DNA from: Mesostigma viride
Lineage: Eukaryota; Streptophyta; Mesostigmatophyceae; Mesostigmatales; Mesostigmataceae
Assembly: GCA_009746045.1 (NCBI GenBank)
Contig: RPFO01000041.1
Coordinates: forward strand, 3,937,954 to 4,001,953
Direction: 5' to 3'
Length of the DNA: 64,000 nucleotides
The notes under the pieces were generated by a model. That model saw only the letters and a list, made by a program, of their open reading frames with translations, did no database searches and was not told the origin of the DNA. Of the stretch, positions 1-64,000 are shown in pieces (position 1 is the stretch's first letter; every line of letters starts with the position of its first letter). Both the position numbers and the translations under genes were made by a program.

Positions 1-302
1 GTCAGATGTAAATCAACGGTGCATAATGCATTAGCCGCCACTACTTTGTGTGCCTAGAGTTGTTTGCTTGCTAGCCGTGTGTGGCCCCGACCCAGTGTTG
101 GTCGTGTGACCCTGCCCAGTGTTGGCATTGTCATTTGCCCTGGCCCAGTGTTGGCTATGGTAGACTGCGCCCAGTGTTGGCCGCACCGTGTTTTCCACTC
201 TCAGTAAACGTATTTTAATACAAGAAGTCTTTTCCATACACTTGTGCAATATCTGGGTCATAACAGGCAAAAGATCTTTCCTCCGAGCCCCGGTTTCTGA
301 CA
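1..302 (+). repeat. 3' part of a putative LTR
   Basis: No coding sequence is convincing here. Four copies of CCCAGTGTTGG lie between about 90 and 180. The block ends at about 302 with CCGGTTTCTGACA, the kind of 3' terminus often seen on plant-type LTRs. The upstream end lies outside the window, so no repeat pair can be shown. It could equally be the end of another repeat class. The 343 bases that follow (303-645) are AT-rich with no gene I can support and probably include the upstream intron of gene A. Confidence 0.35.
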
Positions 303-645
303 AGGTCCACCTGTGTTGGGGGGTTCATATTATTACCCAAGTGCCGGCCCAGGTAATAACTATACTAATTTTTAAAAACAATAAAAAGAATTACATAGCA
401 TGGTACTTCCTTATCAAATAATAATAAACTTCATTAGTAATCATCTAAGTTAATAATAGTTATTGTTCTTGCCTGCTTGGCTGGCTATAAAGAAACTGAC
501 CATCAGGCTCATCTATGTACCTCTCAAGCAACCATATAAACTACATGCACATAGGTATCCGCAGCACCGTTGCAATTCTGGCCGAACCGTCGACCCTCAT
601 TTATTAATTGTTGGTTGGTTGCCTTCAACTTGCCCACACTTACAG

Positions 646-2180
646 GCTCCGGCCAAGCGTAAGGAACGCGCGACTGCCACGGGTGCCCCCCGCAAACACC
701 CCAAGGGGAGTAAGCGGCCAGCCACGGGTGGCACGGCAGGATCGCGACGTGGCGGCAAGGGGAGGGCATCCAAAGCTCCCAAGGCCAGCGGCCCAGCCTC
801 TGAGGAGGAAGAAGAGAAGGGGTCTGAGTCCGAGGCGTTGGAGTATGCGCAGGAGCTGCAGGGCCGGCGCAAGAAGAGCGTGGTTGCCAAGGCCAAACAG
901 GTGTACGCTGCCCAGAAGCGCGGCGATCCGCTGCCGGGGATCTCCTCGGAGGAGGAAGATGACTGGGTGCCAGGCAATTCCCCCCAAGGCAAGAAGAAGA
1001 AGAAGACGAAGCGCGATGAAGTATGGGCGGCAGTGATTGAGATGAGGCTGGCGGACGAGAGGCGCAAGAGGGATGAAGATGAGGCACGCGAAAAGAAAGC
1101 GTCGCGGAAGGGGGGGATTGGCGAGGCGGGGTCAGTGAAGGCACCCAACAAGGCGGGGGCAAGCAAGAAGGCTGGAGCAGTGAAGGCAACCTGGGACAAG
1201 GCCGGATGTGAGGCAGCTGACGTGGTGGGAAGGGGGGGGGCAGCCGACCAGGTGGGGGCAGCAGGGGTCGGCAACCCAGCCGCGGGAGCACCACCACCAA
1301 CGGATCAGGCCACCCGCCCAGCCAACAAAAAGTCCAAGCCTTCTCTCCCTCCTCTCGAGCTTCCGCCACAGCGCACTGTGGCAAAGCATGCCGAGGTGCT
1401 GACAACGGCGGACTGGGCCAAATACCAGGTTTTCACCTTGTATGGTGACGGCCTGACGTACTACGGAAACCCTGACCCACAGGACCCGTAGTATGCAAAG
1501 AAGTATGACAACCACTGGCGCATGGTGGTCAAGTAAGTATCGTTGCATGGGTTGGCTCCAAGATATACTGGACCATTTATGTGACAAGAATGTACACTCT
1601 GTATGTAACTCTGCAAACCCATGCCATGTGTGACTAGGTAGCATGCAGTACATATGTCTACCGCACACATGCGACAGGTCACGTCGGCATGATCAAATGG
1701 GCCAACATATTAGTAGGCGTATGAGCACACACACATCACACATCACACATCACACATCACCCATCACACATCGCACATCACACATCACCCATCACACATC
1801 ACGCGTACATCACACGTACATATGCACTGTCACACGCACTCGCACCACAACACAGGGACGCACCCCCCACACCCCCACACCCCCACACCCCCACCCCCAC
1901 CGCAACCCCCACACCCCCACCCCCACCGCAACCCCCACCCCCCACCACCACCATGTACCGCCGCCTTCGCCGCCACCACCACCACAACAACAACCACCAC
2001 CACCACCAACAACAACATTGTACTTCGCATTTGTAATGCATTATTATGGTGTGTGGTTGTGTGTCTTGGCACGTTTCTTATGTGCAGGTACCCTAAACAG
2101 CATGAGCAGAAGCGCACGGAAAGGGTGAAGCAAACGTTTGTGATCGCTGACTACGGAGTCGCATGGTGCCTTGTTGCGAT
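646..2180 (+). pseudogene. Spliced lysine/glutamate-rich unknown gene (gene A), disrupted
   Basis: Unknown function. An acceptor (ACTTACAG) at 645 opens a coding exon of about 290 residues rich in Lys, Glu, Ala and Gly, with acidic clusters (SEEEEEKGSESE) and basic runs (GKKKKKTK) that would suit a nuclear or chromatin protein. The exon ends at 1532 before GTAAGT; the next exon begins at 2088 after TGTGCAG. The joined codon AA|G and the phase are consistent, so splicing is well supported. An in-frame TAG sits at 1489-1491, with coding-like sequence on both sides (QDP, stop, YAKKYDNHWRMVVK). The final readable residues (WCLVAM, stop) run into the LTR terminus of gypsy element 1, so the stop codon at 2182-2184 is contributed by the LTR and the gene is truncated. 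It may itself belong to a transposon. Confidence 0.5.
1722..1955 (+). repeat. Low-complexity tract inside the gene A intron
   Basis: A (CACACATCA)-type array at about 1722-1815 is followed by C-rich ACACCCCC repeats at about 1855-1955, all within the 1533-2087 intron. Open frames through this tract are repeat artefacts rich in His/Pro/Thr. Confidence 0.85.
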
Positions 2181-2411
2181 GTAGACTTTTCCCTGTGGGC
2201 CCAACTGCCCTTCATGTTTTTAATATCTGGCCATCATGTTGTAAACGGAGGTATTAGGGTTGCGTCATTAATAATCGCACCCGCCTGCCGTATTTCTGGC
2301 ACACCTTGAATAGGCTAGGTAGGGCTTGCCGTGACCTTTCCGGCACAGTTTATATAGCACTGAAACGAGTGCAGACAGTATAGCTGAAACTAGCGCATTA
2401 TAGGTGTTACA
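2180..2411 (-). repeat. 3' LTR (232 bp) of gypsy element 1
   Basis: On the minus strand the block begins TGTAACACC and ends TCTACA, giving TGTA...TACA termini. It lies downstream of the integrase region, where a 3' LTR is expected. Most of it aligns with the last 220 bases of the 663-bp LTRs at 39059 and 40615, including the shared CCTCCGTTTACAACATGATG stretch. No matching 5' LTR is visible on the far side of the element near 13 kb. Confidence 0.6.
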
Positions 2412-2423
2412 CATCCATGCGAC

Positions 2424-2672
2424 ACAACTCGGTGGGACATGTCCCACCAACCTGTGTTTTGTATGTGTGTGAACATGTGTCCCACCTACATGTAATTGAA
2501 AATTTGCCTGTCCCACCGACCTGAATTTTGAACATGTAACTGTCCCACCACACTGAATTTTGAAAGCTACCCTGTCCCACTTACATGAATACCTGAAACA
2601 TGGCTGTTCCACGTACCTGAACCTGGTGTCTCTCCTAGGTGAAAAGTGTCCCACTCGCGTCCCACCTACGTG
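2424..2672 (-). repeat. Degenerate GTGGGAC tandem repeat at the pol 3' end
   Basis: Seven GTCCCAC units (plus strand) occur within about 240 bases, often followed by an ACATGAATTTTGAA-like spacer at roughly 30-bp spacing. The array begins where integrase homology ends, so it sits between pol and LTR of gypsy element 1. Confidence 0.65.
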
Positions 2673-3268
2673 AGCTGCCCCTGTAGGGGTAAGAGGCTGT
2701 CTACCTGTATCTAGGAAGAAAGGCGTATAGCCATGCGCAGCCTGAGGGCAATTGTTAAGGGAGAACTCTACCAGGCATAGATAATCCTCCCAATCACTCC
2801 CAGAGCCGTTAACATAGTGCCTCAGCGCTTCTTCCACTACCCTATTAAGACGTTCTACTAAATGAGAGGAGGAGGAGTGATAGGCAGTACGGAACGTAAC
2901 CTTGGTACCGATAGCAGCGAAAAACTGCTGCCAAAAGTCAGAGGTAAATAGCTTATCTTTATCACTAATAAACTGCCTACTCAAACCATGATATCTATAA
3001 ACGTTATTAAGGTATAGGCGTGCGCAATCGCGTGCGGTGAGTTCTAAAGGACACGGCACGAGATGACACATACGAGTAAAACGATCTACAAAAACAAGGA
3101 TCTGGGCGTTACCTCTATCATTCTTCCTAAAAGGTCCTACAAAATCCATCATAATGGAGTCCCACGGCATGATGGGATCAGGTAGGGTCCTAGGTTCTGC
3201 TATCTGTCCTATATTGTTGGGTTTCATCTCCTGGCACGATTGGCAGGTCCTAACATACTCATCTATAT
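2650..3268 (-). pseudogene. Gypsy element 1 integrase core
   Basis: Continues the pol frame after one in-frame TAA at 3267-3269. The zinc-binding half-motif (CQSCQ) is followed by the DDE core: MMDFVGP (first Asp), ISDKD (second Asp) and HLVERLNR (Glu). Homology fades near 2670 where the tandem repeat begins. The usual PQTDGQ tract before the catalytic Glu is replaced by SSSSHLV. The family function is strand transfer of element cDNA; with the upstream stop this copy is probably not expressed as one polyprotein. Confidence 0.85.
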
Positions 3269-3269
3269 C

Positions 3270-6110
3270 TTATAAAAGGGAAGGCCAGTAGTAAGAGCGA
3301 GCTACTAGGTCCCGTACCCGTTTACCACCCTGGTGAGCAGCTAAGTCATGCAACTCAAAGAGCAGGGAGGAGCGACATATAGGGGGGACATACAGGCGCC
3401 ATTGAGGGGGAGAATCTTTTAACTGCACATATAAAAACCCACCTACAAATTTACAAGGGTGCTTGCCTAATTGTTGGGGATGGGCAGCAATGGCAGCTAA
3501 AGCTTCCGGCTCAGTGGCCGTAAATCTACTAATAAGGCGTTCAAGATCAGAGGTAGGCATCGCTACAGAGGTATCCAGAACAGGTTTAAAGAGGTCTCCT
3601 ACCGCCTTGCCAAAGAGAAGGGGAGGTCCTAGAGGGACTATGTTATCATAAGACTTTCCTGACCTAGTCGCTATATGGCTAAGCGGTATAGAAATTTTAT
3701 TTTTCCCCTCCCCCCCAACAGAGACCACAGGAAGGGCCTCACACGGGAGAGAGAGTCCTACGTGAGAAAGGAGATCAGGCATGCGAACAGCTGTATGAAA
3801 GAGAAAGGCATAAGATTCATCATCAGGTAGTTCACCATAAGGAATTACACCCATAGTAGTAGGAACTAGAGTAGTATTGAGAACATCCAAGTCCTCGAAA
3901 AAGGAGTAATCTGCGCGACGGGAGAGTGCATCAGGTACTATGTTATCTACACCTTTAACATACTGAAGTTTAAAAGGGGAAAACTGTGCTAAAAACTCCA
4001 TCCAGCGCGCTTGACGAGGGGTAAGGTTGGGTTGGGAGAGCAGATGGGTAAGGGGACGGTGGTCCGTTTGTATAACTAATCTATAAGGATCTATCTCACA
4101 GGGTTCATTCAGGCAAACATCAAATTGGGCACCTTTAAGAAAATGCTGCCACGCGTGGCAACAATACACCACAGCTAAGAGTTCCTGCTGGTGTACAGGA
4201 TAGTTACGCTCCGCGGGGAGCATTGTCCTAGAGATATACTCAATTGGCTGTAAGCCCTGACCCTGATCCTGGAGAAGGACGCCCCCTATAGCTACCTTAC
4301 TAGCGTCTGTAGCTACCACAAAGGGTTTGGTAGTATCGGGTAGGATGAGTACGGGAGGAGAGAGGAGTAGGGATTTTAAACACTGAAAAGCAGACTGACA
4401 CTCACTACTCCAGACAAAGGGGATATCTTTCTTTAATAAATGATTGATAGGGGCTGCTATAGTTGCGAAACGAGGGATAAAACGCCTATAGTAAGAGGCA
4501 ATCCCTAGGAAACTACGTACACTTTTAACGTCGGTAGGGGTAGGCCATTCCTGAATTGACTTAGTTTTATCCGGGTCGGTAGCGACCCCGGCATCTGACA
4601 AAACATGTCCTAAAAATGGTACACTCCTACCAGAACGAACTTTAGCACGGCGAGCCCACAAGGAATTTTCAGACATTATTTCTAAGACTTTCTTTAAATC
4701 ACGTAGGTGCGTTTCAAAATCAGGGGAGTAAATAAGGATATCATCTAAGTAAGCCTGAGCACAAGAACGATCGTGCTCAGATAAAGAAACAGAGGAGAAG
4801 GAAGGATCCTTTAAATCAGATGACACTTGGGGAAGGTGAGAATTACCCATAACAGGTCTAAGCACTTCATTCATTAACATTTGAAAAGAGGCAGGAGAGT
4901 TACAGAGTCCCATGGCCGCTACTCTAAACTGATAATGACCAAAAGGGGTAGCAAAGGCGGTTTTATGGCAATCCTCAGGCGCTATACGCAATTGCCAAAA
5001 ACCATCTGCACAATCCAGTACTGTGAAACAGGTAGAACCTTTAACCTTATTAAATATATCATCAATACGAGGTAGAGGGTATTTAGACTTCACAGTAATA
5101 TCATTTAACTTCCTATAATCAGTAACTAAGCGAAAATTGCCATTTGGCTTAGGGACTAACAGGACACCAGCTGAGTAGGGGGAGTTACTAGGCTCTATCA
5201 ACCCTGCTTCTAATAGTGACACTAAAATCTGTTTTAGTTCCTTTAACTCGGTAGGGCCCATTCTATACATCGGAGAGTGCGTAGGAACTGCACCGTCCTT
5301 AATAACTACACGGTGTAAAACAGAACGAGGAGGAGGATAAGAAGGAGTCTTTTCTTCAAAAACTTTGGAGGAATCTATCACAGCCATGTATCTTACTATT
5401 TCGTTTTCAGTAAATCCCACCCCTATTGTATCCACTGTGTTCACATCTATATCCACACTATTATTAGGGATAGGTATCTCCTGTACTTCTAACTGAAGGA
5501 ACATACATAATAAATATCCATATTCCTTTAGTTCAGATCGCAATTCATCATTGGACATTAATACTTCAGGTATAGGTCTCACAGGAGTATCAACAGGTGT
5601 AGGAGGAGTAATGTCTACCAAGGATAAATTTTCTACTCTATAATGACGTTCCGGTACCCAGTAAGAGCTATCTGGAAACCAAATGACCATGGTATCATAA
5701 TTAATAGTAATCTTATTATCCTGGTGCCAATCTAATCCTAGTAATACATCAGCGGTAGTGATAGGGCCTATAGTGGCCGTCAGGTTGACAGTACGTCCTT
5801 GTATGACCAGGGGAAGGGACACCGTACCCGGGGAATGACTGGTGCGACCGTCAGCATAATGGACAGTGACAGGTTTGGTGTGAGGGATAGGGACTAGTCC
5901 TAAACGCCTAACTAGGGCCTCGCTCACAAAGGAGCTAGCCGCACCGCTATCCACTAACACAGAGACATTCAAAAGTTCATCAGCATGCAAGAAGGGGTCT
6001 ACAACAGTGTGGGGAACGGTTAAGCCACCATTCAAAAACATAAGAGGACGGACACGTAGTGGTAGGGATGATTCAGCTCCTACAGAGGTTATAAAAACAG
6101 GCAGGCAAAA
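3270..6110 (-). CDS. Gypsy element 1 pol: protease, RT, RNase H, integrase zinc region
   Basis: A Ty3/gypsy polyprotein open for more than 920 residues. A retropepsin motif VDSGA lies about 30 residues after the first Met at 6041; the same frame is open upstream to about 6150. The reverse transcriptase follows with LVPKPNGNFRLVTDYRKLN, YPLPRIDD, FATPFGHYQF and the catalytic YLDDI near 4745. RNase H has VATDAS, QQELLAVV, IQTDHRPL and VPDALSRR. The C-terminal part begins the integrase HHCC region (LHDLAAHQGGKRVRDLV). The order PR-RT-RH-INT defines Ty3/gypsy. It is the best preserved ORF in this element. Gag lies upstream in another frame, so the start by frameshift or internal initiation is unresolved. 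Confidence 0.93.
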   Translation of the reverse strand, partial: FCLPVFITSVGAESSLPLRVRPLMFLNGGLTVPHTVVDPFLHADELLNVSVLVDSGAASSFVSEALVRRLGLVPIPHTKPVTVHYADGRTSHSPGTVSLPLVIQGRTVNLTATIGPITTADVLLGLDWHQDNKITINYDTMVIWFPDSSYWVPERHYRVENLSLVDITPPTPVDTPVRPIPEVLMSNDELRSELKEYGYLLCMFLQLEVQEIPIPNNSVDIDVNTVDTIGVGFTENEIVRYMAVIDSSKVFEEKTPSYPPPRSVLHRVVIKDGAVPTHSPMYRMGPTELKELKQILVSLLEAGLIEPSNSPYSAGVLLVPKPNGNFRLVTDYRKLNDITVKSKYPLPRIDDIFNKVKGSTCFTVLDCADGFWQLRIAPEDCHKTAFATPFGHYQFRVAAMGLCNSPASFQMLMNEVLRPVMGNSHLPQVSSDLKDPSFSSVSLSEHDRSCAQAYLDDILIYSPDFETHLRDLKKVLEIMSENSLWARRAKVRSGRSVPFLGHVLSDAGVATDPDKTKSIQEWPTPTDVKSVRSFLGIASYYRRFIPRFATIAAPINHLLKKDIPFVWSSECQSAFQCLKSLLLSPPVLILPDTTKPFVVATDASKVAIGGVLLQDQGQGLQPIEYISRTMLPAERNYPVHQQELLAVVYCCHAWQHFLKGAQFDVCLNEPCEIDPYRLVIQTDHRPLTHLLSQPNLTPRQARWMEFLAQFSPFKLQYVKGVDNIVPDALSRRADYSFFEDLDVLNTTLVPTTMGVIPYGELPDDESYAFLFHTAVRMPDLLSHVGLSLPCEALPVVSVGGEGKNKISIPLSHIATRSGKSYDNIVPLGPPLLFGKAVGDLFKPVLDTSVAMPTSDLERLISRFTATEPEALAAIAAHPQQLGKHPCKFVGGFLYVQLKDSPPQWRLYVPPICRSSLLFELHDLAAHQGGKRVRDLVARSYYWPSLL

Positions 6111-6126
6111 ATTATTATCTGGGGTA

Positions 6127-6802
6127 CTATCTAAGGTCCGACCTGTCCAGGTTACCCCCGGCTGACAGTCCTACTGTCCCCCCCCCCCCCAAATCCATAG
6201 GAACTAACCCCGAAGAAGACCCTGGCGAAAAAGCCACTGCTGGAGGGTCACGAGGGAGCGAAGAGGGTGCAGGAGCCTGATTATCATAGGGGAACCCTGA
6301 GGGTCCTGTCTGCACAGCATTCAGCCTACTAGGGGTAGCTGAGGGAATGCGTCCTGGAGTGGGACGGATAGGAGCACGCTGAGGGGTACGAGGAGGGCGA
6401 GCGTCGGGATGAGGGGGAGCACCCGAAAGGAACTTGGGGCACTCACGTTTAAGATGACCTACTTCCTTACAATGATAGCATGTGATATGAGAGACATCCA
6501 GAGCTGAAAGGTCAGTAACGCAAATGTCTAATTCTTCTACATAGGAGTTCTCCTCCTCAGGGGTAAGGCTAATGTTATTAATACGGGAACGGGTAGGAAG
6601 AGAAGGAGTGGTGAAGAAATCTGCTACTCGTAAGAGATGCTGGCGCACATGCTTGAGGGGTAGATCAGTAAAACGGTAGGCAGAGAACTGGCGCTTTACC
6701 TCACGTAATAAGGGTCTACTGAGGCCTTGTAGGAAACGAGCACGTACTTCTGCGCCCGACAAATCCCTAATTCGTACCATCTGTGCATCAAATTCTTTCA
6801 TA
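6127..6802 (-). pseudogene. Gypsy element 1 gag, C-terminal half with zinc knuckle
   Basis: Encodes the nucleocapsid end of gag: a capsid-like helical segment, then one CCHC knuckle (CYHCKEVGHLKREC) and a Pro-rich tail. The N-terminal half is at 8932-9739; SDR-1 separates them. Bridging across SDR-1 gives FREY joined to MKEF in a continuous frame. A run of thirteen G (6178-6190 on the complement) near the gag end sits at the gag-to-pol frame change and is a likely site of length mutation. Confidence 0.85.
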
Positions 6803-7143
6803 TATTTGCTGAGCTTCGCTCATTTTATATATGACGCGTGGACGGGCTCAAAGGGGACCGACCTGCCGTAGGTAGCGTAAGACTAGCGCTTGTCACGAGG
6901 GTACTGCACCGGCCGGCCCTTTTTGTGCCTAGGCTGAGTGTGGTTCCGGAGTGCAGGCCTAGGTAGCTTCTAACGTACGTCACTAGACCTTATTAGCTGC
7001 GCCAGCCGCCAGGCGTGGCGCAACTGTGATTGGCAGTCAGTACACCTTGTACCTGCGCCAGCCGGCAGGCCTGCGTGGCGCAATGTGAATGATAGTCAGT
7101 ACTTAGAGTGGTGTAGGGGACGTAGGGAGGCCTCTTTTCAGCT
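6803..7143 (+). repeat. SDR-1 A1 block
   Basis: Starts with TGAGC-TTC-GCTCA at 6810-6822, an inverted repeat around three bases. Two hairpin modules with TGCGCC/GGCGCA arms lie at 6998-7022 and 7054-7082, each followed by AGTCAGTAC. The block ends in a pyrimidine-rich CCTCTTTTCAGCT and runs directly into unique internal sequence. Confidence 0.85.
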
Positions 7144-8187
7144 TCGCAACTTGATCCCAGCATTTGCTGGCAAGGTCGGCTGGCCGCTATGGCGGCTGCG
7201 CTGAATGTAAGACGATGCTATCGGCCTCTCCGGGCGTGGAGAGGCCTGGAATAAAGGTCTTTATGTTCGCCACCCACCGTTACAGGCCACGGTAATGGTT
7301 GTTGGGTGGGGGGCTCTACGTTTTGAGTAAAATGGTGTGATTTCCGGCGCTGGGCCCACTGACGATTCCCCTCTACCCCTGGGTGCGGCAAGCGGCTTCC
7401 TGACACTGGGGAAGCTGCGATTTTAGTCGGACAACGTCAGGGAAGGAGCCATACAGGCCAGGGCCAGCGGCTACGGTGGAAAGAATCACAGGTGGAGGCG
7501 AATCTGCCTTAAACGTGGAGATGGCTAGCGCGGGGTGCCAGGGTAGCCCATAACTGCCAGGAGCCTGACAGCGGACCCGATCTTTCGGCCTGTGGCCAGA
7601 CGGGAGTTTCGGGGAGGATGCGGGGCTGGAGCGAATCTTGGTGGGAGGAGCGCGCTCTTCATCATTGCCCAGTTTTTCAGCAAAGAATGTTCGCCTGGCG
7701 GGGCTGAAATTCTTGCTGTTTTATCGCCTTGTTTTTATCCTGTATGATGCATTATAGGAAAAGCGATAAAGAGTTCGGTTCAGCCAGGGGGGCATATCTA
7801 TGCCATAAAAAATTTCCTACAACAACACAAGCCCTGGTCAGGGCCTTGGCTAAGCAGTTTCCAAGCCAGGCAACGCCTTGGTAGGGTAGAGGGCCTATCG
7901 CCACAAAGGTTTCAATGCCGGGAAATCCCAGCCTCGGGGTGGGGCTGGTGATGGGTCCTGGGCTTGTGAGAGACGGTCCGGGGGCGTAAGGCCTAATGAG
8001 CAGCCGCTGGAAACCGCCCCCCTAACGGGGGAAACGACATGGGTGCCGCCCTGCGTCCGCCGGGAAACCGTAGCGGCCACACGGGGGCGGCAGTACAGCT
8101 GTAGCAGCGTGCAGGAGGGGGGCCATGGGCGGAAAGAAAATCGGCACCAAGGTTGGCGACAGCCTTGGTGGCCAGGAAGGAGGTGTG
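7144..8187. other. SDR-1 internal region, no coding capacity recognised
   Basis: About 1 kb, GC-rich, without a frame that resembles RT, RNase H, recombinase or gag on either strand. It contains AGGTCTTTATGTTCGCCACC-like unique sequence and a direct tail into B1. The internal regions of SDR-2, SDR-3 and SDR-4 are of similar length (about 0.84-1.0 kb) and also non-coding. Confidence 0.7.
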
Positions 8188-8374
8188 GGGGCAACACCTT
8201 GTGTTCGAGTATGCTGGGCCCCCAGCATGGTGCTACAATAACCAACTTGATAATGATGTGCACTGAGTTTGAAGGTGTGGTATAGGCTGTCCGTATAAAG
8301 CCTAGCACACAAAAATGTAAAATAAATGTTTCTCTTGGTGGGAAGGAACTCCAATGGACCAAAAACAAGAAATG

Positions 8375-8715
8375 TATTTGCTGAGCTTCGCTCATTTTAT
8401 ATATGACGCGTGGACGGGCTCAAAGGGGACCGACCTGCCGTAGGTAGCGTAAGACTAGCGCTTGTCACGAGGGTACTGCACCGGCCGGCCCTTTTTGTGC
8501 CTAGGCTGAGTGTGGTTCCGGAGTGCAGGCCTAGGTAGCTTCTAACGTACGTCACTAGACCTTATTAGCTGCGCCAGCCGCCAGGCGTGGCGCAACTGTG
8601 ATTGGCAGTCAGTACACCTTGTACCTGCGCCAGCCGGCAGGCCTGCGTGGCGCAATGTGAATGATAGTCAGTACTTAGAGTGGTGTAGGGGACGTAGGGA
8701 GGCCTCTTTTCAGCT
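8375..8715 (+). repeat. SDR-1 A2 block
   Basis: Second 341-bp copy of A, overlapping the last two bases (TA) of B1 and ending at 8715 immediately before the C-rich linker. The crossover-like palindrome is at 8382-8394. Confidence 0.85.
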
Positions 8716-8742
8716 CCCACCCACCCACCCACGCTGCTAAGA
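8716..8742 (+). other. SDR-1 A2/B2 linker: G-quadruplex/i-motif
   Basis: Reads CCCACCCACCCACCC then ACGCTGCTAAGA. The complement is four GGG runs with single-base loops, a canonical intramolecular G-quadruplex. It is absent from the A1/internal border and the B1/A2 border. Confidence 0.8.
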
Positions 8743-8931
8743 GGGGCAACACCTTGTGTTCGAGTATGCTGGGCCCCCAGCATGGTGCTACAATAACCAA
8801 CTTGATAATGATGTGCACTGAGTTTGAAGGTGTGGTATAGGCTGTCCGTATAAAGCCTAGCACACAAAAATGTAAAATAAATGTTTCTCTTGGTGGGAAG
8901 GAACTCCAATGGACCAAAAACAAGAAATGTA

Positions 8932-10023
8932 TTCCCTAAACGATTTAGTACCCTGCTGCAAAGTACCAAAGGCTAATCTATCCTGCCAATCTGCATCAGG
9001 AGGAACTAAATGGTTCTCTAAACGCTTAATTAAACAATTCTGCTACTGAGTTAGGGTAGGCATGAGAGGCCAAGGATTCACACTGGATGAGATTAGCAAG
9101 CTCAGGGGTAATACAGGTAGTAAGATAGTGAGGGACTAATACAGCATCAGAGAGACGCCATCTATTATGATTTTGCCACGACTCTGTGTTCTGGGTAAGC
9201 AACACAATAAAAGTGAAAAACTGTTGAGGAGTAGACTTGACATCCAGCTTGGGTAGGTTAGCAAAGAGGGGAAGAGCAGGGGGCTTAGGGGGGTTGGAAG
9301 GGTCAGATTTACCCATAGGACCACTGTCTTCCACTGCTACATACGAGGGATAGAAAGAAGGAAGAGGAAAGGTTTTGGATAGGGGTCTAGAAGGGGCCAC
9401 CGTTTCAGGATGGTGCCCATAGGAGAAGGGAACAGTATATTGCTCACGAAGGGAGGAGTAGGCAAAATGATCATAATTTCTGTCATCTAGAGGCATGGTG
9501 CTGAAATCACTATTAACTTCTAAATCAGCCACACGGGTAGGGACCTGGGCAGCCTCGTAGGCCGTATCAGGGTAGGACCAAGAAGCAGGAGGATAAAATG
9601 GAACTGCACTAGGGCGACCAGAAGGGCCAACAGGGGCAGAGGTACGACCCGTGTTATAAGCAGGAGTGGAAGGCACAGGGTGGGGAGGAGGCCTAGAAGC
9701 ATTGTCAGTGAGTGAGGACCTAATTGAGGGTTGAGCCAAGGTTGCAGGAGGGGCAGGGGCCTGGTTCAGAGTAAAAGAGGGGTCATCACTATAAATCTGA
9801 CACGTTGTTCAAAGGTAGGTGGGGTATGTGAGGGACGACGGCGACCACCAGTAACAGGAGAAGGAGGTGAGGTACGCAGATTACCTTGAGGAGTGAGATG
9901 GTGCACCGTTTCCAAGGAGTCCCGTCGGTTACCACGAGTATTGTTATTGTTATTAGTAGTATTATTATTAGTAGCAGTAGTATTGGTAGGTATAGGCGAC
10001 ATATCTCCACCCACTGGATCCAT
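8932..10023 (-). pseudogene. Gypsy element 1 gag, N-terminal half
   Basis: Begins with an Asn/Thr-rich stretch from a Met at 10023, changes frame near 9770, then runs as a Pro-rich region and a conserved capsid-like domain (NHNRWRLSDAVLVPH, CESLASHAYPNSVAELF). A further one-base shift near 9025 leads to LVPPDADWQDRLAFGTL, which aligns with gag of gypsy element 3 (LVPPDAVIHERLAFGKL). At least two frameshifts make this copy non-functional. SDR-1 begins at its 3' side on this strand. Confidence 0.8.
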
Positions 10024-10107
10024 GTTTAATTAATTAAAGGAAAGAAAACAACAAAAGTTGCCTTAAGAAAGGAATAGGAATCTAAATTGAAGCAATACAG
10101 GCAAAAG

Positions 10108-11950
10108 GAATCGGGGTTCTTTGAACGGAGTTTCTTCTATACGTGAATGCGGGAACAAGAGGCCGCTGGATGAGCGGCTTATAGGTCGTAGTGTTTTCTC
10201 GTAGTTGTTTGGCTAGAGCTTTTGTGGTTAGTAGATGCAGTATAGTGCATGGTTGAAAAATGAATTAAATAAAATGTGCGTTCCGCGCTTGGGTTGATTA
10301 TACCCGGGCGGAACGGGGCGTGAGGTGCAGTGCCCCTGAAAAGAACAACCTACGCATTATTAAATACTAGCCGTGCAGATTCGGGATATTCTACCCCCGG
10401 TCTGTACGGTTAGCGTCTTACTAGCATCACTGAACATAAGGGTTTAATGACGTCAGTTAGCTAGGGATAAGGGAGGTTTTGCGACTAAAAGCCGCTCTGG
10501 CTGGTTTTGTCGGCCTCTTTCTTTGCTCGTTGTCGTTGCGGCGGCAGCCGCAGCTATGGGTGCTGCGGAGCAAAATCCCAAAGCACTGGTTGCACCGGCC
10601 ACTTGGCCAGTGGTGAGACTTCCAGTTGTTAACCGGCCAGGCGTAGTTCCTTGCCCGGTTAACTAAAAGAAAAGAAAATGATTACCTCCGGTCCGCACCT
10701 TTTCCCCAGCTTGGGGTCTTTGGTGGGCCGGGTGCCGTGACAGGTGCTCAACTGTCGCTTGGTCGGCCCAGTGCGCGAGCTGGTGCTCCGTACCTGGGGA
10801 TGCTTGCACCCCGGGTTGGAGCCGGATGGCTGGCACTGGCGACCCGTGTCTCGGTCCGCGGCCTGAGGCTTTTTCTTCGGAATTTGCTGCTGGCCAGCAA
10901 ACTTTGCAATTGCCTTCCGCCGAGGGGGGGTGGTTGGGGCTGGGGACGGCGATGGGAAAAGCGCCTAAGCTAGAAATTTTTTCCCCACGCATAGAAACCT
11001 CGGGGGGGAATGCGGTCTTGGCTGAACGGACTCTCGTTCAGCCAGGTGCCTGGGGCTGTGGCCTCGGGCATCCGGGCTGGCGGGGCCTGGGCTAGGTCCA
11101 CGTTTTTTCTCGAAGCACCCCGGGTCTATGGGGAGACGGCCATAGCGGTACCGACTCGGGGCCCCGAGAGGGGTCATGATAGGCTGGCCGTGCGCAATCG
11201 CAGTGCAAATGCGCTGGGCCTTTTTGGGCCTGGCCATGCATCCACAGCCGCCGGGCACACGCCTCCCGATGTGGGGGGGCTCCCGTTTTGCGGCAGGGCG
11301 GTCACTTGTGACAACGAGCAAGGTGGAGTGCGGCTTCAAGGGAAAGCCAGGGCGGGGGTGATTGGGCAATGTACTTCATGAAGGGCCTTGAACGGCATGC
11401 CTCCGGGCATGTCAATAGTGTCACATGTATGCTTCCACTTATTGTTTTAATGAAGATGCTGGTTTTTGTGGGAGCTACGTGGGACATGAATCGGGGTTCT
11501 TTGAACGGAGTTTCTTCTATACGTGAATGCGGGAACAAGAGGCCGCTGGATGAGCGGCTTATAGGTCGTAGTGTTTTCTCGTAGTTGTTTGGCTAGAGCT
11601 TTTGTGATTAGTAGATGCAGTATAGTGCATGGTTGAAAAATGAATTAAATAAAATGTGCGTTCCGCGCTTGGGTTGATTATACCCGGGCGGAACGGGGCG
11701 TGAGGTGCAGTGCCCCTGAAAAGAACAACCTACGCATTATTAAATACTAGCCGTGCAGATTCGGGATATTCTACCCCCGGTCTGTACGGTTAGCGTCTTA
11801 CTAGCATCACTGAACATAAGGGTTTAATGACGTCAGTTAGCTAGGGATAAGGGAGGTTTTGCGACTAAAAGCCGCTCTGGCTGGTTTTGTCGGCCTCTTT
11901 CTTTGCTCCCCACCCACCCACCCTTGTCTTGGTTGCCTCTAGGGCAACGT
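10108..11950 (+). mobile_element. SDR-2: split-direct-repeat element in gypsy 1 leader
   Basis: A1 10108-10528 and A2 11488-11908 are 421-bp copies differing at about one base (GTGGTTAG against GTGATTAG). The internal region plus B1 occupies 10529-11487; B1 probably starts near 11364 and holds TTATTGTTTTAATGAAGATG, related to B of SDR-3 and SDR-4. After A2 comes the linker CCCACCCACCCACCC and TTGTCTTGGTTGCCTCTAG. B2 is almost absent: only about nine bases (GGGCAAYGT) match before the sequence diverges, so the 3' end is truncated or rearranged. The A start GTTC-TTT-GAAC is the three-base-spaced palindrome. The insertion lies between the viroplasmin-like ORF and gag of gypsy element 1. Confidence 0.8.
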
Positions 11951-11979
11951 GAATGTCTTAAGCAAAGAAACAATTAAAA

Positions 11980-12372
11980 TCAATCCTTTTTAACCACAGT
12001 AATGGATAGGGAACCAAACTCTAAGGTGAGAGGAGTATCTGAGCTAGATGAGGATGCAGCCCGCCTAGGGGGAGAAGAAGGAGGGGTAGCAAAAACTAGA
12101 GCTTCTACGGGAGGACGACCATGAGGAATAGAACGTACATGTAGGCCTAAATCTGATTCACTATGGTCTATAAGGAACTGCTGAGCTTCTTCAAAGGTCA
12201 CACATTTCTTATACCTAACTACGTTATATGTACGGTTTTGCACTATCTTCCTAGCATCTGACCAAGAAAGGAAAATGGCGGACCATTGAGGGGTAATAAC
12301 TACGTAATATTTGGCTAAGCTATTATCGCTGGAAGAATGGGAAGGAGCAGTAAAAACACGACGCTGGCTCAT
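11980..12372 (-). CDS. Viroplasmin/RNase H1 N-terminal-like small protein of gypsy element 1
   Basis: An intact 130-residue ORF with ATG. Residues about 21-70 match the RNase H1 hybrid-binding (caulimovirus viroplasmin) domain: KYYVV, IFLSWSDA, YKKCVTFEEAQQFL. The family binds RNA/DNA hybrids or double-stranded RNA. The C-terminal half is Ser/Pro-rich. The ORF lies upstream of gag in the same orientation as gypsy element 1, which suggests a retroelement accessory protein, perhaps one that protects or packages the RNA/DNA hybrid; that role is inference. No RNase H catalytic domain is fused to it. Confidence 0.75.
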   Translation of the reverse strand: MSQRRVFTAPSHSSSDNSLAKYYVVITPQWSAIFLSWSDARKIVQNRTYNVVRYKKCVTFEEAQQFLIDHSESDLGLHVRSIPHGRPPVEALVFATPPSSPPRRAASSSSSDTPLTLEFGSLSITVVKKD

Positions 12373-12754
12373 GGTAACGCACCTGGTGGGTCTTGTGACG
12401 TCACGCTAGAAGTAGAAGGAGTAGGCGACTTATCTGGATGATCTGGAGCACCGAAAGCAGCACGAGGGCGGCAATAGTCCAGCGCTCGTCCTAAAATCAG
12501 CGACCAGTCTCTCTGCGGGTGCGGCCGTCTAATAAAACAGCAGCACGAAGGAAAAGGTGTAGTCTACCACGACGCTAATCGTCTCTTTAATGCCGAACCG
12601 ACCAATTATCCCCTATATACGACAGGAAGCAACCATACGCAGGAAAACAAAGCGAAGGAACTATATAGCAAAGCGAAGGAGCTATCTATAAAAGGGTTTT
12701 TCCGCTACGAGCAGGTCTAGCATCTAGGCAGATCGTGTCCCGAACCGGGCAGCA
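12373..12754. other. Gap with no gene (382 bp)
   Basis: Lies between two minus-strand ORFs of gypsy element 1. It contains short AAAGCGAAGGA(A/G)CTAT repeats near 12650-12690. No ORF or RNA gene is seen. Confidence 0.5.
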
Positions 12755-13057
12755 CTACTCTCCCAGCTTGAAGGCGACCCGCCCATTACCTGTCAAGAAA
12801 GTGTCGTCTTCGTATCCCTGGACGCGGAAGGGTTCTTGCAAAGGCGTCTGTGACAAAGGACCGTCGTCTCGTTCTCTACCTATGAAAGTTCCTCCGGAAC
12901 CATTGTTACGTCCTAAACTTCTACCACCACCTCTACCTCTACCTGGCCTAATCCAACCTAAATTAGTCAGGCCACCTCTACTCAATCCCCTAGCGAAAGA
13001 CGAACGAGACGGAGCTGATCTCAATGCATTCACGTATGTATTACTATAATACGCCAT
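12755..13057 (-). CDS. Small Arg/Gly-rich ORF at the head of gypsy element 1
   Basis: A 100-residue ORF with ATG. The middle (PGRGRGGGRSLGRNNGSGG) resembles an RGG-box RNA-binding tract. No known domain otherwise. It shares orientation with the viroplasmin-like ORF and gag and may be an additional leader protein or an exon of a fused product. It could be fortuitous; length is the main argument against function. Confidence 0.4.
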   Translation of the reverse strand: MAYYSNTYVNALRSAPSRSSFARGLSRGGLTNLGWIRPGRGRGGGRSLGRNNGSGGTFIGRERDDGPLSQTPLQEPFRVQGYEDDTFLTGNGRVAFKLGE

Positions 13058-14217
13058 AAGCCATTTACACGAACCCGTTTACTCCAGGAATAGAGGAAGG
13101 AAACACACTACACTGCCGTGACCCAAGCCTATATGTGTTAATTCATTTAACACACGCCGAGTGCCAACACGAGGGGTAGAACGTGCATAAATGGTCACCA
13201 ACGGTCCAGCATGCTCGGGCCGACCTGGCCCTCGCCTACAATTGCACAGATGCACGCTGGTCCACTACATTCTACCCAAAGGATAAGGACCACTAATAAA
13301 GTACGCGGCGCGACGCCCAAAAGCATCCAATGCACCACAGTACTGTTACGAGGACAACAGTGTCCCAGTACGAACTACACGTAAACCTAGGAACGACCGA
13401 GGCAAAAGACCTAATTTACGTCCGTAACTACAATGAATTGTTACGCGACGTAACATATGCATGGTTGTGACCAACAGTGTTTATTTGTGGGTCTTGGTTT
13501 TGCAGTAGAAGTTAATGGTGTGTCATGTGACAGTTACATAGTGTTATGTCTGAGAGGTGATGACGAGTAGTTGTTGTGAAATGGCATCAGTTGTGGGTGC
13601 GGACAGGCTAAGTGTGGTTCTGATTGAAAATCACATGGGGATGTGACTGCTCGGGAAAAATGGGCTGGTGTTGTCTTTTATGGCTCGCAGTCACATTGGT
13701 GGGTAACCTATAACAACCTGTGTTGATTGGTGCATTAACCAACTGGTGGTAATTCATACAAGTTTGTGTTTACCCATATTGTCTGTGTTAATTGGTTTTG
13801 GTATTTGATGAGCTGATGTGGGCTATGTGTTGATATGGTATTGTGACTCATTGAGTGGGCAGAAGTCTGTCAGTGATCGGAAGTTGAGTACTTTCCTCCG
13901 ATGTGGCCGATGTGTGTGGCGCCGCGCCGGTACTTGTGCAGTTTTACTACTTGCGGTGGTATCGCTCTATTTCTGGGTACTTTGTGGCGTCGCGTTGATA
14001 GCTTCAGTTCGCGGTATGTGTGTCTTGTGGTTGAGCTGATGCGTTGCGGTGATGATCCACAAAGGCAGCCGTCATTACATTTTGGGGCGCAGTCACCATG
14101 TGAGCGCGCGCACCTACGGGCCTAAGGGCTGCGGGCTATGGATCTGAGCACAATACCCACTACCATCATCTTCGAGGATCTTCGCCAACTCCTTAAGCTT
14201 GTAATTGATGCTTTTAT
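13058..14217. other. 1.16 kb without a supported gene
   Basis: Should contain the missing 5' LTR and leader of gypsy element 1, but I find no copy of the 2180-2411 LTR. Short frames at 13818-14125 look fortuitous. The right part ends close to the poly(A)-proximal side of the 14218-15555 gene. Confidence 0.5.
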
Positions 14218-15555
14218 TTAACACGGGGGGGTCCGTGTGACCCCGCTAGGGCCAGCCCCAGCGGAGGAGGGGCGGGCAGGGGTGTCTGCCGCTGCCCTCC
14301 TCGCTGCCTCTTCCTTTAGGAGCCTTTTCATCTCCTTGCGAATTTCATGTTCTCTTAGGGCAGCCTGAAAGGCCGCCTCATCAGAGGGGATGTCAGGCAG
14401 GGGGTCTCCCACCACCAGAGCATCCCTGACATTAAAGTCCTTCCTCTTTCCCTTCCCCTGGTCCAGGACCAGAAGGCCCTCCTTGGACTGACAGGCCGTT
14501 GGGGGGGGGAAGGGTCCCTTGGGGGCTGCCAGCGGGGGGGACTCCTCAGGCACCACCCCATGCTGGGCCAATATGGCCGCCGTTACCCTTGATTGGGTTA
14601 TGAACTTCATGGCCTTGAAATGGGCTGACCGCGCGAGCGCGGCCAGGTCTTGACCCTCAGAGTATTCCATCTGATAGTCAGCATTTTGAAGAAGGTCGCG
14701 TAACCGTTGAGTTGCCTCCCGGTACGCCTCCGCCATCGCCTGGTGGGTAGCCAGGCAACGGGCAGCCTCCTCCTCATATTCCTGCCGCTTGGCAGCGAGC
14801 CAAAAGGCCGTCTCGCGACGGACCTCCCGGTCGCGCTGCCGCGTGCGACGTTCCTCGTTGGCCACCAGCGCGGCCTGCTCCACCGCCAGGAGCGCTGGGG
14901 TGAGGGTTATCTCTTGCTCCCCGTCGGGGAGGCTGGCGGTGTCCGAGACCTCATCATCGGACATGGGTTGTCCTCCGATGGGCTCAACGGGCCTGCGCAG
15001 CACCCGCGTGAGCTTTACGCTCTCCATGTCCTTCTTCTTTCGAAGGAGCATGGAGGGCCGCCCGAGCTGAAGCTCAATAAAATTGTGTCCCTGGGCGAAG
15101 GGGACATTAAGATCGGACGTAGCGGGACGAAAAGTGATCGTCCCGTCCGGCGCCACAGACGCCGTCTGTCGGGGCATGAGCTCCCGAATAGTCGGCGGCC
15201 GAGGGCCGGACTGTGGGGCCTCGGGGGGGTTGACCGCCGAGGGCTCCACAGCCATGGCTGCTCCAGCCGTGGTTGCGGCTGTCGCAGCCGCCGGAGTCGA
15301 GGGTAAGTCGGTTCCCCGGGGGGAAACCGTCTCGTCCTCCGGCTTCTCAGGGGAGGGGGGTAGGTCGGTCTGCCTTGCGGCAGCCGTCCCCTCCGCCTGG
15401 CAGACATTGTTGTTCTTTTTGTTTTTCTTCTTTTTCTTAGAAATAGCCGCATCCCCAGCCGGCTTCTTGCTGTTGTCCTGGGGCAGACGCCTATCCTGCC
15501 CATCATCACCATCGTTAAAGTCCAACTTCTTCGCAATGTTCTTGTTGATAGCCAT
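14218..15555 (-). CDS. Intact 445-residue unknown protein with basic N-terminus and coiled coil
   Basis: One uninterrupted frame from an ATG to TAA, with AATAAA overlapping the stop region. The N-terminus is charged and has a nuclear-signal-like cluster (SKKKKKNKKNNN, residues about 39-50). A Pro/Thr/Ala-rich linker follows, then a conserved-looking GTITFRPATSDLNVPFAQGH segment and a long Glu/Arg/Ala-rich stretch (about 220-300) likely to form a coiled coil. The C-terminus is again charged. No catalytic motif is recognised. It lies between gypsy elements 1 and 2 on the same strand, so it may be an ORF1/gag-like protein of an unrecognised element or a host gene. Its intactness sets it apart from its neighbours. 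Confidence 0.55.
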   Translation of the reverse strand: MAINKNIAKKLDFNDGDDGQDRRLPQDNSKKPAGDAAISKKKKKNKKNNNVCQAEGTAAARQTDLPPSPEKPEDETVSPRGTDLPSTPAAATAATTAGAAMAVEPSAVNPPEAPQSGPRPPTIRELMPRQTASVAPDGTITFRPATSDLNVPFAQGHNFIELQLGRPSMLLRKKKDMESVKLTRVLRRPVEPIGGQPMSDDEVSDTASLPDGEQEITLTPALLAVEQAALVANEERRTRQRDREVRRETAFWLAAKRQEYEEEAARCLATHQAMAEAYREATQRLRDLLQNADYQMEYSEGQDLAALARSAHFKAMKFITQSRVTAAILAQHGVVPEESPPLAAPKGPFPPPTACQSKEGLLVLDQGKGKRKDFNVRDALVVGDPLPDIPSDEAAFQAALREHEIRKEMKRLLKEEAARRAAADTPARPSSAGAGPSGVTRTPPC

Positions 15556-16054
15556 TGGTAGCAGATAAAATTCAAGTTAGTAAATGGAATGAGCGATGTA
15601 GTATAATGCTTGAGAGCACTGTGAGCTGTGAGCAATGAATTGCTTGGTTCATTAGAAAATAGGTTTACCCTTTATCAACGTTGCCCTCACTGGCTGCGCC
15701 GCCAGTGACCGTTGGGTGCAGACCGTTGGCCCGAGGCCGCACGATGACAGGTCGCAGTCTAGTCACTGCATCGTGTGATCACAGATCAATGCACGCTGCA
15801 GTACGGTCCCTATCTAGGATACTCTAGTACCGTCCAATGACAGGACACTACGTATACTGGGTACTGACATCTGTCACGTACCCCAGTACCCAAAGTACCT
15901 ATCTAGGGAAACGTATGCGACTCGACTAGCATTCCTATCTGCATAGCCCACGTGGTATTTATATTCACATACCAACGTAGGTTTACAAGGCTTATTCATA
16001 TGTTGTATTCACAATGCCTTTGAGACTTAGTCTGCAGCAAAGCATGGAGACTAA
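15556..16054. other. 499 bp without a gene
   Basis: Contains several internally repeated TACCC/GTACC and CTATCTAGG motifs (15800-15910). It lies where the 3' end of gypsy element 2 should be but does not resemble the 5' LTR at 21307-22023. Nothing coding is seen. Confidence 0.5.
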
Positions 16055-18592
16055 CTCCTGTCCATCACCACCAATATCCTGTCATTACCAGCATCAGACA
16101 CAGGCAAGCCACAGATGAAGTCCATGGTCACACTGATCCAGGGTCGCAAGGGAATAGGCATGGCCATAGGAAAAATGGGTACAGCCTGAGTCCTAACCTT
16201 ATTCCTTTGGCAGGAGTCACAGGAGGCCACATAATAGGCTCTGATGTCACGAAACATGCCAGGCCACCAAAACCTCTCTTGTACCTCATGGAGAAGCTTG
16301 GCATACCCAGGATGACACGCAGTCACGTCATCATGAAAGCAGTGCAACACAGTAGGGATGGCCATTTCTGGCACGTATACCTTCCTGGTCACTACATGAT
16401 CAGCATCCTGGGAGTGGACATAAAGGACTCCCTCCCAGTACTCCACAGGCCTGTTACCAAAACTTCCTTCCTGAATGGCCTTGGTGGCCAGGTCCTCAGT
16501 TTTAGTGAAAGCCTTGATCACATCTAGCAGGGCAGTACTCATAGGATTGGGCAAGACTAGCTGTTTGTCGGGCCCTAAGGGCTGCAGCTGCAGCACCTCA
16601 TCCTCCTGCAGGTGACTAGTGACTAGATGCTTGGATGACAGAACATCAGCCACAGGCGTACGTGACTTCCCCTTGATCTCAGCTGCCAAGTCTCTGGACT
16701 TAGACAGCATCCCTGGCTCCAGTATCCACTTCCTGGGCCTTCCCCTCCCCCTCCTGGGATTCTCTGCTCTTGGCTGCGTTGTGGGAGTGGACTGGCTACC
16801 AACAGAACCCCCCCTAGGACTGCCTTGCAGTGACTGGCCACCCACCTGGACGCCTGTCAACCCTGGGACAGAGCCCTGGTCAATGAGCATCTCGTGACTA
16901 GAACTAGCCTCTACAGGGGGTGGACTCAGCTGGGAGGTTTGCTGACTAGCTGCCTGTGCTCTAGTGACAGCACCACACTCAACCACAGAAACCATGGCAC
17001 CACAAATATCCAGATCCTCGTGAAATGCTCCCATCAGATCCCTTCTCCTAGATAGGGCGTCTGGCACCACATTCTGTGAGCCTGGAACATACTGCACAGA
17101 GAAAGGATAGAATCCACCTAGGTACTCCATCCACCCTGCCATCCTCTTGCTCATCCTACTCTGTTCCAGCACATGCACCAAGGGCCTGTGGTCAGTCATC
17201 AGTGTGATAGACTCTTGCGCCCTAGCCCATCTGTGGCACGGCTAGCAACAGAAAACTGAGCTCCCTTCAACAGATGAGCCTCCCACTTGTGACATGCCAC
17301 CACTAAGCCCAACAACTCCTGCTCGTGCACAGGGTAGTTGCGTTCAGCTGAGCTCATGGTTTTAGACATGTACTCTACTGGCTGTGGTCCATAACCATGG
17401 TCTTGCATCAGCACAGCACCTATGGCGCCTTGAGAGGCATCTGACCTAACCTGATAAGGTAGATCAGGATTGGGACCCACTAGCACAGGGGTGGAGGTGA
17501 GCTTCTGCTTCAACAGGTCAAAGGCCTGCTGGCACCTATCTGTCCACTCAAACTGAACATCCTTCTTGATCAACTCAAGCAAGGGGGTGGAGATGGCAGC
17601 CATGTCAGGGATAAAACGTCTGTACCATCCCACCATGCCCAGGAAGGACTTGACATCATGTGCAGACTGCAACACAGGCCACTCAAGGATGGCAGCAATC
17701 TTAGCATTGTCAGGTGTCATACCCAAGGAGCTCAACTTGTACCCTAGGAAACCCACTTCATGCCCCCACTCCATGCACCTTAGACCTCTTGACAGACAAG
17801 TGGTATTGCTGGATGACCTTCAGGACCTCCTCCACGTTCTCCAGATGCTCCTTGAAAGTCCTTGAGTGCACCAGGATGTCGTCCATGTAGGCCACCACGC
17901 AGGTCCTGAACACGGGTCTTGCAGGGTCACACAGGTGGGCAATATCTTGAACCTGGGATTCCTGAGATCAGGAGAGATCTGAGGCAGAGAGTTCCCTGTC
18001 AGATGGCCAAAGATAGCATTCACAAACATCTGCATGGTAGCTGGGCTGTTAGAGGCCCCCATGGGCATCACAGTCCACTGAAACTGGCCCCAGGGTGTGG
18101 AGAATGCAGTTTTTGGAATGTCCTCAGTGGCTATCCTGATCTGCCAGAAAGCGTGTCTGAGGTCAAACTTGGTGAAGTAAGATGATCCAGCTGTCCTCTC
18201 TAGCAGCTCATCAATCCGTGGCAAGGGATACTTGGACTTCACAGTGACCTTGTTCAGGCCTCTCAGATCAATACACAACCGCCATCCACCATCATGCTTG
18301 GGGACAAGCAAACACCCAGAACTGAAAGGACTATTGGCAGGAAGAATGAGTCCAGCTTCCAACAATCCTGTCAAAATCACCTTCAGCTCTGCCATCTCAG
18401 CTGGCCCCATCCTGTACATGGGAACAAAGGGGGCCTGGCACCATCCACAAGCTTGATGACATGAGTGATTGGCCCTTCAGGAGGGTACTGTGGCATTTTG
18501 TCCTCAAAAATGGCAGCAAACCTGTCCAAAAGGGCATCATGCAGCTTCTGCTCCTCCTCCGTGACAGCTGGTACTGGGTTCACAGCATTCAC
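16055..18592 (-). pseudogene. Gypsy element 2 pol: RT, RNase H, truncated integrase
   Basis: RT begins with MYRMGPAEMAELK and LLVPKHDGGWRLCIDLRGLN, then YPLPRIDELL and STPWGQFQWTVMPMG. A frameshift near 17950 is needed to reach the DDILVHS-type catalytic segment. RNase H has RSDASQGAIG, HEQELLGLV and, after another frameshift near 17215, MTDHRPLVHVL and VVPDALSRR. Integrase retains the zinc region (WWPGMFRDIRAYYVASC, CDSCQ) and the first Asp (VTMDFICGLP), then stops at DRS about 16055, before the second Asp. The truncation and frameshifts make it dead. It is a different lineage from element 1. Confidence 0.9.
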
Positions 18593-18762
18593 CGTGTGGC
18601 CATGAGTCTCATCAGTGGGTGAGTTGGGAACCAGATGTAAGAGCTAGGAAGACGTGGTCCACTGGGTAAGTAGCCAGGTAAGACAGGGTGTGCTTGGCAG
18701 ACCATACAATGCAGCACGTTTCTCTTCCAGTGAAGGCACCTTGACGTCTTCCTTGGCACCTG

Positions 18763-19343
18763 CTACCCCTCTCCCCTCATTGACAGCCTCATTAGTAGAA
18801 CAGCACTCTGTGACTGGTCTTTCTCCCCCTTAACCACGGTGGTGGCGTCCCACACTGACCCATCCTGAAACTGCACCACCTTCTCAGACCACAAGATGGC
18901 AGGATTAGCAGACTCCAACCATGGCATCCCCAGAATCACATCAGCAGCAGTGAGTGGAATGACGTCTGCTGTGACTGACAAGGTTTGACGTGAGCACACT
19001 TGAAAAAGCAGTTGCACGTAGCCAGGTGAGTTACTCTGCCTACCATCAGAATATTGGACCTTGACAGGCACAGGGTGGGAAGCACTGGTAAATGCAGCTC
19101 CTGCACCAAGGAAGTGGAAATGTAGTTACTTCCTGCACCTGAGTCAATCATGAAGAGACATAAAGGCTGAGCCAAAGGGACTGGCACGTTCAACAGCCTA
19201 GCCTGGAACTTCAAGAGTTGACTGGGAATAGGAGGGCCCAATGGGGTGGTAGAATCAGAGGCAGACAAGTTGTTCACAGGACGGACATGCACAGCAGGCA
19301 AACCAGTTAACTCCACCGCTGGACGTAGTCCTGGGGGCTCCAC
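18763..19343 (-). pseudogene. Gypsy element 2 aspartic protease
   Basis: Contains the retropepsin motif LFMIDSGAGSNYIS and, after a frameshift near 19060, the strand with VQYSDGRQSNSPGY and TAADVILGMPWLE, equivalent to the ILGMDWL end of the fold. The family matures gag-pol polyproteins. The domain sits between the gag zinc knuckle and RT, as usual for gypsy. Confidence 0.8.
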
Positions 19344-19448
19344 TAGTTTTTTGGCAGCTCAGGGGGTGGTCTGAAGACGAGCTCCCGCTGAAGGCTGCAC
19401 CTGCTGCTCCTCTATGCTGTCCTCCTCCCCTTCTCCCTCCTCCTCCTG

Positions 19449-21078
19449 CTAGAGGTGCCACAGGGCGTTGACCATCCTACGCCTGTCTTGTCTGCTGAAA
19501 CCCTTGGGCTGGAATGGTCCCCTGCCCGAAGCCTGGAAGTTGGGTCTAAACCCTGGCTGTGCCCTGTGGTCGCTCTGGCTCACCCCAGGAGGGAAGATGG
19601 CTGGTGAATGGAAGCACCCCTGAGGACCCTTGGTGTCGACAGGAAACTGGTCTCGCTTGGGGCAATCCCGTGCAAAGTGCCCTAGCTGGCCACATGTGAA
19701 GCAGGCTCCCTTGGACTGCTCCATGGCACTGAGCTCCTCCATCACAGCGTTCAGCTGGTTCAGGGGCTTCTTAACAGCAGAGGCGTGGTTGCCTGCAGTG
19801 GGCTCCCACTTGAGGGAAAAGTCAGGGACACGGCACAGCGTAAGGGCATAAGACAGCACAGTATCCCACTTCCACTCGACATAGTCGAAAGGGGAGAAAT
19901 GCTTGTCAATATCCACCCTGACTTGAGGGGAGAGCCCATGCAGAAACCGTGAAGAGCTTCAGAATCAGAACACTGGGGGATTTTGGCCCTCAGGTTGGTA
20001 AACGTCTCTACGTATTGTGGTAGCGTCAGGCCTGCTGGTACAGTTGGCCAACGCGTCCCGGTCCAGACGGAGCTGGTCCTGGGGAAGTAGAAAACGTCGA
20101 AATGAAAGCATGAGAGATGGCAAATCCTTGCAAGTATTACCTGCTGTGGATCGTAAAAACTCATCAAACCTGTCGGCTGCACTGTCGCTCATTCGCTGTC
20201 GAACCATCTTCTTCTGGATGTCCAGGGAAAGTCGTTCTTCCGCTCGTTTGCCGTAGTTAGCAAAGTGGATAGCGAACACATCCTGAAATCGAGTAGAGAA
20301 ATGATCGAAACTGCGATGGGTTAGATTGTGAGCGACAGCTTATCTACGGATTCGATTTTTGGAAATGGTGGGCGGAACCTTGATGCGGTGGTATAGTGAC
20401 GGTCACGGGACGTCGCTGGCGGGGTGGTGAAGGTGACCGAGGTCGTCTGCGCTGGATCCTGCCTATCGCTATCCTGCGTCTCATTCCTCGTAGTAACTGC
20501 GGTACTATAAGGTAAAACCCTTCCGTCACCCAACCGAGGAGCCTCTCTCCCCAATCCAGCAACCATGTCACGCATGGCCGCCTCCTCCTCCTCAATTCTC
20601 TGACGAAGTCTTCCCACATCCTGTTCCACCTCCTCCACCATCTTTCTATACATCGCTGCGTGTTGCTCATCTTGTTGTAATCTGATTTTAGCTGCTGAGA
20701 GGCGATCCGCTGCTAGTCTGCGGTCCCGTCTCGTCCTGGCGTGGTATTAATCGGAAAGAGGAATGATGATGATGCACTCGGCACAGGACTCGTTCGCGCG
20801 CTTGGAATCCTGGGCGACAGTGACCCTCCTCGACCCACGCCTGTCAGCGATGGCTCGCCTGGTTGGAGACCAGATGCAATGACGGAAAACTTGGGCCCTA
20901 TGGACAACGAGGGCCGCCTCACTTCAGACATAGAAGTACGATTGAAATCAAGTTGACGCCGTGGAGTATGGGTAGTTGTCTCAGCACCTTCCCTAGCAAT
21001 GGGTTCAAGAGATGATGACGGATCGCTTGCACCTTGATTAGTAGGGGGTAAAGGTGATTGTGTCTTCGAACTACTCAT
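19449..21078 (-). pseudogene. Gypsy element 2 gag
   Basis: Spread over several frames. The N-terminal Ser/Pro-rich segment starts from the ATG at 21078; a coiled-coil segment follows at 20653-20321, then a capsid-like domain (SLPQYVETFTNLRAKIPQ) around 20100-19980, and a CCHC knuckle (CFTCGQLGHFARDC) near 19690. At least three frame changes exist. The C-terminus is Gln/Pro-rich. Confidence 0.8.
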
Positions 21079-21289
21079 ACTACCACATGAAGTCGCGATC
21101 GTCTGCCTAGTAGAGACAACGGTTACGGCTGACTTCCAGTGTTAAAGAGCAAGACAGTCACATAAGGATGTGTCTCTCTCTGTATCACCGTAAGTTTTCC
21201 GCAACTCTATGAATCTTCTCGGATGACAGACATCTGATCAACGTTGTACTACCCGGAAGGTTACAACTTCAAGAGAAACACCGAAGTAG

Positions 21290-21306
21290 AGATCCTCCGA
21301 TACCAA
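21290..21306 (-). other. Primer-binding site of gypsy element 2
   Basis: On the minus strand TTGGTATCGGAGGATC directly follows the LTR end. It resembles the initiator-tRNA-Met-type site TGGTATCAGAGC found in plant-type gypsy and copia elements, with differences. Confidence 0.7.
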
Positions 21307-22023
21307 TGTAACGACTAAAAATGATCATCAACATCATCCATAGTCCAAATATGAAAGATCTTTTACCTGGGTTGCTTTCTTGAGTTACAGATATTCAAGT
21401 ATCCGAGCAACGTTGAGATGGAAATTCCACAGCACGTGATTTAGGGAATCACAATCCCTTGTAGACACAAAGACAAGCTTGTGTATAGACGACCTCTGTG
21501 GAACTGAAGGACGTCAGTATAGCCAAGGGGCTCTTATGAATGGACAACAAAGACAAGCTTTATTATACCATGATGAATCAAAACCAACGTGTCAACAATG
21601 GCGACCCCACGTCCTTGATATCGACGTGCTTGTCGAACTTGCTTCAACCTTAGCCTGAAGAGAACCAATCAGAATCATGGAATTCTAGACAAGATCTTTG
21701 TATCCATCCTAGTCACACAAAACAGAACAACACCACACACAGCCTGGCAGAATCTTTCCATGAGATCCTGAATCTGTAGTAAGCAGTAAAGTCCCAAAGG
21801 AGCATTTAAGACTCAGTAGTACCGACCAACAAACTATAACCCCACGTGGATCAGGCCACGACCAATGAGGGCTCCTACCAGTCGGTTGACAAAGTATCAG
21901 CTCCAAGTACCGCCGTCTTAGAAACCGCATAACTTTCTCAATACTGATCCAAAAGTCCTCGAATTAAAGCCAAACATTCACAAAACAAAGGATGTAACAA
22001 CAAAGTCATTTTTGCTTGTTACA
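21307..22023 (-). repeat. 5' LTR of gypsy element 2
   Basis: On the minus strand it starts TGTAACAAGC and ends CGTTACA, a TGTAAC/GTTACA terminal inverted repeat, with the primer site immediately after. AATAAAGCTTG near the middle could be its poly(A) signal. No partner LTR is present beyond the truncated integrase, so the element lost its 3' end. Confidence 0.7.
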
Positions 22024-22574
22024 CCAGCGCAGGCCAGAAATCGGGAAAATCCGAACCATGGTTGCTCGAGCCTGCCGTTATCTTGTCCGCGTGTTCGAGT
22101 CGTTCAGGATGATGAAGATGAATGGTGATGGAAATGTGTATCCTTGTGCATTGAAATTATGGCTGGCTTACGTGTAGAGCGACTAGATGACCTAGACGGT
22201 GGGGCCGGAAACAGCATGCTTGATCAGGGCGTGTGTTTCGAGCCTAACTGGCCGGGAGTGTCTAGTGGTGAGCACCATTGCTGCGATCGCTCTCCCACCA
22301 TTTACGAGGAAATACCCGCAAATGGAAAACCACTGAAAAGGTCTAGCTAGTCAGTCATCACGTTAGCCATGCCATGATTCCAAACGTCCAAGAACTGCAC
22401 AACACGGTGCAAAGGCAAAAAGCCGGATGACAGCTGCACTTTCAAATGTGCGGCGGGAACCAACAGCCCGCGGATGCCAGAAAACATCGTGTTGCTGCAG
22501 CGACGCGACGATGTGGACAACGAATCCAGTGCCAAGCTCGGAGCGGCCGCAAAGGAGATCTGGCATCACAGGGT
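22024..22574. other. 551 bp without a supported gene
   Basis: Includes the outer flank of gypsy element 2 and the region downstream of the Penelope-like RT. I looked for a GIY-YIG endonuclease here on the minus strand and did not find one. Confidence 0.5.
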
Positions 22575-23338
22575 TCAGATGTGCGGAGATACTATGCGAT
22601 CCAGCCGGTCCACGACCTGTTTGTAGAGCTTGTGCCAAGGGGCAGCACCGAACAGATGTGGGTGACGTTGCAAAAAACACCGGACTTGACGGAGCATAAT
22701 GTCTCGGTCATAGTCTTTGACCAATAAACGATGCAAGAGTTCAACAAGAGTCGTGATGACATCGACACGATAAGAACAAAGACGGGAAAAACGATGTAAC
22801 AGAGAAAGAACAACACCATATTTTGCTGTGTGGGAAAGGAGACTGTGAATATCGGGGTAACGAATAAAAGGAATCCGCTGGTATTTAGGATCCTTGCGCT
22901 TATCATAGACAGCCGTACGCCAGCCCTTCTTGTTATGGGTAATGTTAAGATCGAGGTACAATGATGTAATTGCAATGAGTATCCTCCGACGTGAGCTTTA
23001 ATGTGAGGGACGCTTGCGGGTAGATGCCAGGCAGACCAGCGGTGATATACAAATGGGTTGCGAAATCAGGGTTGTCGAAAGCAATGACATCATCAATGTA
23101 TCGACATGTGTGGATAAAACGCCTGATGAGAACATCATCGCTTGAGGCAATGAGATTCTCCATGAACGCAAGTTCATAAGTGTATAGATAGAGGTTTGCA
23201 AGGAGCCCGGCACAGTTAGTGCCCATAGGGATGCCGATAGCTTGTTGGTATACATTGCCCGCAAAACAAATGAAGACCTGTGTTATCAACAAGATAAGAG
23301 ATCCAATGAACAAGGTCAGCCTTCGTGATAATATAATT
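22575..23338 (-). pseudogene. Penelope-like reverse transcriptase fragment
   Basis: Reads in order ADLVHWISYLVDNT, a frame change, VYQQAIGIPMGTNCAGLLAN (near 23220), CRYIDDVIAF (catalytic Asp pair near 23095), LKLTSEDTHCNY, a further frame change near 22955, then LYLDLNITHNKKGWRTAVYD and KYQRIPFIRYPD. GIPMGTN and YIDD with this spacing are diagnostic of Penelope-like element RTs. Two frameshifts and an inserted SDR-4 at its N-terminal side make it a pseudogene. Sequence upstream of the insertion (25472-25624) may be its continuation. Confidence 0.88.
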
Positions 23339-25471
23339 TTATGACACTTGAGCTCCCAAGAAAACCAGCATTTGATTGAAAACAATGAGTAGAGCCCCTG
23401 CCAAAGGCACTAGTCATCTCGTCTCCCTCGCATGCAGGAGCAAGAGCCCCCCAAGGGTGGGATGGGTGGGAAGAAACAATTACGGGTCACAACCCGCCGA
23501 CCATGCTTATCAAGCCTACCGTCAAAATGGAAAACGGCAAAACCAGAAATATCCTAACGCTGACAATTTAATAATTCAGCCAGCCAGCTCATCTGTCACA
23601 CGTCTGAGCTGTCAGGCCATGTGTACTCTTCGAATGCAACCCTGAACACACTACCCAACCAAGCAGCACACCAATCAATTGGTGAGTGCTGGTTACATCA
23701 GATTTTATTACAGCTTTTTGACGCAACTTCCGTCAGCATTCCACACATGGCCGGCCGTTCAAACAAACGGCGCCTGACTTACAAAAGGCAAAGCTAGTTG
23801 CCAGTAGGATTCCCCGGTAAACAACAAGTCGTCCCCATTCGTCTAACAAGCCTCTCTGCATGTACAGCCACAAGGTTGTGGCGGCCCTTTCTTTCCCGCA
23901 TTCTGTTTAATAAACTATTTTCAGAGAAATCCGATTATGACACTTGAGCTCCCAAGAAAACCAGCATTTGATTGAAAACAATGAGTAGAGCCCCTGCCAA
24001 AGGCAGGTTTAAGTAGTCATCTCGTCTCCCTCGCATGCAGGAGCAAGAGCCCCCCGATCCACCCCAGTCCCTGGCGCCATTGCCCTCCTCCCCCGCACTG
24101 TCGCCGTTCAGGAAACAAAACTTGATAGGATCACTGTTGCCCCAATAACAGTGAACAAAGAAAAGAAGAAGAATCCCCCCCCTCTTCCAGGCAGCCTCGA
24201 GGGTAGCCGCTTCCATAAAAAGACCACAAAGTGGGGCGTGTCGCAACATCTCCTTCATGGCGACTCAGCCCGCACAAGGCTATAATAACCCCCTAAGGGG
24301 CCCGACGATAAAAGGTTAGCGAATCCGCGGAGCCGCCTCAGCAAAATATTATTCCAGATAAAAACCCAGAAAATTCGCATTCCGACGCCACCAGGGTTTG
24401 AACCGCTACCTGCCGGGTGCTGAGCAGGGAGAGACGACAAGGCCAGGCACTGCCACTGCCAGCCGAGACGCCTTTCCGATACTCGGTTCCTTTTGTGGGA
24501 ATTTTGCAAATATATTTTCTTCCGGAACGCAAGAAACTAGCCGGCCGCGCGTCACCCTTATATCCCTCGCTGGCCCATAACAAAAAAGGGCCGCGCACCA
24601 AGCCGAAGGCAGCGCCATGCAGCGCCCTAGGCTGTGGGCCGCTGACTGACTACCAGCGCAGTCTCATGGAATCCAAATTAATCTATTGACCTTCGCACAG
24701 TTTCCGCATTAGCTGCGGACTTCTTAGTCGACGTGATTGGCTCCGCTGCTGGAATTACCAGCAGCCGGGGCGGGGCGCCCAGCCCACTTTCTATGACCAC
24801 CGAGACGCTGCCCAGCAAGGTGCCAACCAGAACCACTTGGCACATTGGTAACGCGAAATTTCCGTTCCGTTCAAACCGCCCCTACCTGCCGTGAAGTCGC
24901 AAAGCCCGCGACTTCATAGCAGGCAAGGACAGGGTCTTTGCCTAATTTTCTTTAGCCCCGCCGCCATAGCAGCGAGGCCGCTCATACTGCTTCAGTGAGC
25001 ACATTCAAAGAAACAATTACGGGTCACAACCCGCCGACCATGCTTATCAAGCCTACCGTCAAAATGGAAAACGGCAAAACCAGAAATATCCTAACGCTGA
25101 CAATTTAATAATTCAGCCAGCCAGCTCATCTGTCACACGTCTGAGCTGTCAGGCCATGTGTACTCTTCGAATGCAACCCTGAACACACTACCCAACCAAG
25201 CAGCACACCAATCAATTGGTGAGTGCTGGTTACATCAGATTTTATTACAGCTTTTTGACGCAACTTCCGTCAGCATTCCACACATGGCCGGCCGTTCAAA
25301 CAAACGGCGCCTGACTTACAAAAGGCAAAGCTAGTTGCCAGTAGGATTCCCCGGTAAACAACAAGTCGTCCCCATTCGTCTAACAAGCCTCTCTGCATGT
25401 ACAGCCACAAGGTTGTGGCGGCCCTTTCTTTCCCGCATTCTGTTTAATAAACTATTTTCAGAGAAATCCGA
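23339..25471 (-). mobile_element. SDR-4: split-direct-repeat element in the Penelope-like RT
   Basis: On the minus strand: A1 25471-25008 (464 bp), internal 25007-24056, B1 24055-23935, A2 23934-23471 (464 bp), linker 23470-23453, B2 23452-23339. B2 lacks seven bases present in B1. A starts TCGGATTTCTCTGAAAATAG, with TTTC-TCT-GAAA as the three-base-spaced palindrome, and is similar to the A starts of SDR-2 and SDR-3. B ends with TTGTTTTCAATCAAATGCTGG, shared in part with SDR-2 and SDR-3. A contains the hairpin GCCACAACCTTGTGGC. No coding capacity is recognised. Confidence 0.85.
23453..23470 (-). other. SDR-4 A2/B2 linker: G-quadruplex/i-motif
   Basis: Plus strand GGGTGGGATGGGTGGG, four GGG runs; element sense is CCCACCCATCCCACCC. 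The position is the same as in the other elements. Confidence 0.75.
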
Positions 25472-25977
25472 ATAAGCATCCCGCACGATAGCACCTGCCG
25501 CAATCCCTGAGAGCCACGTTGCCGTGGGCTTAATTGGTCTGAGAAACACGCACGTGCTGGTGGTTGCGCCCGTGAGGCCTACGTGCATACAGACGAGTAA
25601 GGAGGGTATAATATACATGGGCAAACGGCTTGCTGTTCAAACGCGTTTGTCACATTAGAACCCATCATAAATGCGACACAATGGCCGACAAAACTGATAA
25701 GGCCAAATGGAACGCACTGTTTTCGGGCAGCGGGGCAGCGTCCGGTCCAGCAAAAAGCAGAAACGAGACACCACAGGCGAGAAGGCAGGTGCATGGCAAG
25801 GGCAAGCTGTCAAACCAGCAACGCTACACTATACTTTTCGTCCGAGGGTGGTAAAAAGCATCCGAGGCGTAAATAACCAGGTGGTAAATTACGGCTCAGA
25901 CTACTACTTAGATATACTTCTCGGGAAGTATCCAATCCGTAAAATTACTACTTAGATCCCAGGTACGATCCAAACGG
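25472..25977. other. Flank of SDR-4, possible Penelope N-terminal remnant
   Basis: A minus-strand frame here (LRPIKPTATWLSG, IVRDAY) leads into the SDR-4 boundary and could be the upstream continuation of the Penelope-like RT, but the motif match is weak. No other gene is seen. Confidence 0.35.
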
Positions 25978-26290
25978 TAAATTACGAGGTGGTAAGATAC
26001 GAGGTGGTAAGATACGAGGTGGTAAGATACGAGGTGGTAAGATACGAGGTGGTAAGATACGAGGTGGTAAGATACGAGGTGGTAAGATACGAGGTGGTAA
26101 TGTACGAGGTGGTAAGTTACGAGGTGGTAATCTACGAGGTGGTAATTTACGAGGTGGTAATTTACGAGGTAATCTATGAGGTGGTAATTTACGAGGTGGT
26201 AGTTTACGACTTGGTAAGTTACGAGGTGGTAATCTACGAGGTGGTAATTTAGGAGGTGGTAATTTACGACTTGGTAAATTACGAGCAGGC
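25978..26290 (+). repeat. 15-bp minisatellite GATACGAGGTGGTAA
   Basis: About 20 units. The first eight are nearly uniform (GATACGAGGTGGTAA), and later units drift to TTTACGAGGTGGTAA and TCTACGAGGTGGTAA, including one three-base-shortened unit. Frames through it give a VVRYE repeat and are artefacts. Confidence 0.9.
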
Positions 26291-26624
26291 AGTTACCATG
26301 TCGTAATTTACAATTTCGTAACTTAAGATGTAGTTTTTAATTTGTGCAATATGTTCAGTTTCATGAAATGAGCCTGAATTTGTTTCTAATTTCATAGTTA
26401 AGCATAGAACAAAGTTGTTATCTAGCAACAAGTCCTAATTCTCACATTTCAGCCGTCGGATGTCCTTGTCTAATTTTTAATACATTGAAACTCTAACATA
26501 AGACATGATGAGAAAACAAGTACGCTGATGACATCATAAATACTGGATTTGTTACTATGCACAGGTGCTCATCTGGTGCGGATTGCGTGACAAACTCGAT
26601 CGAGGCACCGATGGGTGGGGTCTT
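26291..26624. other. AT-rich spacer
   Basis: 334 bp between the minisatellite and gene B. The right part extends the gene B Ser/Pro repeat past its TAG codon (see gene B). No separate gene is supported. Confidence 0.5.
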
Positions 26625-28138
26625 CTACACAGGTGTTGACAGGTGCTGGCCCGGTGCCGAGTGCGTGACATCCTCGCTCGAGGCGCTGATGGGTGTGGTC
26701 CCCTTGTTAGGTGCTGACGTGCGCTCGCCTGGTGCGGTTGGCGCGGCAAAGTCGCTCGAGGCGCCGATGCTTGTGCGGGGGTGCGAGTTTGCGCTTGTGT
26801 CAGAGTACGGCCACGGGTTGTCGGTGTTGTCGAACACGACACGCGTTGGCACATGCCGGTAGGGAGTGCGCCTCCTCTGCACCTCCTTGAAGCATTCGTC
26901 CACGTCGTCCCACTCGCGCCTTGGCCCACACCGCATCATGCATGTGGCCTTAGCGTCCTTGAGCACCCTCTTCTTGTCCCAGCACTTGGAGGCAATGTCT
27001 TCCCAATCTTGCCACAGCTCAGGCCGCTTGTCCCGCACCTCCTGCTTGTGGTGTCGTGATCACACGGCAAGTACATTCATTTTAACCGTGCATGCATTGA
27101 ACAAACAATATTATAAGTCATGGTTGGCATACAAAAACTGAATGCAGTGACATGCAGTATAGGCTGAGACCTCAATGTAAATGTCACAATTAAAATGTAT
27201 ACCTATGTACCAATGTGCTAAAGAACGTAAGCGCGTGCGACGAAACAAGTATAAGAAGCAGAATAAAAGGCTGCTTACCTGCACCGTGAAGACATGAACA
27301 TCTTCAGATAGTACAAAAGGACAACACGGCAGAAGTCCTCCTTCAGCCATGTTGGAAGGTCGGCGTACTTCTTGATGCGATCGGTGGTGTCCGTCCCCAC
27401 CAACTACGGGGTGTAGTCGTCAGACACACGCGCCATGGCAAACTTGGCCAAGTTTGACCGGTGGTTGGACAGGCGCTTGACCAGCGCAGTCCGGACTTGA
27501 ACGTAATCCGCCGCAGGAACCGAGACGGAGGGGCTTCTTACGATGCCCGCCTCCTGGAAGAACATGGCGATCGCGCCACGCAAACCCGCATCCCTGATGG
27601 ACCCGTCCTGGTCCAGCTGAACCTCGATCTGACCCGGCATCAGGGCGAATGGACAAGCAATGCCGGGAGAGGTGGTCGGCTGCTGCCGAAAAAGCTCGGG
27701 TCTCCTTCTGCAAACGTGCAATGCGGAAGATAGAGACAGTGTGAAGTTAAAAATCTTGAATAATGAGTCGTGTAATGCAAAAAAGCTCAGCAAAGAACGG
27801 TATATGCGTAAAGTGTAACCCACGAAATTCTTGGGCAGCTTGGTGCCCAGTTGCGTCATGAGATTGGCGACGTCTTGTTTCAAGGCCGCCACCTCCTTCC
27901 TGAGGCTCTCCTCCGACCTGTTGGCCGAGAGTTGTAGGCCATTGAGGTTCCTGCCGGAGGAGGTGGCGGCCGGTGCCTCTCGCACCGGGGCAATATCGTC
28001 GTCCTCGTCGGAGGACGACGAGGAAGAGAAGGAGGAGGAGCCGGAGGAGTCGGAGGACATGAGGTGGCGGCTTTTCTTGCGCCGGACCACGTCCTGCTCC
28101 TCCCGCGCCATCGTGGCCTTCTTCTTGTTGGGCGCCAT
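26625..28138 (-). pseudogene. Unknown multi-exon gene B, Ser/Asp-rich N-terminus
   Basis: Starts MAPNKKKATMAREEQD with an NLS-like RRKKSR, a Ser/Asp-rich acidic tract and a short coiled coil (EESLRKEVAALKQDVANLM). A middle segment (LRGAIAMFFQEAGIVRSPS, VQVRTALVKRLSNHRSNL) and, after an in-frame TAG at 27404-27406, LVGTDTTDRIKKYADLPTWL look coding. A donor TGCAG|GTAAGC at 27278 and an acceptor CACAAGCAG at 27042 suggest an intron to an exon with VRDKRPELWQDWEDIASKC. That exon ends in about 32-residue Ser/Pro/Thr repeats that continue beyond a second TAG at 26625. The splice phases I can propose do not all close, so this is either decayed or mis-modelled. Function unknown. Confidence 0.45.
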
Positions 28139-28391
28139 AGAAACTGATGAGCTGCGCGTAAACGTTAACTGGAGTCACCTACGCATGGTGAAGACGTGAA
28201 TGCGCACTTTCAAATTTCGCGTGCACTCCTGGTGCACTGTCAAATTTCGCGTACACACTAGGTTGCAGCCATCCGACGGCTACAACCCCAGTGGTCAGCT
28301 TCAAACCAAACATCGCACGGTACACGTTCTTGCGGCATCGCTGTCAGGTCACCCTAGTACGCAGCAACCCGCTGTTATACTGGCGGCAGTT

Positions 28392-28745
28392 GTGTACCAC
28401 CTGTACGGTATTTGTGTACCACCCCCCTCCTTCCCACGGCAGGTACGCAGCGCCCGGCTGTTGTCCTGTACGGTATTTGTGTACCACCTGTACGGTATTT
28501 GTGTACCACCCCCCTCCTTCCCACGGCAGGTACGCAGCGACCCGCTGTTGTCCTGGCTGCAGTTGTGTACCACCTGTACGGTATTTGTACCACCCCCCTC
28601 CTTCCCACGGCAGGTACGCAGCGACTCGCTGTTGTCCTGGCTGCAGTTGTGTACCACCTGTACGGTATTTGTGTACCACCCCCCTCCTTCCCACGGCAGG
28701 TACGCAGCGCCCCGCTGTTGTCCTGGCTGCAGTTGTGTACCACCT
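28392..28745 (+). repeat. Left inverted-repeat arm
   Basis: Four units, each with TACGGTATTTGTGTACCACC then CCCTCCTTCCCACGGCAGG and CTGTTGTCCTG. The outermost unit uses the CCCGGCTGTTGTCCTGTACGG variant, as does the outermost unit of the right arm. Confidence 0.85.
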
Positions 28746-28889
28746 TCGGTCTAGTTAGGTATTGGTATAAGCCTCGTGTTGTAATTGCTGTACGTCCATG
28801 GCGTTTGTTGCAACTGGAGGTGTATACAATATTAATGGACCGACACTGCATGGCAACGATGCACACGGAATTGTCAGCCTGACAAGCAA

Positions 28890-31800
28890 ATGAGCTGGCT
28901 GTTTTCTCGTCGATCTCAGGCATATTACAAGTCCCCCCAAAAATCGTTCGTGGGTGAGGCCATTGAACGTTCTCGTCGTCAGGCAGATCCCATCGCGTTC
29001 CACGATATCGGTTCACAACCGCTCGACGCGCGCCCCAATGTCGGTGTCTCCCGGTCCGTTCCCAGCGGCGGGAACGACCGAGCCAAACGGCGAAGGCTGT
29101 TTGGTGAGCCACGCCAGGAATGCCCGCAAGGTGCACAGCTGTTGAAGACCGCCGAAGCTGTTGAAGTGGCTGAAGTGGATACACGGTCGCCGGAGCCCGA
29201 TGCGGCGGGCATGGAAGGCGTAGAGCCTGCTGAGCCGCGCCCTGATGACTCAATGGAGGAGGAAGGGGGGGCGATGGCGGAGGAGGGGCTTACGACAGAC
29301 GGTGGGGGAGGAACGGCTGGTGATGTTGAGGCCGGCGCCGGCCGTGCATCAAGAAACCCATGGGCATGGTCTAAGCCGTTGTATGGGTACGCCGATTTTA
29401 CACGGGCTTCGCTTTTCTGCATAGCCACGGAGTTTGCTCTTCCTGATAAGTGCATCGAAGCGTTTCAGGAACTGGCGAAGCACCCACAGTACAATGTGAC
29501 CAGCCACGGGGAGTTCGGCGTGTCTAGGAGACGGTCATTGGAGAAGGGCCTGCCCCTTGCGGACGCACTGACTGTGAACTGGGTCCCAGCGGAGGCAGAG
29601 GGCGATCCTTCGCGTGAGGCAGTCAAGTTCACTTACATCAGCATACAGTCAACGCTATCAGCTCTGCTGCAGAATGAGTCGTTCACGGGGAAACTGTTAC
29701 TAGAACACGAGATGAATGAGGATCGGCGTGTGTGGACTTTCAATCAGACAACCTGTCCCCGGACAAGCCTCGGTACAAGAGGCTGAGATTCTCTAGATGG
29801 GAAGCCGAATTCCGCTGTTACCGCCCTTCTAAGTCTGGTCTACGCATCCTATATTTGGTAGTGGCGTTGTGGGATGACTCATTTGAGGAGTATCTCCATC
29901 GGCATGGGACGCTGGAAGCGCATTTGTTCACTGTTTTGAACATCGAGCGCGCCGACAACAAGTCAAGAGACATGATCTTCCCCATCACCGTGAGAGATAC
30001 ACATGTGCCACGAGAGGCAGTCCTTGAGTGTCTTGTGGAGGACATGGATGCGATGGCAGAGGGCATGCCCATGCTTGTGAAGTTTCCCAAAACGCCAATT
30101 GAGCTTTGGGAAATCCGTGTCGCGAACCTGAACGTGATGGATTCGGCCGCCCGCAACGGCGCGATGGGGCACAAGGGTTGCACCGGCGACAAAGTGAGTC
30201 TTGTTTTCACGTAGCTTGGTTCCGGGTGCTGCCCATGTGACCTTGATTCATTGGGAAGCTGTGTTGGTGTGGTATCACCGTAACCATCAGCCCTTCTTTT
30301 ATTTCTGCGTACCTTGGTGTGCGGCGCATTGTGGGTGTGTGCGCCACTGCAGGGTCGATGCCCCTTTTGCAACGTTCACCACGACGACTGGGCGGATGCG
30401 ACGGTGGACGTGGCGGAGTACATGCGCAGTGAGAAGCAAACGGCGGAAATATTGGAGGAGATGGAGGGCATGGCGACGGCCACGGCACGGAAAGAGAAGG
30501 CGAAGGAGACCGGGGTGATGTATCAGCCGCTGTGGCCTTGGCGGGATCTTCGATTCTTTGACCGCTACCGGCAGTATCCGATGGATATCTTTCACAATCT
30601 GACGTTGGGTCTATGTAAGCAGGTGGCTCGCTACCTCGAGGAGGATGGAATTCCCACTCGCCAGCACCCGGAGTTGGATGCTTGGGTAAGCGCACACCCC
30701 ACGCGCGTCGGGAGCCGTCTGCCGCAGGGGAAAGCTTTTACCTTGTATCCACATTACAAGGGAATGGAGCTGCTGACCCTGCTGTTCCAAATGCCTTTTG
30801 CACTTCCCATGCTGCTGCTGAGGAGGCGGAATGAGGGAGATGATAAGGAGAAAAGGAAGGCCCGGCGGATCAGCAAGATGGTGATGCACCTCGCCAAGTG
30901 GGCGCAGATGATGCTTGGTCCCGTTACGTCTCCAATCTACAACTTGGCTGCTGACAACGTCTACGCCACTTTTCAAGAGTGTTTCGGCACCTTGTGGCCG
31001 CGTGGCAGCCTTGCAGGAAAGGGTCCTGGGGCAATGGCTGAGGCAGCGGATGGCGACGAAAAGAAGAAAAACGCGGAGAAGAAGAAGAAGAGGATGGCAC
31101 GCCAAGACAATGCCGCCAGCCATAACGTCCACATACCGCGCCATGCTTTGGCACAGACTGACGATGTGGGTCGTATCTGGTCCTTGGGCCCGCATGAATT
31201 TGAGGGGTACCACTTATTCCTGAAATCTCTCATGGAGTCGATGGCCAAATGCCACAGCAAGGAGCCGGGGCGTTACTTGCTGCAGAAACTACAGGGCTAC
31301 TTGGCGTGGCAGTCCATGCTGGTTAAGGAGACATCCCAGCTCGATGAACGCGTGCTGCAAACCTTGCAGGAAAGCAGGATGTTCAACAAGCTGTATCCCA
31401 AAGCGTCCGCGACTGGTAGTGGCGCGAGTGGCGGTCCTTCTGGGCGGGAGGTGTGGGTGCGGCAAGGGGCGACTTTTCCAACGGTCATACACGAGCGCTG
31501 CGCGTTGGGGCGCATCGAGCAGGTGAGGAAACGCATGGGCGCTGTTGCTATGGCTGCGCTGGCGCTAGGGCTAGGGCATTCCTTGGTGTGCTGGGCCGAC
31601 CCAGCATTTCCGTTCATATGCCCAGGCTAACAACGGCACTTGTGTGTTTTGCATGTGGTGCTGTGTGTGTGCAGGTCATGGGGGGCATGCCTTGCGGCCG
31701 TAACCCTAAGTCAACACCTACGTTGGCGGAAATTGGCGCTGACAAGCAGACGGTGGACGAGCTTCTCGCCCCGCTGGGCTGTCCACCCTGGGATGAAGCA

Positions 31801-32430
31801 ACTGGCAGCGTGAAGGTTTATGCTAGTGCAGTAGTCGGTGCCAGGACCATTACGACTGGGGAGGTCAGGTGCTTCCACACTGATGCATACCCGGAAGGGC
31901 AAGTGGCGACGGCAGACTCATTGGCATACCAGGCGGCGGACAATGTGGACGCTGAATTTTGGTTTGCTGAGGTTGGCACCATCTTCATGCTGACGCCTGC
32001 TGAGGGGGCCATGGGGAGCATGTGGTTTGTCCCGATTTGGTTTGAGTCAGGGAATGCAAGGACGTTCAGGGCAAGCCCATGTTCAACATGGACGAAACTT
32101 GGACGGACTGTCCTGTGTTCACCAAAGACATGACACTGTCCTCGCAGTGGGAAAGCCAAGGGGAAGTATCCACAGCCTCTGTCCTACCTGGGGTCACAGG
32201 TCCGACTGTTGCATCAGTGCTGGCGGCGTGGTTACGAAACCAAATGCAAAGTAAAGCATGTGGCGGCACGTGTAGGTGACACCACATCAGAACCAGTCCT
32301 ACAGGTGAAGCACGACCACCTTGGGAACAACCACTATGTGCTCGATGCGTTTGATTGGGCGTGCCCAGCGTACTATCGTGACCTGCACATGGGGGGCGTG
32401 ACGGACCAGCATGGGAAACGATGACCTGCA
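28890..32430 (+). CDS. tnp2/CMC-like DDE transposase gene, three exons, frameshifted
   Basis: ATG at 28890. The N-terminal part is acidic and low-complexity. Exons 28890-30193, 30353-31522 and 31675-about 32424 join in phase 0 with GT-AG introns (TGDK|GRCPFC and IEQ|VMGG). Family-like landmarks: LVVALWDDSFEEY (candidate catalytic Asp), a Cys/His cluster CPFCNVHH, and YPMDIFHNLTLG, resembling the D-x-x-H-x-L-x-x-G segment of tnp2/Plavaka-type (CACTA-related) transposases. The C-terminal exon has VDAEFWFAEVGTIFML and SMWFVPIWFE, like the terminal domain of that group. Frame changes near 29735, 32060 and 32210 are needed, so this copy is probably inactive unless they are sequence errors. It lies inside matching inverted repeats. 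Confidence 0.6.
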
Positions 32431-32480
32431 CAGGATGGGCGTGTCAGATAATCACGGCATTTTGTAACGTAGGGAGCCAG

Positions 32481-32940
32481 TGTATTTATATTGTTGGCCA
32501 TGGGGCTGAGGTTGTGAGCATCCCATTCGTCATGCTCGTGCCCAGTTTGCGTGTGCCCAGTTTTGGGGACATTGTATTTATATTGTTGGCCATGGGGCTG
32601 AGGTTGTGAGCATCCCATTCGTCATGCTCGTGCCCAGTTTGCGTGTGCCCAGTTTTGGGGACATTGTATTTATATTGTTGGCCATGGGGCTGAGGTTGTG
32701 AGCATCCCATTCGTCATGCTCGTGCCCAGTTTGCGTGTGCCCAGTTTTGGGGACATTGTATTTATATTGTTGGCCATGGGGCTGAGGTTGTGAGCATCCC
32801 ATTCGTCATGCTCGTGCCCAGTTTGCGTGTGCCCAGTTTTGGGGACATTGTATTTATATTGTTGGCCATGGGGCTGAGGTTGTGAGCATCCCATTCGTCA
32901 TGCTCGTGCCCAGTTTGCGTGTGCCCAGTTTTGGGGACAT
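32481..32940 (+). repeat. 92-bp minisatellite, five copies
   Basis: Units start at 32481, 32573, 32665, 32757 and 32849 with almost no divergence (TGTATTTATATTGTTGGCC ... CCCAGTTTTGGGGACAT). It directly follows the transposase gene inside the TIR element. The array may act in its 3' region, but that is a guess. Confidence 0.92.
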
Positions 32941-33450
32941 CCTATTTAAATGTTTTTCTGTATTCATATACGTGGTAAGGGAACGACCCATTAGGAAATT
33001 ATCTGAGACTTTGCAATTGAAGTCAGACAACTATGCTCCATGTACACTGCATGATACACCTGGATATCAAATATTACAGAACTTGGTTAAGGTTTCTTTC
33101 CATCACTCCGAGGGCTCCTGATCTGTGGCTCGCCAATGGGAGCACGAGTTTAAGTAATTGATATGACCTTTTGTGGATGCCCTACCTAACGCGAAGGCAT
33201 GATCATCTTACCATGCTGCCAGTGAGCAGTTTAATTGAACCTGGGGCCAGGCTTTTTAAGGCAACGAGACAAGTGGGGCGTCATATTAATAGGTTAATTA
33301 ATTAATTAATTAATGAGGAACATCACTCCGTTGGGAGTCAATGGAGCACATATCCCTGAGAAGGGGCATATGGCTTTTAAGACATCCTAGGCTACTTCAT
33401 GCAAGGGTGGTTACTTCATGCAAGGTTAAACTCGTGCTCCCTTTCTGCTT
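32941..33450. other. 510 bp without a gene
   Basis: Includes a (TTAA/TAAT)n stretch at 33290-33314 and no supported frame. It separates the 92-bp array from the large microsatellite. Confidence 0.5.
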
Positions 33451-34650
33451 GATGGATGGATGGATGGATGGATGGATGGATGGATGGATGGATGGATGGA
33501 TGGATGGATGGATGGATGGATGGATGGATGGATGGATGGATGGATGGATGGATGGATGGATGGATGGATGGATGGATGGATGGATGGATGGATGGATGGA
33601 TGGATGGATGGATGGATGGATGGATGGATGGATGGATGGATGGATGGATGGATATGGATGGATGGATGGATGGATGGATGGATGGATGGATGGATGGATG
33701 GATGGATGGATGGATGGATGGATGGATGGATGGATGGATGGATGGATGGATGGATGGATGGATGGATGGATGGATGGATGGATGGATGGATGGATGGATG
33801 GATGGATGGATGGATGGATGGATGGATATGGATGGATGGATGGATGGATGGATGGATGGAGGGAGGGAGGGAGGGAGGGAGGGAGGGAGGGAGGGAGGGA
33901 GGGAGGGAGGGAGGGAGGAGGGAGGGAGGGAGGGAGGGAGGGAGGGAGGGAGGGAGGGAGGGAGGGAGGGAGGGAGGGAGGGAGGAGGGAGGGAGGGAGG
34001 GAGGGAGGGAGGGAGGGAGGGAGGGAGGGAGGGAGGGAGGGAGGAGGGAGGAGGAGGGAGGGAGGGAGGAGGGAGGAGGAGGGAGGGAGGGAGGGAGGGA
34101 GGAGGGAGGGAGGGAGGGAGGGAGGAGGGAGGGAGGGAGGGAGGGAGGAGGGAGGGAGGGAGGAGGAGGGAGGGAGGAGGGAGGAGGGAGGGAGGGAGGG
34201 AGGGAGGAGGGAGGGAGGGAGGGAGGGAGGGAGGGAGGGAGGGAGGGAGGAGGAGGGAGGAGGGAGGGAGGGAGGGAGGGAGGGAGGGAGGGAGGGAGGG
34301 AGGGAGGAGGGAGGGAGGGAGGGAGGGAGGAGGAGGGAGGGAGGGAGGGAGGAGGGAGGGAGGGAGGGAGGGAGGGAGGGAGGGAGGGAGGAGGGAGGGA
34401 GGGAGGGAGGGAGGGAGGGAGGGATGGATGGATGGATGTGGATGGATGGATGGATGGATGCATGGATGGGTGGGTGGGTGGGTGGGTGGTGGTGGGTGGT
34501 GGGTGGGTGGTGGGTGGGTGGGTGGGTGGGTGGTGGGTGGGTGGGTGGGTGGGTGGGTGTGTGGTGGGTGGGTGGTGGGTGGGTGGGTGGGTGGGTGGGT
34601 GGTGGGTGGGTGGGTGGGTGGGTGGGTGGGTGGGTGGGTGGGTGGGTGGT
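33451..34650 (+). repeat. 1.2-kb compound microsatellite
   Basis: (GGAT)n from 33451 to about 33860 with two GGATAT interruptions, then (GGGA)n with GGA interruptions to about 34423, then GGAT again, then (GGGT)n with GGT interruptions to about 34650. The related tetranucleotides in series suggest stepwise motif mutation. All frames through it ([20 protein letters not shown] repeats) are artefacts. Confidence 0.97.
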
Positions 34651-34657
34651 GGACTAC

Positions 34658-35710
34658 TTACACAATCACTGGGCAAACGCTATCTGCGAGACCCTGGTTG
34701 CCCAATCGCCTTGCCGTGCTGATGCCCTTGAAAAAAATGCGGCGATTTTCCACCTGGTACGCGGCACCACCAGCATGCACATGTGCTCCATGCCATAAGA
34801 CAACATCACCAGGATTGAGCATCACCTCAGTTTTTCCCTCCCCCCTGTTGGAGATGTCTTTCTTCCTATAATGTCGGATACTATTGTCGTACGAAACCCA
34901 ACGTGTGTCGGGTTGTACAGCGATGATGCAACTTACTGGGAAGTATACCTCCCATGCCAAAACTTCACGTGTAAGATCGGAATGGGGCCCTTGTTCTTTG
35001 CACTTGGCCCGGCTTCGGAGCACCAGCAACTCACGTGGCTTAGGCACGTAGGACATGTCCAGCGCAGCATGCAGGATCTTGACCGCCAATCCCACGACGA
35101 GCTTCCCAAACGGGCTGTCTTCGTCGATAAGGGCTTGGCTACGTTGCTTTGGAGGGAATGTATACGTCTTGGTGTTCTCGTTGTACAGACGAAAAATTCT
35201 GTCAAATTCAGTATCCGGAATGTCTTGCGCAGCAGTCAGCATCTGCACGCGTACTTCCTCGCTTACGATGCCTCGTATGACAGTGTATCCCCTCTCCCTG
35301 ATATCCGCCGCACACTTCTTTTGTAAAGGGGTTTCGGCAATGTTCCTCTCACGCAATGCCACGTTTTCAATCGCCTTTTCCCCGGCATTCTTCCGGTTGC
35401 CCACACGGTGGTTCTCTTCGGCTTTCAATGCGGCGGGCGTTTTTTTCTTGGCAGGAACCTTCTTGGCCGCCGCCCGCCTTGCTTTTTGCCTTTCCGCCTG
35501 CTGCTTCCTATATGCCAGCAATCCACCAGCCCTCTTGATAGCAGCTTTCTGGTCGATGTCGCGCCACCTGTTTGCCTTCATAATTTTGGCTTGCATCTTC
35601 TTCATGGCTTTGCACACCTTGGCGACTTCCTGCTCACTTGCCAAGTCGGATTCCAACATTACTACAGATTCCATCATAGACCGGCAAAGAACAACAGGGT
35701 TCAAAAGCAA
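34658..35710 (-). CDS. 2-oxoglutarate/Fe(II)-dependent dioxygenase carried by the TIR transposon
   Basis: An intact 350-residue frame (first Met not certain; Met12 or Met13 possible). Residues 30-120 are Lys/Arg/Ala-rich and would suit nucleic-acid binding or nuclear import. Residues about 140-330 form a double-stranded beta-helix oxygenase: [13 protein letters not shown] at the entry, GPHSDLT with the iron ligands His243-x-Asp245, [17 protein letters not shown] with the distal His (310 or 312), and ENRRIFFKG with the Arg (323/324) expected to bind 2-oxoglutarate. The layout is PhyH- or TET/JBP-like at the motif level; the substrate is unknown. It lies just inside the right inverted repeat, opposite in direction to the transposase. 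Dioxygenases linked to DNA transposons are known from other eukaryotes; a role in nucleic-acid modification here is inference. Confidence 0.75.
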
Positions 35711-35811
35711 CCGATAATATGTAAAGGCTATATCGATCAGGAGGACTTCCGCCGTGCAGCGACAGCTATACCAACCTTGAGGACAACATTGACACTATTA
35801 ATTTACGAGCT

Positions 35812-36152
35812 GCCAGGACAACAGCGGGTCGCAGCGTACCTGCCGTGGGAAGGAGGGGGGTGGTACACAAATACCGTACAGGTGGTACACAACTGCAGCC
35901 AGGACAACAGCGAGTCGCTGCGTACCTGCCGTGGGAAGGAGGGGGGTGGTACACAAATACCGTACAGGTGGTACACAACTGCAGCCAGGACAACAGCGAG
36001 TCGCTGCGTACCTGCCGTGGGAAGGAGGGGGGTGGTACACAAACACGTCCGTACAGGTGGTACACAAATACCGTACAGGACAACAGCCGGGCGCTGCGTA
36101 CCTGCCGTGGGAAGGAGGGGGGTGGTACACAAATACCGTACAGGTGGTACAC
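35812..36152 (-). repeat. Right inverted-repeat arm
   Basis: Reverse complement of the left arm, four units. One unit has ACACGTCC in place of ATACC. Unit variants follow the same outer-to-inner order as on the left. Confidence 0.85.
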
Positions 36153-36368
36153 GCACTCGATCGATCGGGTGCCATGCTGGCAATTGTAAGATGCATCGTG
36201 TATGATGTATTTAGGTAGTGGCACGGGAATGGTTTTACAGTGCAGTGACAGCAGTGCAGGCAGAGGTAATGAGGTATCAATATCTGTACACCCGATCACG
36301 TGAGCCTGAGCTTATTATAGGATTCACGTTAACGGTAATTACCTTGCAGGCAGTACGCAACCGTAGCA

Positions 36369-37459
36369 ATGGCCGCTAAAGATTGTCGATCCGTTTAGGA
36401 GTCACAACAGTTTGGAGCCGCGATGGAATATGCGCGCAGGAATTTCCACGTGGAGGTAAGTTCCTTCGTGAGTACTCACATTGTAGTCTTGCTTGTGATT
36501 CATCGGCGGGTATATGTATCTCATGGGTAAGAATGTCCCGTTGGAAGCACCGTTTCGGGTCGCGGGGTATCTGCTGCCGACCAATAAATCGATGGTTACT
36601 GACTGTCTTTGATCGCAGTGCTAATGATGGCGCGTGTCAGACCATCATAACTGAACGGTCCTGGGTTTGTCGAGCGGTTGCCTGCGTGTGTCTCGCTGTG
36701 CGTCTCTGCCCTTGCACCGCAGGCGCAAGAGTATCAGCGGCCCGAGCAATTCGCTGAAGCGTCCAAAGGGTGTGAGAGCACATCCAACTGGAAGAGACTG
36801 GGGGTATCAAAGTTCATGCTAGACGCATTGCAGGGCCGTGGGGCTACTTTTTTTAAGCATGTCACAGCTGGTAATGAGGCCATGGAGAAGCCCGGAGAGG
36901 TGGCGGGGACCGAGGAGAGTGATGAGGGCGAGGGAGAGGTTGCGCAGGCGGTCAGCGGTGAGAAGAAGAAGAAGAAGAATGTGAAGGAGTCACCGTATTT
37001 GGTTGCGGTGAGTTCCCCTTTGCTTCTTCATGTGCTGCACGTGTACATGGATGTTTGTATACTACTACGAAGTTAGAGGAAGCATGAACGGCAATGCTGG
37101 TCATGTGTGGACTGTTCTTCTCATGTGTTGTTGCTGTAAACCGTGGCTGTGCTGATTTGTGCATATCCTTGACATGTGTGCAGAGGAGGCAACTAACGCG
37201 GGCGGTCCGTTATTGGAGCGGCAAGTGTCTGAAGGAGATGCAGGACCCAGTGGGTGCGTGCTCGCAGGCGGCAGCTGTACCTGGAGAAGGGTTGTCGGGA
37301 CCGCCGGGGGATGCACTTGTCATGGAGGCCGCGGCGTTGTGTCAGATGATCTGCGACCGCGCAGTGGCGTCGTTGCCCCACGTGGCGGCTGCGTTGGTTA
37401 ATGCGGGGGAGGGCTCCTTCGGGCCGCGCATGCTGGCACACATGGCACTGTCTGCTCAG
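36369..37459 (+). pseudogene. Unknown multi-exon gene C
   Basis: ATG at 36369 begins MAAKDCRSV, then an in-frame TAG at 36396-36398, then ESQQFGAAMEYARRNFHVE up to a donor GTAAG at 36456. Exon 2 (36723-37007) encodes AQEYQRPEQFAEASKG, a Trp/Lys segment (NWKRLGVSKFMLDALQG), an acidic stretch and GEKKKKKNVKESPYLVA. Exon 3 (37184-37459) encodes RRQLTRAVRYWSGKCLKEMQ and an Ala/Leu-rich helical region (HVAAALVNAGEGSFGPRML). All introns are phase 0 with GTAAG/GTGAG donors and GCAG acceptors. Exons beyond 37459 are not recognised; a minisatellite and an LTR element follow. Function unknown. Confidence 0.5.
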
Positions 37460-37880
37460 GTAGGCGACTGTGTGATTGCTTGTTGCATGCAGCATGTTGA
37501 CGACAATCTTTATTTGCATATGGGAACAGCGCGTTGATTACTTATTCATATGTGACAGCAAAATGTGGCCTGTGCTTTCTCTCCCTGCTGGTGGATGGAA
37601 TGTTAGGCACAGCACATGCGAATATCGGCTGTCCTCTTTGCTGATACTGCATGAATGACTCAATGCGTAACCCGCTTTCTCTCAGCACTCAATCTGTGGC
37701 ACGAGTGGGGTGAGGGGGGGCGGCATCGGACCAGATGCTGAAGAGATGTAGAAGCAAACAGATGGGAGGGGAAGCCAAAGTTACAGTTGCAAGGAGACGT
37801 GTCCAAGGGGGGGGGGGGCAGAGAATTGGAATTGAGTAGGAGGACAGCCAGATGGTATGGGCAACAGGACGGAAAGAATG

Positions 37881-39036
37881 TGGGTGTAATGGGGTGCTGG
37901 CATGCATGGACGAGTGTAATGGGGTGCTGGCATGCGTGGATGGGTGTAATGGGGTGCTGGCATGCATGGATTAGTGTAATGGGTTGCTGGCATGCATGGA
38001 TGGGTGTCATGGGGTGCTGGCATGCATGGACGAGTGTAATGGGGTGCTGGCATGCGTGGATGGGTGTAATGGGGTGCTGGCATGCATGGATGGGTGTAAT
38101 GGGGTGCTGGCATGCGTGGATGGGTGTCATGGGGTGCTGGCATGCGTGGATGGGTGTAATGGGGTGCTGGCATTCATGGATGGGTGTAATGGGGTGCTGG
38201 CATGCATGGACGAGTGTCATGGGGTGCTGGCATGCATGGATGGGTGTAATGGGGTGCTGGCATGCATGGACGAGTGTCATGGGGTGCTGGCATGCGTGGA
38301 TGGGTGTCATGGGGTGCTGGCATTCATGGATGGGTGTAATGGGGTGCTGGCATGCATTGATGGGTGTCATGGGGTGCTGGCATGCATGGACGAGTGTCAT
38401 GGGGTGCTGGCATGCATGGACGAGTGTCATGGGGTGCTGGCATGCGTGGATGGGTGTAATGGGGTGCTGGCATTCATGGATGGGTGTAATGGGGTGCTGG
38501 CATGCATGGACGAGTGTCATGGGGTGCTGGCATGCATGGATGGGTGTCATGGGGTGCTGGCATGCATGGATGGGTGTAATGGGGTGCTGGCATGCATGGA
38601 CGAGTGTAATGGTGCTGGCATGCGTGGATGGGTGTAATGGGGTGCTGGCATTCATGGATGGGTGTAATGGGGTGCTGGCATGCATGGACGAGTGTCATGG
38701 GGTGCTGGCATGCGTGGATGGGTGTAATGGGGTGCTGCCATGCGTGGATGGGTGTCATGGGGTGCTGGCATTCATGGACGAGTGTCATGGGGTGCTGGCA
38801 TGCGTGGATGGGTGTCATGGGGTGCTGGCATGCGTGGATGGGTGTCATGGGGTGCTGGCATTCATGGATGGGTGTAATGGGGTGCTGCCATGCATTGATG
38901 GGTGTCATGGGGTGCTGGCATTCATGGATGGGTGTAATGGGGTGCTGGCATGCATGGGTGGGTGTAATGGGGTGCTGGCATGCATGGACGAGTGTCGTGG
39001 GGTGCTGGCATGCGTGGATGGGTGTCATGGGGTGTG
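37881..39036 (+). repeat. 30-bp minisatellite, about 38 copies
   Basis: Unit TGGGTGTAATGGGGTGCTGG plus CATGCATGGA. Three positions vary in a structured way: TGGGTGT/CGAGTGT, AAT/CAT, and CATGCATGGA/CATGCGTGGA/CATTCATGGA. One unit near 38610 lacks three bases, shifting the frame. Open frames on both strands (CWHAWMGVMG, HACQHPITPI) are artefacts of the 30-bp period. Confidence 0.95.
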
Positions 39037-39058
39037 GTCCGCACGCACAGGGGGCTTT

Positions 39059-39721
39059 TGTCAGAAATTTTCATTTAATTCCTTGGTCGTCAAGACTGAT
39101 TGAGACAACTGATAGACAGTTTATTCATGGCATATTTAGGTTACGGACTGCCACCGTTTCACCGCCAAAGCCATGGTGCGGTTCCCGGGTGGGGACCATA
39201 GCATCCATAGCCACACTGGGCTCGGACTGCAAGGTAAGTGCAACGTAGGTGTGTCACTTCCTTATCAAGGCACATTGGGGCAGCGGTGCACGTTCTAGAA
39301 TATTCTGCACAAGTTGCCAGCTGTCGATTATACAATTGACGATTAGGAGAACGCCAGATGTCAAGCAACTAACACGGCATACAATGCATCTAGAACTGGA
39401 TTCAGTCATACGAAATATCCAACACGGAATATTCGGCCGAGGATAGTACCGTCGGCACCTAAGGTACGCAAAGTATTGTGCCGGAATTACAACTTTGGCA
39501 CTACATAACTTTTGCTATACTGCACTATATTCAGTGCTATAAGTTGTGCCGGAAAGCTCACGGCGGGCCCTACCAAGCCTATTTAATTATCAGCCAGAAA
39601 GACGGCAGGCGGGTGCGATTGTTAGGGACGCAACCCTAATACCTCCGTTTACAACATGATGGCCAGACACTACAAATGTAAACAGGCAGTTGGGCACACA
39701 GGGTGAAATTCACCTCTGACA
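39059..39721 (+). repeat. 5' LTR of the non-autonomous element
   Basis: 663 bp, differing from the 3' LTR at only a handful of positions (for example CACTTCC/CACTTTC, CACAAGTT/CACGAGTT, GGGCCC/GGGGCC, ATCAGCC/ATCGGCC), so the insertion is young. Confidence 0.93.
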
Positions 39722-40614
39722 CCCCCCTTGCACAATGCCTAAAGTGAAGACACTACGCAGGTAGGGCAAACAGTCTCTCCCCCCTCAATTCAGGCAAGGG
39801 CCTAAAAGCTAGGTAGGGCAGCCAGGTATAAACATACTCTGACACCCCCCTTACATGGCTAGCCCGTCAAAACAGTGCTACCATTGCTATCAGCACGGGG
39901 AAGAAAACACATTGCTCGTGGCAAGGGCCACGGCCAAACCATTCCTGGAAAAAAAAAACGCAGCATAAAGATGTCGTCTTGGATGCATTGCCGAACTTGG
40001 CTCGATGAAGCAGCAAAGAAGTCTTGGTCTTGGTGGAGTAGCACTTTGATCGTGCAGGTGGTAATGGCGGCGATACTCGGTGCAAAAAGTTGCTCCCGGC
40101 TTGAACGCCTGCTCTCGGTCTGATCCCCTCGTTCTCGCATTGGGCATCTGCGTGGACTATGCACGTCTTATTAATCCCGCGATGAACGTCCGGTCAGCCG
40201 ACCACATATTACTCCCCATACTGGCATAGGCCAGTGACAGGTTCCGGCACAAAATTCGCAGCTCCACGCTGCGTTGCCTGAAAAAATACCAAAAAATTAG
40301 CTTGCGACATCGCCGGCAGCAGGAATTGAACCTGAGCTCATTATATGGCTCCGGCTTCAACCAACGACGCCTGACGACATGTGAAATATTCCGGAAATTG
40401 TTTTATATAAACTTCCGCGACTCCAGCCGCGACTGGTTCCAGGAAACGCGCTGGCCAGCAGGACTTCAACAAGACGCCTGACCAGCAAATACTACGCGAC
40501 TCACGGCCGCGAACTTCCGAACCATAATAATGCATGAAATACATTACGTCTCTCGCCATTTTCAGGCGGGTCTCGCTAATTGACGTCCATAGGGTGAATT
40601 CTGTAATGGCTTTG

Positions 40615-41277
40615 TGTCAGAAATTTTCATTTAATTCCTTGGTCGTCAAGACTGATTGAGACAACTGATAGACAGTTTATTCATGGCATATTTAGGTTAC
40701 GGACTGCCACCGTTTCACCGCCAAAGCCATGGTGCGGTTCCCGGGTGGGGACCATAGCATCCATAGCCACACTGGGCTCGGACTGCAAGGTAAGTGCAAC
40801 GTAGGTGTGTCACTTTCTTATCAAGGCACATTGGGGCAGCGGTGCACGTTCTAGAATATTCTGCACGAGTTGCCAGCTGTCGATTATACAATTGACGATT
40901 AGGAGAACGCCAGATGTCAAGCAACTAACACGGCATACAATGCATCTAGAACTGGATTCAGTCATACGAAATATCCAACACGGAATATTCGGCCGAGGAT
41001 AGTACCGTCGGCACCTAAGGTACGCAAAGTATTGTGCCGGAATTACAACTTTGGCACTACATAACTTTTGCTATACTGCACTATATTCAGTGCTATAAGT
41101 TGTGCCGGAAAGCTCACGGCGGGGCCTACCAAGCCTATTTAATTATCGGCCAGAAAGACGGCAGGCGGGTGCGATTGTTAGGGACGCAACCCTAATACCT
41201 CCGTTTACAACATGATGGCCAGACACTACAAATGTAAACAGGCAGTTGGGCACACAGGGTGAAATTCACCTCTGACA
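40615..41277 (+). repeat. 3' LTR of the non-autonomous element
   Basis: Same length and ends as the 5' LTR, followed by the GCTTT target duplication. Confidence 0.93.
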
Positions 41278-41282
41278 GCTTT

Positions 41283-41677
41283 ATGTTAAGTGTTACATGT
41301 CATGCTCTCTATAGGTGTGTATATGTCGTTCGTGCTAATAATGGAAGTCGCGGAGACGCTCATTCTGTTTGACCTGGCTGTCGACTATAGTCCGCGGAGA
41401 GCTAGCCTACACCACGTCGTGGGGTTGGATACCGTCTGGCTGTTGCCGGCTGTGTTGACGGTGTCTGCCTCTGTGTGCCCCGCGGAGGGGAGGAGAGTTT
41501 TGTGCACTTGCTCGCGGAGAGCTAGTGTGTGTGCTGTGGTAGACTCCGTTTTCTTCCTCGTTGAGTCATGTGGTAACTGCACAGCACGTAGAGGTATTCC
41601 TGGGCTTCCCTTTTCCTTTTCTGCAAGCTTCTGCTAGCCGATTATTTAAGTAATTATTTTTAATAAATAAATGCATT
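41283..41677. other. Leader-like region without a supported gene
   Basis: Contains two GCGGAGAGCTAG(C/T) repeats and an AT-rich end (TTTTTAATAAATAAATG). A 115-residue frame here is Val/Ser/Cys-rich and unlike any family; I treat it as non-coding leader of the following ORF. Confidence 0.45.
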
Positions 41678-41965
41678 ATGTCCCTACGGGGAAAACGAAG
41701 AATTAATAAAGGAGGGCAATCTGGGCATCTTTATGATGCTGTGGCTCATGACGGGGGGAATGGTAGGCCTGCCATATTCTATAGCTGGATGGCATGTGAG
41801 GAACACATTAAGGATAAAATACTTTCCAAGGGATCTAGTGCTAGGTGGAAGGGATTTGATAATCTAGTATATGCAGATAAGTTTATTAAGGAACACATGC
41901 CATTGCCTGAAGGCCTGCCCATACCACTCGTGATTGCCCTGATATCCACACTCACGGCAAAGTAG
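41678..41965 (+). CDS. Second viroplasmin/RNase H1 N-terminal-like small protein
   Basis: A 95-residue ORF with ATG. Residues about 20-72 match the hybrid-binding domain: LYDAVAHDG, AIFYSWMACEEHI, ARWKGFDNLVYADKFIKEH. It ends in TAG at 41963-41965. It is divergent from the 11980-12372 protein, with a longer insertion (IKDKILSKGSS) between the Trp and Lys/Gly/Phe motifs. It lies upstream of a non-LTR endonuclease fragment, but the relation is unclear. Confidence 0.65.
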   Translation: MSLRGKRRINKGGQSGHLYDAVAHDGGNGRPAIFYSWMACEEHIKDKILSKGSSARWKGFDNLVYADKFIKEHMPLPEGLPIPLVIALISTLTAK

Positions 41966-42068
41966 ACAGCAGCCAAGAGATCGGGACAGCAGTGACAGTC
42001 ACCTTTTCCCAGCTGACTATTAGCCCAAGCACACAATAAGGGGATTCCAGTACCTAGGCGTTATATAT

Positions 42069-42839
42069 ATGAGCCCTTTGTTCACGCTGGTTCCGGCCCT
42101 TTACGCCATCGCTCTCCGCCACCAGCTCTTTGCCCCGCAACCTCTCATCACGGCGGGTGCGTCCTGCGGCAGCTGCGGGCTTGCTCTGGATACTACTGGG
42201 ACGCACTACATCGCGTGCATGGGTGGCCAGCAGAACCAGAACTGGTTCCTCTATTTCCATACCGCTCTCCTCCGGGTGGTGTGTGCCATGGTTCGGTCGG
42301 TCTTTCCCCACTCCACCATCAAGTGCGAGGACGCGGATGGGGCCGCCCTCTACTCACCCAACCACCGCCCCGACATTACCGTGCTTGACTACGACGGGCA
42401 GGGTTGCCACCTGCTCATCGATGTCTCCGTGGCTCGGCCGCTTTCCGGTCGCCACATCCTCCGGGCGGCTGTGGATGCCGGCGCTGCTGCCGCTGTGGCT
42501 GAGCGCGACAAGTTTGCCTCCTACGGCAATGTGGGGCCCCACCGGGTCATCCCCTTTGTCCTTGAGGAGTTCGGGGCCATGGGCCCCAAGACAGCGGAGT
42601 TTTTCCACGAGTGCTGCCAGCGCCGTGAAGACCGCCTCGACCTCGAGGGTCAGACCGCCCCGTGGTCGGCCCGCACGTGGTCCTCGTATTGGCGGCAGCG
42701 CCTGTCACTCGCCCTCACTCGCACCGTGGCTGATGTGTTATTCCGCCGCACCCGGCGGGGCCGACTTTGTCGCGACCCATGCGGTCTAGATCCCTTCCAG
42801 GCCTGCATGGTGGGCCGGCAGCGCTGTTGCTGTGTGTAG
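42069..42839 (+). pseudogene. R2-type CCHC plus restriction-like endonuclease fragment of a non-LTR element
   Basis: A 256-residue frame. CGSCGLALDTTGTHYIAC (residues 33-50) is a C-x2-C-x9-H-x3-C zinc motif as found just before the endonuclease of R2/CRE-type elements. RPDITVL (Pro101-Asp102) and HLLIDVSV (Asp118) fit the PD...D core of a PD-(D/E)XK nuclease, with K148 and Y152 downstream. No reverse transcriptase lies upstream, so this is a 5'-truncated copy, which is usual for target-primed retrotransposition, or a domesticated domain. The frame itself is intact. Confidence 0.6.
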
Positions 42840-44349
42840 TTTTGTGATGTATAGTTAGTTGTACCTTGTGCAGCTGGCGTGATCCTTGGATGTCTGTGTC
42901 AGATTACTATTAATTTCTTCAGGGTTATTCTCCCAGTTATCGGGTTTTTCCTTATGTTGCATGCCTATCTCACCTCCGTCATCTATCGTCTAATCACCAA
43001 GAAAATGTCCTCATATGAGGACATTTTTAAGCATGGATACCATTTGTAATAACTCACACATTTCAACATATCCATGGGTACGGCATGGAACCATGTTCAT
43101 TTATGATATGTTCAAGAGTAGCAATGCTTAACATCCATGAAATATGCTCATTGTATAATGGTTTACAATTTATGAATGCAGGGGGGTCGCTACGCGAGTG
43201 ACCAACAAGCACTCAAGTCAACAATATGCCCAGAAAGAAGGCAGGGCCAGGTCATGGCTGGTCCTGAAAATGCACCCAGGGTGCCCACAACATGTCTACG
43301 TTACACCCTCACTATCCTAGACCCTGCAGCTTGCCGGGGGGGGGCACAAAATGTAACTGGCAGCCAGGGACCATGGTGCAGGCCAAATAGCAGGTGTAAA
43401 GCTAGCTCAAAGCTAGCTCAGTCCAAAGAATGATATAAGAAGGAAATACTTGCCAAGGTTAGGTCCATGATCGTTATTGGAGGCTTGGCTGCCACCACGG
43501 TGCTCGACAATGATGCTGAAGCCTTCCATTATATATGAAGCAGATACTGCAAAGAGGCACAAATAGCAATACAAGCACAATGTAAGCATGACAAGCTCAA
43601 GTTTCCAAGCCAGTCTAGCTCACTTGGACATGAGGTTAAGCGTTAGAAACATGTGGGCAACATCCCAGCAAGCCTTGAGAAAGTTTTCAGCAACAAGGCA
43701 GTATATGTGTTAAATCAAACTACCACATTGCAACTAAGCACAGTGACTTCTACTTGATTTAGTGAATGCTGCTGTTTTGACGACGCAAGGCAGTTTACCT
43801 TTTCAGTGACACCACGGGAAAAGAAAGCATTACCCAGCAAACTTCCTTTAAGTTCCCCGGACATAGGCGTAATCACAACCACGACGTTGGGCATTGAAAA
43901 GAACCGGAACCATAAAGTCTGCGGGAGTTATAAGCTACGATACTCTTGACACGCTTATTTAGAACGATGCGGTTGCGGATGACATCCGGAACCTTGTTCT
44001 TGACGTGCGCCCAGGCCGCCAGCTGCGCGGAACAGCTCAAGAAATATATATTAAAGGACGGTGACGCCCGGAAAGCACCCAGCCTTGCGGCAAAAGTAAA
44101 AAATGGCTCGCGCTCGCCGTGGTTTTCGCCAGGCGTGACTGCGATATCACGACGAAAAAATGGAGACTCTTTGACCCATCTAACTGCCCAGGTCCCTCTG
44201 TTGCCCGGGTCGCCCATTAGCCCAGAAGCGTACCATAGCCCATACTCGCGATATCCGCAGCTACTGGGCGGAAAAAGAAATTGTAAAACCGAACTGCATA
44301 CTGACCTATCATGCCATCTACGTAGCTTCCAGATTTTCTTCTACGATGC
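42840..44349. other. 1.5 kb without a gene
   Basis: Holds a perfect 26-bp palindrome at 43002-43027 (core TGTCCTCATATGAGGACA). No supported coding frame on either strand. The right end is the target flank of the copia-like element. Confidence 0.55.
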
Positions 44350-44354
44350 CAAAA

Positions 44355-44837
44355 AGTTGGTTGGAGACCCATCTAGGGTCCACATGGGTCCTCAGAGATA
44401 GAGGATCTTGTACAGATTACTACAATATACTTTATTGTAGTATTGGACCAATGGCTGTACTTCACTAGTACTTGCCAATGGGATAACGCCACATAGAATG
44501 TGTGGGCGTCTCCCTGGCCTCCACGTCACCGGTTGGTCTAGGGCCGGTGTAGTCCTGTCAAGAGGACTGAGCCGACTATCGTCCAATCATGTGCGCATCC
44601 ATGCCTTGGAACCTTCTAGAGGATTCTAGAAGTATCTAACACGCGGCATGCACTGAACTACATAGAATGCATGTCCACGTAGGATATTCAGCAAGACTGA
44701 TGAAGGTACCAAGCGCAACAGGTTCATATGCGCAACGAAGACGAATTATGTAACAACAGCAATAACGTATGAGAACAATAAAGAGAACGTTCATTCCATG
44801 CTTTCTGATTTACATCGCATTCCATTTATTTGCAACT
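44355..44837 (+). repeat. 5' LTR of the copia-like element
   Basis: 483 bp, begins AGTTGGTTGGAGACCC and ends TTTGCAACT. AATAAAGAGAACG near the end may be the poly(A) signal. Confidence 0.93.
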
Positions 44838-44926
44838 TGTATTCATTTCGATGTCTTCGGACGACGATCTTTCAGAGCCGAGGTCTGGCCCTGGTGAGCA
44901 CGGACCAGCTCAGAGACAATACAGAT

Positions 44927-46057
44927 ATGTCCGACCAGCCCCGGGAAGAGGGCTGCGGACAGGGAAGTACTAGTAGTGACAACCAGCGTAAGCGTGATAA
45001 GGTGCTTCGGCGGGAGACCTTGCTTCAGGAGGCGAAGCTGCTGTCGGCAATCAAGAAGTGGGTTCCAGCCCCGCTGGTACCTGGTGCTATTCAAGCTGAC
45101 CGGGATCGTTTTGTAGCTTCGCTTGGGCCGTTTTTCCGCAGGCTCGCGGGCAACCGAGACATCATTCCGGACTGGCTGGAGTTTCTTCGCGGAACTCCGC
45201 TGGGAGACCGCGAGAAAAACCACCCAGAGTGGATTTCGCTGCTGGATAGAGCTCAACGTCTGCGGTGGTCGCCGTTTGAGTTTCTGCGCCGAGCGAGGGA
45301 GACTTTTCTCCGATCTATCACTACCAAAACCTGCGACGAGATCGAGGAATTTGTAGATGCAAAGCCAAAGCCCGGGCAGACCATCATCGAGCACCTCAAT
45401 TCTTACTACGACACGCTGGAAAAGCAGGGGCTCCGGTGGCCTGACGAGGCGGTAAATCTCCGCTGGATCCAAAACTGTGCATTATCCGAGTCCGAGAAGC
45501 GGAATTTAGTCGCCAACTGCCGCGGTTGCCTGAGCGACACTCACCGATGCAGAGCTCACCTCAAGGAGCTCTTGACGAACCAAACCCGTGTTTCCAGAGA
45601 AGGAGGTGCCGCGGAGGCGCCTCGTGTCGCCATGGTGATGGAGCAGCAACGGGAAATCTTCTGCTACAACTGCGGGCAGCCCGGGCACACACGCCGCGCA
45701 TGTAAGGGTAAGGTTGTCGCTAATTCTGAGTCCTTCCCTCCTTGTACTTTTTGTAACAAGACTAACCATCTGGCTAAGGATTGCTACTTTCGCAAGTGCA
45801 AGTCTTGTGGCAATCCTGGACATGTTGCGTCTGCCTGCAGGAGTAAGGCGGGCGCTGGACCCAAGGATACCCAGATGGAAGTCCTCAAGCTGCTGCAGCA
45901 GATCTCCCAAGCCGTCAAGAGCGGTGCCCTTCGTGGTGGTGACGCTTCTCAGCCGCGTGGTGGTGACGCTTCCCAGCCGCGTGGTGGTGATGCTTCTCAG
46001 CCGCGGGGTGGCAATAACTCTCATGGCCGCAAGAGGAAGCAGCAGCAGAAAAACTAG
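44927..46057 (+). CDS. Copia-like gag with three zinc knuckles
   Basis: The start is chosen at the ATG giving MSDQPREEGCGQG; an upstream in-frame ATG lies in the LTR. The capsid-like helical region spans about residues 30-230 (IPDWLEFLRGTPLGD, WSPFEFLRRARETFL). Three CCHC knuckles follow: CYNCGQPGHTRRAC, CTFCNKTNHLAKDC and CKSCGNPGHVASAC. Then come three exact RGGDASQP repeats and a basic tail. The frame is intact and ends in TAG. Function: packaging of element RNA. Confidence 0.9.
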   Translation: MSDQPREEGCGQGSTSSDNQRKRDKVLRRETLLQEAKLLSAIKKWVPAPLVPGAIQADRDRFVASLGPFFRRLAGNRDIIPDWLEFLRGTPLGDREKNHPEWISLLDRAQRLRWSPFEFLRRARETFLRSITTKTCDEIEEFVDAKPKPGQTIIEHLNSYYDTLEKQGLRWPDEAVNLRWIQNCALSESEKRNLVANCRGCLSDTHRCRAHLKELLTNQTRVSREGGAAEAPRVAMVMEQQREIFCYNCGQPGHTRRACKGKVVANSESFPPCTFCNKTNHLAKDCYFRKCKSCGNPGHVASACRSKAGAGPKDTQMEVLKLLQQISQAVKSGALRGGDASQPRGGDASQPRGGDASQPRGGNNSHGRKRKQQQKN

Positions 46058-46095
46058 ATGATCCTCTCTGTTTATATAACCCCTACAGCGTCCTC

Positions 46096-46968
46096 ATGGA
46101 CGTTGATGAGAGTGGTTTCATGGCAGATGAGGCCTGCCAGGTGGTAGGGGCTCCAGCAGTAACTCCTACTGACCGTATAGCTGCCCCAGTGAGCAGCAGT
46201 AAAAGTGCCCCTGTTTGTGGCATTCCTATCCTTGCCTGGATTAAAAAGAGTACCCCAGAGGGAACTCTTTCTGTAAATAATACATGTGGATCTGCTCCTG
46301 TTTGTAGACAGATGCCACACAGTGTTGCCCAACTGAGCAACATATCTGTGAACAATACATGTGGTGCAGCTCCTGCTTGTAGCTCAGCACCCATTGATAT
46401 TGTTAACAGTCAAGCTCCTCAGAGCAATAATCCTTGTTATATTGATAATAAAAACTTGGACTCTTGCTCTGCCAGGAACGTGGATGCCCATCCATGTCCT
46501 GAAGAGCCTGAGCCTAATGATTGTATTAATCTTAGGACTTTGGCTAAGAGTTTGCATGATGCCTGTGGCCATGGAAACAATGCCATTATTAGGCTTGTGC
46601 AAGCCAAGGGTTAATAACAAGGCTCTCTGGCAGGCTTATCAAGATGTCAGAGAACACTGTGTGTGCCAATTGTGTGCTAACAAGCCTTCCAAACGTCATG
46701 CAAAGCATCCTGCAGATGGTAGGGGTAATCTACAAGCTGATATCCTCTACTTCACCAATTACAGGCAATTGCCTTACTTGGTGGCTGTGGATGAATGGTC
46801 AGGCTACATTGGAATTGAACCTATGGCAGCAGTGGATGAGAATACTCTCCATGCCGCAGTTCTTGTTATTCTGCAAAAGTTTGCAGTCATTCACAAGCTG
46901 CAGATGGACTTGCAGTTTAACTGCCTGACCAAATACTCTGATCTGCCTTTCCTAAGGATTGTGGGTCG
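46096..46968 (+). pseudogene. Copia-like integrase, N-terminal part
   Basis: A Cys/Ser/Asn-rich N-terminal region leads to a zinc-binding segment (LHDACGHGNNAIIRLVQA, then after a one-base shift near 46610 CVCQLCANKPSKR). The catalytic core follows (GNLQADILYFTN, LVAVDEWSGYIGIE) with the first Asp. The frame is interrupted at 46969 by the nested TIR element. The second Asp and the Glu cannot be assigned with confidence. Confidence 0.75.
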
Positions 46969-47719
46969 CCGTGCTTTTAGTAACGGGACGCGTGCGTCAG
47001 CCGCTGACGCGTCAGTGTCTGACGCGTCAGACTTTTTCGTCCGCGCGTCAGACAGCTGACGCGTAAATTTTGGCTCTGCGTCAGTCGACTGCCGCGTAAA
47101 TTTTGTCTGCACGTCAGTCGTCTGACGCGTAAATTCAGGCAGCACGTCACTACCTACTTATGGGCACCGACTCTATGCGTCAGGCAGGGTCAGTATATAG
47201 TGGGTACCTACTAATGTACTGAAGTCTACTGAAATGCCAACTTCGTACTGGATATCTGCGAATTCATTGCAAGTTCACCAGTTCAGGTCTGTTCGTTGAT
47301 ATGCTTCAAGATTCTAGGCGGTTATCATGCCCATGCCAGACCCGCCGGCCCTTAGCCTGCTTGGCGGCGAGAGTGACGAGAGTTCTAGACGAATGTAATT
47401 AAAGTTGTAACCCAGGACGACTGGCAATGATCGATGTCTCGATGATGGCAAAGGTTTTAGGAATATGATTGATGAGCCGATTGATGAAGCGTTGCGAGGT
47501 TGCCTGATTTACATATTGCTTTGAATCGAATTCCAGGTGTGTTTATTAACGCTGTAGATATGTTTGCATAAGAAAGAATTCTGTCCATTACTAGATGCGT
47601 AGGGAAATTTCGGGCCGGGTCAGTAATATTGTATCAACATTTAACAACGTTAATGGTTTAGTCCGATAGTCAACCAGCAAAGTTAGCGACCTGGGGGTAA
47701 GGGGGTTGGAAGTTTTTGG

Positions 47720-47977
47720 GTGAAGGGATGGCGCCGGAAGGAATACTGGGAAAATTTAAATCTGGGGGGATCGCAGCTTTTTTCATGCCCGGCGAAACAG
47801 GCCGCCGACATGGCCAAAGCGCCTGCGCCTGGTCCGCGTGCCATTGTTGGCGTAGGCCAGGCAGCCATCGCGCTGAACCGCAGCAAGAGTAAAAGGGGGA
47901 ATGATAATAGCAATGCAGCCAGCAGTGCAGCAGCAGCATCGGCTCAGTCCGGCAATGCTGGTGAGCCCCCAGGCTGA
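47720..47977 (+). pseudogene. Possible transposase N-terminal remnant in the nested element
   Basis: A short frame with an internal Met (MAKAPAPGPRAIVGVGQAAI) followed by SKSKRGNDNSN and Ala/Ser repeats. It may be the first exon of an autonomous parent's transposase. No domain is recognised. Confidence 0.25.
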
Positions 47978-48078
47978 CGCGCCGCCAACGGCGGCAAGTC
48001 AGCCGTCTGACGCGCCGCCAACGGCGGCAAGTCAGCCGTCTGACGCGCCGCCAACGGCGGCAAGTCAGCCAGGCTGAC
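47968..48078 (+). repeat. 33-36-bp tandem repeat near the nested element end
   Basis: Three copies of GACGCGCCGCCAACGGCGGC followed by AAGTCAGCC. Each has a CGCCGCC/GGCGGC hairpin and a CTGACGCG motif shared with the opposite end. Confidence 0.85.
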
Positions 48079-48113
48079 GCGGACAAAAACCCTTACTAAA
48101 AGCACTGACTCAC

Positions 48114-48642
48114 TGGGTCGTGAAGATCACCAAGCCCAAGGCAAGGTTGACAGATATATACAGGAGCTTAAGAAGTTGGTAATGTCTGGGGATTATCCTG
48201 AGATGTTTAAACCAACTTTTGCTGTCAGGTGTTTGGGTGCTGCAAAAGTGGAAAACACCATGAACAACCCTCTTCATACTTTCAAAGTACGTGGTGTTCC
48301 ATGGCTGGTCTCACCTCGTGGACTAGCAGGTGGCCTCTACCCTGATGACATAATGCAGGCATGGAGTAAGCAGAGGTGGGCACAGTATGCTCACCTCTGT
48401 GAAAAGGATAAACAGAGAGGAGAATCATTAAAATGGTGGGAGACCAGGTGATCTTCCACAAAGAAAATGCTCCTGGTAAACGCGGTTATTGGCAGGGTCC
48501 AGGGACCATAACCTCAGTTGACCTGGAGATGAAAACTGCTGATGTGGTCTGGAATGGTACCACTTATCATCTGGCTTGGAATAGATTGAAGAGAGATCCA
48601 ATGAACGTTCAAGAAAAAATCCCCTGGAAATATGGCCCCTGA
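48114..48642 (+). pseudogene. Copia-like integrase C-terminal region with SH3-like module
   Basis: Continues the integrase frame (VDRYIQELKKLVMSGDY, GVPWLVSPRGLAGGLYPDD, WAQYAHLCEKDKQRGESL), then changes frame near 48435 into VGDQVIFHKENAPGKRGYWQ and GPGTITSVD with VWNGTTYHLAWNRLKRDP. The latter resembles the SH3-like (GPY/F-type) tail seen in many algal copia-like polyproteins. One frameshift separates the two parts. Confidence 0.65.
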
Positions 48643-50330
48643 AGAGGCATCTGGATCTCCCAATCTTTCCTGTCCACCTTTGGCCAGTGAACAGGCTGGA
48701 CTCCAACTACCAGAAAGGGCGGCCTCCCATCAACTGGAGCCTACTACTCAGCAAGCTCAGCCTAAGACATTGACTGGGATATCACAGGATGATATATTTG
48801 AAGCTGACTTGTTGGATAATAGGGTGTCTGATCAGCACCGGAAGCTCCGGCCGTTGGAACATGGGCTTGATCGAGACCCCTGGGCAGGTGGATAACATAT
48901 TTCAGTCTGAACAGCCAAAGCTTGGATCCAATTACCCTGGTAATAAGCCATTGCCCTTGGAGACTGATGGGATTCCAGCCCAAGGAAGACAAGCTGAGGA
49001 GGGGTTGTCCAGGTTGAACACTCAGCTCGGCAAGAGAGGCAATCCTCAAGAGCTTAGGGATATTGTAAAGAAGCTCAAGCCTTCACTAAAGATTGCCAAA
49101 ATAACTTCTCTTCTAGAGAAGGGCATGGACCTTGATGGCTTTGATGTGGATACCAAAGCAGAGGTCTCTGTCACCTCGCCCTTTAATGCTTTGTTGGATA
49201 AGTATTCCCTTGAACCCAGTCCATGGACTATTGTCCAAGACTTTGCGGGTAACACTGATCATCAAGTTCTTGGGAATATCACTATCCCATTCTTGGGTGA
49301 GTCTTTGACACTTTGTGTTGTTGATGGCTATAAGGGACCCACTCTCATTGGCCAGCCATTCTTGGTGACTCCCGGTGTTACCATTGTTGATGGCCCCAAT
49401 AACACAAAGAGTCTCCTAAAAACCCATTGTGACCCAATTCCTCTGGAATCATTCAGATGTTCCTTGCCTCTTGAAATATTCCAGAAGGCAAATTGGAAGA
49501 CCGCCTGTGTCGGTTCAGTAATAAAAGGAGCAGAATGGGGAAGGGATATACCCCCAGCTTCTGAGCTGGTAGAACCTGCCCAGCTCAGTGTGACTTCTCT
49601 TGGTCTCACAAAAAGGTCATTTGCTGCTCATAGCCCCATGTCCTTTGATGATGTAGACCTGGATTGTCACACTTTCGCTGGCCTTGAGGCCTGGCGAGTA
49701 GCATTGGCGCGTGCGCTCCAGGAGTGGCAAACGCTGGATGTTTTTGAAGGCATTTCAGAACCTCCACCCAATGCTCAAATGCTTCAGTTGCGTTTTGTAT
49801 GCAAGATGAAGAGCAAGCTTGGTGAGCCTCCCATACCAAACGCACGTCCAGTCGTAACCCAGTTCCATGGTACTACAGACTTTGATAAGGAGGAGCTGTA
49901 CACTCCTGGCCTGTCACATCCTGTTCTCAGGCTTATTCTTAGTCTGTACCTTGGTGCTTTGGACTATGGCTTGGATTATGGAGCAGAAATTGATGACTTC
50001 ACCAGGGCCTTTTTGCATGGTGATCCTCAGGTGGCCAGAGCCACTTGGCAAGCTCAAAGACCCTGTTGTGTTAAGACCCCAGCATGCTGGATAGCTGAAG
50101 TAGGTCATCCCTACATGCAGCCTAAAGTGGGCTGGGAAGGACTGGTCAGCAGTCCAGTCATCTGGTATGAAACCATTGCTCCTGCCATCCAGGAGAGATG
50201 TCAGATGCAACAATCTCATCTTGCTTATTGTCTCTTTGTGGGCAATCCAAGGGACAACCCACCTGGGCTACCTTACATGGAGATGATATGCAACGCATTG
50301 GTCCCAAGGGATGGTTGAATGAGACCTATA
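48643..50330 (+). pseudogene. Copia-like protease-like segment and reverse transcriptase
   Basis: The protease-like stretch has VDTKAEVSVTS (DTKA in place of DTGA, near 49149) and VLGNITIPF ... GPTLIGQPFL, the two ends of a retropepsin fold. RT follows: AWRVALARALQEWQTLDVFE, LQLRFVCKMKSK, NARPVVTQFHG, and YGAEIDDFTRAFLHGDP (equivalent to the copia Asp-Val-x-x-Ala-Phe-Leu segment). The active-site equivalent LHGDDM is in the next frame (50276-50290). Finding protease between integrase and RT departs from the usual copia order. The active-site Gly loss and frameshifts argue this copy is defective. Confidence 0.7.
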
Positions 50331-51185
50331 AAAGGCTCAATGACAAGTCCCCTATTGGTACCAGAGCATGGTTTAGTAAAAACAGCCAGGTACCTTACTG
50401 TGGCATTGGCTGTACCCTTTTCCAGGATGACAAAGGATGGCATCTTAAGCTGCAATCGGCGAAGGGGTATAAAGAAAAAGATAACTCAGTTGCCCAAGAG
50501 AGTAACTGAGGAGAATGCCCCTACGGTTAAAGGTCAACTGGGTTGGCTGGCTGCCACAACTAACCCTGACCTGGCAGTACAGAGTAGGATGCCAGACTCT
50601 GTTGTTGTAGGAGAAGGAAGGAGGCGCCTGGAGAGCTGCCTCAATGAATCTCCTGACTTGGTGTTGTCCGGTGTAGACTGGCATAGGCGTATCATCATAG
50701 ACGCCTACACAGATGCTAGCCAAGAGTCTAGATCTGCCAACAAGATTGGTGCCAGAGCCGGATGCCTGATCACCATCAGGAATGAAGGCAAACAGCCCTC
50801 GTTGGTATACTGGTCCAGTAACCTTCAGAGGAGGCGGTTCCCTGGCATTGACACAGCCGAGTGCAGGGCATATGCCATGTGCATTCGCGACGCCATATAC
50901 ATAAGAGAGCTACTCTTATGGTGTCTGAGTCAGATAAGACCTCAACCTGTGATTGATGTCAGGGTTTATTGTGATAATAAGCCCGTGGTCTCTTTTATCA
51001 AGAATGAGAGGGCCACCACTACTGACTTGGACTACCTTGTGGCAAAGGAGTTGTCCAGCCACTGTATGACCATACATCTGCCAGGACTTTCAAATCCTGC
51101 TGATGCTATGACTAAGCTTCCACGACTGGCCCTTAATGGGTACCAGTTGCTGCGGTCCATGATGGCTGGAAAACCCTTGTCATAA
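50276..51185 (+). pseudogene. Copia-like RT end and RNase H
   Basis: The RT thumb region (LHGDDMQRIGPKGW, YCGIGCTLF) is in one frame; after a change near 50470 comes QLGWLAATTNPDLAVQ, then RNase H: DAYTDASQES (Asp), DTAECRAYAM (Glu), VRVYCDNKPVVSF (Asp), LSNPADAMTK (Asp). All four catalytic positions are visible. It ends in TAA 272 bases before the 3' LTR. Confidence 0.88.
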
Positions 51186-51456
51186 GGAGTAATCTGGGAG
51201 CCTGAGCCTAATGCTCCTCCTGTAGGTTTTTATCCCCCTGGAGATTTTGTCCTCTCTGGAGAAGAGGTTTTCCTTCAGATTTGGGTTTTCCCTACTACAG
51301 CAGGTTACACCAACCATGCAATGATGAGATGCAAACTCCATAAGACCCAAGTGAGTCTCCATTGCCCTCACATGTGAAAGTGAACTGGCCAGGTGCGGCC
51401 GAACATCAATGAATACATCTAAGCCTCATCACTTTCACAAGGGAAAGGATGGCTGG

Positions 51457-51941
51457 AGTTGGTTGGAGACCCATCTAGGGTCCACATGGGTCCTCAGAGA
51501 TAGAGGATCTTGTACAGATTACTACAATATACTTTATTGTAGTATTGGACCAATGGCTGTACTTCACTAGTACTTGCCAATGGGATAACGCCACGTAGAA
51601 TGTGTGGGCGTCTCCCTGGCCTCCACGTCACCGGTTGGTCTAGGGCCGGTGTAGTCCTGTCAAGAGGACTGAGCCGACTATCGTCCAATCATGTGCGCAT
51701 CCATGCCTTGGAACCTTCTAGAGGATTCTAGAAGTATCTAACACGCGGCATGCACTGAACTATACATAGAATGCATGTCCACGTAGGATATTCAGCAAGA
51801 CTGATGAAGGTACCAAGCGCAACAGGTTCATATGAGCAACGAAGACGAATTATGTAACAACAGCAATAACGTATGAGAACAATAAAGAGAACGTTCATTC
51901 CATGCTTTCTGATTTACATCGCATTCCATTTATTTGCAACT
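51457..51941 (+). repeat. 3' LTR of the copia-like element
   Basis: 485 bp, same ends as the 5' LTR, two bases longer through a TA insertion (AACTATACATAG). Followed by the CAAAA target duplication. Confidence 0.93.
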
Positions 51942-51946
51942 CAAAA

Positions 51947-52482
51947 TCCGTTCATGAACAATATTTTCGACATATACAAAGCACCTGCACGCCAAAAGCA
52001 GCATCTTCGAAATTACTAGATGATGATCTAAAGTTCTGTCTTCATTCGGGGCGAAATAATGGCCTATAACGTTCAGGCAAGCTCAGAACTGGAACGACCC
52101 CATAGCCGTCACTCGACAAAATACTCGATTACATTGCAACGTTCTTGCCGTTGTAGGTACTTTTCCTCGCCTCATATTTTCCAGGTACGGTCGGCCCCTG
52201 TCGACCCCGGGGGCTTGGCGCGCTCAGTACCTATCCCAGTTTCGCGCCAAAACCCACCAGGGATCCTCAGGACCAACTTTGGCGCCAAAACCGCCCCCCT
52301 GACCCCCCCGTCTCAAACGAGGACTATGTCCTCAAATGAGGACATTTGGTTTTTGGACACTATCATTCTCAATGAATATATATATTACGTGGTTGCTCTC
52401 CCTCCCTCTATCTCCCTCTCTCTCTCTCACTGCATGGGGAGGTGTTGCCTGCTGTGTAAGGTATCGGTACTCGTAAGCATCA
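51947..52482. other. 536 bp flank without a gene
   Basis: Contains an imperfect 20-bp palindrome (ATGTCCTCAAATGAGGACAT, 52326-52345) related to the one at 43002-43027, and a CT-rich tract (52396-52430). It should hold the leader of gypsy element 3, but no LTR pair or primer site is seen. Confidence 0.5.
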
Positions 52483-53933
52483 TGCCACGACGGAGAACAG
52501 AACCCGACAACAGAGAGATAGAACCCGAGAACAGAGAGATAGAACTGGAAGACAACCACGAGCAAGGTGCACAGGTGCATGGTAGGGGTACACACGCACG
52601 TCCAAGTAGGGACAGGTGAAGTCGAGGCGAGACCTGCCGAAGGCTCACCACGACCTAGCGACCAGAGCCGCGGAGGCTCATCAGATGATGACAGTCTAGG
52701 AAATAGGGTGGACCGCGGGGGAGACAGGCATGGCCGTGAGATGCCCCAGGGGGAAGTCCAGCATCAGCTACCGCAGCCGCAGCAGCGACCGCAGCCGCAG
52801 CAGCAACCGCAGCAGCAGCAGCAACTACAGCAGCAGCAACAACTACAGCCGCTACCACAGTTGCCGCCGCGGTACCCTGATGAGCAGACCGGGCACGAGA
52901 ATGAAGGCACGCAGTACTACCGTTATCAGCAGCCAGCCACGGAGCGACCATCGCCTCCCTGGGCAGGGCGCGGCCGCTCCATGGGACCTCCGCCGGCCCC
53001 AATTGACACACCGGGACAGGCGTCGAGTGTCCTTTGGCAGTACTTCCCTACATACAACCCACGGTGTTGTGGAACTCCGACGACGAGGGTGAGGTCACCG
53101 GGGCAGATAGAGATTTCGGCGACTTGGTTATAGCCGCAGATGACGACGAGGGACCTGAGGCTCAGGGCCAGCCACCCGTCCTTCAACCGCCGCGGGCACG
53201 GTTAGGGGGTAGCAGAAGCGCTAACGCACACGACGAGGGGACATACGCACCAGTCCAGCGACCTGCCCCCCAACCGCAACGCTCTCGGGCGAATGACAGT
53301 GACATTGCCTACTCGCCCGCTGTCGCCAACAATCTGAATTTCGGCAGGGTGGCCCTGGATGACCCTGGGTACGAACACCCAGCGTCTGTACAAGTGCGGC
53401 GGACGCACGGTACGCCGGCCAGATCCGGATCTCTCCCCCGATCACAGCCCCCCACCTTCGGATCCATTGCTTATGGCATGGTCGGCGGACCCAAGCGAGC
53501 TACCGTGAAGGCCCCACCAATGCCAACTTTCAAGAATGTTCCCAAACTGCACGCGGACATGAGACCACGGGAGATTGACGAATGGGGACGCATGTGGCAA
53601 CAACAGTATACCGTCTGGTGTAACCACAATAGTTGGGAACTGGCCACTTGCGATCTCATCCCGCACGTCGTCAACACCTGCATGGACCCCTTGGTGGTGA
53701 GCATCCTGAATTGCGAGAGCATCGCATCTCAATCGTACCCGCACACCGTGGAGGAGCTGATGGATCAGGTGCGCCGCAAGCTGGTGCCCCCAGACGCTGT
53801 GATCCACGAGCGATTAGCCTTTGGCAAGCTACGCCAAGGGGCCACCCCGTACCGCGAGTTTCTATCCAAGTTTGAGTCCAGCGCTGCATACCTGACAGAC
53901 ATGACCTGGTATGAGTACAAGATCCGGTTGTAA
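52483..53933 (+). pseudogene. Gypsy element 3 gag fragment
   Basis: Begins MPRRRTEPDNREIEPENREI with an exact short repeat, changes frame near 52590, and continues through a Gln-rich tract (52755-52870). It changes frame again near 53035 and runs to a capsid-like domain: KLHADMRPREIDEWGRMW, DLIPHVVNTCMDPLVVSI, CESIASQSYPHTVEELMDQV, LVPPDAVIHERLAFGKL. The last part aligns with gag of gypsy element 1. It ends at 53933 with no zinc knuckle, protease or pol after it, so the element is truncated. Confidence 0.8.
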
Positions 53934-56900
53934 CATCCTAGCCCCGGCGTCTAACCTCGGGCCGAGGTAGCACCTAATTCAAATGTGAAAGATCTTTTCC
54001 TACTGGACAGGGGATGCAACGCCAATTTACAATATCGTCATTAATACAATTATTATCAATCATGCCAGGGTCGGCTTTACCTAAACGGGACAAGGTTGAA
54101 AAACTAATCACTCCCCAAGGGGAGGGTAGTGACGCTACTCCATAGCTGAGTATCAAGCGCGTGAGAAGGTTGGGCCACCTTCCTTGCTAATATTCCTTGC
54201 CGCCGGCTCTGTCTTGACCACACTTGACAGTGGGCCGACATGGGCCGTCGGGCGCAACCACACAAATAATACTAAGTACGTGGCACACACATGTATGTCC
54301 ACAATTCCCACTTGTCTTTTGGTCCTACTAAAAGGCGTCGGGCCATCCGGCCCTTAGCAAACATGGTACACACAATTAGGGACGCATTCGGCACAAGGGT
54401 GCATGCTGGCTGTTGTTGCCACGGTAGGTACTACACAGCGCAGGTGCTGACGATATACCTAAACCTGCCGGACGGTACCACATTGGTTCCGACCGGGTAC
54501 ATGCACAACCGGCTGCACCAAGTCGGTATCATGTATAACTTTCTGCACACTTGTCCAAATTCAGCGGAACCTGGGGCGATTGAACGGACGTAACAAACTC
54601 TACGTCCAAGCAGTTACGGCGGGAGCGTAACACAGTTTACTGTTGCGTTGGGATGCAACACTCCTCCCCCTCCTCCATGAGGTGGGAGCCGAAGGGAGGA
54701 ACCATGAACAACCCTATATCATGCAGGGGCTTTCAGACTTCAACCACGAGTACGGCCTTACAGGGATCAGCAGTCGCCAGAATAAACAGTTCGTGTGACT
54801 TGTTCGTCAGGGCGGGGGCCTGCCTGACTGGAACCTGTTTCAAACGGCGGGGACTCTCCTGATACTGATGGTATCAGGCCTCCATTGGTCAAGGCGTGGG
54901 GCGCACCACCTTACCGACTGGCTGCTTCTCCTTTGCAAGGTCATTCCCATGGCCTCTATCATCCCACTCCTGCATGGGTCCTATCTACCGGGACCCTTAC
55001 ACGAGTAAAAAAAAAGAATGGGTCCAGGTTGGCGTAAGGCCGGCTACCTACTCCGGGTCCTGAAGGTGGCAGCTCACATTCGACTCGAGTAGCCTAATAA
55101 CGTGCCCTCAACAAGTGAGGCACCACTTGAAGCTGGGAGATACAAATATGCTCAACAACATGAGGAATGAGCACTTTACAGCACGACCTCAGAGAAGCAA
55201 CTGGGTCTTTTCTCGATAAACAGGGACATGTGCAGCATGGCGTGACATGCTTAAAGTCACCGGCGACGCCGATCGATTCCACGTGGGCGGCGCAACGCAG
55301 AGGTGGTCGGAAAGACCACGGTCGCACGAAGATATGCCGCAAACAACCGACTTAAAAGTGTCGCCATACTAGACATCAGGATTCGATCACACCTTGGTAA
55401 CGTTCTCGGCATAGGGGCCCAAGAGAAAGGGTCATGGCGGCCGGACACTTCATACCTGAACGGCGTGATGACCATATGGGCGCCTCAGTGCGCCAACGCA
55501 CGACGGGGCGCAACAGTAGTCGGTGACCGAATGTCGAGGTGAAGGGGCGGCTACAGCCATTAAACGCCGATTGTCGTAGCAACGCAGGTTGAAGCAATCC
55601 GGTCAATGTCGCACCAACAATTGAAAAGGCGGCGAGGGGCTGCGACAACATGAAGTGCCGCCAATGTCTCCAGAGTCAGCACTCGCATTCGGAGAGGCAT
55701 GAGGACCGCGGCAGCATGAAATGCCGCCAACGAGGGCCGGTGTCGTTGCCCTACTAGAAGCATGGAGAGCCGAACACGAGGCAGATCAGCATGACGCTCG
55801 AGCAGAGACTCTTATGACGGGCGGATCTGCACGGGTCGCTGTAAAGATACCGAGGCGTCAGCTGTTCACAGCCGGCACGGGGGCTGGTCCATCGGAGACA
55901 GTGAGCTTGCAAGCAGGGGCCGTCGCGACGCGCGACTGCCTTGACTTCTCTTCGATCTCTGGACTGTCGCGGGCGCCATATGACAACGACGCGAGTAATA
56001 CCGCGGGAGGTGCCGATGCGCCACCACCCATCGGAGACGCGCCCGAGACTCAATTCAACGCATGGGGCGACTTCATCCACAACATGTTTGGACGGGGGCA
56101 CTGACGTCGGGGCAGCCATTGAAGCTGATCACATCTAGGCGCCACTGCAGGGGTCACTGCTACCGTCTGGTGGGTCGGGCATTGCTAGCAGCCGTCACGG
56201 CGACACGCGCACACCATGCTTGTTGACAATGTGAACGAGGCGATGTGGGCGCACACGACGAGGGCGAGCATCCCAACGACATGGGCCAAACCGGTCTGCT
56301 GTCGCACATTCCACCAATAATGAGGCAATGCCAAACGGGGCAAGTGACAGAGGCTGACGCAGCTAGGGTGCACGATGGATGGTAACAGGGCTCTAGCACA
56401 TGAGCCATTCATTGCGGCTCTACCAAAGGGGTTAGGCGATGTGCGGTCACTGTTCCATACGGTAGGCAGCTGGGCACCGGACCTTCTCCATGTCCACTGC
56501 CAGGCCATTAGCTTGCGTGGCTTAGAAATGTCGAATGCAGCCGCAAAATCGCCAGGAACCAACTGAAGTCACGTTCGGTAGCTGAAACATCGTGGTTGAT
56601 GTCGGACGTTCAGGTACCGACTGTCATTGATGCCACATCTGCAAGGTGGCTCGATGTGTAGTTGGGTCTGGGGAATTGCGGTCTGGTCTGTTGGTTGGTT
56701 GTTTTCCACAAGGGTAAGTACTGTAAGGAAACACTTCGATGGCATGTGCACTCAAGACGTATAGGCCAACCCAAAAGACACACCCACAAGGATCACGACT
56801 ATCATGGGTCCTTTGGCAGCCATAACACAGTCCTCTACCATCCATATGGCATGTGAGGCTCGATCACTCCCTGCAGAGAGTTTTTAGCAACCATCCAAAA

Positions 56901-57708
56901 CATGCACACTGTTCACGAATGATTCCACGTGCAGGTAAGGCAAACTAACCATTGCCGTGACATTGATGTATCAAGGAGACAACATGGATGTTCATACTGT
57001 ACCTAAGTCCAGAGCGAAGATTGTGAACAAGCATTTCCAAAAGTCACTAGTGCAAGCAAAATTTAAACCTATTCAACTCAATTAGAGTGCGCACAACCAG
57101 GTATTAAGTCTATCTGCCAATGCACTAAGACCGTCTTTCCAAGAGCTCTCCTCCCCCCCTATCAGATCATAGCGCCCACGCTATATGGGATGCACGAAGG
57201 TGTCCCAAGAGTATTGGCTAGGCCGGGAAGGATGTGGAGGCGCATGAATCCATGGGAGGGATAGATAGCGGACCCGAGCAAGGTTGGCCATAGTTAGCAT
57301 CGCGCGGTGAGGAAAACGAGATTCCTAGTTGGGTAATGCTTCAGAAGAGATCCAAGTCATGGATGTGACGGGTGGCATCTGAAAACTGCGGGTACAAGGG
57401 TCATTGATGTGACAGGTTGCAGCTGAAAACTGCAAGTACAAGGGTCATTGGTTTGGTAGGTTGCCATGCCCGGGCTATAGGACCGGTCACTGTTACAATA
57501 CAAGCATCCGGGGGTTCATGTACCATATCCTCACACTCATAACGGGCTATCATGAGAAGGAAGAATGGTACCACCCACATCAACATTAAGAGTCTCTGTG
57601 CCCGACTTGGGGTACATGTCCAAGCAGGAGAGGTGTCAAACACGGTATATATGGTATTATTATGCTAGCAAAACTGCTAGCGAGGGCGGCCTTTAGGAAG
57701 GAATGTAA
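53932..57708. other. 3.8 kb without a recognisable gene
   Basis: Starts with TGTAACATCCTAGCCCCGGC, which looks like the first bases of a plant-type LTR abutting the gag fragment; no second copy is seen. AAATGTGAAAGATCTTTTCC at about 53980 resembles a stretch of the gypsy element 2 LTR (21346). Many short frames exist but none shows a domain, codon continuity or splice structure I can defend. A poly(A) run lies at 55008-55016. Confidence 0.5.
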
Positions 57709-59493
57709 AATCGGTGTTCTCTGAACGTAGTTTCTTTATAACAGATGAGAATGAACGCCGCTATGTGAGTGGTACTACGGGACGGTGGGCCTTGGGCTGG
57801 ACCGGTTCCATGAGTTAGAATTAGTTGGCCAGTTTTGTATGGCCATTTCTAGTTCGTTAAGTTAAGTAGCAATTAAGTTACTGTTGCTGACGGCTCATGA
57901 GGCGAGCCCGGGCTACGCCGCCCTAAAGTGCCATTTGCACGATGTTCTAGGTCTCTTTTTCTTGTAATCGGATGTATGGGGTATGGGTATGGCGGATTAC
58001 AAGAAATTTAATGCTGCCCTAATCGCGTCAGCCTTTTGGCTGGCGGTGGCCGATTAGAGATGGCGCGTGACTGACATAGCTTGAACAGTCACGTGAAGTC
58101 CTGTGAAAAAGAAATTAAAATTACCCTCGTCGGTTTTCTCCCCGCAGCTGGGTTCTTGGCCGACGAGAGACTATAAAATACTTCGCGTTTGCCTGCGCGT
58201 GGCACCTATACGGAACTCTGAAACCATGAGTAAGATTTCCGTGCCACGCTGCAGTGCCTACCGCTTTGCTGCGGAATGTCGCAGCAGGGTTGCAGTTCCT
58301 GACTGCTGACTGCCGAAGGAAGGGTGGTCGGGTTACTTTTAGTGGGCATTGTGATGGACGACAAGTCTGTCGGCCCTCGCGTAAGTAGAAAAATATTTAC
58401 CAGCATCCGCTCTTATGGGTGCGTGAGGTCTCGGGAATGTGGTGGGGACGAATTCCGGAATTATGCAATATTTCGATTCAGACCGAGACTTAAGGGGCCA
58501 GTTTAACAGACGGACCTGGGCCGGGCAGGACCAAATATTTTGGCCGGCCCAGTTGCGCTTGCGCTTTATCGGCCGCTGGGGTGTGTGATGAGAGCCTGCT
58601 CATCAACTAAAACCTGAAATATGGAAAGTTACTCCCCAGGTGACAACGTTGACAGTAATCGAGATATGGTGGCATCGGGTGACGTCCTACAAGTTGTCGT
58701 CACGTTAGGGCGGCACTGGCCTTTGAGGGAGGTCCGTGATCGTTAAACGAGGCGTCTTCTTCCTTGTCTTTGCGTGCACATTCAACACCCTCTTTTACTG
58801 GCCGAGGGTGGAAGGCTGGGGGGGCCCTGCGAAGGGTTATCGTGCATGAGGCTCGCTACAGCCGCCGGCGATTGTAATGGTCGTGACCGTTGCGGCAGGG
58901 CAGCCTCGAGAGCCACTGAGCGAAAGTGGTTGGCGGAGCTTTGGAGATAAAGCACCAGGAAAGGGGGGTTGGGTAACGAGAACTACAATCAATCATGAAA
59001 TGGGTGCAGCGTGGCAGGCTCACTCATGGGTTCTGTAATTGCCCACTTATTGTTTTAATCAAATGTTGGTGCATTGGTAATAGTGGGAATAGAATCGGTG
59101 TTCTCTGAACGTAGTTTCTTTATAACAGATGAGAATGAACGCCGCTATGTGAGTGGTACTACGGGACGGTGGGCCTTGGGCTGGACCGGTTCCATGAGTT
59201 AGAATTAGTTGGCCAGTTTTGTATGGCCATTTCTAGTTAGCAATTAAGTTACTGTTGCTGACGGCTCATGAGGCGAGCCCGGGCTACGCCGCCCTAAAGT
59301 GCCATTTGCACGATGTTCTAGGTCTCTTTTTCTTGTCCCCCCCCCCCTCCCTCTTCTTGTGTTTGTTTCTAGGGTAACGAGAACTACAATAAATCATGAA
59401 ATGGGTGCAGCGTGGCAGGCTCACTCATGGGTTCTGTAATTGCCCACTTATTGTTTTAATCAAATGTTGGTGGATTGGTAATAGTGGGAATAG
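57709..59493 (+). mobile_element. SDR-3: split-direct-repeat element
   Basis: A1 57709-57965 (257 bp), internal 57966-58970, B1 58971-59092 (122 bp), A2 59093-59336 (244 bp), linker 59337-59371, B2 59372-59493 (122 bp). A2 lacks 13 bases present in A1 (TTCGTTAAGTTAAGTAGC region). A starts with GTTC-TCT-GAAC. B1 and B2 differ at very few positions (CAATCAATC/CAATAAATC, GCATTGG/GGATTGG). No target duplication: only AA is shared at the outer and inner junctions. The internal region has no recognisable coding capacity. Confidence 0.85.
59337..59371 (+). other. SDR-3 A2/B2 linker: C-run and acceptor-like tail
   Basis: Eleven C, then TCCCTCTTCTTGTGTTTGTT and TCTAG directly before B2 (GGGTAACG). 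The complement is a G11 run able to form a G-quadruplex. The tail resembles a polypyrimidine tract with a 3' splice site. Confidence 0.7.
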
Positions 59494-59527
59494 AACGAAA
59501 CATTTATTAAGCATCCATGAAACATTC

Positions 59528-59725
59528 AATCCATTTCTGGCCTTGCCTTGCTTTGCATGCATCACCACAAAACATCAAATTTATTACAATATGTGTGCTA
59601 GCTCTATACGGTGGAATAACACAGACATGTCTACCAGATGGCAACACGGCCATCTGTATGCTAGGGTGAGCACACTATGTGAATGTGCAGGGCCAGCCCA
59701 CAGCAGCTGTGCCCCTGCTCTACCC
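59528..59725 (-). repeat. B2 of the DIRS-like element
   Basis: 198 bp, same as 59956-60153. Contains GTAATAAATTTGATG, a poly(A)-signal-like site near the A2-proximal end. Confidence 0.85.
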
Positions 59726-59752
59726 CTTTTGCCAGGGTGGGTGGGTGGGAGG
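59726..59752 (-). other. A2/B2 linker of the DIRS-like element: G-quadruplex/i-motif
   Basis: Plus strand GGGTGGGTGGGTGGG followed by AGG; element sense CCCACCCACCCACCC, identical to SDR-1 and SDR-2. Confidence 0.8.
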
Positions 59753-59955
59753 CAAAAGAAACAACCTGCTTCCCTAGAATGGAAGCCCACCCTTTATAGC
59801 AACCACCTCTCCAGCCAACCCCTACCTGGGTGGCTGGGGTACGGGTGCCAGCACAAAAAATATTTTTTCTAAAATTATTTTTTCTTTTGGTGCTATACGG
59901 CGTTGCATTCTCCGCTCAGCAGGTTAGTCATAGATAAAATGAGCATAGCTCACCA
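59753..59955 (-). repeat. A2 of the DIRS-like element
   Basis: Begins on the minus strand with TGAGC-TAT-GCTCA (59952-59940). Its pair A1 is outside the window, so the extent is inferred from position between B1 and the linker. Confidence 0.65.
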
Positions 59956-60153
59956 AATCCATTTCTGGCCTTGCCTTGCTTTGCATGCATCACCACAAAA
60001 CATCAAATTTATTACAATATGTGTGCTAGCTCTATACGGTGGAATAACACAGACATGTCTACCAGATGGCAACACGGCCATCTGTATGCTAGGGTGAGCA
60101 CACTATGTGAATGTGCAGGGCCAGCCCACAGCAGCTGTGCCCCTGCTCTACCC
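59956..60153 (-). repeat. B1 of the DIRS-like element
   Basis: 198 bp, identical by eye to B2. Directly follows the recombinase end region in element orientation. Confidence 0.85.
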
Positions 60154-60348
60154 ACATCTCCTTACATGGCTAACAGCCGAAAATACGTAGGACATGCAAA
60201 AAAGAAAACTTAAACTACCTAGCTATGGGGGTACTTTGTCCCAACCCAGGTTCACCCTCGGGTTAGTTAAACCATTTCCCCCCTGACCTCCCACACAAGG
60301 GTGAGGTCAGTTGATAGCTAAAAGACGAGAGATAAAAACAGGAGGACG

Positions 60349-61280
60349 TCAAAACTCGACGCCACCGAAGTGGCGCCGGAAAGCCGCTGGGTCAAAACCC
60401 AGGGCCTGAGCCCAGAGGGCGGGTGGGATGTCGCGCCCCAGGAGGCTGCGGTGGAGGCCAATGTAGCGCGTGACCGAGAGGGCCGAAGCCCACCGGCCGC
60501 GCAGCTGGATGGCCTCCGGCGACTCGCCAGCGATGGCGTCGTGCGTCGCCCCCCCATGCCGGAGGCTGTGAAAAGAAAACATCCCTGGGATGCCCATGCG
60601 GGCCTGCACAGCCTCCCACTGCTGCCTAGCCTGGCTGTACGTTAAGCCCGAAAGAGGAGTGCATCCGGGGGCTGGCCAGCCGTCAGACGTCGCAGGAGCC
60701 ACAAAGAAAGTGGATCCCGGACGAGGACGTGCTGGGCCGCCCCCTGCGCAGTTTTGGGGTTGCGCAGCACAAGGGCACCGACCATGGGCCCTGGCTCGAG
60801 AAGGGGGTGGCCGGGATGAGCCACATCCCGAACCCGCAGCCCTAGCGCCTCGCTAATGCGTAAATACTGCTGGAAAGCAATAATAATCAACGCACTCAAA
60901 TGCACCTGTCGACGTGAAACTAGCAACAGGGCAGTGAAATAGCAAAGGCGCCAGGGCATAGGCGGAGGGCTGACAGCCGGAACAAGCCGCTGCCAACCTG
61001 CTAGCAGGCGGTCCGCCAGTACCCAATTCCGAACAATGTCGGGGTAGTACAGGTGCAGACAGGCCTTGGCATGCTGGCATAAGGTACGCCCCCGCCCGCC
61101 TCTGGCATGGTAGACAGCAGAAATCCACTCACAGAAAATGGCTTCCGCGTCAGCTGGGTCGACAGGGCCAGGTGGCGCCCACGCCACGTAGACAGCCGCC
61201 GCACGCCGGTACGCTGGCAAGGTAGACACAGGGTTGACTGTGCCCTCCAAAAGTGCCAAGTCCCGAGGGCGTCGCGCCCC
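60349..61280 (-). pseudogene. Tyrosine recombinase of the DIRS-like element
   Basis: N-terminal SAM-like helical region (CQHAKACLHLYYPDIVRNWV), first catalytic Arg in QYLRISEALGLRVRDV (near 60859), candidate Lys in LRNPKTAQG. A frame change near 60655 leads to FSFHSLRHGGATHDAIAGES (His-x-x-Arg, near 60565) and LRGRWASALSVTRYIG (Trp and nucleophile Tyr near 60465). The R-K-HxxR-W/H-Y set is complete across two frames. The family integrates circular cDNA without target duplication. One frameshift separates the halves. Confidence 0.88.
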
Positions 61281-61283
61281 CTC

Positions 61284-61310
61284 AGGCCCAGGGTTGGGAT
61301 GCACGTCACC
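61284..61310 (-). other. 2A-like GDVHPNPGP motif between RNase H and recombinase
   Basis: Residues CGDVHPNPGPEG lie exactly between the last RNase H motif (HNPADKASRRG) and the recombinase. The NPGP core matches 2A ribosome-skipping peptides; the usual Glu two residues before Asn is His here. If active it would release the recombinase from RT-RNase H. Confidence 0.55.
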
Positions 61311-62103
61311 ACACCGGGTCAAGTCAGGAATCCAAGCGCCACGCCGACTGGCCTTGTCAGCTGGGTTGTGGTCGGTAGCCACCCAGACCCAGTGGCTCTG
61401 CATGTCGCCAGCCAGTGACAGAGCGCAGTAGCGCCGAACCAGCTGGTTGAGGCGGTAGGAAGACGACCGCCCTCTGACAAACGCCCCCACCACAGCACTG
61501 GAGTCTACGAGCCGGACGACTCGCTTACCTCGACACGCCTTGGTCCGGCACGACCACTCGACCCCCTGTGTCGCAGCAATCGCCTCCTTGACGTTGATGT
61601 GGTTAGGCTGCCCCCGCCACCGGTAGGACAGTGCCGTACGCCAGTGGCCACTATCCAGCAGGCTGTAGTCCCCCTCCTCCATGCGCTCCAGGTCCCAGTC
61701 CTCCCCAGACGTTAAAGCTGTCGTCCGCCACCCCCGCGCTTCGCGCCGGGTCGCCAGCCGGGCACAATCGGCCCCAGGCAGGTCCCTGTAGACCACCCCA
61801 CCGCCGGAGCCGCTCGCATCACTTGCGACGACCCGGTCAGAAAGGGGCCGGGCCCTGGCCGCCCTCAAAAAGGGGGCCAGGTCGATCGCCGCCTGAAGCT
61901 CCTGGCGGGCCCCCGCAGGGAGGCGCCAGCGGCGCCCAGGCAGGGAGGCATTCATGGCTGCTAGCAGCCGGTACGTCTCAGACCACACCGAAAGCATGGG
62001 GCGGCACAGCAGATGCATCCACACCCACTTCCCAAGCACAGAACTAAGTTCGCGGTAGTATGTAAACCCGCGATCTAAGATTCTATGAGTAGCGCGATAA
62101 CTG
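61311..62103 (-). CDS. RT thumb/connection and RNase H of the DIRS-like element
   Basis: Continues from RT with ILDRGFTYYREL, LGKWVWMHLLCRPMLSVWSE, typical of the DIRS RT-to-RNase H connector. RNase H motifs: VVASDASGSGGGVVY (Asp), NHINVKEAIAA (Glu), VRLVDSSAVVG (Asp), ATDHNPADKASRR (Asp). The reading frame is open through to the recombinase; the listed first codon is not a start because this is part of a polyprotein. Confidence 0.85.
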
Positions 62104-63300
62104 CCACCACACGCTCAGGAACAGGCACCACGTCACCATCTCTTTGGTGAATGACCCCACCGCCTGCACACCAGTCTGCTCTGCTGTCGCCCGTACCACC
62201 TTGTCAGACTTCTGCACCAGCCCAACAGCGGCGTAGGCAGCCTGAACACGATCTAGCTGCTGATTCACCCCATCCACCGACGCACAGTGGGTGAAATGGA
62301 GGTCATCGATCGTCACAGCATGCATACCTTCCAGATCCTGCCGAGATTCGAAGCACGGCGAGGGCGCCAAGGGCGCAGCAGGGTCCTCCTCCAGCCTCAG
62401 CCGGACGGTCTCCCCCGCCTCGTTGGCCTCCGCCACCAGGATCAGCGCGGACATGTTGATGCTCAGCCCACGACTAGCCTCCAACGGCGGCTTGGGGCCA
62501 CAGCGGTACAACACAGACTGATGCACACACTGGGCCACGGCGACGGCCAGCTTGTTGCCCATTGGCCAGCACAACATCCACGGCCACACCTTCCGACGAG
62601 CCCCACTCAGGCCCACCAGATCCGACCACACCGGCATCCACGCACAGTACCGCCGCATCCAAACTGGCAGGCGGAGTCTGTTGTAGTACGAATCCAAATC
62701 TGATACGCCCCCAAAAACATCCTCCCCAGCGCGCGTGGGCAAATCGCAAATCACGCCAAGGTGTGGTAAAAAAGCGGGCATAGGATCTGGTAGTGGCATG
62801 TTGCCACGCCGGTTGTCCACAATCAGCCGTATACGGCCGTCGGGCTTTCCGACCCCAAAAGTACCGTTCACCATAGGCGGCTCCTCCTCAAAAAATCCAC
62901 CCAAAATCCCCCTCTCCACACACACCGTGCAAACCCGCGCGAACTCCTCCATGCTACACCCCCGCGAGATCCGCATCGACTTCTGCAAGATCCGCTCTGC
63001 TGGGCTCAGCGTCCGTACCATCCTACTCTCATCATTCAAAATTGCTCCCCAAGAGGGGGGTAGTAAGTTCAGCACATCCACTTGGCCACCTTCCCCCGGA
63101 CCAGGCAAGGCCAAGCGTGCGGCCACTAACGGTTCGTAAGGGGCTCCTTCAGCATATTCACCCCCATCCACTACAGATCCTGCCATTGCCGCTACGGAAC
63201 CACCGTTCCGGCGGACAAAGGACCTGCAAGCATCATCGATCCCATCTAGGGCCGCCTGCTGCAGAGGCCCGGGCACACGGGCTGAATCTACAGCAGGCGG
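62083..63300 (-). CDS. Reverse transcriptase of the DIRS-like element
   Basis: Nearly 400 open residues. N-terminal region (ALDGIDDACRSFVRR), then FGVGKPDGRIRLIVDNRRGN, SDLDSYYNRLRLPVWM (catalytic Asp of motif A), WPMGNKLAVAVAQ (motif B) and HAVTIDDLHFTHC (catalytic Asp pair of motif C), followed by GLVQKSDKVVRAT. The order and spacing match DIRS/Ngaro RTs rather than gypsy. The frame is lost near 62090 and resumes in the next frame. A run of ten G (63309-63318, C on plus) lies just upstream, at the change from the gag frame. Confidence 0.85.
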   Translation of the reverse strand, partial: PPAVDSARVPGPLQQAALDGIDDACRSFVRRNGGSVAAMAGSVVDGGEYAEGAPYEPLVAARLALPGPGEGGQVDVLNLLPPSWGAILNDESRMVRTLSPAERILQKSMRISRGCSMEEFARVCTVCVERGILGGFFEEEPPMVNGTFGVGKPDGRIRLIVDNRRGNMPLPDPMPAFLPHLGVICDLPTRAGEDVFGGVSDLDSYYNRLRLPVWMRRYCAWMPVWSDLVGLSGARRKVWPWMLCWPMGNKLAVAVAQCVHQSVLYRCGPKPPLEASRGLSINMSALILVAEANEAGETVRLRLEEDPAAPLAPSPCFESRQDLEGMHAVTIDDLHFTHCASVDGVNQQLDRVQAAYAAVGLVQKSDKVVRATAEQTGVQAVGSFTKEMVTWCLFLSVWWQLSRYS

Positions 63301-63472
63301 GTCTCGCCCCCCCCCCCCATCCAGTTTAACGCCCTAACCGTCTGACAGGCTAGTGTGCGAGCATTAAAAGCCCGACTCATCCTATCGCGCCTACGGCCTG
63401 AGCGTACCTGCTGCCACCAGTCACGAGGTGGCAGGGGTGCTGGAAGAGGTAGTGGAAGAAGGCACCGCTCCC

Positions 63473-64000
63473 TCACTTGTTGTTGTTGGACGGGCCGCCC
63501 TGCCCCTTCTTGCCGGGACCCTGCTCCAGCTTGTGCTGCAGCTTCCCCATGCTCATCGCCGCCCGCACCGCCGGAGACGCCAGCATTGCTCCACCCTCCT
63601 GGAATGGCAGCATTGCCGACGGAGTCCCCTTCCAACCCGTCGACCCCACATCCACCAGCTGGCATGCCGTGATCAGCTTTGCCAGGTACTCGGCTGCTGC
63701 CAGCTCCAGAATTACTTCGGAGCGTGGCGTGGCCCAGTAGCCAAATTCTGTCACCATCGTGTCCAGAATTCCTGCCATCTGCAGGAGCAGCATCCGCCTC
63801 TCCCCGCTGGCTGAGCTGCCGTGCATCGTCAGCATTAACGATGCACGGATGGACTTCCCCCCCACGCTCTCTGCGTAGTCCAGCATCCCGGCAGCACCGC
63901 CTCCAGCATGTTGCTCACCAGGACCGGCACTGCATGCCCGCTCAGCGCCACCCCCTTCGTGCGCGCCAGCCTGCCAGCAGTCGCCGCTGCGGCTGGGCTT
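63473..64000 (-). pseudogene. Gag-like region of the DIRS-like element (partial)
   Basis: A frame with MLDYAESVGGKSIRASLMLT, ILDTMVTEFGYWATPRSEVI, EYLAKLITACQLVD and a basic C-terminus GPGKKGQGGPSNNNK. Upstream sequence to the window edge reads best in a neighbouring frame (VPVLVSNMLEAVLPG), suggesting a one-base shift near 63890. There is no CCHC. Assignment as gag rests on position before RT. The product is cut by the window end. Confidence 0.5.

Follow-up and report, generated by a model that had tools for sequence, protein, structure and literature searches.

A position-specific C-run linker in split-direct-repeat retrotransposons of Mesostigma viride and its possible role in second-strand transfer

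A short linker of C-runs, here termed L, stands between the repeats A2 and B2 of split-direct-repeat tyrosine recombinase (YR) retrotransposons in the genome of Mesostigma viride, and it is conserved and specific in both position and orientation. L is a real, position-specific cis-element in retrotransposons of a known kind, and the mechanism offered for it here is a proposal. We tentatively suggest that this conserved element acts through a quadruplex, which would halt plus-strand strong-stop DNA at the end of A2 and thereby permit second-strand transfer.

The elements and their linkers

The window, by which we mean the whole stretch of 64,000 nucleotides analyzed, spans 3937954-4001953 of contig C1579 in the host assembly (G000) and contains five split-direct-repeat retroelements, E1 to E5, delineated by self-comparison and reading, with the order A1-I-B1-A2-L-B2, where I is the stretch between A1 and B1. 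E1 (6800-8933) and E4 (57706-59495) lie on the plus strand and E3 (25474-23339) on the minus strand. E2, on the plus strand from 10108 onward, has no intact B2: by eye, only the first 8 or so nt past its linker resemble its B1. E5, which looks like an autonomous element, is on the minus strand, starts outside the window, with its A1 about 0.64 kb past the window edge, and ends at 59528. The individual features are:

6800..7143, plus: E1 A1 (self-comparison)
8172..8187, plus: E1 CCAGG block preceding B1, putatively PPT-like
8188..8371, plus: E1 B1
8372..8715, plus: E1 A2 (self-comparison)
8716..8742, plus: E1 linker L, CCCACCCACCCACCC and 12 nt, the exact A2-to-B2 stretch
8743..8933, plus: E1 B2 (self-comparison)
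10108..10528, plus: E2 A1 (self-comparison)
11347..11363, plus: E2 putative CCAGG block preceding B1
11364..11487, plus: E2 B1, left border placed at GGGCAATG
11488..11908, plus: E2 A2 (self-comparison)
11909..11941, plus: E2 linker, 15-mer CCCACCCACCCACCC at 11909-11923, no intact B2 after it
25008..25474, minus: E3 A1 (self-comparison)
24056..24074, minus: E3 putative CCAGG block preceding B1
23938..24055, minus: E3 B1
23471..23937, minus: E3 A2 (self-comparison)
23453..23470, minus: E3 linker CCCACCCATCCCACCCTT, C-run motif CCCACCCATCCCACCC at 23470-23455
23339..23452, minus: E3 B2 (self-comparison)
57706..57965, plus: E4 A1 (self-comparison)
58955..58970, plus: E4 putative CCAGG block preceding B1
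58971..59089, plus: E4 B1
59090..59336, plus: E4 A2 (self-comparison)
59337..59371, plus: E4 linker, C11-T-CCC (59337-59351) and 20 nt
59372..59495, plus: E4 B2 (self-comparison)
60349..63333, minus: E5 reading frames, a tyrosine recombinase preceded by RT and RNase H (these two by eye)
60154..60169, minus: E5 putative CCATG block preceding B1
59956..60153, minus: E5 B1
59750..59955, minus: E5 A2
59726..59749, minus: E5 linker, CCCACCCACCCACCC (59749-59735) and 9 nt
59528..59725, minus: E5 B2 (self-comparison)

A first-pass annotation of this DNA had called the A and B sequences of the elements unrelated. This holds between two groups, {E1, E5} and {E2, E3, E4}, with none of six A2 pairs and none of the four B1 pairs tested rising above shuffles, but not within them: the first 29 nt of A are common to E1 and E5, the first 34-58 nt to E2, E3 and E4, and 27-37 nt of B are likewise common within each group.

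A genome paper on M. viride (PMC6947507) describes LTR retroelements as abundant. In the window, 44355-51941 is occupied by an LTR element, copia-type by eye, whose frames resemble Gag, integrase and RT, and E1 together with E2 (6800-11950) is nested in a minus-strand element whose frames appear by eye to be of the Ty3/gypsy type. A direct-repeat pair of 670 nt at 39053-41277 has no split structure and adjoins a long array of 30-nt tandem repeats (37773-39034), and two arrays of approximately 86-nt repeats (28357-28745 and 35809-36152) are mutually inverted with about 7 kb between them.

On the sense strand L reads CCCACCCACCCACCC in E1, E2 and E5, CCCACCCATCCCACCC in E3 and C11-T-CCC in E4. 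The (CCCA)3CCC linker that had been reported for the autonomous element and two others is indeed one and the same 15-mer, and the reported C11 is present in E4 but is part of a longer form. The motif had also been placed at the A2/B2 border alone, and in the window four-run motifs occur at 0/4 A1/I borders and 0/5 B1/A2 borders; the A1 of E5, outside the window, is followed by GAGAACC. The first C-run starts at the point where A1 and A2 cease to be identical. Its offset from this point is 0 in E1, E3, E4 and E5; in E2, with one C common to both, it is -1. The value for E3 is taken from reading, as the scripted search picks up an earlier CCC (-16). Across seven families, namely these five and the families X and YZ introduced below, B2 follows the last C-run at a spacing of anywhere between 2 and 33 nt, and L is therefore positioned by A2 and not by B2.

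With up to two mismatches the exact 15-mer was expected 0.43 times in the window and seen 39 times, 31 of these falling in a simple-repeat array (34464-34650). Tight motifs, defined as four runs with loops of 1-3 on either strand, number five in the 62,538 bp left after masking the arrays at 1863-1924 and 33401-34800, and all five are the element linkers. When loops of 1-7 are admitted, six further motifs appear outside the arrays, of which three lie within the internal region of E2 but on its other strand.

The G-rich strand had been taken to be first-strand cDNA, and this is borne out by the orientation of the E5 frames, relative to which the linker is C-rich in the sense direction. Prediction with RNA parameters, used as a proxy, gives a quadruplex for the first-strand cDNA in 7/7 families and for the sense strand in 0/7. 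The sense RNA is itself C-rich in 7/7 families and the C-runs weigh more than the spacers, as would also be expected if L were bound by a protein for packaging, export or protection of the genomic RNA; however, a motif acting as RNA would have no need to begin precisely where A ends, and we consider this role improbable. An RNA hairpin at the junction was dropped as a general explanation, since folds computed without quadruplexes did not surpass shuffles (z-scores of -0.13 to 0.61, and 0.34). A stem around the linker has 8 bp in E5 and is imperfect in E1, and by eye its arms are absent in E3 and E4.

The linker in element copies and further families

A search of the 440-Mb host assembly with the E5 frame gave at least 87 loci (87 scored of 2,245 candidates), of which 82 had a B1-A2-L-B2 match and 64 a full match; 63 of these were parsed. 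Their linkers are CCCACCCGCCCACCC in 37 copies, CCCACCCACCCACCC in 21 and other forms in five. Junctions without four G-runs had been named in advance as the observation that would speak against a function: 60/63 copies keep four canonical runs, but three do not, namely two 14-nt forms and one with CGC. Among 40 A1 regions fetched, 33 were parsed, and in all 33 the sequence past A1 is GAGAACCT(C/G). The tail of A1 equals that of A2 in 32/33 copies, and where A2 has a T insertion in its tail, A1 has it too (13/13). Genome-wide, E5-type linkers with up to three mismatches number 291, with none for the reversed control, and the E1 linker is identical in 11/11 copies inspected, window copy included, out of 40 listed. 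The right flanks of copies diverge after a common ATGTATT (E1) or GGAT (E5), and the left flanks of five E5 copies diverge before TTGGT.

Taken in its entirety, the E5 linker is not ultra-conserved; its C-runs persist for the most part, and the spacers drift. Relative to one reference copy, the other 62 show six distinct linker changes, five at the three spacer A sites and one at the 12 C sites (P = 0.0016 under uniform change), a bias that is only suggestive, because slippage could likewise favor loss or conversion of A. Counted as distinct changes per site, the linker (0.40) exceeds B2 (0.18) and A2 (0.15). Hypermutation of the linker was dropped as an interpretation, since 37 of 43 linker events are a single A-to-G change common to one subfamily.

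Two further observations concern the E5 copies. Changes per site and copy, in 60 copies picked with the E5 frame and with window 60153-59528 as the reference, are 0.0008 before B1, 0.0005 in B1, 0.0049 in A2 and 0.0037 in B2; the rate thus rises across the B1|A2 recombination site, though B1 and B2 have the same sequence, and A1 is likewise high. One explanation would be mosaic copies arising from YR exchange at B|A. Furthermore, in the host assembly (G000), contig C1549 has E5-type linkers 435 bp apart at 43002/43437 and again at 44589/45024, one B-A-L unit being 428 nt, and these are possibly tandem BAL units or small circles.

Families X and YZ, of the same genome, were reached through P0003, a relative itself obtained by protein similarity to E5, with the linker not being a criterion. 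CCCACCCACCCACCC is at the A2/B2 border in 3/3 junctions read, one of X (L264, L267) and two of YZ (L265, L266). The exact YZ tail-plus-linker has 54 matches, against 0 for its reversed control, and of 40 YZ A-tail places, the number scored among 129 candidates, 19 have the linker after them. Neighboring YZ A1/A2 pairs numbered 16; two with the linker upstream only were excluded, since in each of them the second repeat belongs to the following pair as its A1. In the 14 remaining, the exact linker lies past A2 in 13 and past A1 in none, one pair lacking it at both places. An exact tail-plus-linker also lies 666-812 nt downstream of 24/35 YZ-type YR places, the other 11 having no exact match. Presence of the motif at A1 borders had likewise been named as contrary evidence, and it was found at none of them: 0/4 in the window, 0/33 in E5 copies and 0/14 in YZ pairs.

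These copies and families bear on two other readings of L. It might be the seam of a circle, left by a remnant of a primer or by C-tailing of the plus-strand 3' end before joining to B. L does begin at the A border and is present only at the (BA)-(BA) seam, and the C11-T-CCC of E4 resembles tailing; yet the identical 15-mer in E1, E2, E5, X and YZ and the inherited A-to-G variant in 37/63 E5 copies both point to templated inheritance, so that we would give this origin little credence. Less probable still is that L is a functionless, microsatellite-like remnant. Its spacers are readily changed and E3 and E4 depart from the common form, but it has been kept in 7/7 families despite A and B that are unalignable between groups, and no further tight motif occurs outside the arrays in 62.5 kb.

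With regard to distribution, YR elements of the P0003 type form one cluster per contig on many large contigs, spanning tens to about 170 kb, whereas the E5 type is dispersed. The clusters of assembly G000 include C1579:2619508-2734369, C1480:2260802-2368685, C1391:754352-832590, C1835:787188-852391, C1757:1174245-1251708 and C2133:2698152-2868529, and by analogy with DIRS-1 of Dictyostelium, as described in PMC5633606, they are candidate centromeres. Searches with the E5 frame found no relatives outside the host in the viral or other genome contigs covered, and P0006 as a query against viral contigs gave no related loci. In viral contigs, among the matches to the bare 15-mer listed, six of 131 tested have a repeated 20-mer close upstream; the same script, run on the window, found the A1 partners of E1-E4 (4/4 testable) and also flagged short C-runs in a simple repeat and the 39-41 kb repeat pair.

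Classification and comparison with known systems

The E5 YR frame matches PF00589 with E = 1.9e-4 and 21.7 bits, under the curated cut-off of 27.1, and the same model reaches up to E = 4.4e-6 on the relative P0004. The RT and RNase H motifs of E5 were recognized by eye: no RT Pfam model matched its frames, and the relatives gave only sub-threshold matches to RVT_3 and DNA_pol_viral_C. The RNase H/YR frame is 100% identical to two jgi/Mesvir1 proteins in EukProt, over 59% and 38% of its length, from which the host was taken to be M. viride, and the RT frame as a query matched solely a protein of its own host. Between the RNase H-like part and the YR, the E5 frame at 62114-60642 (minus strand) contains GDVHPNPGP, and P0003, P0004 and P0006 have GDVESNPGP, GDVEANPGP and GDVETNPGP at the same spot, which we take to be a 2A-like ribosome-skipping motif (DxExNPGP).

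The split direct repeats, A1-I-B1-A2-B2, of the DIRS order are present in the elements, E2 being without an intact B2. In E5 the YR frame ends at 60349 and B1 starts at 60153, which places the internal repeats downstream of the YR. The layout of Ngaro and VIPER, as given in PMC4157794 and PMC8547959, is A1-[ORFs]-B1A2B2, also with internal repeats after the YR, and the likeness of E5 to them is one of layout. Isolated AB repeats are on record for Ngaro. SIRE of Trypanosoma cruzi consists of A2 and B2 together with roughly 30 bp of internal sequence exclusive to it (PMC6681497), and this exclusive stretch in the SIRE/VIPER system is a precedent for a unique linker at the same place between A2 and B2. 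The passages compared for Ngaro, VIPER and SIRE mention no C-run or quadruplex linker.

The PAT-like elements (Pat1, TOC3 and Kangaroo of Volvox), which include algal members, share split direct repeats and a YR with E5. They encode a putative methyltransferase, for which no Pfam match was found in the E5 frames searched, though the same frames also miss the RT models. Pat1 alone among them has a zinc finger in Gag, and the Gag region of E5 is mostly outside the window. In Kangaroo the YR is inverted relative to RT, unlike E5, whose frames are all on the minus strand with the YR not inverted.

LTR retrotransposons and retroviruses offer a different comparison. Their two-LTR circle resembles the predicted circle (BA)-I-(BA)-L, and the block before B1 would stand in the place of their PPT; in contrast, LTR retrotransposons have a DDE integrase where E5 has a YR. 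No tRNA primer site was recognized by eye in the elements. Quadruplex motifs near promoters and at LTR ends are described for plant LTR elements in PMC3902901, and HIV-1 has a quadruplex near its cPPT, whereas the elements studied here have a single motif that sits exactly at a given repeat border and has its G-runs on the cDNA strand. Searches of the open-licence literature found no account of such a quadruplex linker for YR retrotransposons.

The block before B1 and a proposed mechanism

A second conserved stretch lies immediately before B1. It was first spotted by eye and tested afterwards: the last 24 nt of I in the five elements have a mean local score of 15.8, against a maximum of 14.3 in 3,000 random position sets, while the opening 24 nt of I, compared among four elements, score 7.3 and are not conserved, 0.9955 of 2,000 sets being as high. 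CCA(G/T)G stands 15-19 nt upstream of B1 in 7/7 families, of which X and YZ are independent of the five elements that suggested it. The purine content of the block is 62-75%, which in E2, E3 and E5 is not unusual for I, and the reading as a PPT is thereby weakened.

The last 24 nt of A are also conserved in the five elements (score 14.4 against a random maximum of 13.2 in 3,000 sets), and the ends of A are pyrimidine-rich in 7/7 families. In E5, TATAAAG lies 49 nt upstream of where A ends and is the only clear TATA box, the others having at least 2-3 mismatches. These two features suggest that RNA may start within the last 10-20 nt of A. They could equally serve an unlikely, though not negligible, alternative in which A is a promoter and A2 its second copy, and a G-rich template past the A2 start pauses or silences the polymerase, sparing B2 and the host DNA. 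It predicts the exact placement after A2 equally well, and both the pyrimidine-rich end of A and the TATAAAG of E5 agree with it. However, an RNA started in A1 must itself pass L to reach B2, and the conserved block before B1 is left without explanation.

In LTR element replication, plus-strand strong-stop DNA is ended by the tRNA-primer block. Returning to the quadruplex halt, we propose, with slightly more reserve than for the halt itself, that a quadruplex in the element's own first-strand cDNA replaces this block: the block before B1 would start the strong-stop, L would end it at the last base of A2, and the repeats would amount to an LTR pair (BA) in rotated form, whose seam is L. If B2 is joined to A1, it follows that the circle would read (BA)-I-(BA)-L, with an LTR-like BA pair and L as the seam. 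The steps would be as follows: 1) BA would serve as the LTR, with the plus strand primed at the CCA(G/T)G block that precedes B1. 2) RNA would begin with a short A tail, r, which is repeated at the end of A2. 3) Plus-strand strong-stop DNA would start before B1 and copy B and then A. 4) At the end of A2 it would be halted by the predicted (GGGT)3GGG quadruplex of the minus-strand cDNA. 5) Its 3' end would then be r, which could pair with r', the copy of the RNA 5' end at the minus-strand 3' end. 6) This pairing would bring about second-strand transfer, and extension would then rebuild A1.

Such a halt would explain why L follows only A2, why it starts at the border, why the cDNA strand is the G-rich one and why A1 and A2 are alike up to L. 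Against it stands the consideration that plus-strand synthesis would have to traverse L later for the circle to be completed. The replication scheme of DIRS-1 is itself a proposal, described in PMC5633606 as not yet proven in full by experiment. A conserved signal at one repeat border, together with the block before B1, supplies two fixed points for the replication cycle of YR retrotransposons. If the proposed mechanism is true, it would be a new retroelement way of ending strong-stop DNA and would account for where the repeats break.
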